Shown here: piece after piece, positions 1-64,000 of the stretch
Numbering within the stretch: the stretch's first letter is position 1
Layout of the letters: the number at the start of each line of letters is the position of its first letter
Source: Magnetococcales bacterium
GTDB taxonomy: Bacteria; Pseudomonadota; Magnetococcia; Magnetococcales; Magnetaquicoccaceae
Length of the DNA: 64,000 bases
Direction: 5' to 3'
Assembly (NCBI GenBank): GCA_011089965.1
Contig: JAANAU010000001.1
Span: 124,001-188,000, forward strand
Program-made: the position numbers and the translations under genes
Notes under the pieces: generated by a model
Database searches by the model: none
The model's input: the letters and a program-made list of their open reading frames with translations, nothing else
Told to the model about the DNA's origin: nothing

Positions 1-385
1 GGGCATGTTTGAGTTCAATCTGATTGCGCACCCGGGCACGCACCACCGGCGGACTGACCGGCTTGGTGATATAATCCATGGCCCCCAGTTCCAGACCGCG
101 AGCTTCATCATCCACATCGCTCATGGCCGTCACGAAGATCACCGGAATCTGCACGGTTTCCCGCTCTTCCTTGAGCTTCAGACATACCTCATATCCATCC
201 ATGCCGGGCATCATGACATCCAGAAGGATCAGATCAGGCTGGGCCGTACGCGCCAGCTCCAGCGCCCTGGCCCCATCTGTGGCAAACAGGATTTCGTAAC
301 GCTCCTCCAGGATATCGGTCATAACCGCAATATTGATCGGCTCGTCATCGACGATCAATACGGTGCCAGGCAGTTCCAGATTCAT
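1..385 (-). CDS. Response regulator receiver protein (partial, C-terminus outside window)
   Basis: This is the N-terminal 128 codons of a response regulator that runs off the left edge. The receiver domain is complete. It opens with VLIVDDEP, has the phosphoacceptor aspartate in [15 protein letters not shown], the conserved threonine/alanine in VIFVTAMS and the lysine in DYITKPVSP. The ATG (reading down from 385) overlaps the stop of the upstream hybrid kinase as ATGA, so the two are translationally coupled. The receiver probably takes phosphate from that kinase's Hpt domain. The output domain is not visible, so whether it is a c-di-GMP, ATPase or DNA-binding regulator cannot be told. Confidence 0.9.
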
Positions 386-3300
386 CCACGCCCCTCCTGC
401 TGAGTTTGCACAATACGGACGATCTTATCCAACTCCTGTTTGGCTGCCGCAAAATCCAGGCCATCCACCGCAACCTGCATGGCCTCCAGCTCCGAATCAC
501 AGCCCGTTCCAGCAACCAGTGCCCGCCAGACCGGAAAATGCTTACGAATCGACATGCTGTTACGCTCCAGCAGCAAACCGATCTCATCGGCCAACGCGCG
601 CACCTCGGACCACGGCACTGCGCGCCCGGGGCCACCCGCAGCCATCACCGGTCGTTCCACAGGTTCGACATCCAGTTTCCGAATGGCAGTCAATGCCCGG
701 GACATGGACTCTTCCAATAAATTCAGCAGATAAGCAAAATCAACGGCTCCCTCCTGCTGACGACACGCCATCTCCAATTGCCAGGCGGATGAGCGCACCT
801 CTTCGGCCCCCAAGGTCGCTGCCACTCCCTTCAACGCATGGGCCAGATGACAGGCGGCATCCCGCTCTTCGTGCGCCAACAGATGACGCAACCGGCTGAC
901 CGTCTCACGGTTCTGCATGGCAAAGGCCTTCAACAATTTTCTCAACAATAGTGGCTTGCCATTCACCCGGGTCAAGGCAGCCTGCACATCAAATCCACTC
1001 CCCAACTCAGGCACCAGGGTCTGCTCCAATACCACCGGACGGCTGGGCGTAACAGGAGGCTCCACATTGTGCGGCTGAATCCAGCGTCCCAATACCACAC
1101 CCAATACCGCCGGTTCAATCGGTTTGGCAATGTGATCCACCATGCCCGCCTCGAAACAGAGCTGCTTCTGACTCTCCATGGCATGGGCAGTCATGGCAAT
1201 GATCGGAGGTGCCCGCTCACCCAAAGTGGCACGTATGCGACGTGTGGCCTCCAGACCATCCATCTCGGGCATCTGAATATCCATCAGAATCGCCTCGTAA
1301 ATCCCGGGACGGGCCATCATGGCCTCCACGGCCAAACGACCATTGCCCACCACATCCACCACCATACCCAGCTCGCCCAGCAACTCCTCGGCCACCTGCT
1401 GATTGATCTCATTGTCTTCGGCCAGCAATACCCGCGTACCCCGCAATTTGGGGCCTATGGGCGACATGGTCACCTCGGTCTGAACAGAGGAACCGGATGC
1501 AGACTCCCTCTGCCCGCGAAAAACCGAAACAATCGCATCAAACAAAACCGACGCCCCCACCGGTTTCATGAGGCACGCCCGCGCCCCCTCCTGTTCCGCG
1601 CGTCCGATCAACTCTTCGGTGCCAAAGGCCGTGATCAGAAAGATGGTGGGGTCTTTCACAAAACGCGGCATCAAACGGATCTGGCGCATGGTCTCGATCC
1701 CATCCATCTCCGGCATCTGCCAGTCCATCAACACCAGATCACACCGCTCACCGCGTGCGGCCATCTCCTCCAACAGACGCACCGCCTCCTGGCCACTGGC
1801 AGCCAATGTGACCGGCATGGACCAGTGTTTGAGCAAATCCATCATGATCTCTCGTGCCGAACTGTTATCATCCACCACCATGACGCGAATTCCAGACAGA
1901 TCGACCCAATGGTCCAGCTTGCGGGTCACGGGTTGCATGGGCGTGGCACTTTTGCCAAAACGGGCGATAAAGGTAAAGGTGCTGCCAATACCCATCCGAC
2001 TCTCTACGGCAATCGTCCCATCCATCAATGCCGCCAGCCGGTTGCTGATGGCCAATCCCAACCCTGTGCCCCCGAAACGGCGAGTCATGGACATATCGGC
2101 CTGGGAAAACGACTGAAACAATTGCGCCATCTGCTCTGCCGACATGCCGATACCCGTATCGCGCACCGCAAAGGACAACGTCACCCAGTTGTCCAGGCTG
2201 TCCACAACACTGACCGCCACCACCACTTCCCCGCGCTCCGTGAATTTGATCCCGTTGTTGACCAGGTTCATCAGGATCTGTCCCAAACGCAACGGATCCC
2301 CAATCAGATCCCGTGGCACATCTGGCGGAACCGAAAACAGCAGCTCAATGTGTTTCTCGGCAGCACGCAAGGCCAAGACATTCGATACCCCATCCAACAC
2401 CTCATCCAGATAAAAGGGAATCTGCTCCAGACTCATCTTGCCGGCTTCAATCTTGGAAAAATCCAGAATATCGTTGAGAATCCCCAACAACGACATGGCC
2501 GAATTGCGGATCTTGTGCAGATAATCCCGAAACTTTGGTGCCGGATCGTGCTTCAAGGCCAGATGGCTCAAACCGATGATCGCATTCATCGGGGTACGGA
2601 TCTCATGGCTCATGTTGGCCAGAAATTCACTTTTGGCGCGGGTGGCCTCTTCCGCCTCCAGCTTGGCCTGATGCAAAGCCTGGCTGACCAACCTGTTTTC
2701 CGTGATGTCCACGGCCAATCCGACAAAATTGCGCACTTCACCCTGCTCATCCCGGATGGCGCTGACCGCCACATCCACCCACACCAGATCCCCGGTGCGC
2801 GTGATGCAACGTTTCTCGATCCGGTATTCATTGCGTTCGCGACGCACAATCTCGCCAATCAACTCCTGCTCTTTCTCCAGATCCTCTGGATGGGTATACC
2901 GTGCAAAACTCATCCCGATCATTTCATCCGGGGAAAAGCCGATCAATTCGGCAAAACTTTTATTCAATTGCAGGAAAAGGCCACGCGCATCGGAAAACGC
3001 AATACCGGCATTGGCCCGCTCGAAAATGCTGCGAAAACGCAGTTCCGAATTGCGGCGCGCCTGCTCCACCAGAACCTGATCCGTGACATCCTGGACCGTG
3101 CCCAAAGCCACCTTGGGTTCCCCATGGTCATCAAAGGTGAATTCGGCCTGTTCTCTGACCCAGCGGATCTCCTCGTTCACCAGGATCCGGTGAATGATGT
3201 CATAAGGCGCACCCTGCACCGCTGCCTGCCAGGCCCCACTCACATCCGCGCGATCCTTGGGAAAGATGCGTGACAAGAAACGGTCGTAACTCACCGACTC

Positions 3301-4578
3301 CCCAACCGGAATCCCGAAGATCCGGTAGCTCTCCTCGGACCAGGTCAAGACTCCGCTCGTCAGATCCAGATGCCAACTGCCAATACGCGCCACGGCCTGC
3401 GCCCGTTTCAGGGTCTGCTCGCTCTTCTCCAGGGCCAACTCGATACGCATCCGCTCGGTAATGTCGCTGACAATCCCGTTCCAGACACTCTCCCCATCGG
3501 CCAATGCTTTGCCCGTGGACTCGATCTGCAACCAATGCACCGCACCACCGAGAATGAATCGACCTTTCCAGAAAAATGCCTGCAAGGTACGCCCGGCCCG
3601 CTCATTGGCATCCAGAAAAGAAACACGATCCTCGGGATGCACATGATCCATCAGGCGGGAGGCATCGCTTAATATTTCCGCAGCACTCAGCCGGAAGATC
3701 GCACAGAAACGGCTGCTGACATATTCAAAATATTTGGCTCCATCGCATCCCATGCGAAATTGATAGACTCCGATGGGAATCCGCTCGATCAGTTCATTGT
3801 AGCGATCCTTGCTCTGTTGCAATTCATGCGTACGCTCGGCCACCCGCTGTTCCAGACCGGCATTCTGGAGTGCGATCTGTTGTTGTTTTTCATCGATCTG
3901 ACCCATCAGCCGGTTGAAGAGCTGCTGCAAGGTGTGAATCTCGGCAATATTGCCCTTTTCCAACTCGATGACCCCCCCGCGCCCGAGTTCTGCCAGACGA
4001 GCCACCTGATCGGCAAAACGGGCCAAAGGTTTGGCCACCAAAGAACGGATCAACAACCACAATACCAGCATCAAAAAGAACATAAGGGATGATACTGAAA
4101 AAACAATTCGCAGAATGGTCTCCTTGAGACCCGCCATGGCCTGGTGATCACTGGAGGCAATGGTCAAGGTTCCCAATGGCCGGTTGACATCCGACTCCCG
4201 CACCAGATCCCGCCGGATCATAAGATCCTGGGACGGTTTCTGCCCGTCCGGGGAGCGCCAGACCACATGCAACTCCCCCTTGAGATCACGAATCTCCACA
4301 TAAACTACCACCGGATGGGTGGCAATGCCATTGGCCAGGGCCTGCAACAGATGGCCCTGATAATCCCAGATCGCCGAGGCAGCCCCGGTAGCAGAAACAT
4401 CCGCCAGGGAACGCAAGGTGTGCCGCACATCATCCCGTCGGCTATGATACTCCACAGCCAACTGGATACCGGTCAGCACTGCGACAAAAACCAGAAATGC
4501 CACAACCAGACGGTGCAACAAAATCCGCGCCAGCGAACGGGTGGCCTGACCGGCCTGAACAATCGGTTTCATGAGCAT
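382..4578 (-). CDS. Hybrid histidine kinase (HAMP, PAS x3, HisKA, HATPase, REC x2, Hpt)
   Basis: A 1398-residue membrane sensor kinase carrying a full phosphorelay. TM1 lies at about residues 22-42, a periplasmic sensor at 43-155 and TM2 at about 157-177, followed by a HAMP/coiled-coil region to about 255. Three PAS/PAC units span about 256-380, 390-505 and 510-630. The HisKA box has His658 in [12 protein letters not shown]. The ATPase domain has an N box near NLVNNGIKF and a GGTGLGL G2 box. Two receivers have Asp952 ([10 protein letters not shown]) and Asp1100 ([10 protein letters not shown]), and the C-terminal Hpt has His1247 in HALKG. It starts 9 bases after a solute-binding protein gene and overlaps a response regulator gene downstream, so the three form one signalling operon. 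The signal is unknown; the binding protein may supply it. Confidence 0.96.
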
Positions 4579-4587
4579 TCCATATCT

Positions 4588-5400
4588 TCAATATTCCAAC
4601 ATCCGTTTGGCCTCGACTTCCGACACGTACCGCAAGAATATACGGTGCAAACTCCCATCACGCCGCATCCCTTCCAGCAGACCGCGCCACTGCTCGGCAT
4701 CCACGGCATCAAAGCGGCTTTTGGCCAGAATCAACCCATGGGGCACCCCTTTTTCATCCGGGGTCCAATCCTGGATCTCCACCTCCTGTTCCATCTCCAG
4801 ATCACGCAGATATTTACGAAAGACCGGAGGCTGGGAGAACATGGCATCCACCCGACGATCCTTGAGTTTCCGGAAAATGGTCAACACATCCGGATTTTCC
4901 TGCACCCGGTCTGCCAGCCGCAACTGATCCAGCCAGCCATCCTGGTCCACGCCGTGTTTGAAGGAGCGCACCACACCAAACTGCAACCGGGGTTGCTGCA
5001 AGAACTCCCGCGCCGAACCGACCTTGCCGGTCACATCTCCATGCACCAACGCATAATTCTTGATGATCAGATAATCGGCAAACCAGGCAAACCGGTCACG
5101 TTCGGCATTGCGGATTCCGGAGACGCTCATGTCCAGCTCTCCCGAGGCCAGGTCCGCCCAGATGCGCGCCCGGGTCATCACCTGGGTGGAAAAAGCACAA
5201 CCGCTGCGCCGGATCAACTCCACCACCACATCCTGGTCAATTCCGATCCCTTTATCATATAAATAACCATATTCATAAAATGCCAAACGAATCGGCTGCT
5301 CTCCACATTTCATCTTTCCGGCCCAGCCATCATTCCAGGGAAGCAACCAAGCCAGGCATAACAACAGAAAAAACATGCCTGGACCAACGGCCCTGTTCAT
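4588..5400 (-). CDS. Periplasmic solute-binding protein, family 3-like
   Basis: A 270-residue secreted protein resembling the extracellular amino-acid-binding (SBP_bac_3) family. The start at 5400 is chosen because it is preceded by GGAGG and begins a good signal peptide (MNRAVGPGMFFLLLCLAWLL, cut near GWAG). An in-frame extension upstream to 5499 has no hydrophobic leader. The mature part shows the family pattern: a GIDQDVVVELIRRSG segment, then a conserved DMSVSGIRNAERD-type stretch. No ABC permease or ATPase gene is nearby; the next gene is a hybrid kinase. A sensory rather than a transport role is therefore inferred. The ligand is unknown. Confidence 0.85.
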   Translation of the reverse strand: MNRAVGPGMFFLLLCLAWLLPWNDGWAGKMKCGEQPIRLAFYEYGYLYDKGIGIDQDVVVELIRRSGCAFSTQVMTRARIWADLASGELDMSVSGIRNAERDRFAWFADYLIIKNYALVHGDVTGKVGSAREFLQQPRLQFGVVRSFKHGVDQDGWLDQLRLADRVQENPDVLTIFRKLKDRRVDAMFSQPPVFRKYLRDLEMEQEVEIQDWTPDEKGVPHGLILAKSRFDAVDAEQWRGLLEGMRRDGSLHRIFLRYVSEVEAKRMLEY

Positions 5401-5685
5401 TTCGACCTCCATGTTGTTGACGATGGCCCGTGACCATGGCGGATGAATCCACGCCAACCACTGCGGACGTCGAACAGATAATGGTTTGTTAATATTCATG
5501 AGATGGAATTACAGCCTCTGCCACTCTCCGTCAAGGGAAGATAACGATAACCTTGCTGAAGAATCCCCCAACCCGCGCAAAAAATCGTAGCCAACCAGTC
5601 CGTTGAACGATAAAATTCCTCCATGATCTCTATTCCTGGTACAGCAGATCCATGAGCGGGATCTCAACCCACGGAGCTGATTGAC

Positions 5686-6681
5686 ATGAGCAAACGTCGT
5701 CTGATCACCTTTGACTGGGCACTGAAACGGCTGTTGCGCAGCAAGGCCAATTTTGAGGTTCTGGAAGGTTTTCTCAGTGAGTTGTTGGATACGGATATAA
5801 AAATCATCGACATCCTGGAGAGTGAAAGCAACAAAGAGGATGCCCGGGACAAATCCAACCGCGTGGACTTGAAGGTCAGAAACAGCGCCGGGGAGTTGAT
5901 CCTGATCGAGTTGCAATACGAACGGGAATATGACTATCTGCAACGTCTGCTCTTTGGCATTGCCAAGACCATCACCGAACATGTGAACCAGGGAGAGGCC
6001 TACACCAAAGTTCCGAAAGTCATCTCCATCAACATCCTCTACTTTGATCTCGGTACAGGCCAGGATTATATCTATGTGGGTGCCACGACCTTCAAAGGGA
6101 TGCATACCCAAGAAGAGTTGATCCTCAGCGACACGCAAAAAGAGTTGTTCCAACGCCAAACCGTCCAGGAGATCTTCCCGGCCATCTATCTGATCGTGGT
6201 CAAACGGTTCAACGCCGTGGCCAGAAACAGCCTGGACGAGTGGATCTATTTTCTGAAGACCGGAGAGATCCTGGAAGATTTCACGGCACGCGGCCTGGAA
6301 AAAGCCAAAAATATTCTGGATATTCTGCACCTCTCCGGTGCCGAACGCCAGGCCTACGAACAGTTCCAGGAGAGCCTGCGCACCCAGGCCAGCATGGTGG
6401 AAAACACCTGGAGAGCTGGAAAACTGGAGGGAAAAAAAGAGGGACTGGAGGAAGGACGCAAGGAGGGGCTGGAGGAAGGACGCAAGGAGGGGCTGGAGAC
6501 CGGCGCACGGATTGGTCAGGCCAACCTGCTTACCCGCCAACTCCAACGCCGTTTCGGTCCTTTGCCCGACTGGGCCACCACCAGGATCTCCCAGGCCGAC
6601 ACCAAAGCACTGGCCGTGTGGAGCGAACGGATCTTTGACGCCGACTCATTGGATAAGCTGTTGACTGCCCAGGAGTCATAG
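5686..6681 (+). CDS. Rpn family PD-(D/E)XK nuclease / putative transposase with DUF4351
   Basis: A 331-residue protein of the Rpn/PDDEXK_2 family. These proteins are annotated as recombination-promoting nucleases or transposase-like and are often multicopy. The nuclease core is visible as Asp61 in RVDLKV and the Glu76-x-Gln78 motif in LILIELQY, followed by a family-typical aromatic-rich stretch. Residues about 240-270 are a Glu/Lys/Gly repeat linker encoded by 24-bp direct repeats. The C-terminus (about 275-328) fits DUF4351, with LLTRQLQRRFGPLP. GGAG lies 9 bases before the ATG. It appears monocistronic and is followed by a strong hairpin. No terminal inverted repeats flank it, so it is not itself an insertion sequence. 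Confidence 0.88.
   Translation: MSKRRLITFDWALKRLLRSKANFEVLEGFLSELLDTDIKIIDILESESNKEDARDKSNRVDLKVRNSAGELILIELQYEREYDYLQRLLFGIAKTITEHVNQGEAYTKVPKVISINILYFDLGTGQDYIYVGATTFKGMHTQEELILSDTQKELFQRQTVQEIFPAIYLIVVKRFNAVARNSLDEWIYFLKTGEILEDFTARGLEKAKNILDILHLSGAERQAYEQFQESLRTQASMVENTWRAGKLEGKKEGLEEGRKEGLEEGRKEGLETGARIGQANLLTRQLQRRFGPLPDWATTRISQADTKALAVWSERIFDADSLDKLLTAQES
6445..6498 (+). repeat. 24-bp in-frame tandem repeat (2.25 copies)
   Basis: The unit CTGGAGGAAGGACGCAAGGA plus GGGG occurs at 6445-6468 and 6469-6492, with a partial third copy at 6493-6498. It encodes the octapeptide LEEGRKEG inside the Rpn-family protein. The 24-base period keeps the frame, so copy number could vary without breaking the gene. 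Confidence 0.9.
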
Positions 6682-6710
6682 CAGCCGGATGGCTGCCACA
6701 TAAAAACACA

Positions 6711-6751
6711 GGAAAGAGCGCACACATCCACCTGACAGGTGCGCTCTTTCC
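6711..6751. terminator. Bidirectional hairpin terminator
   Basis: Perfect 13-bp inverted repeat GGAAAGAGCGCAC / GTGCGCTCTTTCC (6711-6723 with 6739-6751) and a 15-base loop, between two converging genes. On the minus strand it is followed by a run of Ts (TGTGTTTTTA), so it best serves the trpB2 transcript. Confidence 0.8.
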
Positions 6752-6764
6752 CGCTATGGGTCAA

Positions 6765-8123
6765 TCACCCCAACGACACCGGACGCAAGGTGGCCAGAGA
6801 GGCTGCGATCTTCTCTTCCGGATAAGCATAATCCTCCAGATCTCCGGCAAAATACCGGTCATACGCTGCCATGTCAAAATGACCATGGCCAGAGAGGGTG
6901 AAGAAGATCGCCTTGGATTCACCGCTCTCCTTGCACTTCAACGCCTCGTCAATCGCCACCCGCACCGCATGATTGGATTCCGGAGCTGGCAAGATCCCTT
7001 CGGAACGGGCAAACAGTACACCGGCCTGGAAGGTGGCCAGTTGCGGTACAGCCACTGCCTCGATCAAACCCAGATGGCACAAATGGGAAACCAGAGGGGA
7101 GTCCCCATGATAACGCAAACCACCGGCATGAATGCCCGGCGGAATGAAATCATGACCCAACGAGTACATCGGCAACAAAGGCGTCAGCTTGGCCGTATCG
7201 CCATGGTCATAGGCATACCGCCCTTTGGTCAGGGTCGGGCAAGAGTCAGGCTCCACGGCCAACAGACGCACGGAACGCCCTGCCGCCTTGTCCATCAAAA
7301 ACGGAAAGGCCGTCCCCCCGAAATTCGATCCGCCACCACAACAGCCGATCACCACATCGGGAAAATCATTGACCTTCTTGAACTGCTCCCGCGCCTCCAA
7401 ACCGATCACGGTCTGATGCAACACCACATGATTGAGCACCGATCCCAACGCATAATGGGTATCGGCACGACTGGCCGCATCCTCCACCGCTTCGGAGATG
7501 GCCAATCCCAACGAACCCGGAGTGTTCGGATCCTTCTCCAGGGCAGCACGCCCGCTCTGGGTGTGGGTGGTCGGACTGGAAAAAACCTCAGCCCCCCAGG
7601 TCTCGATCATCGAACGCCGGAACGGCTTCTGTTCATAACTGACCCGCACCATGTAGACCCGCACGGTCAGACCAAACATGGCCCCGGCCAGAGCAATCGA
7701 TGATCCCCATTGACCGGCCCCGGTCTCGGTGGTCAAACGACGACACCCCTCCAACTGGTTGTAATAGGCCTGTGCCACTGCCGTATTGGGCTTGTGGGAG
7801 CCAGCCGGACTGACCCCTTCATATTTATAATAAATGCGCGCCGGAGTACCCAATGCCTGCTCCAGACGACGGGCACGATACATCGGTGCCGGACGCCACA
7901 GCCGATAAATCTCACGCACCGGTTCCGGAATCGGAATCCAGCGTGTCGTGGAGACCTCCTGTTCAATAAGCGCCTGGGGGAAAAGCGGAGCCAAGGCATC
8001 CGGACCAATCGGCTGACCATCCGGCCCCAACGGAGGCGGCATGGGGACCGGAAGGTCGGCAGCCACATTGTACCATTGGGTGGGAATATCTGCTTCGTCG
8101 AGCAAAATCTTGACAGAATCCAT
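6765..8123 (-). CDS. trpB: TrpB2-type tryptophan synthase beta chain-like PLP enzyme
   Basis: A 452-residue PLP-dependent fold-type II enzyme. The length and the N-terminal Pro-rich segment fit the TrpB2 group rather than the ~400-residue TrpB1. The Schiff-base lysine sits in [11 protein letters not shown] and the phosphate-binding glycine loop is [11 protein letters not shown]. The family reaction is condensation of indole and serine to tryptophan. TrpB2 proteins often act without TrpA, and no trpA is in this window. The ATG at 8123 begins [14 protein letters not shown], the usual N-terminus; upstream in-frame residues are not family-like. It converges with the Rpn gene and diverges from carbonic anhydrase. 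Confidence 0.93.
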
Positions 8124-8271
8124 GGCAACACATCCTTGATTGAGGGTTTTATTGACCACTTTACCCCAAACCGCCAGCCCGGAACAACCCTGTCCCACAA
8201 AAAACCTGCTTGTCAGCCAATGATCAAACCGCTACACTTCAATGAAGCACAGGGAGAGCGCAGGAAAAAAT

Positions 8272-8928
8272 ATGGAGAAAACGATGCCTTATCGTAACAT
8301 CATCAACCGGCTCATTGCCGGTTTCAAAGGGTTTCACGCTTATTATTACGAACAGCGCGGAGAACTGTTCGAGTCCCTTGTCAAAGATGGCCAACGCCCT
8401 CCCATCATGCTGATCGGCTGTTCGGACTCCCGCGTTGACCCGGCGATCATGTTGCATTTTGAACCAGGCGATGTCTTCACGGTCCGCAATGTGGCCAATC
8501 TCGTTCCCCCCTATGAACTGGGTGGCGCCCACTCCGGAGTGAGTGCAGCCCTGGAGTTTGCCGTGCGCGATCTCGTGGTCAGCCACATCGTGGTACTGGG
8601 ACACTCCCAATGCGGGGGGATCCACGAACTGATTCGACTGGCCCACCACCCGGTCGATGACAGGGAATTTCTGGGTTTCTGGGTCTCCATCGGCAAAGAG
8701 GCAGTCGAACACCTCCAGGCAGAATTTGGTGACCACAAACCGATCCCTCCCGCACAAATCGAACAGGCCACCATTGCCCTCTCCATCTCCAATCTGATGA
8801 CCTATCCCTGGATTGCCGAACGGGTGCGTCGTGAACGCCTCCTCCTGCATGGCTGGTGGGCGGATCTGGAAAACGGAGAGTTGTGGGGACTCAACCATAC
8901 TATCAAAAAATTTGAAAAGTTGTGTTGA
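8272..8928 (+). CDS. Beta-class carbonic anhydrase
   Basis: About 218 residues. It interconverts CO2 and bicarbonate in the cytoplasm. The zinc ligands and catalytic Asp/Arg pair are visible in LIGCSDSRVDP, and the second ligand set in LGHSQCGGIHEL. No signal peptide is seen. The start is uncertain. ATG at 8272 follows AGGA at a suitable distance, ATG at 8284 (MPYRNIINRL) follows GGAG, and ATG 8242 is also in frame. The gene lies close to a ferredoxin-dependent carboxylating-type enzyme operon, so supply of CO2 or bicarbonate to that pathway is plausible. This is an inference from proximity only. Confidence 0.95.
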   Translation: MEKTMPYRNIINRLIAGFKGFHAYYYEQRGELFESLVKDGQRPPIMLIGCSDSRVDPAIMLHFEPGDVFTVRNVANLVPPYELGGAHSGVSAALEFAVRDLVVSHIVVLGHSQCGGIHELIRLAHHPVDDREFLGFWVSIGKEAVEHLQAEFGDHKPIPPAQIEQATIALSISNLMTYPWIAERVRRERLLLHGWWADLENGELWGLNHTIKKFEKLC

Positions 8929-8932
8929 TATC

Positions 8933-9478
8933 ATGCGTAAAATAGTCGGTACTGCCTGGATGTTCTTCGCTCTCTCCTTGGCATCTGGCATGGCAGATGG
9001 AGTACCAGGTTCCAGCCCGCAATCCGTATGGTCCAAAGACCCCCTCCATCCAGACACACGCTTTGCCGAAGCTGAACCAGGCACGGTCATGGACCGCATG
9101 ACTGGTCTGGTCTGGATAAAAAATGCCAACTGCTGGGGAGCCATCTCCTGGGACCAGGCGCAAACAAAAATCACCGCTCTCAACCAGGGCCACCAAACCT
9201 GCCCAGGCTACTCCTCCACAACGATCCAGGATTGGCGCCTGCCATCGATACAGGAGTTGCAAACGCTTGTCACCAGTACGGGAACCCCTCCCGGTCTTCC
9301 TCCCGGGCACCCCTTTACCGGTTTTGCCTCAGGTTTCTATTGGGCATCAGATCCCAGTCCGGACTTCCATGAAAATGGCTGGGACGTATCCATGGCCGAT
9401 GGCACGGTCTACCATGACTTCAAATCCAGTACGCACCTGGTCTGGCCTGTGCGTGGCACCCCTTCCGGAACCAAATAA
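8933..9478 (+). CDS. Secreted DUF1566-like (Lcl C-terminal domain) protein
   Basis: A 181-residue protein beginning 4 bases after the carbonic anhydrase stop. The ATG at 8933 gives a signal peptide (MRKIVGTAWMFFALSLASG). The mature part carries the DUF1566/Lcl pattern: DRMTGLVWIKNANC, then SWDQAQTKI, DWRLPSIQELQTLV, FYWASDP and a final HLVWPVRG. Such domains are common in exported proteins of environmental bacteria and their function is not established. The two cysteines after the signal peptide may form a disulfide. No clear ribosome-binding site precedes this start, which fits coupling to the upstream gene. Confidence 0.85.
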   Translation: MRKIVGTAWMFFALSLASGMADGVPGSSPQSVWSKDPLHPDTRFAEAEPGTVMDRMTGLVWIKNANCWGAISWDQAQTKITALNQGHQTCPGYSSTTIQDWRLPSIQELQTLVTSTGTPPGLPPGHPFTGFASGFYWASDPSPDFHENGWDVSMADGTVYHDFKSSTHLVWPVRGTPSGTK

Positions 9479-9751
9479 AACCCATCATCAATCCGTGCCG
9501 CCTGTTCTGTATGTCTATATTTATCATGCAAGCAACCGTTTATCTATATTAATAATAATTATTATAACTAATATTTACGAGAACAGCTCCTGACCGACAG
9601 ATTACAAAATAATCTTAAGCTATTGATGATACACAAAAATACAAAAATAATATGTAAAAATTTTTTTATCTTGACATTGCCTCTCTGAATCGGCATCACA
9701 TGTACACAATCATCCCCCATTGTACGCCTTTGCCAATTTCGGAGAATCTAC
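9479..9751. other. AT-rich spacer with palindrome before the oxidoreductase operon
   Basis: No coding signal. It is much richer in A/T than the surrounding genes. It contains a perfect 14-bp palindrome ATAATAATTATTAT (9552-9565), runs of A and T around 9655-9668, and a consensus -35 hexamer at 9671. It probably holds the promoter and control sites for the downstream four-gene operon. Confidence 0.6.
9671..9699 (+). promoter_or_regulatory. Candidate sigma-70-type promoter of the por operon
   Basis: A consensus TTGACA lies at 9671-9676, about 75 bases before the porG start. The -10 position at 17 bases spacing (CATCAC) is a poor match, so an activator or a different sigma factor may be involved. 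Confidence 0.3.
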
Positions 9752-10327
9752 ATGTTTCAAGTGCGCATTCATGGTCGTGGCGGACAGGGCGTGGTCACGG
9801 CAGCCGAGTTGCTCTCGGTTGCGGCCTTCCTGGAAGGAGCGCATGCCCAGGCGTTTCCGAGCTTTGGTTCCGAACGCATGGGCGCGCCGGTGGTCTCTTT
9901 CTGTCGCATCGACAATAAAGAAATCCGCCGACGCGAACCGATCCTGAACCCGGACGCCTTGATCATCCAGGATCCCACGCTGTTACGCTCCGTCGATGTC
10001 CTGTCCGGTCTCAAACCCGATGGTTTTTTGTTGATCAACACATCCAAAGACAGCACCGCACTGGGTTTGGCGGATCTGGTCGCCACCCTGCCGCCAGATC
10101 ACTATGCCGAACTGCCTGCCACAGAGCTGGCCTTGCGTTTTGTCGGACGCCCGGTCCCCAACGCCCCCTTGATTGCCGGATTTGCCGCCATGACCGGAAA
10201 AATCAGCCTGGAATCGGTCGAGGCCGCCATCCATGAAAAATTTCCTGGAAAAATCGGCGATGCCAATGTTCAGGCTGTGCGCAGCGCCTATCAAACCATT
10301 CGTGAACGGTGCGCCAGCCGCGCCTGA
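9752..10327 (+). CDS. porG: 2-oxoacid:ferredoxin oxidoreductase gamma subunit
   Basis: A 191-residue gamma subunit of a pyruvate/2-ketoacid:ferredoxin oxidoreductase. The N-terminus FQVRIHGRGGQGVVTAAELL is the family signature. It is followed by FPSFGSERMGAPV and the NPDALIIQDPTLL region, both typical of the gamma chain of four-subunit enzymes. The complex exchanges pyruvate (or another 2-oxoacid) and CoA with acyl-CoA, CO2 and reduced ferredoxin in the cytoplasm. GGAG lies 7 bases before the ATG. It is the first gene of an operon with the alpha, beta and flavoprotein genes. Confidence 0.93.
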   Translation: MFQVRIHGRGGQGVVTAAELLSVAAFLEGAHAQAFPSFGSERMGAPVVSFCRIDNKEIRRREPILNPDALIIQDPTLLRSVDVLSGLKPDGFLLINTSKDSTALGLADLVATLPPDHYAELPATELALRFVGRPVPNAPLIAGFAAMTGKISLESVEAAIHEKFPGKIGDANVQAVRSAYQTIRERCASRA

Positions 10328-10369
10328 ACCGGATCATTCCATTTCATACCTTTTGAGGAGATCGGCATC

Positions 10370-11620
10370 ATGCTTAAACAGATGGAAGGCTCCCGCGCCG
10401 TAGCCGAAGCAGTGGGATTATGCCGTCCGGAGGTGATCTGCGCCTATCCGATTTCGCCCCAGACCCATATCGTGGAAGGGCTGAGTGAACTGGTCAAAGA
10501 GGGACGGATCGACAATTGTGAATTCATCAACGTGGAATCGGAATTCGCCGCCTTGTCCGTGGCCATTGGCTCCTCGGCAGCCGGGGCGCGCAGCTATACC
10601 GCCACGGCTTCCCAGGGATTGCTCTACATGGCCGAAGCGGTCTACAACGCCTCGGGACTTGGTTTGCCCATTGTCATGACCATCGGCAATCGCGCTCTGG
10701 GTGCCCCCATCAACATCTGGAACGACCACTCCGACGCCATGTCCATGCGCGATTCCGGTTGGATCCAGTTGTTTGCCGAATCCAATCAGGAAGCCGTGGA
10801 TCTGCATATCCAGGCCTTTCGTCTGGCTGAAGAGATCAGTTGTCCGGTCATGGTCAACATGGATGGCTTCATCCTGACCCATGCCTATGAACGGATCGAC
10901 ATGCCGCGTCAGGAACAGGTCGATGCCTTTCTTCCCCCTTTTGAACCCATCCAGATGCTCGATCCGGCCCGCCCGGTCTCCATCGGTGCCATGGTTGGAC
11001 CCGAAGTCTATGCCGAAGTGCGCTACTTGGCCCACTACAAACATCTGCAAGCCTTGGAGCGCATTCCGGTCATTGCCGAAGAGTTCCAGGCCCGCTTTGG
11101 TCGTGCATCCGGCGGGTTGATCCGGCCTTATCGCACCGAAGGGGCGGAATTGATCGTACTGGCCTTGGGGTCGGTCAACGGAGCCATCAAGGATGTCGTG
11201 GATCAAATGCGCGCCGATGGACACAAGGTCGGATCCATTACCGTCTGTTCGTTTCGTCCCTTTCCGCTGGATGCCTTGCGTCAACTGCTCCAGGGGGTCC
11301 GACGGATCGTGGTTGTGGAAAAGAATCTGTCACTCGGCATTGGCGGAATTCTGGCCAACAATGTGCGCATGTCGCTCCGCGGGCTGGAACAGCCGGTCTT
11401 TACCGTCATCGCCGGACTGGGCGGACGCCCCATCACCATGCACGGACTCCAGGAGTGTTTTACCAAGGCACTGGCAGGCACTTTGGAGGAGTTGCATTTC
11501 CTCGATCTGGATTGGGAGATCATCCGGCGCGAGTTGCACCATGCCCGTTCCGAGCGCCGTTCCGGACCCGTAGCCGAAAATATGTTGAAATTACGACTCC
11601 AAGGTCGCAGCGATGTCTAG
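10370..11620 (+). CDS. porA: 2-oxoacid:ferredoxin oxidoreductase alpha subunit
   Basis: A 416-residue alpha chain. It starts MEGSRAVAEAVGLCRPEVICAYP-like (residues about 5-27), the usual alpha N-terminus. The pyrimidine-binding TPP half-site follows, with NVESEFAALSVAIG and ATASQGLLYMAEAVY. NIWNDHSDAMSMRDSGWIQ corresponds to the PorA region that binds substrate and partner, and the C-terminal half has the transketolase-C-like fold (VVVEKNLSLGIGG). AGGAG precedes the ATG. The residue pattern fits the pyruvate type better than the 2-oxoglutarate type, but substrate choice cannot be fixed from sequence alone. Confidence 0.94.
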   Translation: MLKQMEGSRAVAEAVGLCRPEVICAYPISPQTHIVEGLSELVKEGRIDNCEFINVESEFAALSVAIGSSAAGARSYTATASQGLLYMAEAVYNASGLGLPIVMTIGNRALGAPINIWNDHSDAMSMRDSGWIQLFAESNQEAVDLHIQAFRLAEEISCPVMVNMDGFILTHAYERIDMPRQEQVDAFLPPFEPIQMLDPARPVSIGAMVGPEVYAEVRYLAHYKHLQALERIPVIAEEFQARFGRASGGLIRPYRTEGAELIVLALGSVNGAIKDVVDQMRADGHKVGSITVCSFRPFPLDALRQLLQGVRRIVVVEKNLSLGIGGILANNVRMSLRGLEQPVFTVIAGLGGRPITMHGLQECFTKALAGTLEELHFLDLDWEIIRRELHHARSERRSGPVAENMLKLRLQGRSDV

Positions 11621-11631
11621 GGAGATACAGC

Positions 11632-12657
11632 ATGTCTGACGAAAACGCCCCGGAACAAAAAGTCAAATTCTATCAAAAAGGCACCTATACGGTCGGCAAC
11701 CGCCTGGTCAATGTCCGGCAACGCTCGGTGCAGGCCAGCATGGATCGCAGCAACTCACTCACCTGCGGCCATCGCGCCTGCCAGGGGTGTGGGGAGGCGC
11801 TCGGTGCCCGCTATGCCATCGATGCCGCCATGCGTGCCACCAACAATCAACTCATTGCCATCAATGCCACCGGTTGTCTGGAGGTGTTCACCACACCCTA
11901 CCCGGAAACCTCCTGGCAGATCCCCTGGATGCATTCGCTGTTCGGCAATGCCGCAGCAGTGGCTGCCGGAGTGGCTGCCGCCATGCGGGTCAAAGGACTC
12001 AAACAGGTGCGCACCATTGCCCAGGGCGGAGACGGGGGCACCATGGATATCGGCTTTGGCTGTTTGTCCGGCATGTTCGAGCGTAACGACGATGTGCTCT
12101 ACATCTGCTACGACAACGAAGCCTACATGAATACCGGCGTGCAACGCTCCAGTGCCACCCCGGTGGCTGCCCGCACCGCCACAACCCCTGCCATGGGTGC
12201 CAATCCCGGCAACAGTTTCAATAGTGGAAAAAATCTCCCGCTCATTGCCATGGCGCACAACATCCCATATGTCGCCACAGCCAGTGTCGCGGCACTCCAC
12301 GACCTGGAGGCCAAAGTGACCCGTGCCATGAGTCTGCATGGTGCCCGCTATCTGCACATCCATGTTCCCTGCCCCCTGGGTTGGGGTTCAGCACCCCACG
12401 ATACCATTCAGGTGGCCCGCCTGGCGATCAAAAGCGGACTGTTCCCTTTGATCGAAGCCGAACATGGCATGGTCACAGCCACGGTCCCGATCCGACAACC
12501 GGTTCCGGTCACCGACTATCTCAAACTGCAAAAACGGTTTGCCCACCTCTTGCGCGGAGGCGAAGAGAACGCACGCAAACTGGCCGCCATTCAGACCATT
12601 GCCGACAACAACATCAAACGGTTCAACCTGGTCCGCAAGGAGGCTCCCCGTGTATAA
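11632..12657 (+). CDS. porB: 2-oxoacid:ferredoxin oxidoreductase beta subunit (TPP-binding)
   Basis: A 341-residue beta chain, started at 11632 where GGGAG precedes MSDENAPEQ. The family cysteines for a [4Fe-4S] cluster appear in CGHRACQGCGEALG and in NATGCLEV. The TPP/Mg2+ motif is GDGGTMDIGFG, followed by the DNEAYMNTGVQRS loop and then ATPVAART, which is typical of PorB. The N-terminal ~45 residues are longer than in many homologues. The stop overlaps the next gene's GTG start by 8 bases, showing tight co-expression with the electron-transfer subunit. Confidence 0.94.
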   Translation: MSDENAPEQKVKFYQKGTYTVGNRLVNVRQRSVQASMDRSNSLTCGHRACQGCGEALGARYAIDAAMRATNNQLIAINATGCLEVFTTPYPETSWQIPWMHSLFGNAAAVAAGVAAAMRVKGLKQVRTIAQGGDGGTMDIGFGCLSGMFERNDDVLYICYDNEAYMNTGVQRSSATPVAARTATTPAMGANPGNSFNSGKNLPLIAMAHNIPYVATASVAALHDLEAKVTRAMSLHGARYLHIHVPCPLGWGSAPHDTIQVARLAIKSGLFPLIEAEHGMVTATVPIRQPVPVTDYLKLQKRFAHLLRGGEENARKLAAIQTIADNNIKRFNLVRKEAPRV

Positions 12658-14284
12658 ACCCTTTGCCATCACCCTCGATGTCGGCTCCAGTCTGGTCAAT
12701 CATACCGGTTCCTGGCGTACCGAACGACCGGTCTTCGTGCATCGTCTGCCCCCCTGCAACGCCGCCTGCCCGGCAGGCGAGAACATCCAGGGTTGGCTTT
12801 ATCACGCCGAAGAGGGCAATTATCACCTGGCGTGGCAGGAGATCATGAAAGAAAATCCCCTGCCTGCGATCATGGGACGCTGCTGCTATCACTCCTGCGA
12901 ACGGGCCTGCAATCGCACCCGACTGGATGAAACGGTCGGCATCCATGCGGTCGAGCGGTTTCTGGGGGATCAGGCCATTCAACATGGCTGGTCTGTCACC
13001 AAGGCACCGCCAGCCCATTGCGGCAAGGTGTTGATCGTGGGATCCGGACCAGCCGGACTCTCTGCCGCCTATCACCTGTTGCGACTCGGCCACGAAGTGG
13101 AGATCCGGGAAGCCGCTGCCAAACCGGGTGGACTCTTGCGTTACGGCATCCCACGCTATCGGCTGCCCCGAAAAGTTCTGGATGCAGAAATCGACCGGAT
13201 CATCCAGATGGGCGCGGTCTTGCGGCTTTCGACACCTGTGACCGATCTGTTGGAGGTGATCCGGGAAGGCAATTTCCAGGCAACCTTTGTCGCCCTGGGT
13301 GCCCAAAAGAGCCGCTGGGTGGATCTGCCCAACGATGGCTCCATCCCGATCAGCGATGCCATCCAAATGCTGCGCTCTCTGGAGGACGAAATCGCCCCTT
13401 CCCGACTGCAAGGAAAGCGTGTGGCTGTCTATGGGGGTGGCAATGTGGCCGTGGATGCAGCCCGTTCAGCCATCCGTCTGGGGGCCGCAGAGGTCACCAT
13501 TCTCTATCGCCGCTCCCGGGAGAAGATGCCAGCTCATTCCTTTGAGGTCAAAGAGGCGGTTGAAGAGGCGGTACAACTGAAGTGTCTGCGTACAGTCGAA
13601 GGGATCCAACAGGGCCAGTTGGTGCTGGAAGAGCGGGTCTTGACCGACGGCAACGAACCGTTGCCTACCGGACGCCGTGAATTCATGGCGGCTGACCTGC
13701 TGATCCTGGCCCTGGGACAAGAGGTCGATACCGATTGTTGTCTGGCAGAACTGCCGGAGATCAATCTGCTGGCTGGCAATCTGCAAGTGGATGCCACCAT
13801 GATGACCGGGCGCGATGGCCTGTATGCCGGTGGGGACATGGTGCCGTCCGAGCGCAACATCACAGTGGCTGTCGGACATGGCAAGCTGGCAGCCCGGCAT
13901 ATCGATGCCCGTTTGCGCGGCACCACCTATACGCCACCTGCCACAGCCAAACCTGCCACCTTCGAGCGGCTGAACACCTGGTATTTTGCCGATGCCCCTT
14001 CCACCCATCAACCGGTACTGAGTCTCATTCGCCGCCAGTCCGGTTTCGAGGAGGTATTGGGGGATCTGGATGAGTCCAACGCGCTGTTTGAGGCCCGGCG
14101 TTGTCTTTCGTGTGGCAACTGCTTTGAATGTGACAACTGTTATGGTGCCTGCCCGGACAATGCCATTGCCAAACTGGGTCCAGGGCGCGGTTTTGCCATC
14201 AAGTATGACTATTGCAAAGGGTGCGGATTGTGCATTGCCGAGTGTCCTTGCGGGGCCATCGAGGCCGTGCCGGAAGAGATCTGA
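12650..14284 (+). CDS. GltD-like FAD/NAD(P) oxidoreductase with C-terminal 2x[4Fe-4S] ferredoxin domain
   Basis: A 544-residue protein. GTG at 12650 is chosen because AGGAGG sits just upstream. Residues 36-95 carry the Cys motifs of the glutamate-synthase small-subunit iron-sulfur domain (CNAACPAG and CCYHSCERACNR). FAD binding is at GSGPAG (131-136) and NAD(P)H binding at GGGNVAVDAARSA (about 260-272). GLYAGGDM is the second FAD motif. Residues about 485-535 hold a bacterial ferredoxin fold with CxxCxxCx2-3C patterns (CLSCGNC, CKGCGLCIAEC). It replaces the usual small delta ferredoxin subunit and probably links ferredoxin to NAD(P)H for the oxidoreductase. Similar fusions accompany some anaerobic 2-oxoacid oxidoreductases. 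Confidence 0.9.
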   Translation: MYKPFAITLDVGSSLVNHTGSWRTERPVFVHRLPPCNAACPAGENIQGWLYHAEEGNYHLAWQEIMKENPLPAIMGRCCYHSCERACNRTRLDETVGIHAVERFLGDQAIQHGWSVTKAPPAHCGKVLIVGSGPAGLSAAYHLLRLGHEVEIREAAAKPGGLLRYGIPRYRLPRKVLDAEIDRIIQMGAVLRLSTPVTDLLEVIREGNFQATFVALGAQKSRWVDLPNDGSIPISDAIQMLRSLEDEIAPSRLQGKRVAVYGGGNVAVDAARSAIRLGAAEVTILYRRSREKMPAHSFEVKEAVEEAVQLKCLRTVEGIQQGQLVLEERVLTDGNEPLPTGRREFMAADLLILALGQEVDTDCCLAELPEINLLAGNLQVDATMMTGRDGLYAGGDMVPSERNITVAVGHGKLAARHIDARLRGTTYTPPATAKPATFERLNTWYFADAPSTHQPVLSLIRRQSGFEEVLGDLDESNALFEARRCLSCGNCFECDNCYGACPDNAIAKLGPGRGFAIKYDYCKGCGLCIAECPCGAIEAVPEEI

Positions 14285-14292
14285 TCAACTCA

Positions 14293-14323
14293 AGATGGCC
14301 CGTGTCCTGTGCGCGGGCCATCT
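14293..14323. terminator. Bidirectional hairpin terminator
   Basis: Perfect 10-bp inverted repeat AGATGGCCCG / CGGGCCATCT with an 11-base loop, between the stop of the oxidoreductase operon (14284) and the stop of the converging minus-strand gene (14325). No long T run follows on either side. Confidence 0.75.
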
Positions 14324-14324
14324 C

Positions 14325-14864
14325 TCACCCGGTTACGATCTCCACCATGCCCAACTGCTCCCGATCTGCCTGATACTGTTCATCCAGCCAGTACCCCAAT
14401 CCAATGGCCCAATCGAGGTTGTCCGGTTTCTTTTCGATCTCCCCCAGCACCCGTTGGGTCACATGCAGGGCCACACTCATAAAGCCATCTTCGGCAAAGG
14501 TGTCGGTGATGACTTGAAAAAAGGTCAAATCGTTCCAGAAGATCTCCTGTCTGGATCGATTCATGCCCGGCAGCTCGCCGATATGCAAGCGCAGCACAGC
14601 CATGCAACGCTCCAGTTGTGCCGGATGGGTGGACAACACGGCCTGTCGCCAGGCAAAGACCAACATCGGCACCCGGTGACGGTCAAACTGACGGCGTTGC
14701 CAGAATTGATGGGGTCGCAAGGCCAACAATTGATAAAACGCTTCATCCGGTCTGGCTGCCAAAAGTCGCAGCAAAAGTGTCACAACGTCTCCAGGGGAAC
14801 GTCGCTGACGCTTGTGCAGATTCTGGTTCCATTCCGCCTCCAGGCTGGCGGGTGTCATGGTCAT
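14325..14864 (-). CDS. Protein of unknown function
   Basis: A 179-residue soluble protein I do not recognise. It is rich in Leu, Arg and His, with predicted helices throughout, no signal peptide, no cysteine pattern and no known motif. The start (MTMTPASLEAEWNQ) overlaps the stop of the upstream SpmAB-like gene as ATGA, which is good evidence that it is translated and coupled to that membrane protein. A role linked to the membrane protein is inferred from coupling only. Confidence 0.7.
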   Translation of the reverse strand: MTMTPASLEAEWNQNLHKRQRRSPGDVVTLLLRLLAARPDEAFYQLLALRPHQFWQRRQFDRHRVPMLVFAWRQAVLSTHPAQLERCMAVLRLHIGELPGMNRSRQEIFWNDLTFFQVITDTFAEDGFMSVALHVTQRVLGEIEKKPDNLDWAIGLGYWLDEQYQADREQLGMVEIVTG

Positions 14865-16171
14865 GAGCCAATCCCTCCATACAACCAGGAGCAAATGAAT
14901 ACCGAAGTCACCACGCTGGCCAGATCGGCAATCAAGGCCGCAGCCAGCGTATGACGCACACGCCGGATGCGAATCGCCCCATAATAGACGGCCAGGACAT
15001 AAAAGGTGGTCTCGGATGAGCCTTGCAGGGTGCTGGCGAGAATTCCGACATACCCATCCGGTCCAATCGCCGGATTTTGCAGCAATGAAGCCAGATATCC
15101 CTGCGCTCCGGAACCGGACAAGGGGCGCAACAGGGCCATGGTCAAAGCATCCGGCGGCAGACCGAACTGAGCAGTCCAGGGGCCGACCATTCCGGTGAAA
15201 TAACCCAGTGCGCCGCTGGCCCGAAACATCCCGACCGCCACCAGAATGGCCACCAGATAGGGAATGATGCGCACCCCCACCTCAAACCCTTCGCGTGCCC
15301 CTTCGACAAAGACCTCATACACCCGCACCCCACGCACATATCCGAACAGCAACATGCCCAGCACCAAAGTCGGCAACACCCATGGGGATATGGCCCGGCC
15401 ATAGAGAATGGTGACCGGAATCAAGGCCACCAACAGGGTCATGGCAATCACGGTCACCCACAAAGGATAGGGAGATGTTGCGCTGGTTTCCAGAGTATCC
15501 GCATCCACAAAGGGGGCAGATGTCGGTTCATTGACCAAGGTCTGTCGTTCGGCACGCACCGTGACCGGCCAATAACGTTGCAGCCATTTGGCGGCCATGA
15601 CCGCCACCACGGTGGAAACCACCGAAGCAAACAGCGTGGTGGCCAGGATCGCTGCCGGATCAATCGAACCCGCCGCAGCGCGCAAGGCAATGACGCTGGT
15701 CGGAACCAAGGTGATGCTGGAGGTATTGATTGCCAAAAACAGGGCCATGGCATTGGTTGCCACACCTGGAGCGGGATTGAGACGTTCCAGTTCATGCATG
15801 GCGCGGATGCCAAAAGGGGTGGCCGCATTGCCCAATCCCAGGGTATTGGCCGAGAGGTTCAGAATCATCGCCCCCATGGCCGGGTGATCTGCCGGGACAT
15901 CCGGAAACAACCGCACCATCAACGGACGAATCAGACGGGCCAGCATGGTCAGCAGTCCACCCGCTTCGACCACCTTCATCAACCCCAGAAACAGGGCCAT
16001 CACCCCCACCAGGCCGATGGCCAGAGTGACCGCACCATTGGCCCCATCCACAATGGCGTTGGTCAGGATATGCATCGGGGATCCACCTTCGCCGCCCGGA
16101 ATCCACATCCATTCGCGCAACGCCGTCACGCCAAAGGCCACGGCAACCAATACCAGAAAAAACAGATTCAT
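14861..16171 (-). CDS. SpmA-SpmB-like nucleoside recognition (Gate) domain membrane protein
   Basis: A 436-residue polytopic inner-membrane protein that looks like the two spore-maturation proteins SpmA and SpmB joined in one chain. The first half has ILNLSANTLGLGNAATPFGI and the NTSSITLVPTSVIALR stretch typical of SpmA. The second half has the SpmB-like RPLSGSGAQGYLAS and QGSSETTFYVLAVYYGA. About ten hydrophobic segments are visible. In Bacillus these proteins act in spore core dehydration, but the family is widespread in non-sporulating Gram-negatives and its transport substrate is unknown. It lies 81 bases downstream of an MCP gene. Confidence 0.88.
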   Translation of the reverse strand: MNLFFLVLVAVAFGVTALREWMWIPGGEGGSPMHILTNAIVDGANGAVTLAIGLVGVMALFLGLMKVVEAGGLLTMLARLIRPLMVRLFPDVPADHPAMGAMILNLSANTLGLGNAATPFGIRAMHELERLNPAPGVATNAMALFLAINTSSITLVPTSVIALRAAAGSIDPAAILATTLFASVVSTVVAVMAAKWLQRYWPVTVRAERQTLVNEPTSAPFVDADTLETSATSPYPLWVTVIAMTLLVALIPVTILYGRAISPWVLPTLVLGMLLFGYVRGVRVYEVFVEGAREGFEVGVRIIPYLVAILVAVGMFRASGALGYFTGMVGPWTAQFGLPPDALTMALLRPLSGSGAQGYLASLLQNPAIGPDGYVGILASTLQGSSETTFYVLAVYYGAIRIRRVRHTLAAALIADLASVVTSVFICSWLYGGIGS

Positions 16172-16252
16172 GCGCGCCGCCGCGACTCATACTCAACGGT
16201 TTGAAGATCCAGGGAGCGCATGAGCGCCCCCATGGACCAATCCAAATGCGGT

Positions 16253-18259
16253 TCAGAAGTTCTCGAACTCATCATCTCCAGACCGCGATGGTGCAGGCAG
16301 AGCACGAACCTCCGCTGTACGAACCGGCAGGCTGGCAGCAGCCCGTGTTGTCCCACCCCCTTTGGCTGCCATGGTACGGGAGCCGGTCTGGAAGAATCCC
16401 ATGCTCTCTTGCAAACGGGTAGCCTGACCGGCCAGCTCATCGGCAGTCGCGGCCATCTCTTCACTGGCACCAGCATTGATCTGAATCACCCGATCCAATT
16501 GCTGAATGGCCATATTGACCTGGCCAGCCCCCTGGTTCTGCTCCATACTGGAAGCAGCGATCTCCTGAACCAACTCGGCAGTGCGTTTGATATCCGGAAC
16601 CAGCTTGTTCATGATCTGACCCGTACGCTCTGCCACCTCCACACTGGAAGCAGACAGATGACCAATCTCCCCAGCCGCCATCTGACTTCGTTCTGCCAGT
16701 TTCCGCACTTCGGCAGCCACCACCGCAAACCCTTTGCCATGCTCACCCGCCCGCGCGGCCTCAATGGCCGCGTTCAAGGCCAACAGATTGGTCTGACGGG
16801 CAATCTCTTCGATGATGGAGATCTTGCTGGCAATCTCTCTCATCACACCCACAGCCGCCATCACCGACTCTCCACCCTCCTGGGCAAAACGGGCTGCCTG
16901 CGCAGCGATCTTTTCCGTGGTCTGGGCATTGTCGGTATTTTTCTGAATCGTAGCCGTCATCTGCTCCATGGCTGCCGAAGTTTCTTCAATGGATGCCGCC
17001 TGTTCACTCGCCCCTTGCGACAGATTCTGGGCGCTGCTTGATGCCTCGCGACTGCCATTGGCCACGTTCTCGGCAGCCTGAATCACATCTTCCACCACAT
17101 GACGCAAACGCTGCACCATATCGTTCAAGGCTATGGACAAACGTCCAGCCTCGTCTTTGCGGTGGATATCGCAATCACAATTTTCATCCAACCTGCCCTT
17201 GGCCACCTGCTCTGCAAAACGGATGCTCACCAGAATCGGTTTGGTGATGGAACGACTCATGAACAGGGCCAACAACAGTCCCACCACAACAGCCACGATG
17301 GAGACCACAACCACCACACTGCGCACCTTGTGCGCGTTTTCGATCATCTGGCTTTCAGACAGGATCTTCTCTTTGGCCAGATCGTTCATCTTGTGGAAGT
17401 GGGTTTTGACATTCCCCAGATGAACCTGGGTCTCTTCCGTAAAGATCTGTTCCGCCTTGGCCTTGCCCGCCAGATTGATCCGGGCGCGTTCTTGCATCTT
17501 GGCCAGGGTGCCGCGCACCTTGTTCAGGGCCGGGATCACCTTCTCTTGATAATGTTTGGCAGCAGCAGAGGTATCACCAGCCACCAGAGCCTTTTTGATC
17601 GCCTCCCCTTCCTGGTGCAAAATCCGGTGATCGGGTTCGATCTCGTCCAGCATGCGGGCCAACTCCGCATCCGAGGCGCGCATCTTTTTGCCCTCGTCCC
17701 CGTACATGAATTTGCCCAATCCGCACTTGGTGGGATCGAGTTGTACGGTCAAATCCTTCTGCGCTTGCAGAATCGCATCCTGCACCTTGCCAGACCAGAC
17801 CAGATGATCCACTTCACGCTGGGTCAGGAATTCCGGCAACTTGGGATCCGCGCGTTGAAATACCTGTTTGATCTTGCTGGCCGAGGCGTGAAGATGTTTG
17901 TGCGGCTCTTCCATGGATGCCAACATGGGTTGCAACTCCGGAATCAACTTCTCTGCCTGACTCCGTCCCTCCCCGTAATACCATTTGCCAAAAGCACACT
18001 GGGTATGATCGAGCTGCACTCCCATCTCCGTGGCCTTGTCATCGCTGATGAAGGCGCTGACCTTGTTGGCCCAGTTGAGATGATCCACCTCCCGTTGCAG
18101 CAATTCACCGCGCAACTTGTTGCCCGCCACCACCTCCGTACCATCGGCCACCATGTTGGTGATCCCCTGCAGGGACCAGACAGCCACAATCATCAACAAG
18201 ATCAGAACCGATCCAATACCGACCAGTATCTTTTTTCCCAGGCTCAAATTGTTCCACAT
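16253..18259 (-). CDS. Methyl-accepting chemotaxis protein with two CZB domains in the periplasmic region
   Basis: A 668-residue transducer. TM1 lies at about 12-31 and TM2 at about 313-335, with HAMP to about 390. The cytoplasmic signalling domain contains the hairpin tip [20 protein letters not shown]. Between the TMs are two copies of a chemoreceptor zinc-binding (CZB) motif. One has His60, Cys88 (CAFGKW), His120 and His124. The other has His152, Cys179 (CGLGKF), His211 and His215. The extreme C-terminus EFENF resembles the CheR/CheB-tethering pentapeptide. ATG 18259 follows AGGAGGAG; the gene follows the Memo-AMMECR1 gene by 23 bases. It probably senses zinc or an oxidant through its Cys/His sites. 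Confidence 0.93.
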
Positions 18260-18282
18260 CGTCGCTTTTTCTCCTCCTTGGT

Positions 18283-19839
18283 TCAAGGAATGAACGGCGC
18301 ACCAAACCGTTGTGTGGAAAAAACCTCAAAACGTGCTCCCTGTTTCCAACCATCGGCGGGCAAACCCGCCTTGAGAGAGAGTTGTTGCAGCGTCTCCTCA
18401 CGATTCCAACCCTGTTCGGTCGCCACATTGGGCAGAAATACCGCCCGCCGACCGGATTTGGTCATGACCACCCCATGTCGCCCCACCTCGAACTCCTCCA
18501 CTGCATCGATGGGACGCAGAGGCGTCAAGACACTGATTTCCAGATCCAATCCCGCCAACTCCTGAGCAGTCACCGGTCGAAAACGGCCATCACGCAGAGC
18601 TGCGCTGATGCCATTTTCAATCACCGCCTCATAAAGCGGCAACAGAGGATCGATATGGCCAATACAACCGCGCAATCGCTCACCCTGACGCACATTCAAC
18701 GTGACAAACACCCCGCGTTTCTCCTGCCAGGCTGGTGTCAAAGCCACATCCTTGACCAGAACTGCCGGATCCACAGCCAGTGGTCCCTGCTCAATGGCAA
18801 TCCGGATGGCCTGACTGGCCAAACGATGCAGCCCCTGCATCTCCTCCAGGTTGAGTTCACCGCTGGACACCTGCTGCGACCAGGGGTTGGGATCTTCGAA
18901 ACGGGCGGCCAGATAGCTCACCGCATTGCCATTTGTTTCGACCGGTCCGCTGGTGGCATACGCTTCCAGGATGGCCACGCTGTTCGGGGTCATGAGATGG
19001 GCCAGAACCGCCATGGGACCGAATGCACAGGCGGTGATATTCGTTTTGGCCTTGTAGGCAAACAGTCCGCGTACATCTCTGGCCTTGAGCAGCTCCCATG
19101 CCCCCAGATCCAATGCCCGGATCCGTTCCGCAGTCTGGGCATCCGGAGCAAAGGGCTGATAATCATAGGTTGGCCCATAATGGGTAAAATCTCCAGAGAC
19201 CACCAACAGCGTTTCCGGATCGAGCAACGGACGCAACGCCCTCGCCAGACGGGCACTGCCCGCTTGATCCAGCCTCCCCACCAAAAGCGGCACCAGTTGC
19301 CATCCCGGCTGGAGCAGATGCTGCAACCACGGCAATTGCATCTCAATGGCGTGCTCCTTGCGATCCACCCCGGGAATCCGCGTCACATCCCCAGAGAGCA
19401 GCAAGGCTTCGATTGCCGACAGATCCAGCGGGATTTCACCCAGAGGGGTGACGAAATGGGTGGTTTCCGGCACGGCCATACCCGGAAACGCCCCATAATG
19501 AGACGGTCCCATCACCACCACCCGCCGATACGTGCGGCCCTGCAACCGGTAAAACCCCTGTGCTGCCGTTGCCCCACTGAAGCGATACCCGGCATGAGGA
19601 ACCAATAAAGCCCGCACCGGCTGGCCTACCGCCGCATCTGCCGGAGCCGTCATGCGGGCCAGGGTCTCTGCCAGATAGGCCCGCAATGGCCCAGACTCTC
19701 CAGGATACCAGGAACCAGCCACGGCAGCCGGTCGGAGAACCGGCCTGGCCGACTCCTGCGCTGCCTGCACCGAATCTGCCCAGGAAAAAAAGAGCACGCC
19801 CATGGCCACCCATACCTGTACGATTCCAAATTGGAACAT
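18283..19839 (-). CDS. AmmeMemoRadiSam proteins B and A fused (Memo-AMMECR1), exported
   Basis: A 518-residue fusion. Residues 1-25 form a signal peptide with core [10 protein letters not shown], cut near VQA-AQ. Residues about 35-305 are the Memo (AmmeMemoRadiSam B) domain with [19 protein letters not shown] and SGDFTHYG metal-site-like histidines. Residues about 330-515 are the AMMECR1 (A) domain with [15 protein letters not shown] and DGRFRPV. The partner radical SAM gene lies just upstream, completing the three-part system; its biochemical function is not firmly known. The signal peptide suggests the fusion works outside the cytoplasm. A 5-residue gap separates it from the small gene before it. 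Confidence 0.92.
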
Positions 19840-19843
19840 GGTC

Positions 19844-20056
19844 TCACCCCGCCAAGGTGTCTGCACGTTCACATCTGGCCTGCTGCAAAGGCAATGGACG
19901 GGTTTTGAAAAAACCGGGAGATTGTACGACGATTTCGGCTCTTAAGATCAACCAACTTCCCAACAGCCCAACCGATTGCAGAAACCTGCGTCGTCCAGGA
20001 TGAGATGCTGTTGAGGCGGGTTGATCCGGAGTGATGATTCTCCATGGCGCTTTCAT
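19844..20056 (-). CDS. Small protein with twin-arginine motif in the AmmeMemoRadiSam operon
   Basis: A 70-residue protein. ATG at 20056 overlaps the radical SAM stop as ATGA, and its own stop is 4 bases before the Memo start, so it fits the operon exactly. Residues 22-36 read RRRFLQSVGLLGSWL, a twin-arginine (RRxFLQ) motif plus a short hydrophobic helix. No AxA cleavage site follows, so it may be a Tat-targeted membrane anchor rather than a cleaved leader. Downstream it is Pro/Arg-rich with a single Cys. It is not recognised otherwise and could be a small accessory or an anchor for the exported Memo-AMMECR1 protein. Confidence 0.7.
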   Translation of the reverse strand: MKAPWRIITPDQPASTASHPGRRRFLQSVGLLGSWLILRAEIVVQSPGFFKTRPLPLQQARCERADTLAG

Positions 20057-21030
20057 GCCCAGACCCCCGCAATGGCTTGCCGACAGACAGGACACCGTCC
20101 ATTTTCCAGACGATTCTCCTGTATAGTGAAACCAAATCGACGAATCAGCAAGGTATTGTCACGCGGACAGCGGGTCTCCTCCCCGACATTGCCTGCCAGA
20201 TTGCCCACATAGACATGCTCCAGACCGGCAGACAATGCCTCGGTACGGCATTGGATCAGGGTTTCGGCAGGGGTTGGAGGAAGGTTTTGCATCTGATACA
20301 TGGGATAGAAGCGACTGAAATGGAGGGGTGTCCCGGCTCCCAGATAACGACGGATCCAGACAGCCATCTCCCGCACCCGTGCCAGATCGTCATTCAGACC
20401 CGGGATCACCAGATTGGTGATCTCGATCCAGACATTGGCCTCCTTCATGATCACCAAAGCGTCCAGCACCGGTTTGAGTGTGGCCCCGCACACATCCCGA
20501 TAAAAACGATCATCGAACGCCTTGATGTCGATATTGGCAGCATCGATCCACGTGGCCAGGGCGCGCATCGGTGCCCGATTGATATATCCTGCGGAAACCA
20601 GGACATTTTTCAACCCTTTGTCACGCGCCACCTCGCTGGTGGCACGGGTGTATTCATAAAAAACCAGAGGCTCGGAATAGGTATAGGCAATCGACTGGCA
20701 CTGTTTGTCCATGGCCATGGCCACCACCTCGTCCGGAGGAGCCTGATAGACCACTTCCATCTCTTCCGCACCACGCTGGGAGAGTTGCCAGTTCTGACAG
20801 AACCGACAGTGCAAATTGCAACCGGCAGTGGCTATGGAAAAGATCGACGTGCCGGGCAGAAAATGAAACAACGGCTTTTTTTCCATGGGGTCGATATGGA
20901 TGGCCGATGGGCGACCATAGGTCACGGCCACCAGTTTGCCATCCAGATGAACCCGCACCCGACAATCCCCGGCACCCCCTTCCGGAATGACACAAGAGCG
21001 CGGACAAAGGGTACACTCCAACGCACGCAT
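20053..21030 (-). CDS. AmmeMemoRadiSam system radical SAM enzyme
   Basis: A 325-residue radical SAM protein of the PflA-like type. The cluster-binding motif is CNLHCRFCQNWQ (CxxxCxxC), preceded by FLPGTSIFSIATAG and followed by SYTYSEP-like (IAYTYSEPLVFYEY) and NIDIKAFDDRFYRDVCGA, all hallmarks of this family. Extra cysteines occur at the N-terminus (CTLCPRSC) and C-terminus (CPRD and CPVC), probably for auxiliary metal or iron-sulfur sites. It sits 6 bases after a sulfotransferase gene and overlaps the small Tat-motif gene. The family is defined by co-occurrence with Memo and AMMECR1. The substrate is unknown. Confidence 0.94.
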   Translation of the reverse strand: MRALECTLCPRSCVIPEGGAGDCRVRVHLDGKLVAVTYGRPSAIHIDPMEKKPLFHFLPGTSIFSIATAGCNLHCRFCQNWQLSQRGAEEMEVVYQAPPDEVVAMAMDKQCQSIAYTYSEPLVFYEYTRATSEVARDKGLKNVLVSAGYINRAPMRALATWIDAANIDIKAFDDRFYRDVCGATLKPVLDALVIMKEANVWIEITNLVIPGLNDDLARVREMAVWIRRYLGAGTPLHFSRFYPMYQMQNLPPTPAETLIQCRTEALSAGLEHVYVGNLAGNVGEETRCPRDNTLLIRRFGFTIQENRLENGRCPVCRQAIAGVWA

Positions 21031-21036
21031 GGCCTG

Positions 21037-22113
21037 TCACCTCTTGCCGCCGGTTGCCCAACGCACCACGAGATGGCCCAAAGGACCAGCCAGATACAGC
21101 ATTGGCACCATCCCCCATTTGGCCTTTTTGGCATAATAGATCGGGGTGACAAACCGTTTCCAGAGTGCGGTTGTCCGCCGCAGCGTCAATCCCACCCGTT
21201 CCCGGAAAGAGGGATCCGGAAATGAACGCGGATAACCACACTCACACAGGGTCTCACCGGCGATGAACTCAAACAGGCGCTGCTCATCCTCTGGCATGGC
21301 ACGCCGCCACTTTTCCCGATTGTCCACCCGGACCGGACCGCGCAACAGGTCATGTGTCCCACCGGTGGAGAGGACTTGTGCCGTCGGGCTGTCGGTCAGA
21401 CGCATGGCCCCTTCCGGTTCTGGCAAACCCAAAAAACGGGCCACGGCCTGCAAGGTCTCTTCGGGCCGGGTCAGCAGGGTCTCATAGCGGATCTCCAGAT
21501 AAGAGGCCGGATGACGCACCCCCCAGGCCCGTTTATCGGTCACATGCCGACTCCACAACCAGGCTGCCTCACCCAAGGTGGCTGGCCCCCACCAGGATTG
21601 CCGCCAGGAGAGGGCCACATCCCGACCATCGCGTACCATATGGATCACCTTCAGATCAGGCAGGTGACGCTGCCAGATCTCCAAAGGGAGTGATTCATAG
21701 AAAGAGCTGTTATCCACCCATCCAACTCGACCGCACTTCCGGGCATAGGCGGCAAACACCGCCCGGACCATCTGGCCAAAACTGCTGAAGTGACGCTGCA
21801 ATTCGGCCTGCTCGTGGCGTACGGCCAGCAAGGTGACCGGTTCCAACTCGGTTGCGGCCTTGCCAGGATAGTTGCGGGTGACCAGGATCTCCTGAAACGC
21901 AAAGACCGCTGCCAACAGGCGCTTTTGTTGGGCCGGTTGGGACAAATCCCCCCAAAGCCACAAGAATCGATCAAAATAGGGAATGAAATGGGTCTCCAGA
22001 GGTGCGGCCAAACCCAAGCCCGCCTCCAGCATGGCCGTGAGCAGGGTGGTTCCGGAACGGTCACATCCGACCACAAACAGCGGCTGGCCATTGGGCAACT
22101 GGGCGTCTGACAT
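21037..22113 (-). CDS. Sulfotransferase family protein
   Basis: A 358-residue PAPS-dependent sulfotransferase. The 5'-phosphosulfate loop is FVVGCDRSGTTLL at the N-terminus and the 3'-phosphate segment is MVRDGRDVALSWRQSWWGP near residue 150, followed by the conserved EIRYETLLTRPEE. It would move a sulfonate to an unidentified carbohydrate, peptide or small molecule. Start 22113 has AGGAG upstream. It is first in the minus-strand operon that continues with the radical SAM, Memo-AMMECR1 and MCP genes. Why a sulfotransferase heads an AmmeMemoRadiSam operon is not known. Confidence 0.9.
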   Translation of the reverse strand: MSDAQLPNGQPLFVVGCDRSGTTLLTAMLEAGLGLAAPLETHFIPYFDRFLWLWGDLSQPAQQKRLLAAVFAFQEILVTRNYPGKAATELEPVTLLAVRHEQAELQRHFSSFGQMVRAVFAAYARKCGRVGWVDNSSFYESLPLEIWQRHLPDLKVIHMVRDGRDVALSWRQSWWGPATLGEAAWLWSRHVTDKRAWGVRHPASYLEIRYETLLTRPEETLQAVARFLGLPEPEGAMRLTDSPTAQVLSTGGTHDLLRGPVRVDNREKWRRAMPEDEQRLFEFIAGETLCECGYPRSFPDPSFRERVGLTLRRTTALWKRFVTPIYYAKKAKWGMVPMLYLAGPLGHLVVRWATGGKR

Positions 22114-22267
22114 TACCTTCTCCTCAATTTTTCATTTTTTTCATGTTGTTATATCAAATTCTCCACAGGATGTGCAACCATTTTTTTACTGGTCAAATCC
22201 CCTGATCAACTCAATAATGAATCCTGTGCGTTTACGGATCGATTCCAGGTGATATGACAAGAATCCC

Positions 22268-25200
22268 ATGCAGCCAAAATTCGGCGTTCTCCTGATCCTT
22301 TTCCTGTTGGGGACAAGCTCTGTTGGTCTGGCAGCAGAAGCACCGCACCGTGCCAGGCTGATCGACCTGGATGGAACCGTCGAATTCAACCCGGAAGATG
22401 CCACCACCTGGCGGGAGGCCAAAGTAGGCCAGGAATTGCGCACCGGGGATCACATCCGCACCGGTCCCTTGAGCCGGGTCTCCCTGTTGATGGCCGATGA
22501 AAGCCTGATCAAACTGAAAGAGAGTACCGATCTGGTGATCGGCGAAGTGGCTCCCAGCAGCGTCTGGAGTCTGGAAGAGGCCAAGGCCGAACAGCCCCCT
22601 TCGATTCGATCCGAATTCCGGTTGCAAAAGGGCGGAGCGTGGTTTTTGAACAAAAATCGCGAAGTGGCGATCCAGTTCAAAACCCCGGCAGCCGAAATCG
22701 GCGTGCGCGGAACCGAACTGGTGGTCCAGTTGGATGGCCATGATGCCATGCAAGTCACCGCTTTGGAAGGAAGCGCCCAGATCCAGAATCCTCATGGAGA
22801 GCTGGTGATCACCAGCGGCGAGGAGGCCGTGACCCGCAGCGGAAGCGCCCCGGTCAAACAAAAAATGTTAACCACCGAAAACGCGGTACAATGGTTCATT
22901 GCCGTCCCTGCGCTGTTGGCCACCCGGAATCTGCAACAAAAAAACCAAACCGCCGCACAACAGGCCAGCTTGCAGGAGGTATGGCGTGATTTCCAAAGCG
23001 GTGCCCTGGTGCGCGCCAGCCAAACCCTGGCCGCCTTCACGGCGCAATACCCCCAGGATGCAGTGGGTTGGCAGTTGCGTGCCTTGACCGCCTTGGCCCT
23101 GGACCGTCGCGAAGAGATGGAAAGCGCAGCCCGTCAAGCCACCACGACCGGCGCGGATGCAGCCAATTCATGGATCATCCACGCGTATGTCCAACAGGCC
23201 CTGTTTCAGTTGGATGAGGCGGAACGGTCGATCCGACGGGCGTTGGCCATCGAAGCGGACAACATCACGGCCCGCGTGGCCCTGGCCCGTCTGCAATTCG
23301 GTGGTGGACGCACGCAGGAGGCGCTGACCACTCTGGACCAGGCGGCACCAGAGGTCATGAACACCCATGCCGAGGGAAACAATCTGCGCGGATTCATGCT
23401 TTTGGCTCTGCGCCAGGAAGCCGGGGCGCGGCAACACTTCCAGCATGCCATCCGCATCGACTCCACCCTGGCCGAACCCCATCTGGGCCTGGGCCTGATC
23501 CATATGCGGCAAGGAGAGACGGCGCGTGCCTTTGAAGAGATCACCACTGCCGTATTGCTCGATCCGACCCGCTCATTGATGCGCAGCTATTGGGCCAAGA
23601 TGCTCTATCAGGTCGAACGTCACCAAAAAGCCCTGGATGTCTTGCAAATGGCCCGCATGTTGGATCCCAGAGATCCCACACCCCATCTGTATGAAGCCAT
23701 GATCCTGCGGGATCTGAATCTGCCCACTCAGGCGATCCAGGCCATCAACCAGGCCATGGCCCGCAACGACCATCGCGGGGTGTACCGCTCCCGCTTCATG
23801 CTGGATGGCGATCTGGCGGTCAAAAATGTCGATCTGTCCAAACTCTACAACCAACTGGAACTGGACGCCTGGGCCAGAGGCAAGGCCATTGCCTCCACCC
23901 GTCAGGATTATACCAACTCTGCTGCACACCTGTTTTATGCCGGCTCCCTGACCGATGAAGAGGGACGCTCCTGGGCGCGCAATACCGAAACCCTGCTGGC
24001 GCGCCTGCTGCAACCTGCCAACCTCAATACTTTCAACTCATTCAATCAATACACGTCATTTGTCGAAAAACCCGGACTCCGGTTTGATCTCTCGGCCACA
24101 GTGGGCAATCACAAGACCTTGAACCACTATGCCGTGGTCTCCGGTGCCGTACCGCAACAGGATCTGGCATTCCAGGCCGGTCATTTCACCTCCAACACCG
24201 ATGGCTGGCGCTCCGGGCAAGCGGATCACACCCGCTCGCTGGTCGGCTATCTGAAGTGGGATGGCATCCAGGATGGCAGCGTGCTTGTGGCTGCCAGTTG
24301 TACCGGACTGGAACAATCCGGTGTCGGAGAACGTCGGCATGAGATCGACGCACCACCTGCACCCCGGGATGCGCTGACCAGCCGCTCCTATCGTTTGGAA
24401 GGAGGATATCATCACCATTTTGGTCCCGGTTCCGATCTGTTGCTCCATGCCGCACGCATCCGCACACCGCTGGAGATCCAAAACGTCTCCGGTCTGGATT
24501 GGGCGGATGTGGATGGAGTCAACCATCTCTATGACTGGCTGCACGGAATCGGACAAATCAGCGACTATCATCAAGTGCAGGGGGAGTATCTGTACAAATA
24601 CGGGGCGCATCAATGGTTGGCTGGAGCCATTCACTATGCTGGCACCATGGCCTACAACCACGATACCTGGCTTGAACTCTATGGACCGGTCGAATTCGGC
24701 ACCTACCCCTGGTCCACCCTGATGGCCGATCAAAAGCGCACTTTGGAAACCTTGTTTGTCCAGGACATCTTTCAGATCACGCCATCCTGGATCCTGGAAT
24801 CCGCCATTCATTTCGACTACATGCGTACCGGCAACCTGGAAAGTCAGACCACCTGGAGTCAATCCCAATGGAGTCCACGTCTGGGTCTGATCTGGAGTCC
24901 GGAAAAAGAACATACCGTACGACTGGCGGCCTTGCGCTCCCTGTTGCCTTTTTACAGCGACCGGCTGGATCCGGCGGACATTGCCGGGGTTCCGATCCAT
25001 CGCAATGGTGCTGCCGGTTCTGTGACCGACGAAGCGCAACGGGTGTGGGAATATGCCACGGATCAGGGGATCTGGTCCACCGGACTGTTTCGTGCCCATC
25101 GTGAATTGCCTGAGATCCACGCCACCGGCAACCGGTTGATCTGGGAAAGCGAAATTCAAGGGTTGGAGTTGCAGCACAACCGGCTGTTGGAGTGGGCACC

Positions 25201-25567
25201 CGGTTTGGGCCTGACGGCACGCTACCGGTTGCAACAGATTGAGGATCCCCGTGCCGAGTTGGCCAACACAGTCAACCGCGACGAACATCTGGCCGTGCTG
25301 GGTCTCAAATGGGTGGATGCCAGCGGCTGGTCTGCCAAGGCCAAAGAGAGCTGGCGTTGCACCGATTTTGCAGCCCAACGGGCCAGCGAGCAGATCTGGA
25401 TCACGGACCTGGAATTGAACTACGAATTTCCCAAGAAGTGGGGGGTGTGGCAACTCAAGGTCAACAATCTGTTTGACCAGCGGTTCAATTGGGTGACCGA
25501 TCCGTTTGTCTTGCAGGGTCGCAACCCGGCACGGGAGATCTTGATGACCATTGACATGACATTTTAA
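22268..25567 (+). CDS. FecR-TPR-outer membrane beta-barrel fusion protein
   Basis: A 1099-residue secreted protein. A signal peptide (MQPKFGVLLILFLLGTSSVG, cut after LAA) is followed by a FecR domain at about 30-200 (GTVEFNPEDATTWREAKVG, VRGTELVVQLDG). TPR-like helical repeats run from about 215 to 480 (for example DEAERSIRRALAIEADN, ARQHFQHAIRIDSTLAEPHLGLG). From about 590 the chain is an aromatic-rich alternating barrel. It ends in EILMTIDMTF with a terminal Phe, as in TonB-dependent receptors and other outer-membrane barrels. No TonB plug domain is seen before the barrel. The FecR part may bind peptidoglycan or a ligand; the transported substrate is unknown. A divergent 154-base region separates it from the sulfotransferase. 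Confidence 0.85.
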   Translation: MQPKFGVLLILFLLGTSSVGLAAEAPHRARLIDLDGTVEFNPEDATTWREAKVGQELRTGDHIRTGPLSRVSLLMADESLIKLKESTDLVIGEVAPSSVWSLEEAKAEQPPSIRSEFRLQKGGAWFLNKNREVAIQFKTPAAEIGVRGTELVVQLDGHDAMQVTALEGSAQIQNPHGELVITSGEEAVTRSGSAPVKQKMLTTENAVQWFIAVPALLATRNLQQKNQTAAQQASLQEVWRDFQSGALVRASQTLAAFTAQYPQDAVGWQLRALTALALDRREEMESAARQATTTGADAANSWIIHAYVQQALFQLDEAERSIRRALAIEADNITARVALARLQFGGGRTQEALTTLDQAAPEVMNTHAEGNNLRGFMLLALRQEAGARQHFQHAIRIDSTLAEPHLGLGLIHMRQGETARAFEEITTAVLLDPTRSLMRSYWAKMLYQVERHQKALDVLQMARMLDPRDPTPHLYEAMILRDLNLPTQAIQAINQAMARNDHRGVYRSRFMLDGDLAVKNVDLSKLYNQLELDAWARGKAIASTRQDYTNSAAHLFYAGSLTDEEGRSWARNTETLLARLLQPANLNTFNSFNQYTSFVEKPGLRFDLSATVGNHKTLNHYAVVSGAVPQQDLAFQAGHFTSNTDGWRSGQADHTRSLVGYLKWDGIQDGSVLVAASCTGLEQSGVGERRHEIDAPPAPRDALTSRSYRLEGGYHHHFGPGSDLLLHAARIRTPLEIQNVSGLDWADVDGVNHLYDWLHGIGQISDYHQVQGEYLYKYGAHQWLAGAIHYAGTMAYNHDTWLELYGPVEFGTYPWSTLMADQKRTLETLFVQDIFQITPSWILESAIHFDYMRTGNLESQTTWSQSQWSPRLGLIWSPEKEHTVRLAALRSLLPFYSDRLDPADIAGVPIHRNGAAGSVTDEAQRVWEYATDQGIWSTGLFRAHRELPEIHATGNRLIWESEIQGLELQHNRLLEWAPGLGLTARYRLQQIEDPRAELANTVNRDEHLAVLGLKWVDASGWSAKAKESWRCTDFAAQRASEQIWITDLELNYEFPKKWGVWQLKVNNLFDQRFNWVTDPFVLQGRNPAREILMTIDMTF

Positions 25568-25623
25568 TCATATTCAAATATCTCAAACCCTGCATTCAGG
25601 ATTCGTACCAGACAGAGTTCATA

Positions 25624-27072
25624 ATGTTGCGATCATTTTTTCATCTCAAAAGAGCAAACGTCCTCTTCCGCAGAATCTTCGGGATTCCTGTTCATTTTTA
25701 TCTGTTTCTTGCAGTCTCGGTGGTTTTGGTACTATGGATTGTTTCGATTGAGCCTGCATTCTTCAGATCGCTGCTTTCCATGGTATCCATGGAAAATCTT
25801 ATCCATATCCCAACAGCATTGCCCAAGCCCCCAACAACAACACCCAATACAACCCGCACAGATCCATACCGGCATGTGCTTGAAATTCAGGAACTGATCG
25901 ATCTCCATCTGATTCCCAATCCAACAGAGCTGTCCCGGGAAACGGTCAAAGAGCGCAGCCAGGCGTTGGTCAACCATTTCAGAACTGTTCAACATGACCA
26001 CAGCATGCCAACAGAAGCGGAAATTGAAAAAACGATCAATAGATTCATCCAATCCATGGATAAATATGGTTATTACGAACCTCCAAGAGTCCACCCCTTT
26101 CCAAACAACGACAAATCAACTTATGGTATTGGAGTGCAACTTTTTGTCACAAACAATCAAATCATTCTGGTTCCGGCAAAAGGAGGCAGTGCCGATAAAG
26201 CCGGGTTATCGGATGCAGTCATACTCAAACGCATTGAAGATCAACCCGTATATGCTGATCCATCTGACAAGGCCATTGCCAGGTTGGATGAGGCATTGAA
26301 GAAAAAAACCATCAAGATAAGTATAAAGAGATTTCGCGCTCAGAATGAAGAACAGTTTAAATTGCAAAAGAAAACCATAAACAATCCTTCCACAGAAACA
26401 CGCACACTATCGAGCAATGGAAAGCAGATCCCTTATTTACGCATCTTGAATTTTTCGACAAAAACAACGCATCGAGAAATCACACAATATCTTGCAAACA
26501 CCTGGGAAAGCCCATTGCCAATCATCCTTGATTTGCGCTATTGCACCGGAGGGGATCTGTATGAATCATTGGATGCCGTATCACTCTTTGTCCAGACAGG
26601 CACCACTTTGATCTACACGGAAGATGTGCATGGCGGACAAACCGAGCATCAGGCTTTGTCTGGGGAGAAGAAATACTTGAATGAGCGCATCGTTCTGCTG
26701 GTTGGCCCCCTGACAGCCAGTTCCTGTGAGATTTTTGCTCAGGCCATGACCGCCGGTTCAGAACCGGGAAGAGTGCGTTTGATCGGTGGCAGAACCTATG
26801 GCAAATGTCTTGCGCAAAAGAGTTTTCCACTCTCCAATGCCGGACAGCTTGTCTTGACGAACCTAAAGGTGCTTTCTCATCCAGACAAGAGCTATTGCCC
26901 GCTTGCGCTCCAGGATCCGAAGTTGCACGTCACGGAAGAGGCCCTATGGGACATGCAAACCATCGAGGCATGCCTGCCATTCGCCCTCTCCTCCAATCCG
27001 CAACGTGGCCACGACTCTGAAGCGCATGCAAGGTGCAAACCCCGTGATCAGAACGGAATCATCACCCGATAG
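25624..27072 (+). CDS. S41 family C-terminal processing peptidase, membrane-anchored
   Basis: A 482-residue serine protease. TM at about 22-42, a PDZ-like domain at about 165-245 (YGIGVQLFVTNNQIILVPA, KAGLSDAVILKRIEDQPV), then the S41 catalytic domain. The nucleophile is probably Ser366 in GPLTASSCEIFAQAM, with Lys394 in RTYGKCLAQK. LDLRYCTGGDLYES is the family Asp-Leu-Arg turn. In the CtpA/Prc group the dyad cuts C-termini of envelope proteins. It follows the FecR-TPR-barrel gene by 56 bases and ends 70 bases before a converging gene. Its AT content is clearly higher than in the previous gene and matches the next 8 kb. Confidence 0.87.
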   Translation: MLRSFFHLKRANVLFRRIFGIPVHFYLFLAVSVVLVLWIVSIEPAFFRSLLSMVSMENLIHIPTALPKPPTTTPNTTRTDPYRHVLEIQELIDLHLIPNPTELSRETVKERSQALVNHFRTVQHDHSMPTEAEIEKTINRFIQSMDKYGYYEPPRVHPFPNNDKSTYGIGVQLFVTNNQIILVPAKGGSADKAGLSDAVILKRIEDQPVYADPSDKAIARLDEALKKKTIKISIKRFRAQNEEQFKLQKKTINNPSTETRTLSSNGKQIPYLRILNFSTKTTHREITQYLANTWESPLPIILDLRYCTGGDLYESLDAVSLFVQTGTTLIYTEDVHGGQTEHQALSGEKKYLNERIVLLVGPLTASSCEIFAQAMTAGSEPGRVRLIGGRTYGKCLAQKSFPLSNAGQLVLTNLKVLSHPDKSYCPLALQDPKLHVTEEALWDMQTIEACLPFALSSNPQRGHDSEAHARCKPRDQNGIITR

Positions 27073-27142
27073 ATCTCAAAGGCAGCTCCTTCAAATCCTT
27101 TCAGAACAATTGGATGCGCACTCTCATACATGACTTCTATTG

Positions 27143-29572
27143 TCATACGTCAGGTTCTTTCACCCCATCTACGACATTAGGGTCATGATTGTCCATCAAT
27201 TCAGGCCGAGGTGCCGCATTGGATATTTTCTGCCGATGCTTTGGCGTCTGGTTTGACGACTCGAACTGTTCCCAAGGGAATGTCGTACGCTCTTCCGGGT
27301 TTGAAGCCACCCTGGGAGACTTGCGGATCTCACTGTCGAGCTGATTGACCAGCGAATCAAAACTGTGCATGATTGCAGCCGGAGAAAAATTCAACTCATC
27401 TTGATTCTGAACATAGATAGTCTTCTGCAACTCCTCAATAGTGAACTCTCTTTCCTGATATTCCTGATTCAGTCTCTCCTGGGCAATCAAACGGATATTT
27501 TCCTGGGCTGCAAGCTGCCGATCATAACTTCCCAACAATTCATTACTTTTCTTCTTTTCAATCTCCAATGCCATACTGATTTTCATTTCTCTTACTGCCT
27601 TCATGGCCATGCGTTTTTTGCCTTCAATGTCCGCATCATCTTTTTCAACGACTGTCTGGAGTTTGCGCACATTGAAAATATTGACACTGACACCATAGAG
27701 CTGACATATATGATTACGAATTTTCATTGTCATCGAATTCTCAAATCTCTCTCGCATGATGATACCATCCATGATTTGCGCTTCCGTCATGGTTGACAGT
27801 ATCGTCATCAAATGGGTTTCGATATCTTTTCCAATCTTGTTCATGTCAAAGTTGCATTCCTTGAATCGATACCAGCCCTCCTCATCCACTCCATTCACAG
27901 AAAAATCTCCACAAATCGGCACGGGATAGCTCCCCTCCAAAGGAAAAACCTCAGCCTGGAATGAACCGTGAGATTTCAACAGATCAGTCAATTTTCTGGT
28001 CACTTCCGACTCTTCTTGACGCACCTTCACATCAAGATCAGTCGCTTTGAATTTTTCCGTCAATTTTGCTATGATCTCTTCCACCAGCTTTGATTTGATG
28101 GATTGTTTAGTTTTGTGATCAATCACATCAAAACTCATATAATATTGCTGAGGATCAATATCGCGCATAAACCCATCTATTGTCTCTCTTGTCAGGTTTG
28201 CAATATTGCGCACAATGACACCAGAACCCTCTATCTCCTGTTTTAATAGAGGCTTAACTGTAGATAAATCAATAAGCTTTCCTGTTATCAACACCCCTAA
28301 CCTTGCCGTAACCTGTGGTGATGCTGTTTTGCACTCCACATCATCCAATTCAAAACGAAATCCCTCCAACAGCTTTTCCGGACCGGTCTCGGTTTTGGTC
28401 ACCAATGGATCGATTTTGTATCCGATCTTTTCACTCCACTCACTCATCTTTTTTTTGATGTCTGTGGCAATGGTGGAAAAACCGGTCAAAACATCCTCAT
28501 AGGTTTTTTTGTACAACTCTTGTTTAACAGCATAATCAATTTTTTCATTGAACCAACTGCGCAGATCGGGAGCGCCAGCCAATCTGTAACGTGCATAATC
28601 CACCAGATGGGCTTGCGCCTGGTTGATCACCTCCACCGGTTTTGGAAATTCAATCAGTTCAACACTGACTTTATGCTCCAAAGAATCATAAAACTCCTTA
28701 ACCGGACGTTCTTCAATCAACCGCAACCGGAAATCCAGGAGGTTCCGTCCTCTTCTCCGGTTCAAAACAGTGTTCAAATGATCCTGAGTTTCTCTGGACA
28801 GTTCACCGTTTCTGACCTTGGTAAAAAACTCCTGTGGCGAATAACTCTTCAGGAGGTAATCCTGCAATGCAGCCTTCAGCAAATCCTCATTGGATAAGGA
28901 AGAGCGACAACTCTCGATCCGTGCCAGGTCGATTTTTTCAGGTATCCAATCACTGGAAGCAGACAAGGAAAAAAACTGTTCTTCATGGAAATCACGAATT
29001 TTGACTGGTATCTTGGAAATATTGTAGGTTTCTCTTTTTTGCAGTTGGCTGTCATGGGGATAGATCAACCAGATTTGCATCTCCAACCCGGCCTGTTCGC
29101 GGGCCAAACTGGCGCACCTCTGGGCAATCTGGTCACGCCTGACAGAAAAATTTTCCAGGAAATCCTTCTCATTGCCAGACAGAGTCTCTTTCAGCCACCT
29201 TCTCAACAGGCGATCCACTTCCTGTCCGGGAGTCGATGGACTTTCCAACTGCCTGAGAAATTTCTCCTCCTGACCTTCGATCACATAAGCCTGGTAGCGC
29301 AACATCAGCCCAAGCTGCAATCCCGATGCAGGATCCTGCACCGGGTTCTCCATGCCCGTGCGTGTAGCCGTATAGCTGAAACCCGTGGGAAATCTTATCT
29401 GGTAATGGAGCAAATGCTCTTTCTTCCAAGGGTCACCCGAAAAGAGACCTGGCGTAAAGATTTTCTTCTCCCGTTTATCAAAATGAATCACTTTCCAACC
29501 GGAGATTTCCGCCTCGTTCACCGGTCTGAAAAGATATTGAAACGTCGAATGAAACGGGTGCTCGTTGCTCAT
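27143..29572 (-). CDS. Large SPFH/band-7-like coiled-coil protein (tentative)
   Basis: About 809 residues from ATG 29572, preceded by GGAG; in-frame ATG 29584 and earlier codons are alternatives. I do not recognise a named family. The central and C-terminal parts look SPFH-like. They have two alternating strand/helix segments, the second ending MKIRNHICQLYGVSVNIFN. A long charged helix (EGKKRMAMKAVREMKISMAL, QENIRLIAQERLNQEYQ) follows, as in flotillin-type proteins. A similar short segment near residue 185 (REQAGLEMQIWLIYPHD) may be another copy. There is no N-terminal membrane segment, so it would be soluble or peripheral. It is transcribed after the large helical protein gene. AT content is high and the function is unknown. 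Confidence 0.75.
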   Translation of the reverse strand: MSNEHPFHSTFQYLFRPVNEAEISGWKVIHFDKREKKIFTPGLFSGDPWKKEHLLHYQIRFPTGFSYTATRTGMENPVQDPASGLQLGLMLRYQAYVIEGQEEKFLRQLESPSTPGQEVDRLLRRWLKETLSGNEKDFLENFSVRRDQIAQRCASLAREQAGLEMQIWLIYPHDSQLQKRETYNISKIPVKIRDFHEEQFFSLSASSDWIPEKIDLARIESCRSSLSNEDLLKAALQDYLLKSYSPQEFFTKVRNGELSRETQDHLNTVLNRRRGRNLLDFRLRLIEERPVKEFYDSLEHKVSVELIEFPKPVEVINQAQAHLVDYARYRLAGAPDLRSWFNEKIDYAVKQELYKKTYEDVLTGFSTIATDIKKKMSEWSEKIGYKIDPLVTKTETGPEKLLEGFRFELDDVECKTASPQVTARLGVLITGKLIDLSTVKPLLKQEIEGSGVIVRNIANLTRETIDGFMRDIDPQQYYMSFDVIDHKTKQSIKSKLVEEIIAKLTEKFKATDLDVKVRQEESEVTRKLTDLLKSHGSFQAEVFPLEGSYPVPICGDFSVNGVDEEGWYRFKECNFDMNKIGKDIETHLMTILSTMTEAQIMDGIIMRERFENSMTMKIRNHICQLYGVSVNIFNVRKLQTVVEKDDADIEGKKRMAMKAVREMKISMALEIEKKKSNELLGSYDRQLAAQENIRLIAQERLNQEYQEREFTIEELQKTIYVQNQDELNFSPAAIMHSFDSLVNQLDSEIRKSPRVASNPEERTTFPWEQFESSNQTPKHRQKISNAAPRPELMDNHDPNVVDGVKEPDV

Positions 29573-29624
29573 GTATGGCTCCATACCACAATGTTGTGAA
29601 TAATCGGTCAATACATACAAGTTT

Positions 29625-32486
29625 TTAACCAGCCATGTTGCCTTCTTTAAGCCGATCAATCAATCGGCGCATGGATTGGATGCGAAAATGAATATCTTTT
29701 TTATCCTCACCCGATGATATTCCAGCATGATATGTATTAAGAATATTCAATATCACACGGGCCATATCGAGTGGCCAGTTGCGTAACTCTCTGCTCTCAT
29801 CTTCTCTGACCATCTTTGCCAGATTGGCCACGAAACGATAAAAAAGCTGCAATTCTTGCGGACGTTTCGGTTGGGTTAACGATGCAGGCGTCTCCAGAAG
29901 GCTGACATGCCAATGCGATAGAATCAGCATGATCCAACAACGGAACATCTGCTGCATATCCTGTTTAATTTGATTATGAAGAAGCAGAAAAATCTGAATA
30001 TGAACCGTTCTGTTGATCACAGACGCATTGCTTATATAAAGCGTCAGTAAAATCTCCACCATCTCGCTTGTAATCTGAACCTCTGCACTATCACTTTTTG
30101 CCAGATACGCCATGATTTCATTAATATCTGTTACCAATTGATTATTAAAATCCGCTTCCAGTAATTGAGCCATTTCTCGTCGATTGCATAATGCCGCCAG
30201 GAACTCGATGGACACGGCAATGAAATCAGAAAAGGATATCTGATTGAATATGACAGATCCAGCCATCAACCAGGATGGCAATCCAGACAATCTGGCGCCA
30301 TCTTCTCCACATTGTTTATGATTGAAAATGGATAATGCCAATGATCTTTTCTGTGCTGAAGAGGGCTGATCCTGGAAAAACTCCTGGATCGCCTGCCGAA
30401 ACATCCATTCAGAGGCAAAAGTCTCCATCATGGATGGCTTTGACGATCTGTGACTGTTTGCAGGAATCCTGCTGCAAATTGCATTGATGTTTTCAATAAA
30501 ATCATTAGGATGCCTGCTGACATATCTTGCCAGATCTCCTATTGCCTTTTCTTTCAGCGCATCATCATGTCCAACCTCGACCAGATGACAATACCACTTG
30601 ACCGGATCAAACTCTTTGGATGAACCACTGTATTGCAACAGTTTCAGCATCACATCTTGATCCAACGGATTGTTTGCCAGCGTGTGCAGCAGTCGATTTG
30701 TAATGGATTTCAGCCTGTCAACTTGAGTCGTGAATTCCAACAATTTTACAATTCGATATATTCTGTGATACTTCCCGGAACTGGCATCTGTTCGCGCGGG
30801 TTCAATCAAAGAGGAGAGCCTTTTAAGAACCTCCTCATCCGGCACACTTTCTGCCCACTCTCTGAACAACCGGGTGATGTTGCCAACAACTCTTTCTGAA
30901 TCACCACTATCCTGTACATGACTGGCCCATATTGTTTCAAAAGCCTGCTGTGAGAAATTGGGCCTTTCTGTTTCAAAAAAGTCTGAGAGTTCCTGGAAAA
31001 TCCAAGAGCTTGCAAAACATACATATTTGACTTCAGACTCTTTTTTGTAATCAAGCTTGCACATCATGAAAAAAGAGTCCGGATTCTTTCTCCATTCTTC
31101 GAGACAGGAAACTGTTTTGGACGTTGAGCGCACTCCTTTCTCTTTCTTCTTCTTTTTCCTGGAGGTGCTGTTTTCATCCTCAGGAGTGGCAACCTGTACC
31201 GTGACATCGGTCAACAAGCGTGCCACTTGAAGATTGAAATCCTCCAAAGTCAGATTGGTAAATTTGGCGGCGACAAAACAAATCGCCCGCATGACCACCT
31301 GTTCCGGTGTTTCCGCACTCCTCAGTTGCTGCACCAGCCTCTCCATGGCATCACTCTGGGAAGCCGATTCCCCTTTGGGACGACTCTCTTTAGGTGCCTT
31401 GTCCGCAGAGACCCAGCTCTGGACTTTTTGTGCAAAAGTTTTATTGTTGATCAAATCCACCACAAATGCATAAAACTGATCATCTTTGTTTGCCCAGTTT
31501 GCTTGACGCCACTGTTCAACATGGGAGTGTATATTATGATCAATACCTTCTCTTGTCAGCAAATAGGACAACCAATCGACGTTCTGAATACTTCGATTAA
31601 GCTGTGTGTGCGTTCTGCGATACGATCTGTTGACAATTGCCGGAGAACCATAACAGACAACATGCATATTGGAATGGATCAGATCGGTAACCAATGCCGT
31701 CTGAAAAGTCAGATCATCCAGGCGCAAATTGGTCAAAAAGCCTGGATCCGACTCCAAATCGATGATCAGCGCCTTTCTGGTTGAATTGGCCAACTTGGAG
31801 CATTTCGTAAAATCTTGCAAGGTCATATTTGTTTTTGTAATCCTGGCAAAATGGGCAATAAAAGCCGACTGGTAACCCAAACGTTGCAACAGGCAAAAAG
31901 CGCTGTCTCTCAGACACTCCTGATCCGGTCCTGCCAGAATCATCAAACGAGTGGTCATGAGAACCTGCTCCCAATCTCCCAAAGCGTCTGGCTGCCAACC
32001 AACAAAAGAACGTGTCAAACTCACAGAGGACAAACCTGTTTCCCAGGACTCCACATCCCGGGCCGAAAAAGAATCGGCGACCCGCTCATCTGCCCCTTCA
32101 AAGCCTCTGAAAAAATTGGTTATCTCGATTTTCTTTCTCATTTTTCCCTGATTGATCGTGCTTCTTTTTCCGGCTGTGGCAACCCGACCAGGATTGGATC
32201 CTCCATTATGGATGGAGGCGGTGGAAGATCCTGTTTTCTGCCCTTCCTTCTCTTTCGGCTTCTCGCCAGCCATCTCTGCACCTTTCTCAGAGGGTGGTTC
32301 ATCCCCTGCTGTCGAAGAGGTCTGATCTTCCGGTTGTGCAGAGAAGACCTCTGTCCCGGGATCCGGTTCCTGATGTGAAACAGTTGGTTCCAGGGGTGCC
32401 GATTCAGGTGGGGGTGTTTCGTTGTTCAGCGACTCTGCAACTGTTGATTGACCTGCATCGGATTCGGACATCACCATCATCTCCAT
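29625..32486 (-). CDS. Large protein with degenerate NTPase-like segment and long helical C-terminus
   Basis: About 953 residues, of unknown family. Residues 1-115 are acidic, Pro/Ser-rich and likely disordered. Residues about 180-250 resemble a P-loop NTPase core: a strand LMILAGPDQECLRDSA where the GKT lysine should be, then KALIIDLESD as a Walker-B-like strand. The catalytic Lys is missing, so this is at best a degenerate NTPase. A lysine patch KKKKKEK lies at about 444-450. The rest (about 480-950) is helical, suggesting HEAT/ARM-like repeats. Several Met codons occur at the start (MEMMVMS). It is divergent from the pseudokinase gene and upstream of the SPFH-like gene. Function unknown. 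Confidence 0.75.
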   Translation of the reverse strand: MEMMVMSESDAGQSTVAESLNNETPPPESAPLEPTVSHQEPDPGTEVFSAQPEDQTSSTAGDEPPSEKGAEMAGEKPKEKEGQKTGSSTASIHNGGSNPGRVATAGKRSTINQGKMRKKIEITNFFRGFEGADERVADSFSARDVESWETGLSSVSLTRSFVGWQPDALGDWEQVLMTTRLMILAGPDQECLRDSAFCLLQRLGYQSAFIAHFARITKTNMTLQDFTKCSKLANSTRKALIIDLESDPGFLTNLRLDDLTFQTALVTDLIHSNMHVVCYGSPAIVNRSYRRTHTQLNRSIQNVDWLSYLLTREGIDHNIHSHVEQWRQANWANKDDQFYAFVVDLINNKTFAQKVQSWVSADKAPKESRPKGESASQSDAMERLVQQLRSAETPEQVVMRAICFVAAKFTNLTLEDFNLQVARLLTDVTVQVATPEDENSTSRKKKKKEKGVRSTSKTVSCLEEWRKNPDSFFMMCKLDYKKESEVKYVCFASSWIFQELSDFFETERPNFSQQAFETIWASHVQDSGDSERVVGNITRLFREWAESVPDEEVLKRLSSLIEPARTDASSGKYHRIYRIVKLLEFTTQVDRLKSITNRLLHTLANNPLDQDVMLKLLQYSGSSKEFDPVKWYCHLVEVGHDDALKEKAIGDLARYVSRHPNDFIENINAICSRIPANSHRSSKPSMMETFASEWMFRQAIQEFFQDQPSSAQKRSLALSIFNHKQCGEDGARLSGLPSWLMAGSVIFNQISFSDFIAVSIEFLAALCNRREMAQLLEADFNNQLVTDINEIMAYLAKSDSAEVQITSEMVEILLTLYISNASVINRTVHIQIFLLLHNQIKQDMQQMFRCWIMLILSHWHVSLLETPASLTQPKRPQELQLFYRFVANLAKMVREDESRELRNWPLDMARVILNILNTYHAGISSGEDKKDIHFRIQSMRRLIDRLKEGNMAG

Positions 32487-32625
32487 TGTGTGGCAATAAG
32501 CAACATTCTAAAGTTACATGATACAATTTGCATCAATAATGAGATTATCGTAATTCATCAAAATAATATCAAGGCAGAAATTATATGCTTGCGATCCTAT
32601 TCAAGCTGCATGATAATGTCAAGTC
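32487..32625. promoter_or_regulatory. Divergent AT-rich control region of the 27-35 kb island
   Basis: A non-coding 139-base region between the two divergent transcripts of the island. It is strongly AT-rich with many short A/T runs. No single promoter stands out, but both transcripts must start here, so shared control is plausible. Confidence 0.5.
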
Positions 32626-34161
32626 ATGGGAATCGCCCTGGACAGTTTGGATCAAAACAAACTCATTTCATTGGAATACCACGTCATGATATGCAGAGAC
32701 TCTTCAGGACAAATTATTGAAATTATTACAGATCCTGACAAGCCCCAAACCGGTGTGTTTCCAATTGCCGGACGTGATGACCGAAGGGCAACCCTCCTGC
32801 CTGCACTTTCCACAGCTCAGGAGGCAGTGCTGCATGATTGGCATGCACGCATGCAAAACATGCCGGATGATGTGGATGGCGTGATCTTTGTCGGACCACA
32901 AAGCCTGCTGTACGATCCGGAAACGAACCAACTGTCAGGGTATATTATCAATACCTATTGGGATACATACCCGCTTGCAGATTGCATCGTCCATCCGGAA
33001 TCGGCAACAATCCCCCTGAGCCTGGAAGAACGCTACGCAGCCGCCTGGAAAATGACCCGGGCCGTGCAATATCTGCATGCACAAGGCTACGCAACCACAC
33101 ATATTTCATTAAATATGTTATCTATTGATGCCAATAAAAATAATATTTACTGGCTTGAGTTTCATGATTTACAACAAAATTCTTCGGTCCCACCATCCGA
33201 TCCCGACAATCCGGAATCCAACGATCTCTACAATCTGGCCACCACCCTGTTTCAACTCTTGATGCACGGCTTCCATCCCTTTCAGGGTCAATGGAATTTC
33301 CGCAAAGGTCCAGAGCCGCCACGATCCACCCTGCAACTGTGTGGTCTGCTGCCTTATCACCCGCGTAACCACCAACGCATCCAACCCCCTACGGATGCGC
33401 CCGACTACTCTACCCTGGCAATTCCGGTTCAAAAATTGTTGAACATCGCCTTGACCCTGGGTGGACGCCACCCAGACCAGTGTCCAACCACTCAGACATG
33501 GCTGGATACCCTGCATGAAGCCATTCGTCACCCTTATCGCAAAACAGTATTTTTGAAACTGTCACGCAGACCAACCCTTCCAGCCCTTCCAAAAGGGTGC
33601 CCGCTTGATGAAAACTATTTACCATATAAAACTTATGGAATTGCTGCACTGTTGATTGCAATACTCGTAATTATATTTAAAGTGTATTATACGAACAGCG
33701 ATGAAAAAATAATGGTAACGGCACAAATCCGGGATGCCCTGCAAATATCTACTGAGGTTGGATCAAGAATCAATCTGGTATCCTCAGCAAAGGACAAACT
33801 GATGATCTCTGAGCAGTTGGTAAGCCAGAATTCTACACGATATGTGCAATTGAGAGATCAAGATATGGTCACACTCAACGAGCAAAAAATAAAACTGGAA
33901 AAAGAATTGAAAAAATATCGTGTGGTGTTGCAACAGATCCATACAAAAAAATCCGATCTGTGGCAACAGGCCATCCAATCGATTCGTCAAGAAGCCCACG
34001 AACCTCCTGTGCAGGCACGCTTGAATCTGTTGGAAAAACATTTGAAGGAATTCGGCAGGAATATGGAAGAGATCCACTGGCTGGATCACACCCAAAAAGA
34101 TTTCAACAAGATCATGGAAGAGATCAGTTCCCAGGATGCTCACAATACGAAAAAACCCTGA
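32626..34161 (+). CDS. Membrane pseudokinase with coiled-coil tail (YegI-like kinase fold)
   Basis: A 511-residue protein. Residues about 20-310 follow the kinase-like layout of the YegI/TerY-associated family. QSLLYDPETNQLSGYIINTY corresponds to strands beta3-5. The helical lobe includes NLATTLFQLLMHGFHPFQG and a C-terminal RHPDQCPTTQTWLDTL, typical of that family. Catalytic residues are lost: the HRD-type loop reads HISLNMLSID (159-168), the DFG position is LEFHD (177-181) and no beta3 lysine is seen. A TM at about 335-356 is followed by a ~150-residue coiled coil. It is probably a signalling scaffold rather than a kinase. No clear ribosome-binding site. It sits upstream of two lipoprotein genes. 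Confidence 0.72.
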   Translation: MGIALDSLDQNKLISLEYHVMICRDSSGQIIEIITDPDKPQTGVFPIAGRDDRRATLLPALSTAQEAVLHDWHARMQNMPDDVDGVIFVGPQSLLYDPETNQLSGYIINTYWDTYPLADCIVHPESATIPLSLEERYAAAWKMTRAVQYLHAQGYATTHISLNMLSIDANKNNIYWLEFHDLQQNSSVPPSDPDNPESNDLYNLATTLFQLLMHGFHPFQGQWNFRKGPEPPRSTLQLCGLLPYHPRNHQRIQPPTDAPDYSTLAIPVQKLLNIALTLGGRHPDQCPTTQTWLDTLHEAIRHPYRKTVFLKLSRRPTLPALPKGCPLDENYLPYKTYGIAALLIAILVIIFKVYYTNSDEKIMVTAQIRDALQISTEVGSRINLVSSAKDKLMISEQLVSQNSTRYVQLRDQDMVTLNEQKIKLEKELKKYRVVLQQIHTKKSDLWQQAIQSIRQEAHEPPVQARLNLLEKHLKEFGRNMEEIHWLDHTQKDFNKIMEEISSQDAHNTKKP

Positions 34162-34211
34162 TTATGTATAAATATATCATACACATACCCAACCCTTGAG
34201 GAGATCATGCC

Positions 34212-34895
34212 ATGTTGATGAAACGATGCACCATCCCACTCTTGACGCTCTCTCTGCTGGCCGGAGGTTGCGCATCGACCAATACCACTCCTGGTCAACC
34301 CGCTTCCCAGCAATCCTCCAACACAGATACCACCACCATGCAGGGCGCTGGAGCTGGTGCGGTCATCGGTGGGGTCATCGGAGCCATACTCGGAAAAGAA
34401 TCAGGGGCAGCCATCGGTGCTCTGGCAGGAGCAGCCATTGGCGGAGTCCTGGGCAATCTGATCGGAGACATGCAAGAACAACGTCTGGCACGGGAAGACA
34501 ATATCGAAAAGCAAATTATGCAAACTCGTGAAGTCATTACCGCTGCCAATCAATACAATCAAGAGTCGCGCGCCGAGCTGGATCGCATCCTGGCCGAATC
34601 CAAACGCCTCCTAACCAACAAAAAGAACGGAAATCTGAAAAAAGATGATATTGAGAAGCACCTTGCATTCCTGGATCAAAAACAAAAGTCAAGCAACGAC
34701 GCTGTAACCTCCCTCAAAACCGAATACAATGCCAAAAAAGAGTCATTGGATTATCACAAAAGCCAACAACAGCCCGCACAAAACAATCCACAGATCGCCG
34801 AAATGGAAAAACAGTTGGACTCTCTCCAAGCCGCCATCCAGGAAACCAGTCAGAGCGACACCCAATATGCACATCTGAAAAGCATCTGGCGCTGA
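34212..34895 (+). CDS. Glycine-zipper lipoprotein with coiled coil
   Basis: A 227-residue lipoprotein. Signal peptide and lipobox are LSLLAGGC (Cys20), slightly atypical with Ala at -3. Residues about 45-90 form a glycine zipper (AGAGAVIGGVIGAILGKESG, AAIGALAGAAIGGVLGNLIG) like YMGG/glycine-zipper outer-membrane proteins, able to insert in or span a membrane. Residues about 90-225 are Lys/Glu/Gln-rich coiled coil. GAGGAG sits 8 bases before ATG 34212. It lies 50 bases after the pseudokinase gene and is likely co-transcribed with it. Confidence 0.85.
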   Translation: MLMKRCTIPLLTLSLLAGGCASTNTTPGQPASQQSSNTDTTTMQGAGAGAVIGGVIGAILGKESGAAIGALAGAAIGGVLGNLIGDMQEQRLAREDNIEKQIMQTREVITAANQYNQESRAELDRILAESKRLLTNKKNGNLKKDDIEKHLAFLDQKQKSSNDAVTSLKTEYNAKKESLDYHKSQQQPAQNNPQIAEMEKQLDSLQAAIQETSQSDTQYAHLKSIWR

Positions 34896-34910
34896 TTTGA
34901 AAGGAGTGGC

Positions 34911-35474
34911 ATGAACATTTTTCAAAGTTGCATGCGCATCATGATGTGTCTGATGCTGCTGTGGCCATTGTACGGCTGCTCCATGACACCGGATCCCAAC
35001 AACGCACCTGCCCAGGGAGGATTGCTGGAAGGGATCATGGGAGAGTTACGCGGAGACTACGACCTGCGCGAACGGTTACGCCGGGAGCAACTCGGAGCCT
35101 TGCAACGCGAATCGGCAGAAATGGCAGAAAGAAACAGAAAGCTGGATGAAGAACGTCAGAGCAGGCAGGCCACACTCCGAAATCTGGAGCAGGAAGTCAG
35201 CCAATTGCAAGGCAGCATTTCTGCACTCTCCGGCAAGCTGCAACGACTGAAAAACACAACCAGACAAAGCGAACAGGAGCTTCTGGAAACCAAAGATCTG
35301 ATCCACCAATTGGAAACCCAGATCCATCAGCAGAAAAAAAACAGCCAGGAAGCTTTGGACAATGCCTCTCAGGAAGAAAAAAGGCGTTTCCTTGAGCTTC
35401 AGGAACAACTGGCACGTACCGAACGGGAGTTCTTATTGCTCCGAAAACGCCAGGAGATCGATCTCAAAAACTGA
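34911..35474 (+). CDS. Coiled-coil lipoprotein
   Basis: A 187-residue lipoprotein with signal peptide MNIFQSCMRIMMCLMLLWPL and lipobox LYGC (Cys23). From about residue 50 onward it is one long Glu/Gln/Arg-rich coiled coil (for example LRNLEQEVSQLQGSISALSG) with no other domain. It is 15 bases after the glycine-zipper lipoprotein, AGGAG precedes the ATG, and both are likely one operon with the pseudokinase. The two lipoproteins and the pseudokinase tail may pair through coiled coils. This is inferred. Confidence 0.85.
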   Translation: MNIFQSCMRIMMCLMLLWPLYGCSMTPDPNNAPAQGGLLEGIMGELRGDYDLRERLRREQLGALQRESAEMAERNRKLDEERQSRQATLRNLEQEVSQLQGSISALSGKLQRLKNTTRQSEQELLETKDLIHQLETQIHQQKKNSQEALDNASQEEKRRFLELQEQLARTEREFLLLRKRQEIDLKN

Positions 35475-35507
35475 CGTCGACTTTCTCCCTGCTGACTGCT
35501 GACTGCA

Positions 35508-35565
35508 CATGTTCAACAGCCGCCTTTCTCTATTCATGAACACAAACCGGCGACTGTAGAACATG
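35508..35565. repeat. Imperfect 17-bp inverted repeat (terminator-like or boundary element)
   Basis: Arms 35508-35524 (CATGTTCAACAGCCGCC) and 35549-35565 (GGCGACTGTAGAACATG) match at 15 of 17 positions, with a 24-base spacer. It is located just after the lipoprotein operon. No T-run follows, so termination is uncertain. Confidence 0.6.
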
Positions 35566-35722
35566 CATGCAGACAAGAAGAAAAGAATTGATTCCTGGTC
35601 GTGTTCCCAATGGAGTGGTCATTAAGCAGTCCCGATGTGACTTGAAGGTGTGAAGGCCATGTTACGCATGGTGGCATCCCTGCCAAGATGCCTCCTGCCG
35701 CGAATCTGTCGGAGGTCAATAA

Positions 35723-35752
35723 TTGTCTGGCGTCCCAATACCGGTCTATACT
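35723..35752 (+). promoter_or_regulatory. Candidate sigma-70 promoter of the A/V-ATPase operon
   Basis: TTGTCT (35723-35728), an 18-base spacer, then TATACT (35747-35752), placing a start near 35759 and 37 bases upstream of the first ATPase gene. The hexamers are good matches in an otherwise gene-free stretch. Confidence 0.5.
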
Positions 35753-35795
35753 ACACTCCATGATTCATGGAGACCAGAACCAGCCGGAGGGGTGC

Positions 35796-36143
35796 ATGAG
35801 TCAGACACCTGAGAGTTTCAATCAAGGGGAGTGGCTGGACCAGGCCATGATGCAGGCCATCCAGGCCGATCAGTTGGCAGCCCTCTCCATCTCCGAAAGC
35901 CGCAAACAGGCTGAAGAGATCCTGCTGAACGCACGCCATCAGGCAGCCGAAATCGAAGCGCGTCTGGACCGACGCATGGCGGTTTTGCAAAAAAGCCGCG
36001 CCAAATCCCTGAAACGACACCTGGAAACCATCAAACGCCATCAACAGCGCGCTGCACCCTTTCAGCTCGAACCACCCGCCAACCTGGATCCACCGGGGGC
36101 AGCCAGACAACTCGCGGCCTGGCTGACCGGGGCCGATGGATAG
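35796..36143 (+). CDS. A/V-type ATPase peripheral stalk subunit (G/H-like)
   Basis: A 115-residue helical protein. ATG 35796 has GGAGG 5 bases upstream. Residues about 28-80 form a charged helix with the A-Ala/Glu pattern of stalk subunits (SRKQAEEILLNARHQAAEIE). The C-terminus is Pro-rich and ends near the next gene. It is the first gene of the ATPase operon, in the place where archaeal and Thermus operons carry a G/H stalk subunit. Assignment rests on position, length and coiled coil rather than on motifs. The stalk would link the A3B3 head to subunit I. Confidence 0.65.
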   Translation: MSQTPESFNQGEWLDQAMMQAIQADQLAALSISESRKQAEEILLNARHQAAEIEARLDRRMAVLQKSRAKSLKRHLETIKRHQQRAAPFQLEPPANLDPPGAARQLAAWLTGADG

Positions 36144-36152
36144 CCAACAACC

Positions 36153-36836
36153 ATGGGCACCCCTGCTTTTGCCACGCTTCAGGCACGCCTCCAGGCCCGT
36201 CACAGCGCACGCCTCGATCTGAATCAATGGAACCGGCTGTCGGCAATCACGGCCCTGGAACCATTTCTGACCCAGGCGCGCTCCACACCCCTGGGTCTCT
36301 GGTTGCAGGGGGTGGATCCCCATGGGGATGTTCATCAGCTGGAAGTTACCCTGCGCGATGTTTTTCGCAAACATGTGGCTCTCATCGCTGGCTGGAGCCT
36401 GCCATCCTGGCACCCTGCCATCCACTGGGTGGCGACCTGGCCTGATCTGGCCATTGCCCGACACTACCGGCGATTCGGTGCCACCCACCCCTGGATCGCC
36501 CGCATGGAGGGGTTGGAACTGTTGGAAACCTCCCCTTCCGGTCACGACCTGTTAACCTGGTGGCTGAACCGCTGGCGCACGCTCTGGCCCACCCCGCCAA
36601 CCCGCCATCCCCACCTGGAAAAGTTGATCCAACTGGCACAAGCCTGCCAGGAACAGGCCGATGACCCCTGGTCAGAGTGGTCCCGATTGCGCACCTCCCT
36701 TGAGTTGCTCTTTCGACGCCAGGCCATGGAACCGGGTGCATTGTTCATTCATCTGTGGCTGACCGGCCTGGAGATCTATCGCCTGCGGGGGGAGTTGAGC
36801 CGCCGACTGCTCTTTCCTCCGGAGCCGTGCCCATGA
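36153..36836 (+). CDS. A/V-type ATPase subunit C-like protein (tentative)
   Basis: A 227-residue helical protein that starts 9 bases after the stalk gene and whose stop overlaps the subunit I start as ATGA. Sequence motifs are weak. It is Trp/Leu/Arg-rich and ends with an IYRLRGELSRRLLFPP-like segment, comparable to the C-terminal region of AC39/d-type subunits. The operon otherwise lacks subunit C, so position suggests it is the adaptor between rotor and stalk. Divergence leaves this uncertain. Confidence 0.55.
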   Translation: MGTPAFATLQARLQARHSARLDLNQWNRLSAITALEPFLTQARSTPLGLWLQGVDPHGDVHQLEVTLRDVFRKHVALIAGWSLPSWHPAIHWVATWPDLAIARHYRRFGATHPWIARMEGLELLETSPSGHDLLTWWLNRWRTLWPTPPTRHPHLEKLIQLAQACQEQADDPWSEWSRLRTSLELLFRRQAMEPGALFIHLWLTGLEIYRLRGELSRRLLFPPEPCP

Positions 36837-38656
36837 TGGCCCGCCCTCAACCTGCACGCTGGATGCGTCTTCTGGCTGTCGAGGAGGATCTGCCTGCGGC
36901 TCTGATCACTCTGGCCCACCACGCCCCGGTGGAACCGGAACCTCTGTCAGGTGAAGACAGAACGGTTTTGACCCCGGAAATCTCTCACTGCCTGCAACGC
37001 TTCGAGGCTTTGGCTCACGCCTGGCACACCTGGTGGCCCACCGATCTGCCCGACACCCCGGAGGTATTGGCCCCCCATCTGCCGCCGGTGGAGCTGCTGA
37101 ACCAGGCATTGACTGCTCTCGAAGCATGGCAGTTGGTCAGCGAACCCCTGATCCGCCAGGAGCAGGCTGGTCGCACCCATCTGGCCGAGTTGGAGCTGCT
37201 CCTGGAACTGGCGCAAGCTCTCGACACCCCCTCACTGGATCTCGGACACATCCTTCACCCCCCCTCCTCAACCCAGACTTTGCGGACAGCCCTTTTTGTG
37301 CTTCCTCTGAACGCAGAACTCACGACCTGGTCACCTGACGACACTTTGTTGCGACCTGTCTCCGGCCACCAGCACCGCTTTCTGTTGGTGGTAACCACTG
37401 AAAAGATCTGGGATGCGCTTGTCACCCACATTGCCAACCTGGAAGGTCGTCCACTGCTCTGGCCCGCCGGATTATCGGGCACCGGCGACCAGCTCCAGGC
37501 CGCCATCCAGACAGACATCACCGCATGTCAGGCTGACAACATGCGCATTGCAGAGCTTCTGCACCGGTTGGGGGAAGAGCATCAGGTCGCCCGCTGGATC
37601 CGCGCCGTACATCAACGGCAATGGTATTTTCAGGCGATCCGTCAGATCCGCACTGGTCACACCCTGGCCCAACTCGGTGGCTGGGTCGCCCCGGAGTGTC
37701 AGGCTGCCACCTTGAATCACCATCTCCAGAAAGGGGGCATACGCGCCTTGGCCACCCTCTCCGACCACGGACCGGGAGATCCACCGTTGCTGCTGGTCAA
37801 CCCCTGGTGGGCGCGCCCCTTTGAACTTTTTGCCCGCCTGCTCGGCATGCCCAACCGTTACGAAGTTGATCCCAGTCGCCTGCTGGCCCTGGTGGCTCCG
37901 CTTCTGTTCGGCTACATGTTCGGCGATGTCGGCCAGGGGGCTGTACTGGTTGCCATCGGTTTTCGCCTGCGCCGCCACTTCCAGGCAGCCTGGCTCCTGA
38001 TCACAGGCGGTTTGTCCGCCATGTTCTTTGGTCTGCTCTTTGGCAGCCTTTTCTGTTCCGAATCCATTTTGCCAGCCTTGTGGCTCCATCCCACCAGTCA
38101 CCCCCTGGATCTGCTCCTGCTGCCGCTGCTGTTCGGCATGGGCCTGATCCTGACCGGATTGGGATTTCAGGGAGTCGGGGCCTGGTGGCGCGGTCAAGGG
38201 CGTCACTGGCTGCATCATGACGGAGGTGTCATCCTCTTGTATCTTGGTACCATACTGACACTGATCACACCAGATGTTGGTCTGATTCTGGCACTGGCAG
38301 GCATCCTGTTGTTCATGTTTGGAAACGGCTGGCATGCTCCGCGCGCGCTGCCGGGACGGCTGGCCCATCTGCTGGAAACCCTGTTGCAACTCGGCGTCAA
38401 CACCTTCTCCTTTGCCCGCGTCGGGGCGTTTGCATTGGCCCATGCCGGACTGGGCCAGGCCGTGGTCACCCTGGCTGACCTGAGCGGGGGTGGTCTGCCC
38501 GGCCTGATGGTGATGGTTGTCGGCAACCTGCTGATCCTGACCCTGGAGGGGTTGGTGGTTTCGGTCCAGACCACCCGTTTGATTCTGTTTGAGTTTTTTG
38601 TACGTTTCCTGGCTGGAGACGGACGCCCTTTCCGTCCCCTGCCACCCCCGGAATAA
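36833..38656 (+). CDS. atpI: A/V-type ATPase membrane subunit I (a-type)
   Basis: A 607-residue subunit. ATG 36833 overlaps the previous stop and has GGAG 8 bases upstream; the region before is not part of the family. The N-terminal ~330 residues are cytoplasmic, with two Glu/Leu-rich helical hairpins. The C-terminal half holds about seven or eight TM helices, including PLLFGYMFGDVGQGAVL (the family GxMxGDxGxG signature), GLLFGSLF and NTFSFARVGAFALAHAGLGQ. It forms the ion half-channels against the K ring. The compact length is usual for bacterial subunit I. Confidence 0.93.
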   Translation: MMARPQPARWMRLLAVEEDLPAALITLAHHAPVEPEPLSGEDRTVLTPEISHCLQRFEALAHAWHTWWPTDLPDTPEVLAPHLPPVELLNQALTALEAWQLVSEPLIRQEQAGRTHLAELELLLELAQALDTPSLDLGHILHPPSSTQTLRTALFVLPLNAELTTWSPDDTLLRPVSGHQHRFLLVVTTEKIWDALVTHIANLEGRPLLWPAGLSGTGDQLQAAIQTDITACQADNMRIAELLHRLGEEHQVARWIRAVHQRQWYFQAIRQIRTGHTLAQLGGWVAPECQAATLNHHLQKGGIRALATLSDHGPGDPPLLLVNPWWARPFELFARLLGMPNRYEVDPSRLLALVAPLLFGYMFGDVGQGAVLVAIGFRLRRHFQAAWLLITGGLSAMFFGLLFGSLFCSESILPALWLHPTSHPLDLLLLPLLFGMGLILTGLGFQGVGAWWRGQGRHWLHHDGGVILLYLGTILTLITPDVGLILALAGILLFMFGNGWHAPRALPGRLAHLLETLLQLGVNTFSFARVGAFALAHAGLGQAVVTLADLSGGGLPGLMVMVVGNLLILTLEGLVVSVQTTRLILFEFFVRFLAGDGRPFRPLPPPE

Positions 38657-38694
38657 CCCATGACATCTTAGAATCCAACACAAAGGAGCGGCCC

Positions 38695-39039
38695 ATGTCG
38701 CCTCGCACCAAGATTGCACTTGCTTTGACCCTGTTCAGCGCCGTCATGGCCATCGGAGCCAGCATGGCTTTCTTTGCCTCCCCGGCCATGGCGACCCCTC
38801 CAGCCTCTGGAGGCGCAACCCTGGATCCGGGCATGGGCTTTCTGGCTGCTGCTTTGGCCACAGGTCTCTCCTCCATTGCTGCCGGTTTTGCCGTTGCCCA
38901 TGTTGGCAGCGCGGCCATCGGTGCCATCACGGAAAAACCGGAACTTTTGGGCCGGATGTTGATTCTGGTCGGTCTGGCCGAAGGGATTGCCATTTATGGT
39001 CTGATCATCTCGATCCTCATTCTGAATCGTCTGGGCTGA
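38695..39039 (+). CDS. atpK: A/V-type ATPase proteolipid subunit K
   Basis: A 114-residue rotor-ring subunit. The mature part is one two-helix hairpin: AAALATGLSSIAAGFAVAHV, then GRMLILVGLAEGIAIYGLI with Glu96 as the ion-binding carboxylate. No Gln partner lies in the first helix, as Na+-type rings would have, so proton coupling is more likely. A ~40-residue N-terminal extension resembles a signal peptide (FFASPAMA-TPP) and may be cleaved. AGGAG precedes the ATG. The stop overlaps subunit F by one base (TGATG). Confidence 0.93.
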   Translation: MSPRTKIALALTLFSAVMAIGASMAFFASPAMATPPASGGATLDPGMGFLAAALATGLSSIAAGFAVAHVGSAAIGAITEKPELLGRMLILVGLAEGIAIYGLIISILILNRLG

Positions 39040-39341
39040 TGTCTGCGTTCGTCTTTATCGGCGATGAAGTGAGTGCAGCGGGCTGGCGTCTGACCGGCAT
39101 GAAGGTGATCACCCCTGAGCCTGGCCAGGAGGCAACAACGGTCACAGCCATTCTGGCAGAGGCCACCACCGGGTTGGTATTGCTTTCGGCAGGTTGTGCC
39201 AGCCGGTTGCCTGTTGGGTTGCTCGACCGCTTTCTGGCATCGCTGACTCCTGCCACCTGGGTGGTTCCAGAGGTTCGCGGTCTGACGCCCCCCCCGGATC
39301 TGACGCTCAAGGTGCGTGCGCGTCTGGGGATGCAACCATGA
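39039..39341 (+). CDS. atpF: A/V-type ATPase subunit F
   Basis: A 100-residue central-stalk subunit. It starts SAFVFIGDEVSAAGWRLTGM, the usual F N-terminus, and contains GLVLLSAGCASRL, where homologues have a conserved ILIT/D-type strand. It sits inside the rotor shaft with subunit D. Start TGATG overlaps K and the stop overlaps E as ATGA. Confidence 0.85.
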   Translation: MSAFVFIGDEVSAAGWRLTGMKVITPEPGQEATTVTAILAEATTGLVLLSAGCASRLPVGLLDRFLASLTPATWVVPEVRGLTPPPDLTLKVRARLGMQP

Positions 39342-39951
39342 AGACCGTATTGGATGACATGCTGGCTGCCATTGCCCGCCACAGCCATGACGAACAGGAG
39401 CGGATTCTCACCCAGGCCCGTCAGGAGGCAGCAGCCCTCATTGCCAACGCCCATCAACAGGCACGTCAACGCATGCGTACCTGGGTTGCGAACGAGCGTC
39501 GCCTGCTGAAGCAGACCTTGCAGAACATCCATGCCCAGGAAGAGACCGAACAGCGCAACCACACCATGCAACGGATCAATCGCCATCTGGAAGAGGCGCG
39601 TCTCCTGCTGGATCGAGCACTGCTGGAACGTTGGCACAACCCACCCCAACGTCAACTCTGGATCGAGGCATTGGTCATGCGCGCCCTCCAGATTCTGCCG
39701 CCAGGGGAGTGGGAGATCTGCCTGCCTCCGGATCTGGTGACCGATGCCGGGATGGAACCTTTGACCCAACGCATCATGACCGCCGGTTTACCTGCTCCGC
39801 GCCTGCGACCTGATGCGCGTATCATGGCGGGCATACGTCTTGGCTGCCAGGGGGTATGGCTGGATGGCAGTGTCGCTGGTCTGCTGGCCAACCGTCCAGC
39901 CATCGACGCGGCTCTATTGGCACTGATGCATAACCAGGGAGGTTCCGTCGT

Positions 39952-39955
<4 letters not shown>
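39338..39955 (+). CDS. atpE: A/V-type ATPase subunit E
   Basis: A 205-residue peripheral stalk subunit. ATG 39338 overlaps the F stop as ATGA. The N-terminal ~100 residues form a Gln/Arg/Ala-rich helix (ARQEAAALIANAHQQARQRM), and the C-terminal globular part binds the A3B3 head. Weak conservation is normal for this subunit. The stop overlaps the subunit A start as ATGA. Confidence 0.85.
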
Positions 39956-41714
<1,759 letters not shown>

Positions 41715-41718
<4 letters not shown>

Positions 41719-43106
41719 CGATCCAGGCAGATCTCTATCTGGAGCAGGCAGTCACCCGCATTGAAGGACCATTATTGTTTGTCCGCCGTCTGGTGGAGGT
41801 GGGACTCAACGATGCGGTCGAGGTGATCGGCATCGACGGACGCACCCGGTTGGGGCGCGTGGCAGCAGTGGACGAAACCGTCATGACCATCGAAACCCTG
41901 GACACCACCTCCGGACTCTCCATGGCCGGAACCCGCATCCGGCTGATCGGCGAACCGGTCACCTTTGCCTTGGGACCGGGCATTCTGGGACGGGTTTTTG
42001 ATGGCGTGGGACGGGTGGCCGATGGCGGTCCGCCTGTGGCTGCGCAAATCAAATCTCCCATCGACGGGGCGATCATCAACCCCTTGCGGCGGGCCAAGCC
42101 CGAAGATTTCATCGAAACCGGCATCTCGGCCATCGACCTGTTGGACAGTCTGGTGAGGGGACAAAAGTTGCCGATCTTTTCGGCGGGAGGTTTGCCCCAC
42201 AACCGTCTGGCGGTCGAGATTGCCCTGCATGCCCGTTTGCGTTCGACCCGGGACGAACCTTTTGCCATTGTTTTTGCCGGCATTGGCGTGCCGTATGACC
42301 AGGCCGAACGGTTCCGACGCACCCTGGAAGAAGGGGGGGCATTGGGCCATACCGCGCTTTTTCTCAATCTGGCTTCAGACTCCAGCGCCCAACGCCTGCT
42401 GACCCCCCGTTTTGCCCTGACGGCAGCGGAATATCTGGCCTATCACGAAGGACGGCATGTCCTGGTGATCATGACCGACATGACCAACTATTGCGAAGCC
42501 TTGCGCGAGGTGTCGGCCAGTCATGGGGAGATCCCCAGCCGCAAAGGGTATCCCGGTTACATGTATTCCGATCTGGCCACACTCTATGAGCGCGCCGGAC
42601 GGATCCATGGACGTGCCGGATCCGTGACCCAGATTCCCATCCTCACCATGCCTGCCGACGACATCACCCATCCGATTCCGGATCTGACCGGTTACATCAC
42701 CGAAGGACAAATCACCCTGGACCGCAAACTGGATCGCGCAGGCATCCATCCGCCGATTGGGGTGTTGCCGAGTCTCTCCCGGTTGATGAAAGATGGCATC
42801 GGTGCCGGTTTCACCCATCCTGACCATCCGGCCTTGGCCAATCAGCTCTATGCCGCCTATGCCCGCACCATGGGAATACGCCTGTTGGCCGGTGTGGTCG
42901 GAGCCGATGGGTTGACCCGGACAGACCGACTCTTTCTGGAGTTTGGAGAGCGGTTCGAGCACCGTTTCATTGCCCAACCCGATGGCCCGCGCACTCTGGA
43001 ACAGAGCATGGCCCTGGGTTGGGAACTATTGAAACCTTTGCCGGATACCGAGTTGTCGCGTCTTTCGGATGCGCAGATCCAACACCATCTGCGCGCAGGA
43101 AACTGA
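41715..43106 (+). CDS. atpB: A/V-type ATPase regulatory subunit B
   Basis: A 463-residue non-catalytic nucleotide-binding subunit. ATG overlaps the A stop. Where A has a P-loop, B has SAGGLPHNRLAVEIAL with no GKT, as expected. Other signatures are ISAIDLLDSLVRGQKLPIFS, MTDMTNYCEALREVSAS and KGYPGYMYSDLATLYERAGR. It alternates with A in the head. Confidence 0.97.
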
Positions 43107-43111
43107 AACCC

Positions 43112-43681
43112 ATGGAGATCACCCCCACCCGCAGCGCACTGCTGGAGAGCCGGGACGAACGTGTGGTGATGCGGGAGGGGTATCGGTTCCTCGACGAAAA
43201 ACGGCTGCTGCTGGCTGCCGAAATCATCCGCCAGCACACCCGTTATCTGGAGCTGCACACCCGTTATCTGGAGCAACACGCTCGGGCCGTGGCGCTCTTG
43301 GCCGATTGGATTGGCCGATGTGGTCTGCACGACGTGCAGGTCAGCCCGGTTCAAGAGTTGACCCAGGCCCAGATCACCGGTCAAGCGCAGAGTTTCTTTG
43401 GGGTCATGCTGCGCGATGCGCCACGGCTGACTCTGCACGACCCGGCAGAAAAAAACCGCTGTGCCCAGGCGTTCACCACGCTGCTCGCTCAGGGAAGCGA
43501 GCTGGCCACCATCTCCGGCAATCTGCACCGCCTGCTTGCCGAATACCAACGGACCGAGCGTCGCGCCCGGGCATTGGAAGATGTCATCCTGCCCGAACTG
43601 GATGGGGCCATCCATGAAATGGAGATCCGCCTGGAGGAGATGGAACAGGAAGATGCAGTCCGGGTACGATTGCAACGCTGA
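43112..43681 (+). CDS. atpD: A/V-type ATPase subunit D
   Basis: A 189-residue central-shaft subunit. ATG 43112 gives the family start MEITPTRSALLESRDE-like; an upstream in-frame extension overlaps subunit B and is not family-like. The N- and C-terminal helices form the rotor coiled coil, with ARALEDVILPELDGAIHEME near the end as in other D subunits. A small internal duplication encodes HTRYLE twice near residues 41-56. This is the last gene of the operon, 9 bases before a converging gene. Confidence 0.93.
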   Translation: MEITPTRSALLESRDERVVMREGYRFLDEKRLLLAAEIIRQHTRYLELHTRYLEQHARAVALLADWIGRCGLHDVQVSPVQELTQAQITGQAQSFFGVMLRDAPRLTLHDPAEKNRCAQAFTTLLAQGSELATISGNLHRLLAEYQRTERRARALEDVILPELDGAIHEMEIRLEEMEQEDAVRVRLQR

Positions 43682-43690
43682 CCGCAGATC

Positions 43691-44488
43691 TCACCGACTG
43701 GATTTACGCATCTCGCGAGAATACCACTCCATGGCCTCTGTCTGGTCAAAGGGAAGATTATGACGCTTGATATATTCAAGATAACTTCCAGCCTCCGGAT
43801 TGCTCTCCAGATGTTCATCATTCATGCCCAAACCCTGGACCAGATCCAGCAGCCGATAGAGATCCGGCAGCCAGTTGCTCCAGTAGAGCGCCTTGAACTC
43901 CTTGGCAATCGTGGGGTGGTCCGGTCGATAATTCTTGTTCTTGATCACCGTCATAATCAGGGAGCGTGTATCTTCCGCGCCTGCCTGATAGCTCTTTCCG
44001 CCATAATAGAGTCCGGCGATCACGCCACCCACGATCATAAGGATCCCCAAGGGCTTGGCAATGGAACGCATCGCATCCCAAAAAGTCAATCGGTCGCCCG
44101 AATAATCGATGTGGCGATCCGGAACCCTCAAACCTTTCTGTTTGAATCCTTTTTCATACATGACCCGCACTGGATGGTCTTTGGGCAGGCGTCGGATATT
44201 TTCCGGCAATCCGGCCTTTTTCTCTTCGCGGGCGAACTTCAGTTCTGTGACATTGATCTTTTCAATGGGTTTGGACTTGCCGCGTTGCAGTTCCTGTTCC
44301 CGTTTTTTGCGGACCTCTTCCAGTTTCCCGGCCAGGACGATCTCTTCTTCTTGACGCAATTGATCTTGCAGCAATCCAAGCTGTTCGGATGATGGTGGCT
44401 GCTGTTCGGGTGTCAGATCCGCTGCTGGAGTTTTGGCCTTTTGGGCCTGTTTCTCCAATTGAGCGCGTTTTCCGGGAAGATCAACCAT
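43691..44488 (-). CDS. Membrane protein of unknown function with N-terminal coiled coil
   Basis: A 265-residue protein I do not recognise. Residues about 1-120 are charged, Gln/Lys/Glu-rich and likely helical. A single TM (PLGILMIVGGVIAGLYYG) lies at about 150-170, and the remaining ~95 residues contain aromatic and charged segments without a motif. The start overlaps the RlmD stop by 8 bases and it converges with atpD. Co-transcription with rlmD is likely, but no functional link is visible. Confidence 0.7.
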   Translation of the reverse strand: MVDLPGKRAQLEKQAQKAKTPAADLTPEQQPPSSEQLGLLQDQLRQEEEIVLAGKLEEVRKKREQELQRGKSKPIEKINVTELKFAREEKKAGLPENIRRLPKDHPVRVMYEKGFKQKGLRVPDRHIDYSGDRLTFWDAMRSIAKPLGILMIVGGVIAGLYYGGKSYQAGAEDTRSLIMTVIKNKNYRPDHPTIAKEFKALYWSNWLPDLYRLLDLVQGLGMNDEHLESNPEAGSYLEYIKRHNLPFDQTEAMEWYSREMRKSSR

Positions 44489-45827
44489 CTTGGATCCTCT
44501 CTGATTCCGTTCTTGTCACGCCTTGCTGCACAAAGCAGGCGATCATCTCCACGTGCCGGGTCTGCGGGAACAGATCCACGGGACGCACCAGGTCCAACTC
44601 ATACCCGCCACTCACCAGAATGGCCGCATCGCGTGCCAAAGTCGCCGGATCGCACGACACATAGATCACCCGCGCCACTATCGGTTGTCTGGCCAGTTGG
44701 CGACAGACAGCCTCTGCCCCATTCCTAGGCGGATCCATCACGACCAGATCCACAGACTCTGTCCACGGCAGTTCCGCCACCCCCTCCTCCCGGAACAAAT
44801 CCAGACGACTCCACACCACCCGCTCCATGAAACCATGGCGACGGGCATTCTGCTGCGCCCGTTGCAAGGATCCAGGGATCAGATCCACACCCAGCAGTCG
44901 ATCAAACTGACGGGCCAATGGTGCGGTGAAATTCCCGATCCCACAAAACAGATCCCACACCATGCCCCCTTCTCCGGCCAGTTGCAGACTCTCCTGGACC
45001 AGCCGTTCATTCTGCCAGGCATGGGCCTGCACAAAATCATCCGGGGTGAACAGGATGGTCAAGCCACGCACACGGTACTCCAGTGCCTGTTTTGACACCA
45101 ACGGACGGGGTGCCGCTTTACCCACCCGCAGCCAGACCTGATCCAGACCTTTCCAGTCCGCCAAGGCGCGCATGCTCTCCTTATCGGCGTGGGTACAGGG
45201 TCGCAACAGACAAAAAACCAGACCCAGGCCATGCTCTCCGGCCACCACTTCAACGGCATTGACCGCTGCCCGGCACTCAAGCCGGGTGATCGCACTGCGC
45301 AACGGTTCCATCCAGGCTGCAATGCGTGGATCCAGTACCGGACACTCCGACAGGTTGACCAGATCGTGTGAACCATGGGCAAAAAAGCCCAACAACACCT
45401 GCCCACCATCCCAACGCACCTGAAAAGTGACCCGACGCCGATAGCCATCCCTCTCCCGGGCCGGAATCAACGGCAACAGCACACGGGTTGGATCCAGATG
45501 CGCAATGCGCATCAACGCCTCCCGGACAAATCCCTCCTTGATGGCATCCTGCATCTCTGGCGGGATCCGACGCATTTGACATCCGCCGCACTGAGCGGCG
45601 TGCCGACACCCCGGATCCACGGTTTCGGGACCAGGGGTCACAACACTCTGGCATTTGACCATCAGATGGTGGCGGTGTTCCGAGACGATCCGACCCAAGA
45701 TCCGATCTCCTGGTGCCGTACCCGGTACAAAGACGACCCGGCCATCCAGACGTGCCAAACCCATTCCGCCCGGCACCAACTTCTCGATCACCAGTTCAAT
45801 TTCGTGCATCGGTTTCATTCCTGACAT
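44481..45827 (-). CDS. rlmD: 23S rRNA (uracil-C5)-methyltransferase RlmD
   Basis: A 448-residue SAM-dependent rRNA methyltransferase. An N-terminal TRAM domain (VIEKLVPGGMGLARLDGRVV) is followed by [4Fe-4S] cysteines (CRHAAQCGGC plus a later Cys in SECPVLD). The Rossmann core has VWDLFCGIGNFTAPLA and VVMDPPRNGAE, and the catalytic cysteine is in YVSCDPATLARD. It modifies a uridine in 23S rRNA (U1939 in E. coli). ATG 45827 overlaps the stop of the lipoprotein gene (TGATG). Assignment to RlmD rather than RlmCD/TrmA is based on the Cys pattern and length. Confidence 0.92.
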   Translation of the reverse strand: MSGMKPMHEIELVIEKLVPGGMGLARLDGRVVFVPGTAPGDRILGRIVSEHRHHLMVKCQSVVTPGPETVDPGCRHAAQCGGCQMRRIPPEMQDAIKEGFVREALMRIAHLDPTRVLLPLIPARERDGYRRRVTFQVRWDGGQVLLGFFAHGSHDLVNLSECPVLDPRIAAWMEPLRSAITRLECRAAVNAVEVVAGEHGLGLVFCLLRPCTHADKESMRALADWKGLDQVWLRVGKAAPRPLVSKQALEYRVRGLTILFTPDDFVQAHAWQNERLVQESLQLAGEGGMVWDLFCGIGNFTAPLARQFDRLLGVDLIPGSLQRAQQNARRHGFMERVVWSRLDLFREEGVAELPWTESVDLVVMDPPRNGAEAVCRQLARQPIVARVIYVSCDPATLARDAAILVSGGYELDLVRPVDLFPQTRHVEMIACFVQQGVTRTESERIQDG

Positions 45828-46336
45828 CAATCTTCCCACTTGAGCGGTTTGTGCAATGTGCCACTTTTATCAAACGGGACCGCGCCCAGGAATGGAAGTT
45901 CCACAAATATTTTTCCAACCAACCGATAATCAACCACCGCCTCGCCTTTGCGCAACAGAACGGAGAGCTGTTTCATGGCCTTCATCAACTCGGTTGAGAC
46001 CTCGACATCAAATTCCGCCGATCCTTTGGCCGGGATGGTAAAGAATTCCGATGACTGACCGGTGGCAAAACTCATCCCTTGCAGCTCCAGACGACATTCG
46101 ATCCCACCAATGGGCACCTCAATCGTGTTGGGGTTGTCCACCCGCAACCGGACCCGGAAGCGCGGTGCCCATTTGGAATTTTTTTTCTCGCTCTGATGGA
46201 TCTCCAACAGGCTCAATCGCGGGTGTTCCAGTTTCGGACCGGTCCAATCGGTCAAGCCGACACAACCCGAAAGCAACAGACCCACCACCCCCATCAACAG
46301 CCAGGCCCAACCCGGTCGACGATATGCATGAACCAT
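45827..46336 (-). CDS. LEA type 2 (WHy domain) lipoprotein
   Basis: A 169-residue lipoprotein. ATG 46336 gives a signal peptide with lipobox LLLSGC (core WLLMGVVGLLL). The mature chain is a LEA-14/WHy beta-sandwich with the conserved RVDNPNTIEVPIGGIECRLELQG segment. Such proteins occur in many Gram-negative bacteria, often with unclear roles in envelope or desiccation tolerance. It overlaps rlmD by one base and is divergent from the ABC ATPase gene. Confidence 0.88.
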   Translation of the reverse strand: MVHAYRRPGWAWLLMGVVGLLLSGCVGLTDWTGPKLEHPRLSLLEIHQSEKKNSKWAPRFRVRLRVDNPNTIEVPIGGIECRLELQGMSFATGQSSEFFTIPAKGSAEFDVEVSTELMKAMKQLSVLLRKGEAVVDYRLVGKIFVELPFLGAVPFDKSGTLHKPLKWED

Positions 46337-46480
46337 GTGCTTCTCAAAACCTCTCCAAAAAGGGCAGAACGCTTCATGCCATTCTACCGGATGAACAAAC
46401 CGGTTGTCGACCTGCCAGAAGTGGGATAAAATCACACTTTCAGGAATCACGCCAATCCGAAACCATCACCTTGGGATGCC

Positions 46481-47206
46481 ATGCAGGAAACCTCGCCCGG
46501 ATCCTCCCCAACCACCCCCGGTTTTGTCCGTTTACGCGGGATTGTCAAGTCCTATCTGGAAGAGGATGGCACACGCACACCGATCCTGGAAAACGTGACC
46601 GCAGATTTCCCACGCAGCACCGTGAGCGCCATTGTTGGACGCAGCGGTTCCGGCAAAACCACACTGCTGAATCTGATGGCCGGACTCGATCAGCCGGACC
46701 AGGGAGTGGTCGAGATCGACCGGTTCCAACTGACGGCCATGAATGATACGGCCACAACCCTCTTCCGGCGTCGTTCCATTGGTTTCATTTTTCAATTCTT
46801 CAATCTGTTGCCTTCTTTGACCGTTCTGGAAAATGTCCTGTTCCCGCTGGCTTTGAACCAGGCCGATGATGCCATGGGACAACAACGGGCCTTCGAATTG
46901 TTGGAACGGGTGGGGATTGGTAAGCGAGCACACACATTTCCCGACCGATTATCCGGTGGGGAGAGACAGCGGGCTGCCATTGCCCGCGCTCTGGTCCATC
47001 GCCCGCTGTTGCTCCTGGCCGATGAACCCACCGGCAATCTGGATCACAAGACCGGTCGCGATGTGATGGCCCTGATGACCCATCTGGTCCGGGCAGAACA
47101 AATGACTTTAATCATGGTCACCCACAGCGAAGCGTTTGCCGCCCAGGCTGATCTGTTGTTCAGACTGGAAGAGGGGAGATGCCTTCAGAAACCTGAACAG
47201 CATTAA
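46481..47206 (+). CDS. ABC transporter ATP-binding protein (MacB/LolD-type), no adjacent permease
   Basis: A 241-residue ATPase. Walker A is GRSGSGKTTLLNLMAGLDQP, the signature is LSGGERQRAAIARAL and Walker B is LLLADEPTGNLD. TGNLD is typical of the FtsE/LolD/MacB group that drives lipoprotein release, efflux or cell-division permeases. No permease gene is next to it; it is followed by a methyltransferase on the same strand. The partner must be elsewhere, or the ATPase serves as a free subunit. Confidence 0.92.
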   Translation: MQETSPGSSPTTPGFVRLRGIVKSYLEEDGTRTPILENVTADFPRSTVSAIVGRSGSGKTTLLNLMAGLDQPDQGVVEIDRFQLTAMNDTATTLFRRRSIGFIFQFFNLLPSLTVLENVLFPLALNQADDAMGQQRAFELLERVGIGKRAHTFPDRLSGGERQRAAIARALVHRPLLLLADEPTGNLDHKTGRDVMALMTHLVRAEQMTLIMVTHSEAFAAQADLLFRLEEGRCLQKPEQH

Positions 47207-47280
47207 GATCCGAATCAAAACCTGGCGCATCGACCAACAGGATGGCAAACGAGCGTCCGTGGACCCGGGAAGGTTTGCCT

Positions 47281-47309
47281 TTGACTTTTTGTTCTCAGGT
47301 CATCATATT
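47281..47309 (+). promoter_or_regulatory. Candidate sigma-70 promoter of the methyltransferase gene
   Basis: TTGACT (47281-47286), 17-base spacer, CATATT (47304-47309), placed about 60 bases upstream of ATG 47368 in a 161-base gap after the ABC gene. It implies that the methyltransferase is not only read through from the ABC gene. Confidence 0.45.
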
Positions 47310-47367
47310 CGGTTGGGCCACGAGCCAGTCGCTTGCACCAACCGGTAAGGATTCTCAGGAAAAGAAC

Positions 47368-48405
47368 ATGGAACGGCGCCACGGAAAACCCATTGACATC
47401 GGTCAGTTCAAAAAGCCGGTTCTGCATAATCTGCTTGGCCATCTGGATAAGATTCGTGGCATCGTTTCCTATCTGGCCAGCCACGAAACCCCGATCCATC
47501 AACAATCCTGCCATGTGTGCGGCTCACGGGAAGCAGTCCCACGGGTGGAAATCCATCAATTCACCTATGTGACCTGTGCAGAGTGCGGTCTGGTGTACAC
47601 CTCCAGGCGCTACAGCGATGAGGCGATTCGACGTTTCTACGCCACCAACCGCTATTGGTCCGAAGTGACCTATGCCAACCGCGAAACCTGCCATTATCGA
47701 CGCGACCAGGTTGCCAAACCAAAAGTTGAATTTGCCGAACGCCATCTGGGCAATGAACGCGGAGTCTGGGTGGACGTGGGTTCAGGGATCGGGGATCTGG
47801 TGAGCGTTGTCCAGGAGCGCGGTTGGCAGGGTGTCGGTCTGGAATTGAGCGCCACATCTGTGGCATTTGCCAAGGAGGTGTTCGGGGTGAACCTGGAACA
47901 GACGACTCTGGAGGAGTATCTGACCACGCACCCGGAATGGATCGGCACCATCCAGGTCGTTTCCCTGATTGGCGTTCTGGAGCATGTGACCGATCCCATG
48001 GGATTGCTGGCAACCGTCCAGAAAATATTGGTTCCCGGTGGTGCTGCGCTGATTCAGGTACCCAACGCCAACTCCCTGGCCAGCATGGTACAGGAGGTTT
48101 TTCCAGACAATGTTTTTCGTCACATGAGTCCCATCGAACACATCATGCTGTTTACCGAACCCGCTCTGATGCGTGCGCTGGAGTTGAACGGCTTTGAACC
48201 GATTGCCTGGTGGTTTCATGGATTGGATATTTATGAACTGCTGACCAATCTGGTGATCAGTCATCATGATCGGATGCGTGATTCCGCCTTGTACCACACC
48301 CTGCTGGCGACCATGAACAACCTGCAACAGGTGATTGATGATCAGGAACTCTCGGACCGGATCATCTGTCTTGCCCGGAAAAAGATCACCCTGCCCAAGA
48401 CGTGA
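47368..48405 (+). CDS. Class I SAM-dependent methyltransferase with N-terminal zinc ribbon
   Basis: A 345-residue methyltransferase. ATG 47368 follows AGGA. Residues about 45-75 carry a zinc ribbon CHVCGSRE / CAECGLVYT. The SAM site is VWVDVGSGIGDLVSVV and the acidic second strand is VGLELSATS. VVSLIGVLEHVTDP (motif II/post-I type) and VPGGAALIQVPN follow. This layout matches methyltransferases that act on sugars, quinone or secondary-metabolite intermediates, often in polysaccharide loci; the substrate is unclear. It ends 5 bases from the converging fabD gene. Confidence 0.87.
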   Translation: MERRHGKPIDIGQFKKPVLHNLLGHLDKIRGIVSYLASHETPIHQQSCHVCGSREAVPRVEIHQFTYVTCAECGLVYTSRRYSDEAIRRFYATNRYWSEVTYANRETCHYRRDQVAKPKVEFAERHLGNERGVWVDVGSGIGDLVSVVQERGWQGVGLELSATSVAFAKEVFGVNLEQTTLEEYLTTHPEWIGTIQVVSLIGVLEHVTDPMGLLATVQKILVPGGAALIQVPNANSLASMVQEVFPDNVFRHMSPIEHIMLFTEPALMRALELNGFEPIAWWFHGLDIYELLTNLVISHHDRMRDSALYHTLLATMNNLQQVIDDQELSDRIICLARKKITLPKT

Positions 48406-48410
48406 TCCGG

Positions 48411-49331
48411 TTATTGAACAAGTTTTTCGATATCCGCCGGGGTATTGATGGTCAGCATCCGGGCATTTTTGTCAATACGCTTCATCATGCCGGCCAACAC
48501 CTGACCAGTACCCAATTCCACAAAGGTATCCACTCCCAAGTTCAGGAGGCACTGCATCGATGCCTCCCAGCGCACCGGGGCCGTGATCTGCTCCACCAGA
48601 CTGGTGCGAATGGCCTGTCCGGAACGCAAAGGTTCAGCCGTGACATTGGCAATCACCGGACAGACCAGATCGGCAATCGGTTGTGCGGCCAGAACCTCTG
48701 CCATGATCCCGGCAGCTTTGCCCATCAATGCACAGTGAAAAGGGGCGGACACGGGCAACAGGATACAGCGCGCCTTGACCTCTTTGGCCAGGGCCATGGC
48801 ACGCTCGACAGCGGACAGATGGCCGGAGATGACCAGTTGTACTGCCGTATTGTAATTGGCCGGAGCACAGACCCCGCCGGTCTCATCAGCAGCCTGACGG
48901 CAGACCCGTTCCACCTCCACCGGATCCAGATTGAGGATGGCAGCCATTCCCCCTTCTCCGGGAGGAACTGCTGCGCGCATGGCCTCACCCCGTTTGCGCA
49001 CCAGACGAATGGCGTCCAGGGCGGAAAAACCTCCGGCAGCCGCAATGGCCGCATATTCCCCCAGGGAGTGACCTGCGACATAATCGGGCTGGATACCGGT
49101 CTGGGCTGTGACCTGATCAAAGGCAGCCAGACCGGTCAAAACCAGAGCGGGTTGAGCGTTTTCGGTCAGGCGCAGGTTCTCTTCCGGGCCATGGAACATC
49201 AGCTCCTGCAAGGAAAAACCCAACTCGGCATCGGCTGCGGCAAACAGCCCGGCACCCGTTGCCAGCCATTCCCGACCCATGCCCACGGTCTGGGAGCCTT
49301 GGCCCGGAAACAAAAAAGCAATCTTGCCCAT
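48411..49331 (-). CDS. fabD: Malonyl-CoA:ACP transacylase
   Basis: A 306-residue enzyme of fatty acid synthesis, moving malonyl from CoA to acyl carrier protein in the cytoplasm. It begins KIAFLFPGQGSQTVGMG, the nucleophile Ser is in GHSLGEYAA, and the second catalytic residue is His in SAPFHCALM. GGAG lies upstream of ATG 49331. No other fab gene or acyl carrier protein is adjacent, and a 163-base spacer with hairpins lies upstream. Confidence 0.97.
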   Translation of the reverse strand: MGKIAFLFPGQGSQTVGMGREWLATGAGLFAAADAELGFSLQELMFHGPEENLRLTENAQPALVLTGLAAFDQVTAQTGIQPDYVAGHSLGEYAAIAAAGGFSALDAIRLVRKRGEAMRAAVPPGEGGMAAILNLDPVEVERVCRQAADETGGVCAPANYNTAVQLVISGHLSAVERAMALAKEVKARCILLPVSAPFHCALMGKAAGIMAEVLAAQPIADLVCPVIANVTAEPLRSGQAIRTSLVEQITAPVRWEASMQCLLNLGVDTFVELGTGQVLAGMMKRIDKNARMLTINTPADIEKLVQ

Positions 49332-49394
49332 ACCCGACTCGCTCCGTACTTAAACCGCACCCATTTCGGGATGCGTCGTTTATGTCAAGGGGGT

Positions 49395-49437
49395 CCAGGG
49401 GCCAATGGCCCTGGTGGGGTTTGGGGCAACGCCCCAA
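49395..49437. repeat. GC-rich double-hairpin intergenic element
   Basis: Two adjacent hairpins between fabD and the NYN gene. The first is CCAGGGGCCAATGGCCCTGG at 49395-49414, with one bulged G. The second is TTGGGGCAACGCCCCAA at 49421-49437, a perfect 7-bp stem. The composition differs from flanking sequence and looks like a dispersed extragenic repeat; it may also terminate transcription. Confidence 0.65.
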
Positions 49438-49494
49438 CAAAACAAATTCTACATTCCAAAATGGTTTTGGTTTAGCTGATGATCCACCCGATTT

Positions 49495-50103
49495 TCAATC
49501 CGCCGTGGAAGCTGCCTGGGATGAGGCGATCACCGAGGGGCAGATGTTTTGCGAGGTGGCGGCGTGCGGGTTGCGCATCAACTCGGACTTCAGGGAGTTC
49601 AACTCGATGAACTCATCGGCCTGGCGTCGCAGTTCATCGGCAATCATGGGCGGACTGGTCAGCAGTGAGCTGACCACCGAGACGAATTTCCCCTGATCCT
49701 GGATCGCCTGCACCACGCTGCGGAAATCTCCATCGCCGGAGAAGAGGACCGCATGGTCGTAATGCGGGGCCATTTGCAGCATGCCCACGGCAATTTCGAT
49801 ATCCATGTTGCCTTTGATCCGTTTGTGGCCATTGACCGGATCAGTATACTCTTTGATCGGTTTGGTGATGACGGCATAACCGTTATAGGCCAGCCAGTCC
49901 ACCAGGGGACGAATGGGTGAGTAGTCCTGATCATCGCCCAGCGCCGTGTAGTAATAGGCGCGCATCAAACGGCTGTGGCTCTGGAAGTGGTGCAAAAGTT
50001 TTTTATAATCGAAATCAAATCCCAGCGAGCGGATCGCGGCATAGAGGTTGGATCCGTCGATAAAAATAACTGTTCGTTCATTCGGATGAAAGGTGATCGG
50101 CAT
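49495..50103 (-). CDS. NYN domain (LabA/DUF88-type) protein
   Basis: A 202-residue protein with a PIN-like NYN nuclease fold. It has TVIFIDGSNLYAAIRS near the N-terminus (first catalytic Asp in FIDGSN), KGNMDIEIAVGMLQM and HAVLFSGDGDFRSVVQAI with the second and third Asp. The family is tied to RNA processing or to regulation (for example cyanobacterial LabA), but the target is unknown. ATG 50103 is chosen. The upstream in-frame stretch overlaps a tRNA gene and encodes nothing protein-like. Confidence 0.88.
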   Translation of the reverse strand: MPITFHPNERTVIFIDGSNLYAAIRSLGFDFDYKKLLHHFQSHSRLMRAYYYTALGDDQDYSPIRPLVDWLAYNGYAVITKPIKEYTDPVNGHKRIKGNMDIEIAVGMLQMAPHYDHAVLFSGDGDFRSVVQAIQDQGKFVSVVSSLLTSPPMIADELRRQADEFIELNSLKSELMRNPHAATSQNICPSVIASSQAASTAD

Positions 50104-50192
50104 GTGGTATCCCGCATAAGCCAAAAGGGTATATGAAGGATCCGTGGAGATCGCGAGGCAGGTATGCAGCAATCGTAAAATGAAATCTTTGG

Positions 50193-50264
<72 letters not shown>

Positions 50265-50361
50265 ATGGAAAAACAATTTTACGCTCTTTGTCCTCAGAAG
50301 TCCACGAATCAATAGACTTGCAAAATCGTGTTTCATCGTGTTTCAACCGTGAGGACCCTGG

Positions 50362-50435
50362 AGGCCGGGGTGGGATTTGAACCCACGAATGAAGGTTTTG
50401 CAGACCTCTGCGTTAGGCCACTTCGCCACCCGGCC
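50362..50435 (-). tRNA. cysT: tRNA-Cys (GCA)
   Basis: Minus-strand cloverleaf with acceptor GGCCGGG/CCCGGCC and anticodon loop CTGCAAA giving anticodon GCA. The T-arm is GTTCAAATC, with discriminator U and an encoded CCA (50359-50361). It lies between two identical tRNA-Gly genes. Confidence 0.95.
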
Positions 50436-50460
50436 GGACCATCCGGCATGATCAAACTGG

Positions 50461-50532
<72 letters not shown>

Positions 50533-50598
50533 AAACCATGTCGTCTTTTATAACAAATTATCACGGTTCAAGTCAAGGCCGACTGAACGCGGAGACGA

Positions 50599-51147
50599 TC
50601 AAATTTTCGGGTGGATGGCCGGCCAGGCAGAGACCAGATACAAGAACCCGGACCACAATGAAAAAATGATGGCCACGACCAGACACAACAGACCAGGAAT
50701 TTGAAACGGGATCCCGAACAGAGCGTCCTGCACCAACAGCATGATGATTGCGGTCATCTGGAAACCGGTCTTCCACTTGCCCAGAGACGACACTGGCACG
50801 GTCATCCCCAGACCGGCCATGCGTTCACGCAGCGCCATGATCGTGATCTCACGCGCCAGGATGATCAAAACCAGCAACAAGGGTGCCCGCCCCAAAGCCA
50901 ACAGCAGAACAATGGCCGAAATCACCAGCAGCTTGTCGGCCACCGGATCAAAAAAACGCCCAAAATCGGTTGACAGCCCGGAACGACGGGCAATATAGCC
51001 ATCGGCCCAGTCGGTCAATGCTGCCAGGCTGAAAAACAGCGTCGAAAGAATCAATCCCAGACGATCCGGCAAAAAGGCACAGCCGATAAAAAAGGGGATC
51101 AGAATAATCCGCGTGGCAGTCAACAGGTTGGGTAGGTTCCAGACCAT
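50599..51147 (-). CDS. pgsA: CDP-diacylglycerol-glycerol-3-phosphate 3-phosphatidyltransferase
   Basis: A 182-residue polytopic enzyme making phosphatidylglycerophosphate at the inner membrane. The CDP-alcohol phosphotransferase motif DGx2ARx8Gx3Dx3D is complete: DGYIARRSGLSTDF, then GRFFDPVADK. The start begins MVWNLPNLLTATRI, the usual N-terminus. ATG 51147 is taken; TTG 51150 is also in frame. It is 21 bases after uvrC and precedes a Gly-Cys-Gly tRNA group, as in E. coli uvrC-pgsA-glyW-cysT. Confidence 0.95.
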   Translation of the reverse strand: MVWNLPNLLTATRIILIPFFIGCAFLPDRLGLILSTLFFSLAALTDWADGYIARRSGLSTDFGRFFDPVADKLLVISAIVLLLALGRAPLLLVLIILAREITIMALRERMAGLGMTVPVSSLGKWKTGFQMTAIIMLLVQDALFGIPFQIPGLLCLVVAIIFSLWSGFLYLVSAWPAIHPKI

Positions 51148-51168
51148 CAATCCGATCTCAACAAAGTT

Positions 51169-53031
51169 TCAAGTACACTCTTGCAGGAAGTGAACAATGG
51201 TTGCAGCCAAGGCCGACGAAATGCCTGCCACAGAGGTCAGTTCAGCGATGCCCGCTGCCCGAATGGCGCGCACCGATCCAAAATGACGCAACAACGCCTT
51301 TTTTCTGGCCGGTCCCACGCCAGGAATCTCATCCAGCACCGAACGCACCTGACTGCGTTCCCGTTTGCTGCGATGATAGGTGATGGCGAAGCGATGCGCC
51401 TCGTCACGTATATTCTGAAGCAAAAACAAAACCGGGGCACGTTCCGGGAGTATAACCGGTTCCGGGCGTTCCGGCAAGAACAGGGTTTCTTTTCCGGCAT
51501 GCCGCTCCGGCCCTTTGGCCATGGCGCACACGGCCACCCCACTCACCCCCAACTCTCCCATCACCTCCAGCACCGCCGAAAGCTGTCCTTTGCCCCCATC
51601 CAGAAGCAGCAGATCCGGCCAGTCATCCTGCCGACTCTCACCAGGACGAAAGCGCCGTGCCACCACCTCGGCCATGCGTGCAGTATCGTCCACAGATGCC
51701 GGATCCTGAATGGCAAAACGACGGTACGCCCGTTTCATCATCCCTTCCGGACCAAATACCACCATGGCAGCCACGGCGTGGGCATCCTGGATGTGCGATA
51801 CATCCAACGCCTCGATCCGTTCCGGAACCTGGGGCAATGCCAACAGCTCCGCCAGTTCAACCAGTCGCTGCCGGTTGGCTGCCCGTCCACTCAGACGACG
51901 CACCTTGGCGGTTTCGGCATTGGTGACCGCCAGATCCAGCAAACGCCGCTTCTCCCCGCGTTCGGGAATGCGTATCCGCACCGCCCCACCCCGCAACCGG
52001 CCCAAGGTGGACTCCATCCACGCCTGCTCTGCCAAGGGAAGATTGATCAGGATCTCCGGGGGGGGCAAAGGGGTCTCCACAGACTCTCCAGCCTCCCCCT
52101 CCTCGGGTGGTGCATAAAACCAGGCGATGAACGCCTCCAGGGCCTCGACAGGTGTACACTCTTCCGTATTTTCAGGAAAATGGGATTGATTGCCCAGATT
52201 GATCCCATCCCGCACAAAAAATACCTGAATCGCTGCCGGTCCCGGGGTGGTCGAAACACAAAACAGATCCAGATCGGTCCCGGCCTGCAAATTGGCACGG
52301 CGCTGACTCTGCAACTGTTCAATGGCCCGAATCCGATCCCGCAACCGGGCTGCGTCTTCATAGTGCCGCCCTTCCGCAGCCTCCCACATGGCGCGTGTCA
52401 GCCGGTCGGTCAACTGCCGATCCCGCCCTTCCAGAAACAATACAGCCTCGCGGACCATTTGGGCATAATTTTCCGCATCGGTCAACCCCATGCACGGGGC
52501 ATGACAACGTTTGATCTGATGCTGCAAGCAGGGCCGCTTCCGACTGGAAAACTGCCGATCCTCACACTGGCGCAATGGAAACACCCCTTGCAACCAACGC
52601 AACAGCTCACGCAAGGCATGCACATTCGGATAAGGACCGAAATAGCGTTCCCCGGCCCGACGCGGCCCACGATGCAACGTCAGCCGGGGAAAAGGATGAT
52701 CCATGGTCAAACGCAACCAGGGGTGGGACTTGTCATCCTTGAGCAAGACATTATACGGCGGTTGCCAACGTCGGATCAGATTGGCTTCCAGGATCAAGGC
52801 ATCCTGCTCCGTGGCCGTGACCACAATCGCCACATCGTGCGCCTTGGCCAGCATGGCCAGAATGCGCCGCGAACAGGAACCATGAAAATAGGAACTGACC
52901 CGTTTCTTGAGCGACTTGGCCTTGCCGACATACAGCGCCTTGCCCTCTGCATCCAGAAAACGATACACACCCGGACTCTCCGGCAAGGAGTCCACAGCCG
53001 TGCGCGGAACCGAAGTGACCAGACCGCTCAC
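51169..53031 (-). CDS. uvrC: Excinuclease ABC subunit C
   Basis: A 620-residue nucleotide-excision-repair nuclease. The GIY-YIG domain begins SPGVYRFLDAEGKALYVGKA. The UVR motif is in the middle region (EDAARLRDRIRAIEQLQ), the RNase H-like endonuclease has RIEALDVSHIQD and LLLLDGGKGQLSA, and the C-terminus has a double helix-hairpin-helix (LDEIPGVGPARKKALLRHFG). GTG 53031 is the best start, giving a normal-length N-terminus; TTG 53040 is an alternative overlapping lgt. A longer open frame upstream lies inside lgt and is rejected. Confidence 0.95.
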   Translation of the reverse strand: MSGLVTSVPRTAVDSLPESPGVYRFLDAEGKALYVGKAKSLKKRVSSYFHGSCSRRILAMLAKAHDVAIVVTATEQDALILEANLIRRWQPPYNVLLKDDKSHPWLRLTMDHPFPRLTLHRGPRRAGERYFGPYPNVHALRELLRWLQGVFPLRQCEDRQFSSRKRPCLQHQIKRCHAPCMGLTDAENYAQMVREAVLFLEGRDRQLTDRLTRAMWEAAEGRHYEDAARLRDRIRAIEQLQSQRRANLQAGTDLDLFCVSTTPGPAAIQVFFVRDGINLGNQSHFPENTEECTPVEALEAFIAWFYAPPEEGEAGESVETPLPPPEILINLPLAEQAWMESTLGRLRGGAVRIRIPERGEKRRLLDLAVTNAETAKVRRLSGRAANRQRLVELAELLALPQVPERIEALDVSHIQDAHAVAAMVVFGPEGMMKRAYRRFAIQDPASVDDTARMAEVVARRFRPGESRQDDWPDLLLLDGGKGQLSAVLEVMGELGVSGVAVCAMAKGPERHAGKETLFLPERPEPVILPERAPVLFLLQNIRDEAHRFAITYHRSKRERSQVRSVLDEIPGVGPARKKALLRHFGSVRAIRAAGIAELTSVAGISSALAATIVHFLQECT

Positions 53032-53036
53032 AAAAT

Positions 53037-53819
53037 TCAAACCAAAGATGACCGACGCGCACGCACGATCAAAGCCAATCCGATGAACACCATCGGAAAA
53101 CTCAACATCTGACCCATGGTCAGACCACCGGCCATCAGACCCAAATGGGCATCCGGCTCCCGCACCAGCTCCACCAGCAGCCGCGCCAACCCGTATCCGG
53201 TCAGAAACAGCCCGCCCAACCATCCGGCACCACGCCGTTTCCCGCCCACGGCCATCATGACCGCCAGCAACACCACCCCTTCCAGTCCAGCCTCATACAA
53301 CTGACTGGGATGACGCGGTTCCGGTCCCGCTCCCGGAAAAACCATGCCCCACGGCAGATCGGTCGGTCGCCCCCACAACTCCCCATTGATGAAATTGCCA
53401 ATGCGCCCCAACAACAGCCCCAATGGGGTCACAACCGCCAACAGATCCCCCAATACCAAAAACTCCATGCCATTCTTGCGGGCAAAATAAAAACAGGCGA
53501 CCAACACCCCCAGCAGACCACCATGAAACGACATCCCCCCCTCCCAAACCCGGAACATGGCCATAGGATGGGTGATATAATACTCAAAGTGGTAGAAGAA
53601 AATGTAACCCAAACGTCCGCCCAGGATCACCCCCAACAACACCCCCATGGTCAAGTCGGCCAATTGTTCTGAGGTGACCGGCAATCCCTGACGTTTGGCC
53701 TGCCATTTCAACAGAGGCCAACCCAACACAAAGGTCAAGGTGTACATCAGACCATACCAACGGATGGCCACCGGACCGATCTGCAACAAAACCGGATCGA
53801 ATTGCGGAAAAATCATCAT
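53037..53819 (-). CDS. lgt: Prolipoprotein diacylglyceryl transferase
   Basis: A 260-residue inner-membrane enzyme that adds diacylglycerol to lipobox cysteines. Signatures are IRWYGLMYTLTFVLGW, MSFHGGLLGVL, GRIGNFINGELWGRPTDLPWG and HPSQLYEAGLEG. About seven TM helices are seen. The start MIFPQFDPVL lies in an ATGATGA overlap with the pheA stop. It would process the lipoproteins encoded in this window. Confidence 0.96.
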   Translation of the reverse strand: MMIFPQFDPVLLQIGPVAIRWYGLMYTLTFVLGWPLLKWQAKRQGLPVTSEQLADLTMGVLLGVILGGRLGYIFFYHFEYYITHPMAMFRVWEGGMSFHGGLLGVLVACFYFARKNGMEFLVLGDLLAVVTPLGLLLGRIGNFINGELWGRPTDLPWGMVFPGAGPEPRHPSQLYEAGLEGVVLLAVMMAVGGKRRGAGWLGGLFLTGYGLARLLVELVREPDAHLGLMAGGLTMGQMLSFPMVFIGLALIVRARRSSLV

Positions 53820-54661
53820 CGCGTGGCATGCCAGTTGGGGGCTTCGGGATAGCTGCCCAGGATCTTCAGGCTGCTCGTAAAAAACGCCAACTCCTCCAGG
53901 GCCAAGCGACAGCGTCGCTCCTCGGATCTGCCCTGAAAATCCAGATAGAAATGGTACGACCAGGGGGTTCCCGGCACAGGTCTGGACTCCAGACGGGTCA
54001 GATTCACCCCGTTGGTGGCAAATCCTCCCAGACATTTGTAAAGTGCTGCCGGAATATTGCGCACTTCGAACACCAGACTGGTTTTGCACTCCACCTCCTT
54101 GGGCGGAACCTGGCGCTCCTTGACGATCTGCAAAAAACGGGTGGTGTTCAGATGGCTGTCCTGAACATCCCGGGCCAGAATCGTCAGATCATAAAGTTCG
54201 GCACACAGTTCGGCAGCAATGGCCGCCTCGCCAGGAGTCCCGCGCGCCGCCAGATCCGCTGCCGCACCCGCCGTATCATAAACGGCATTGCACGCCCAAC
54301 CATGTTTGCGAATAAAACTCCGACACTGGGCCAAGGCCTGGGGATGGGAATAGACCGCGCGCAAACCGTCAATACGCGCACCGGGAGTCCCCAACAAACA
54401 GTGGCGCACCCGCAAATAATACTCACCCAGAATATGCAATTGATAGACTGCCAACAGATCATAACTGTCACTGACCACCCCGGCGATGCTGTTTTCCACC
54501 GGAATCATGCCCACACTGGCCTCACGTTCGTCCACAGCCTGAAACACCTCCTCAAAGGTGCGACACGGAATGGTCCGATAGCCGGGCAGACTCTCCCGGC
54601 ACGCCTGTTCACTGTAGGCTCCACGCTCCCCCTGGAACGCCACGGTCTTGGGTGACGTCAT
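53816..54661 (-). CDS. pheA: Prephenate dehydratase (monofunctional, with ACT domain)
   Basis: A 281-residue enzyme converting prephenate to phenylpyruvate in phenylalanine synthesis. It has VAFQGERGAYSEQA, VGMIPVENSIAGVV, AIAAELCAELYDL and the NTTRFL motif, then an ACT regulatory domain at about 195-275 with the Phe-binding LTRLESRPVPG. No chorismate mutase domain is fused. The start overlaps the stop of a hybrid kinase gene (ATGA) and the stop overlaps lgt. Confidence 0.96.
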   Translation of the reverse strand: MTSPKTVAFQGERGAYSEQACRESLPGYRTIPCRTFEEVFQAVDEREASVGMIPVENSIAGVVSDSYDLLAVYQLHILGEYYLRVRHCLLGTPGARIDGLRAVYSHPQALAQCRSFIRKHGWACNAVYDTAGAAADLAARGTPGEAAIAAELCAELYDLTILARDVQDSHLNTTRFLQIVKERQVPPKEVECKTSLVFEVRNIPAALYKCLGGFATNGVNLTRLESRPVPGTPWSYHFYLDFQGRSEERRCRLALEELAFFTSSLKILGSYPEAPNWHATR

Positions 54662-56322
54662 GACCGCCCCCCATTGCGACCGCTCCCCAACGAGACAACA
54701 CGCCGCTGCTCCTCGCGCCGGGCACGAAACTCCCCGGCACGCGCCACCAGATCCAACAGATCCTGAGAACGATAGGGCTTGGTCAAAAACGCATCCATTC
54801 CCGCCTCCAGACAGTGCGCACGCAGTTGCTCCTGAACATGACCACTCACTCCGATAATCGGCATGTCCGGGTCGGCCTTTTCCTTGCCGGCACGGATCCT
54901 GCGGGTGGCTTCAATGCCATTCAGACGCGGCATCTGCACATCAATGAACACCAGATCAAAACCTTCACACAAATGGGGCAACGCCTCCTCGCCATCGCCC
55001 GCCGTGGTGACCGCATAGCCGGCTGAGGTCAACACATGCTGACCAAGCAGCCGATTGTCCTGATCATCCTCAACCAACAAGATCCGGATCATGGATCGCT
55101 CTCGATCAGGTTCCACCTTTTCCACGCCAACCGCCGAGGATAACGAACTGGCAGACCCGTCCCCAGCCTTGGAACGTATGCATGGAATCTCAAAGGTGAA
55201 GGTACTCCCCTCTCCCACCCGACTCATCACCCGCAACTCCCCCTGCATGCACGTCACCAGCTTGCGACACAAAGCCAGACCAAGCCCGGTCCCACCAAAA
55301 CACCGGGTCGTGCTGCCATCCACCTGAGAAAATCCTTCAAAAATCATCTCCAGCCGATCTTCCGGAATCCCGATCCCGCTGTCTTGCACCTGGAACGCCA
55401 ATCGCTCCTCTCCGACCATGTTCACCCGCAATTCCACACCTCCATGTCGGGTAAATTTGACCGCATTATTCAATACTTGAACCAATATCTGACGCAACCG
55501 CACCGGATCCCCCACCACCCACTCCGGCACCTGCGGCTCCACCACCCAATTCAGGGTCAAACCCTTCAACTCCGCCTCGACTGCCATTGTGGTGACCGCA
55601 TGTTCCACCACCTGATGCACGGAACAGAGCGTTTGATCCAGATCCAACCGGTCGGCCTCCAGTCTGGAAAAATCTAAAATATCATTCAACAAACTCAATA
55701 ACGACTCCGAAGAGCGCAACACGATCTCCAACAGCTTTCTCTGGGTTGGCTCCAGGTTGGACATCAACACCAGATCGGTCATGCCGATGATGGCATTCAT
55801 CGGAGTGCGGATCTCGTGCCCCATGTTGTCCAGAAATTGGTTCTTGGCACGAATGGCCGCTTCGGCCTGAATCCTGGCTCTCTCCAACGCCCGACCGTGG
55901 GCTTCCAGTTCGGCGGCTTGCTTGCGTATCAGTCGATTGCGGCGATCCAGTTCCAAAAAAACCCGCACCTTGCTCCGCAGAAACTCTGCATGAAACGGAC
56001 GTACCAAATAATCGACCGCACCCAATGCATACCCACGGGAAATCGACTCCAGATCATCATGCACCGCTGTGACCAGAATGACCGGAGGTCGTCGTTCCGC
56101 CTCCATGTCGGCCATGCGCTGCAACACCTCAAAGCCGTTCAATACCGGCATGTGCAGATCCAACAGCACCAAGGCAAACTCCTGCTCATGCAGACGGTTC
56201 AAAGCCTCTGCCCCATTGATTGCCAAAATCATCCGGGCACCGAAATCCTCCAACAACGTGGCAGAGAGTTTCAGGTTGGAAGGTTGATCATCCACGATGA
56301 GTATGGCTGACTTCATGGACAT
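54658..56322 (-). CDS. Soluble hybrid histidine kinase (REC-HisKA-HATPase-REC)
   Basis: A 554-residue cytoplasmic kinase without TM segments. The N-terminal receiver has Asp55 (LLDLHMPVLNG), followed by a coiled linker. HisKA has His169 ([14 protein letters not shown]), HATPase has [20 protein letters not shown] at its G2 side, and the C-terminal receiver has Asp461 (FIDVQMPRLNG). AAGGA lies about 10 bases before the ATG. It overlaps pheA by the ATGA stop/start. No sensor domain is present, so it may be fed by other kinases through the N-terminal receiver. Confidence 0.95.
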   Translation of the reverse strand: MSMKSAILIVDDQPSNLKLSATLLEDFGARMILAINGAEALNRLHEQEFALVLLDLHMPVLNGFEVLQRMADMEAERRPPVILVTAVHDDLESISRGYALGAVDYLVRPFHAEFLRSKVRVFLELDRRNRLIRKQAAELEAHGRALERARIQAEAAIRAKNQFLDNMGHEIRTPMNAIIGMTDLVLMSNLEPTQRKLLEIVLRSSESLLSLLNDILDFSRLEADRLDLDQTLCSVHQVVEHAVTTMAVEAELKGLTLNWVVEPQVPEWVVGDPVRLRQILVQVLNNAVKFTRHGGVELRVNMVGEERLAFQVQDSGIGIPEDRLEMIFEGFSQVDGSTTRCFGGTGLGLALCRKLVTCMQGELRVMSRVGEGSTFTFEIPCIRSKAGDGSASSLSSAVGVEKVEPDRERSMIRILLVEDDQDNRLLGQHVLTSAGYAVTTAGDGEEALPHLCEGFDLVFIDVQMPRLNGIEATRRIRAGKEKADPDMPIIGVSGHVQEQLRAHCLEAGMDAFLTKPYRSQDLLDLVARAGEFRARREEQRRVVSLGSGRNGGRS

Positions 56323-56536
56323 GATGCTTTTTTATCCTTGTCGAAGCCGGACATGGGACAACTCCTTTGGGAGATTTTTTCACACCAGAAGGTGCCCACA
56401 ATTTTCATGAATGTCAATGGAAGGGTATTGTCAAACTCTCCAAGGTCACGCTGAACCAACACACTTTCCCGGATGAACGGAATATGCGATGATGCGGGAT
56501 GATCCCAATTATTCGCCAGCACGGAGCCTTCGCACG

Positions 56537-58435
56537 ATGTTAAATGCCATTCGCCGCAGCGCCCAGTCCATTGTCATCAAGGGTCTGCTTGTTCTGTTGA
56601 CATTGAGCTTCATGGCCTGGGGCGTGGAGAGTTACATCAATGTCAACGCACAACTACCCGTGGTCGAAGCCTCTGGCTGGAACATCGGTCCCCAGGAGTT
56701 CAGCCAGGCCCATGATGAAGAGTTCGAACGGCTCAAGGAACAGTTCAATGGTGCCCTGGACAAAAAAACTGCCGACCAGCTCGGTCTGAAACAACGCACG
56801 CTGCAAGCCCTCATCAATCGCCACCTGATTCTGACCGCAGCCCGCGACCTGCGTCTGACCGTCTCACCCAACACCTTGCGGCAACGCATCAACTCCTCTC
56901 CGGCCTTTCAAGTCGATGGCCAGTTCAACAAAGAACAGTATGAACGGATCCTGCGTCAGAATCGTCTGACCCCAAAAAGCTTTGAAGCGCAATTGCAGGC
57001 CGACATGGTCTCGGATCAGATCCGCCGCGCCATCACCACACCCATCGCCATCCCCAAGGCACTGCGCAACGACATCTACCGCATGGACAATGAGCGACGT
57101 GCGATTGTCACCCTGCAACTCGATCCCAAAGAGCTGGAACCTGCCATCCAACCTGCGGATGCCGAGTTGCAAGCCTACCGGGATCAACATCCCGCCCCAT
57201 TCATGACCAAAGCCAAGGTCAAACTCCGCTATGCCCTGCTCACTGCCGACAGCGTACGCGACATGGTCAAGGTGAGCGATGAAGAACTCAAAGAGTTCTA
57301 TCAGGACCATATCCGGGAATACCGCAAAGAAGAGAACCGCCAGGTCCGTCATATCCTGGCCCGGATCGATGACAAGAACTCCGCAGAAGTCGCCCAGGAA
57401 AAGATCGCCAAGGCCACAGCCAAACTCAAGGCCGGAGAAACCTTCGAGAACGTTGCCAAAGAGCTGTCGGATGACGTTTCCGCTGCCCAGGGCGGCGATC
57501 TCGGTCTCTTTGGACCCGGCGTGATGGTGCCCGAATTCGACCAGGTTGCCTTCTCCCTGGAAAAAGGCAAAGTCTCGGATCCGGTCACCACCCCCTTTGG
57601 CATACACCTGATTCGCGTGGATCAAATCCAGGCCGGCGAGGTCAAACCCTTGGAAAACGTCTCTGCGGAGATCCGTGGCCGCATCGTGGAACACAAGGCC
57701 AAAGATCTGGTTTACGAACGCTCCGTCACATTTGAAGACCAACTGGCAGCCTCCGGCAATCTCAAGACCATTGCCAACGACCTGAATCTGCGCTATCGGG
57801 AGACCGACTTCCTGGCCCGGGATGAACCAGGACTCAGCGGAGTGGAGCTGGATGCCAAATTCCTGGAAACCGCCTTTTCCACCCCCAAGGGAAGCCTCTC
57901 GCCCCTCGTGGAACTGGCCAACGGACAATTCCTGGCCCTGGAAGTGGTGGACCGGGAAGAACCGTCTCCCAAACCCATGGAGCAGATCAAAGAAGAATTG
58001 ACCAAAGCCACCATTGCCGACAAGGCCAGAAATTCCGCGCGCCAAATCATGGAACAGGTGGTCAAGGCACTGGGTGAAGGAAAATCCATCGATGAATTGA
58101 AGGCCATGCATGACAAATTGCGTGTCGTCACCCCGGCACCCTTCCTGCGCACGGGCGCAGAAACCGAACCAGGAGCACGCATACGCGAAGCGGCATTCAA
58201 ACTCCATCCCGATAAACCCAACCATGGGGAGATCCTCGACGAGGCCGGACACCTGAGTGCCATACGTCTGGTGCAGATCCACGAGACCACACCCGACCAG
58301 GCCAAAGAACCCGACCAGGAGTGGCTGACCAAAATGGAGCGGATCATGGGACAAGATCAGCTCTTCGGTTATCTCAACGGACTCTGGTCACGCGCCAACA
58401 TCCGGGTCCACCAGGAAGTGCTGGATCGTCTGTAA
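56537..58435 (+). CDS. ppiD: PpiD-like periplasmic chaperone / peptidylprolyl isomerase
   Basis: A 632-residue protein of PpiD/SurA-N type. ATG 56537 starts MLNAIRRSAQSIVIKGLLVL, then an N-terminal TM with a long periplasmic domain. The SurA-N-like helical region spans about 45-195, including LGLKQRTLQALINRHLIL. A parvulin-type PPIase domain lies at about 260-370 (RQVRHILARID, GGDLGLFGPGVMVPEFDQVAF, PFGIHLIRVD). The C-terminal part resembles the second, degenerate domain of PpiD. It helps fold exported proteins at the inner membrane and is divergent from the kinase gene. Confidence 0.9.
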   Translation: MLNAIRRSAQSIVIKGLLVLLTLSFMAWGVESYINVNAQLPVVEASGWNIGPQEFSQAHDEEFERLKEQFNGALDKKTADQLGLKQRTLQALINRHLILTAARDLRLTVSPNTLRQRINSSPAFQVDGQFNKEQYERILRQNRLTPKSFEAQLQADMVSDQIRRAITTPIAIPKALRNDIYRMDNERRAIVTLQLDPKELEPAIQPADAELQAYRDQHPAPFMTKAKVKLRYALLTADSVRDMVKVSDEELKEFYQDHIREYRKEENRQVRHILARIDDKNSAEVAQEKIAKATAKLKAGETFENVAKELSDDVSAAQGGDLGLFGPGVMVPEFDQVAFSLEKGKVSDPVTTPFGIHLIRVDQIQAGEVKPLENVSAEIRGRIVEHKAKDLVYERSVTFEDQLAASGNLKTIANDLNLRYRETDFLARDEPGLSGVELDAKFLETAFSTPKGSLSPLVELANGQFLALEVVDREEPSPKPMEQIKEELTKATIADKARNSARQIMEQVVKALGEGKSIDELKAMHDKLRVVTPAPFLRTGAETEPGARIREAAFKLHPDKPNHGEILDEAGHLSAIRLVQIHETTPDQAKEPDQEWLTKMERIMGQDQLFGYLNGLWSRANIRVHQEVLDRL

Positions 58436-58469
58436 TCACGTTCCCATACAAACTTCCGAGTCTGCAACC

Positions 58470-59891
58470 ATGTCGCACACCCATTTCCAGGTCGTGGTGA
58501 TCGGAGCCGGTCCAGGCGGATACACGGCGGCATTTCTGGCTGCGGGACAGGGCATGCGCACCCTGCTCGTCGATCCAGACCTTCCCGGAGGCGTCTGTTT
58601 GCAGCGCGGCTGCATTCCCAGCAAGGCCCTGTTGCATGCCGCACGCATCATCTCCGAAAGTGCCCAGGCCACCCATATGGGGATTCACTTCCCCCCCCCC
58701 GCAATCGATCTCGCCAGGCTGCGCACCTGGAAAGAGGAGGTGGTCACCCGTCTGACCTCGGGTCTGGCCCAGCAATGTCAACTGCGCGGCGTGACCCGCA
58801 TCCAGGGTATGGCCCACCTGCTCTCTTCCCAACACATTCGGGTCGAATCTGCCAACTCCCCCCCCGCAGACATCACTGCCGAACGGATCATCCTGGCCAC
58901 AGGTTCCACCCCCACACCCCTGCCCGGAGTGGATTGGCATCTGCCCGGTGTCATGGACTCCACACGTGCCCTGGCCCTGGAGACCATTCCCGCCTCTTTG
59001 CTGGTGATCGGCGGCGGCAACATCGGCCTGGAGTTGGGATCGGTCTATGCCGCCCTGGGATCCCGGGTATGCCTCATCGAAGCCGCAGACGGGATCCTGC
59101 CCGGTGCAGATCGCGATCTGGTCCGTCCTCTGGCCGCCCGTCTGACCAAAATCTTTGCATCGATTCAAACGGCCACACGGGTCATCGGAGTGGAACCCCT
59201 CACCCGGGACCGGTTGCGCGTGCAGGTCGAAGATCAAACCGGACAACAGACCACCCATGAGGTGGAACGGCTGCTCGTGGCCACGGGTCGCATTCCGATG
59301 TGTGCCATTCCGGGACTGGATGCCACCCAGGTCACATGCAATGCTCATGGAGCCATCGAAGTGGATGCCGGCATGCGTACCGCCGACCCGGCCATTCTGG
59401 CGATTGGGGATGTGACAGGTGGACCCATGCTGGCTCACAAGGCCGCAGCCCAGGCCCGGATTGCCGTTGCCACCCTGATGGGAGAACCTCCGCCGCGCCG
59501 TTTTCCCATCCTGCCCGGCGTCACCTATACCGATCCCGAAGTGGCATGGGCCGGACTGACCGAAACCCAGGCACGTCAGCAGGGGATCCCAGTACGCGCC
59601 GTCCGCTTCCCCTGGGCCGCTTCTGGTCGCGCCCACACCCTGGAACGCACCGAAGGGGTGACCAAATGGATCCTGGAACCGGATACCGGACGCATTCTGG
59701 GGGTCGGCATCTGCGGGGTTGGCGCTGGCGAGTTGATCTCGGAAGGGGTGCTGGCCATGGAGCAGGGCCTGATCATCCAGGATGTGGCCCACACGGTCCA
59801 TCCCCATCCGAGTCTGTCCGAAACCCTGATGGAGTCTGCCGAGATCTTCTTCGGTCAGTGCATTCACTTTCATGCCCCCCCACGCAGATGA
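58470..59891 (+). CDS. lpdA: Dihydrolipoyl dehydrogenase
   Basis: A 473-residue E3 flavoprotein of 2-oxoacid dehydrogenase or glycine cleavage complexes. FAD binding is [18 protein letters not shown], and the redox-active disulfide is in [17 protein letters not shown] binding is [20 protein letters not shown], and the catalytic His-Glu pair is in [16 protein letters not shown]. It is 34 bases after ppiD. The stop overlaps the start of the heme-sensor kinase (ATGA). No E1/E2 genes are nearby. Confidence 0.95.
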
Positions 59892-62800
59892 ATGACCGGC
59901 TGCTGACGCTCTTGCCCCCGCTGCTCTGGACTGTTCTGTTGGCCGCCTCACTGATCTGGAACCATTGGAGTACCGGACAGGAGATGCAGGCCATGGTCCA
60001 GGCATTTGCCCGGGCATTCAGTGCCGAGGTGATCAATACCCATCTGTGGGCTGCCCGCCAGGAAGGGGTGTATGTCCTTGCCCGCAAGGAGATCCAACCC
60101 AATCCCCATCTGGATCCGGCACAACGGGAACTCACCACTGCCCATGGCCAGCGGCTGATACAACTCTCCCCAACCCAGATCTCCGGACAGATCGCAGACA
60201 GCGCCAGGTCTGACCAGCAGGTGCGCTACCATTTTGTGGGATTGCGCTCCCCACATCCGAATCACACCCCGGATGCCTGGGAACAACGTCACATGCACCG
60301 TTTTCAACAGGCCAGTGACGAGCACCTGGAACTGATGGACGATACACCGATGTTTCGCTATCTGCGACCGTTGGTGGCGCATGATGTCTGCCTGCCCTGT
60401 CACGCCCATCAGATCAAACAGGCCGGAGAAATCCTCGGAGGCATCGCCTTGTCGATCCCAGGCTGGAGTCAGGTGGCCACACTGCGGGCCTCGCGACTGA
60501 CCTGGTGGTCGTTTCATGGGGTGATCTGGCTGCTTGGTCTGTTGGGCATCGGATATTTCCGCCGCTATCGCGAACGACAGCTGCGCTTGTTGGAATACAG
60601 TCGTCAGGCGGTTTTGCTGGAAAAGGCGGCGGCGGAAGAGATCACACAGGAAAAAAGCGAACTTCTTGGACAACTGCTCAGAAAATCATCGAAACTATCA
60701 AAACAAAACAAAGAGCTGGAACTTTTGGGCCAAATCAGTTCCGTGACCAACCGTCTGCTGGTGGGTGCCTTGGAGTCCCGCTCCCTGATGGAACATCTGC
60801 AAGAGGCCATGTCGTTGATTACCGCAACGCCCTGGTTTGGCTTGCTGCCGCAAGGTTCGATTTTTCTCATGGACGAGACAGCCGGAGAGTTGGTGCTGGC
60901 AGTGCATCACAATCTTGCCGAACCGTTGCTGACCTTGTGCCAGCGCATACCGCTGGGACACTGCTTGTGTGGACAGGCTGCCGAAAGTCGCGAGGTTCTC
61001 TTCACCAGACAGATTGATTCACGCCACACCATCCGTTTTGACGGCATGGAGGAACACGGACATTACTGTCTGCCGATTCTCTCTGGAGAAAGGTTGCTTG
61101 GCGTACTCAATCTGTATGTCCAACAACACCATCAACCCACCCATGATGAAGCGAGCTTCTTGCGTTCCGTCACCAGTACGCTGGCCGGCATCATCGTGCG
61201 GTCCGAACAAAACGAACAACTGGCCGAAGCCAAACGTCGCGCCGAAGAAGGAACGCGCGCCAAGAGCGCCTTTCTGGCCAATATGAGCCATGAGATCCGC
61301 ACCCCGATCCATGCCATTCTTGGATTGGGACATTTGCTGGAACAGACCCATCTTTCGGATCAGCAGTTGGATTATCTCAACAAGATCCGTTTCTCCTCGC
61401 ATTCGTTGTTGAACATCATCAATGATATCCTGGATTTTTCCAAGATCGAGGCCGGCAAACTCGCCCTTGAGACCGTACCGTTCCAGTTGGATGAGATTCT
61501 CAGACATGTGGTCGGACTCATGGAACACAGGGCACGGGAAAAGGGGTTGTCCATCATGGTGGCCATTGCCCCGGAGTTGCCTGGTCTGTTGCGCGGGGAT
61601 CCTTTGCGCCTGGGACAGGTGTTGACCAACCTGCTCAGCAATGCGATCAAATTCACCACATCCGGCGAAATTGCAATCTCTGTGCAGCCCTATTACTGCT
61701 CCGACAATTTTGTCGTCCACTGTTTTTCCGTGCGCGACAGCGGAATCGGCATGACCCTGGAAGAGCAGTCGCGGCTGTTCCAGGCATTCAGCCAGGCGGA
61801 TCTGTCAACAACACGCCGTTTTGGGGGTACGGGATTGGGTCTGGCGATCTGTCGGCAGTTGGTGCGCATGATGGGGGGACGGATCTGGGTGGAAAGCAGC
61901 CCGCAACAAGGGAGCACTTTTTCATTCACTGCCGCATTCTGGCGACAGGAGATGCAAGGTCGCCCCTCCACCACTCCTGGAACAACCGTATCAGACTATG
62001 ACACCCCAACCGGGCTGTCCATCACCCTGGACCAGTTGCGCGGGGCATCGATTCTCGTGGTCGAGGATAACGAGATCAACCAGCAGGTGGCTCTGGAGAT
62101 CTTGAGCCAGTGGGGCATGACCGTGACTTTGGCTGGCGATGGTCAGATGGCGGTTCGGGAGGTCGCCAACGCCCGACAACCTTTTGCCATGATCTTCATG
62201 GATGTACAGATGCCGGTCATGGATGGGTATCAGGCCACACAGGCCATTCGTCAACTGCCCCGGGGACGCGACATCCCGATCATTGCCATGACCGCCCATG
62301 CCATGTCCGGAGATCGGGAACGCAGCCTGGCCGAAGGGATGAACGATCATCTGGTCAAACCCATCGACGTGGAGCTGCTGAAAGCGTGCCTGTTGCGGTG
62401 GATCAAACCCTCTGGTGACCAGCCTGTTGCCCTTTCACATGCCCAGATTACGCAGGAACCTTCCGACCTGCGCCTGCCCGCCATATTGCCAGGGATTGAT
62501 CTGGATAGCGCCCTGCGTCGTTTGGGGGGCAATCATGCCCTGTTGATCAAACTGCTGATCGATTTCTGTCGCGCCCATGGTGATTCCGGAGAACGTTTGC
62601 GTGCATTCCTGGCCAAAGAAGAGATCGAACCCATGCGTCGGCTGCTGCACACCCTTGGCGGGATGACCGGCAATCTGGCTGCACGCACTCTGCATGAGAC
62701 CATCCAGACATTGCACGACGCCATCAAGCAGGGAAAAAACAGCTCTTCCATGGAGCCATTACTGGATCGTTTTGATCAGGACTTGCGTATTGTCCTGGAA

Positions 62801-63097
62801 TCGGCTTTCCTGCTGGAAAGGATGTTCGTGACATCCCCCATGCCTGATGATTCCGCATTGCCGGAACATGATCCGGATCCAGACGTGGTTGTTCCACTGC
62901 TTGTCGAGGCCATGGATCAATTGCGTTCCAACAATCTGGCGGTAAAACGGTTGATTCCGCTGATCCGTGAGGCTCTGCCGGGATCGCGTTTCCAGAATGC
63001 GTTGCACACTGTGGAAACAAGTGTGCATCGACTCGATTTTGCCGCTGCCATCCCTTCCCTGGAGGCGATTGTCCAGGCGCTGGTCCCGAACGTATAA
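59888..63097 (+). CDS. Hybrid histidine kinase with periplasmic CxxCH (heme-binding) DUF3365-like sensor
   Basis: A 1069-residue kinase. TM1 lies at about 9-25 and TM2 at about 208-225. The periplasmic region has CLPCHAH (Cys168, Cys171, His172), a c-type heme motif like that of the DUF3365/Tll0287 family. Then come a coiled coil, a GAF-like domain (about 285-440), HisKA with His468 ([12 protein letters not shown]), HATPase (GGTGLGLAI), REC with Asp772 ([11 protein letters not shown]) and a C-terminal Hpt with His921 in HTLGG. It is coupled to lpdA by the ATGA overlap. It probably senses redox, NO or O2 through heme. The response regulator gene follows by 15 bases. Confidence 0.93.
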
Positions 63098-63112
63098 CGA
63101 TGGGTGATAGGC

Positions 63113-64000
63113 ATGAAAAAAAGTCGTGAACAACCGGTTGTCCTGATCGTGGATGATGAGCCGATCAATATCGAGGTGTTGGAAGAGATTCTGCGTCATG
63201 ACTATGTGGTGCTGTTTGCCACGGATGGCAGAATGGCCCTGGAGATGGCCATTGCCCAATCACCGGACTTGATTCTGCTCGACATCATGATGCCGGTGAT
63301 GGATGGGCACGCAGTCTGTCGTCAGCTCAAATCCGATGAACGAACGCGGGCCATTCCGGTGGTATTTGTGACCGCCATGTGCGGCAAAGAGGACATTGTC
63401 GAAGGGTTGCGGCTGGGAGCCTACTACTACCTGACCAAACCGGTCGATCCCCCGGCAATTCAAGCCGTGGTTGCTGCGGCCCTGCACGAATATGCCACCC
63501 ACCGCGCCCTGCGCGAAGAGGTCAAAAAGACCGCCAGCACGTTCGGATTGCTGGAGAGCTGTCGTTTTCGTTTTCGGACCATTGAGGAGGCCCGCTCGCT
63601 GGCCGTGCTGCTGGCCAACGCCTGTCCCGAGCCGGAAAAACGGGTTCTGGGATTGACAGAGCTGATGGTCAATGCCGTCGAGCATGGCAACCTGGGGATC
63701 ACCTATCAAGAAAAAAGCGCCTTGCACAAACATGGGGAGTGGGCATCAGAGGTGGAACGGCGGCTCAGCATGCCACACTATGCCACACGCAGCGCCACCA
63801 TCGAATTTGCCCGCGAAGGTGCCATCATCCATTTTCTGATTCGGGATCAGGGAGATGGATTTGATTGGCGCACCTTCATGAAGATCGATCCGGAACGGGC
63901 TTTTGACTCCCATGGCCGCGGGATCGCCATGGCCAACATGTTCAGCTTTGACGAGATCCGCTATCAGGGTAAAGGCAATGAGGTTGTGGCCACCCTTCAT
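63113..64000 (+). CDS. REC-HATPase_c_2 (anti-sigma-type) regulator, partial at right edge
   Basis: 296 codons are visible; the C-terminus is cut by the window. ATG 63113 begins [17 protein letters not shown]. The receiver has Asp in LILLDIMMPVMDGHA. A ~40-residue linker is followed by a RsbW/SpoIIAB-like ATPase domain with an N box (TELMVNAVEHGNLG) and G boxes (RDQGDGFDW and SHGRGIAMAN). This output type is expected to act on anti-sigma or partner proteins rather than DNA. It follows the heme-sensor kinase by 15 bases and is its probable target. Confidence 0.92.
   Translation, partial: MKKSREQPVVLIVDDEPINIEVLEEILRHDYVVLFATDGRMALEMAIAQSPDLILLDIMMPVMDGHAVCRQLKSDERTRAIPVVFVTAMCGKEDIVEGLRLGAYYYLTKPVDPPAIQAVVAAALHEYATHRALREEVKKTASTFGLLESCRFRFRTIEEARSLAVLLANACPEPEKRVLGLTELMVNAVEHGNLGITYQEKSALHKHGEWASEVERRLSMPHYATRSATIEFAREGAIIHFLIRDQGDGFDWRTFMKIDPERAFDSHGRGIAMANMFSFDEIRYQGKGNEVVATLH

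What the first reader, a model, noticed from the sequence alone, without database searches (positions are those of the whole stretch)
27143..35474. Candidate undescribed envelope-associated system: SPFH-like, degenerate NTPase, pseudokinase and two coiled-coil lipoproteins
Five adjacent genes share high AT content, unlike the GC-rich flanks, and form two divergent operons from one 139-base control region (32487-32625). Minus: an SPFH-like protein (27143-29572) and a large helical protein with a degraded NTPase segment (29625-32486). Plus: a membrane pseudokinase with a coiled-coil tail (32626-34161), a glycine-zipper lipoprotein (34212-34895) and a coiled-coil lipoprotein (34911-35474). A neighbouring S41 protease (25624-27072) has the same AT-rich character. 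Parts on both sides of the membrane with coiled coils and no active catalytic kinase suggest a scaffolded, possibly signalling or defence-like complex. This is inference; each gene is seen, but no database comparison was run.
Basis: partly seen in the sequence, partly recalled or inferred. Interest (0 to 1): 0.82.

Follow-up and report, generated by a model that had tools for sequence, protein, structure and literature searches.

The report
Trans-envelope immune-like cassette of Magnetococcales
A six-gene, AT-rich cassette found in a few Magnetococcales bacteria joins a five-fold SPFH scaffold protein, a burnt-out NLR-like NTPase, a dead kinase crossing the inner membrane, two envelope lipoproteins and a protease, and in related copies it sits beside a TIR (NAD-destroying type) protein, so it looks like an undescribed cell-envelope alarm or antiviral system.

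Summary
The five genes are real, AT-rich (46% GC against 57%), and divergently arranged from 32487-32625; the neighbouring S41 protease belongs to the set. The five-gene order recurs in two other Magnetococcales genomes of another family, with S41 adjoining in one and at a contig start in the other. A third genome carries only the NTPase-like and SPFH genes. In all three relatives a TIR-domain gene adjoins. All four copies are AT-rich in different contexts, and only 4 of 48 genomes of the class carry the SPFH gene. A patterned scan of about 85,000 species genomes found no others.

Tests refine the parts. The SPFH protein is predicted to hold five tandem SPFH-like units plus a long helix. The large protein is degenerate STAND-like: Walker A is lost in all four copies, and the nearest fold is Avs3, weakly. 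The pseudokinase descends from TerY-P-type kinases and lacks both catalytic aspartates; S41 keeps its Ser/Lys. In two loci the TIR N-terminus shares a short motif with its own locus's NTPase-like protein only, as in NLR-effector amyloid signalling.

Best reading: an envelope-sensing, scaffolded conflict system with TIR output. Assembly and defence are inferred, and the window copy has no linked TIR gene.

The parts
25624..27072 (+). S41 (CtpA/Prc-like) serine protease, N-terminal membrane anchor (residues ~24-46), periplasmic PDZ-like and protease parts; Ser366 (TASSCE, 26719-26721) and Lys394 (YGKC, 26803-26805) present
   Evidence: Pfam Peptidase_S41 5e-21, NCBIfam prc 2e-34; relative in L009 adjoins the lipoprotein gene; catalytic motifs
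27143..29572 (-). SPFH-like scaffold protein; five tandem SPFH-like units predicted (about 29371-27662) and a long helix (27637-27452); no transmembrane segment
   Evidence: homologues in 3 other genomes; AF2 model (pLDDT 65); Foldseek top hits almost all SPFH proteins; subthreshold Pfam Band_7 in homologues
29625..32486 (-). degenerate STAND/NLR-like protein: disordered N-tail, inactive NTPase-like segment, wHTH-like segment, alpha-helical superhelix
   Evidence: homologues in 3 other genomes; AF2 secondary structure; best fold match Avs3, E 0.0056, not significant; no Walker A in any homologue
32127..32237 (-). N-terminal Gly/Asn/Gln-containing stretch (SIHNGG...STINQG), the position where homologues share a short motif with their own TIR protein
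   Evidence: in the window the partner is not found
31902..31949 (-). degenerate Walker A position (RLMILAGPDQECLRDS)
   Evidence: alignment A2, motif scan
31758..31775 (-). Walker-B-like strand (KALIID)
   Evidence: alignment A2
32487..32625 (.). 139-base divergent intergenic control region
   Evidence: sequence; sigma-70-like matches on both strands, not evidence by themselves
32626..34161 (+). membrane pseudokinase: cytoplasmic kinase fold related to TerY-P-triad kinases (residues ~21-304), one TM (33637-33693), periplasmic coiled-coil tail
   Evidence: hhalign to the kinase of a vWA-PP2C-kinase operon, 275 columns, E 2e-18; PDB kinase matches E 6e-4; TM by hydropathy
34212..34895 (+). glycine-zipper lipoprotein with coiled-coil tail
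   Evidence: Pfam Gly-zipper_Omp 5.5e-9; relatives 35-36% identical in place
34911..35474 (+). coiled-coil lipoprotein
   Evidence: lipobox-like N-terminus; relatives 28-29% identical in place with conserved QGGLL.G..GE..GDYDLRE

Best explanation
A six-gene, horizontally moving, trans-envelope conflict (immune-like) system. SHOWN: conserved gene set and order; degenerate NTPase, dead kinase, intact S41 residues, SPFH fold; TIR genes adjoining in the three relatives; TIR/NTPase-like N-terminal motif sharing within two of three loci. INFERRED mechanism: the two lipoproteins and the coiled-coil tail of the pseudokinase span the periplasm as a sensor of envelope breach (phage entry or another attack); the S41 protease cuts or licenses this periplasmic arm; the pseudokinase passes the change as a conformational, not phosphorylation, signal to the cytoplasm; the multi-SPFH protein forms a ring or cage on which the inactive STAND-like protein is concentrated; the exposed N-terminal motif of the STAND-like protein then recruits and polymerises a TIR effector carrying the same motif, which degrades NAD+ or makes a cADPR-type signal and stops growth. 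In the window copy the effector is unlinked, replaced or lost.
For: Same five-gene divergent block in two other genomes, S41 adjoining in L009. TIR genes next to the block in L008/L009 (43 bases past the SPFH gene) and 13 bases upstream of the NTPase-like gene in L010 (Pfam TIR_2 4e-30 and 8e-6, the latter just under its cut-off). Own-locus N-terminal matches: L009 TQTINSGDYCNNIQ/TQDINSGDYSRNTQ score 51, 0 of 5000 shuffles; L010 NIIQRGQATAPGSVVIQ/NIIQKGTATGDRPQIFQ score 45, 19 of 5000; L010 does not match the L008/L009 motif. This is how bacterial amyloid signalling motifs pair NLR N-termini with neighbouring effectors (PMC8086366). Patchy distribution (4 of 48 genomes) and 45-47% GC in all four settings against 53-57% fit a mobile defence-type cassette. 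Inactive kinases and inactive STAND proteins are recurrent parts of published conflict systems (PMC7159879).
Against: No functional data. The window copy has no linked TIR gene and the only TIR in its genome lacks a matching N-terminus. L008's motif match is weak against shuffles (219 of 5000). L010 has the cytoplasmic pair and TIR without the envelope genes, so the coupling of the two halves is not obligatory. STAND membership rests on a low-confidence model (pLDDT 49) and a non-significant fold match. PADLOC recognises no part except the TIR domains.
Confidence: 0.5

Rival explanations
1. An envelope-organising or quality-control system, not defence: the SPFH protein acts like flotillin/HflKC as a membrane microdomain scaffold, S41 trims envelope proteins, lipoproteins and pseudokinase tether it across the periplasm. 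TIR genes are chance neighbours on islands.
For: SPFH proteins are mostly membrane-organising or protease-regulating scaffolds (HflKC-FtsH, QmcA-YbbJ among the fold matches); S41 keeps its catalytic residues; the window copy lacks a TIR gene.
Against: The SPFH protein has no membrane segment; three of four copies adjoin a TIR gene, in two different placements, with locus-specific motif matches; strong patchiness and AT-richness are unusual for housekeeping scaffolds.
Confidence: 0.25
2. Two separate systems share one divergent control region: a cytoplasmic STAND/SPFH/TIR defence unit and an unrelated envelope operon (pseudokinase, two lipoproteins, S41).
For: L010 has the cytoplasmic unit alone; two divergent operons by anatomy.
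Against: The pseudokinase family occurs only in genomes that also carry the SPFH gene, always adjoining it (3 of 3), at 26-29% identity, which implies long co-inheritance; S41 stays with the set although its side changes.
Confidence: 0.2
3. A decaying genomic-island remnant without function.
For: Inactive kinase and NTPase; no linked effector in the window.
Against: All reading frames are intact across four distant copies, S41 residues kept, lipoprotein motifs conserved.
Confidence: 0.05

Closest known systems
Prokaryotic NLR/STAND immune systems (Avs/AVAST; inactive-STAND ternary systems of Kaur et al. 2020, PMC7159879)
   Same: large protein with NTPase-like segment, wHTH-like segment and helical superhelix; inactive NTPase and kinase parts; TIR effectors
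   Different: no Walker A; no MoxR-vWA pair; SPFH scaffold and trans-envelope arm are not part of those systems
Bacterial amyloid signalling (BASS) NLR-effector pairs (PMC8086366)
   Same: short N-terminal motif of the NLR-like protein matched in the neighbouring effector, specific to the locus
   Different: effector is TIR with an N-terminal motif, not a Bell-domain protein with a C-terminal motif; motif families BASS1-10 not tested; amyloid formation untested
SPFH family (stomatin, prohibitin, flotillin, erlin, HflK/C, major vault protein)
   Same: predicted SPFH fold; long helix after the SPFH units
   Different: five tandem units predicted and no membrane segment; known members have one or two SPFH units, as far as I know
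RNA vault with TEP1 (PMC13174449)
   Same: SPFH-containing cage protein (MVP) together with a protein holding an NTPase and a TIR-like NADase
   Different: no sequence relation shown; separate TIR gene; vault parallel is analogy only
TerY-P triad kinase (vWA-PP2C-kinase operons)
   Same: the whole kinase domain aligns (275 columns, E 2e-18)
   Different: catalytic residues lost, TM and periplasmic coiled coil added, no PP2C or vWA partner

Membership tests
SPFH/Band 7 superfamily | SPFH fold | tested here: met
   Foldseek top hits are stomatin, erlin, flotillin, HflK/C, prohibitin; single-domain alignments TMt 0.5-0.66. Best E 0.0017 and Pfam just under cut-off, so met by consistency, not by one significant score
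SPFH/Band 7 superfamily | membrane anchoring by N-terminal hydrophobic segment (usual, not universal) | tested here: not met
   best 19-residue hydropathy 1.28
SPFH/Band 7 superfamily | assembly into rings or cages | not testable with these tools
   needs purification and electron microscopy
STAND/NLR NTPase | Walker A P-loop | tested here: not met
   absent from all four homologues; SSSDQGRS in two. Hence at most an inactive STAND-like protein
STAND/NLR NTPase | NTPase - wHTH - helical superhelix order | tested here: inconclusive
   secondary structure fits; model pLDDT 49; Avs3 first but E 0.0056
Active protein kinase | HRD and DFG aspartates | tested here: not met
   window HRD-Asp is His, DFG-Asp is Glu; relatives Glu and Gly
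S41 peptidase | catalytic Ser and Lys | tested here: met
   S366 and K394 conserved in both aligned copies
TIR NADase effector (related loci, not the window) | TIR domain with the W..xE glutamate | tested here: met
   L008/L009 TIR_2 4e-30 with SEWTKVERGAAM; L010 weaker (8e-6, under cut-off) with HWINFEVGYAW; NADase activity itself not testable
Bacterial amyloid signalling pair | shared motif in NLR N-terminus and neighbouring effector | tested here: met
   L009 and L010 above shuffles, L008 marginal; not in the window
Bacterial amyloid signalling pair | amyloid formation and templating | not testable with these tools
   needs peptide biochemistry
Thoeris | ThsA partner with SIR2/SLOG or Macro | tested here: not met
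   no such neighbour among the ORFs of the loci listed or PADLOC hits of the set

The most novel reading that the evidence does not exclude
A new class of bacterial immune machine: a soluble multi-SPFH cage that presents an inactive NLR, wired through a pseudokinase and lipoprotein arm to the outer membrane so that envelope breach triggers amyloid-like recruitment of a TIR NADase; a functional parallel to the eukaryotic vault with TEP1.
Probability: 0.25. Interest if true: 0.88.

Novelty: new variant of a known kind. Interest (0 to 1): 0.64.

Why it matters
If right, it couples a periplasm-spanning sensor directly to a cytoplasmic NLR-like scaffold and TIR output, which known TIR and STAND antiphage systems are not described as doing (as far as the papers searched show). 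It would also give a bacterial SPFH protein with five tandem units, a compact model for how SPFH cages serve immunity, relevant to the newly proposed role of the vault/TEP1 in NAD+ depletion (PMC13174449).

Tried and rejected
Homologues by P0002 alone in genome contigs: none. Viral contigs with the SPFH alignment: none. Plasmids with P0001 and P0002: none. Phylum samples of 398 genomes with either alignment: only the known Magnetococcales. A partner motif or TIR for the window copy in its own genome: the single TIR (C19) is followed by what I read as a CHAT-like part and lacks the motif. Sequence-level proof of repeats among the five SPFH units by hhalign failed (probabilities under 6%), so five units rests on the predicted secondary structure. 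PDB sequence search: nothing for SPFH; glucocorticoid-receptor matches for P0002 judged chance. Weak Cas11e, LeoBC, JetC and similar PADLOC scores rejected as coiled-coil or composition noise. An 'empty site' comparison was not conclusive: the two flanking genes lie on different contigs in relatives. Described systems with these parts: none found in papers.

Full report
Setting. The window lies in a Pseudomonadota genome of a small class; the related loci found by sequence are from records titled 'Magnetococcales bacterium', so the host is a member of Magnetococcales or a close relative. The AT-rich block 25624-35474 (46.0% GC against 57.4% for the rest of the window) lies between a FecR-TPR-TonB-barrel fusion gene (22268-25567) and a V-type ATPase operon (35688 onward).

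Observation. The five ORFs are present as described and diverge from a 139-base region. Sigma-70-like matches occur in the intergenic region on both strands, but the scan is not evidence.

Recurrence. Of 48 genomes of the class, 4 carry the SPFH-like protein and 3 carry the pseudokinase. In G035 (L008) and G044 (L009), from another family of the order, the arrangement is: coiled-coil lipoprotein, glycine-zipper lipoprotein, pseudokinase, divergent region, NTPase-like protein, SPFH protein. Identities to the window are 25-26% (NTPase-like), 31% (SPFH), 29% (pseudokinase), 35-36% and 28-29% (lipoproteins). In L009 an S41 protease 32% identical to the window's adjoins the coiled-coil lipoprotein gene. 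In G035 the corresponding S41 gene starts at a contig end; this end and the contig end beyond the lipoprotein gene share a 46-base repeat, so the order is compatible but unproven. In the window the S41 gene is at the other end, convergent with the SPFH gene. G047 (L010) has only the NTPase-like and SPFH genes.

TIR genes. L008 and L009 have a TIR_2 protein (E 4e-30 for L008) convergent with the SPFH gene, 43 bases away; L010 has a TIR-like protein (TIR_2 E 8e-6, just under its cut-off; ThsB_TIR 5e-4) 13 bases upstream of the NTPase-like gene. The glutamate expected of TIR NADases is present in each (read from sequence). The N-terminal stretch before the TIR domain matches the disordered N-terminus of the NTPase-like protein of the same locus: L009 14 residues, score 51, none of 5000 shuffles; L010 28 residues, score 45, 19 of 5000; L008 score 32, 219 of 5000; L010's motif differs from that of L008/L009 and does not match theirs. 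L008 and L009 are close relatives, so their two cases are not independent. Pairing of an NLR N-terminus with its neighbour effector by a short motif is the mark of bacterial amyloid signalling (PMC8086366).

Parts. SPFH protein: AlphaFold2 with four sequences (pLDDT 65) shows the order strand-strand-helices-strand five times (about 97-199, 209-315, 324-422, 434-548, 580-666) and then a helix of about 62 residues. Foldseek lists stomatin, erlin, flotillin, HflK/C, prohibitin and, lower, major vault protein. Profile comparison between units found no sequence similarity, so the unit count is structural inference, weakest for the first unit. NTPase-like protein: disordered tail, alpha/beta segment, a strand-helix-hairpin part like a winged helix, then helical repeats (pLDDT 49); first fold match Avs3 at E 0.0056, with a STAND-TPR protein and AVAST5 lower among many helical repeats. 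Walker A is absent from all four; L008/L009 keep SSSDQGRS at the site and all have a Walker-B-like strand. Pseudokinase: the kinase domain aligns over 275 columns (E 2e-18) with the kinase of a vWA-PP2C-kinase (TerY-P type) operon of Granulicella; catalytic and DFG aspartates are replaced; one TM at 338-356 and a coiled-coil tail follow. S41: Ser366/Lys394 intact.

Distribution. A pattern-based scan of one genome for each of 84,980 species with the SPFH alignment recovered exactly the three known relatives; that method can miss distant relatives. Evenly drawn samples of 398 genomes of the phylum gave no others. Viral contigs and plasmids gave none. In all four settings the cassette is 45-47% GC while neighbours are 53-57%. 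This is the pattern of a cassette moving within a lineage.

Mechanism. Membrane topology puts the kinase-like domain, NTPase-like protein, SPFH protein and TIR in the cytoplasm, and the coiled coils, lipoproteins and S41 protease in the periplasm (inferred from signal and TM segments). With both nucleotide enzymes dead, signalling would be by conformation, cleavage and assembly. I propose envelope sensing, S41 processing, pseudokinase relay, SPFH-based clustering of the STAND-like protein and motif-templated TIR activation. Only the anatomy and gene linkage are shown. The window copy has no linked TIR; its genome's only TIR hit has a different N-terminus, so for the window the output step is unknown.

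Comparison. It fails the STAND defining feature (Walker A) and the active-kinase features, has no Thoeris partner, and is not recognised by PADLOC apart from the TIR domains of the relatives. It works like an NLR-TIR signalling unit with inactive parts, which are common in published conflict systems (PMC7159879). The vault parallel (MVP with SPFH shoulder, TEP1 with TIR-like NADase, PMC13174449) is analogy. Papers searched hold no description of this combination.

Verdict. A real, conserved, apparently undescribed multi-gene cassette; defence role likely but untested.

Noticed in passing
22268-25567: One ORF fuses a FecR-like domain, TPR repeats and a TonB-dependent-receptor-like beta-barrel; full-length relatives only in some genomes of the genus, and another genome keeps only a C-terminal scrap.
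   Followed up: partly
35688-43106: V-type ATPase operon (I subunit, c subunit, A and B subunits) next to the cassette; conserved in the genus without the cassette beside it.
   Followed up: partly
L051 (G000:C19) about 6900-8054: TIR protein followed by a CHAT-like stretch at a contig end; the only TIR_2 hit in the window's genome, unlinked to the cassette.
   Followed up: partly
L008 8968-9675; L009 17995-18726: Pentapeptide-repeat protein gene next to the TIR gene in both loci, at host-like GC (56% in L009), so probably flank rather than part.
   Followed up: no
L008 1-46 and L055 6-51: Same 46-base repeat (CTGGGGGCAATCCCCCAG hairpin plus T-rich tail) at the ends of two contigs of G035, flanking the lipoprotein and S41 genes.
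   Followed up: partly
P0001 C-terminus, 27143-27450: SPFH proteins of window, L008 and L009 share a short C-terminal motif (ER/ELK.FPW) in an otherwise disordered tail; possible docking site.
   Followed up: no
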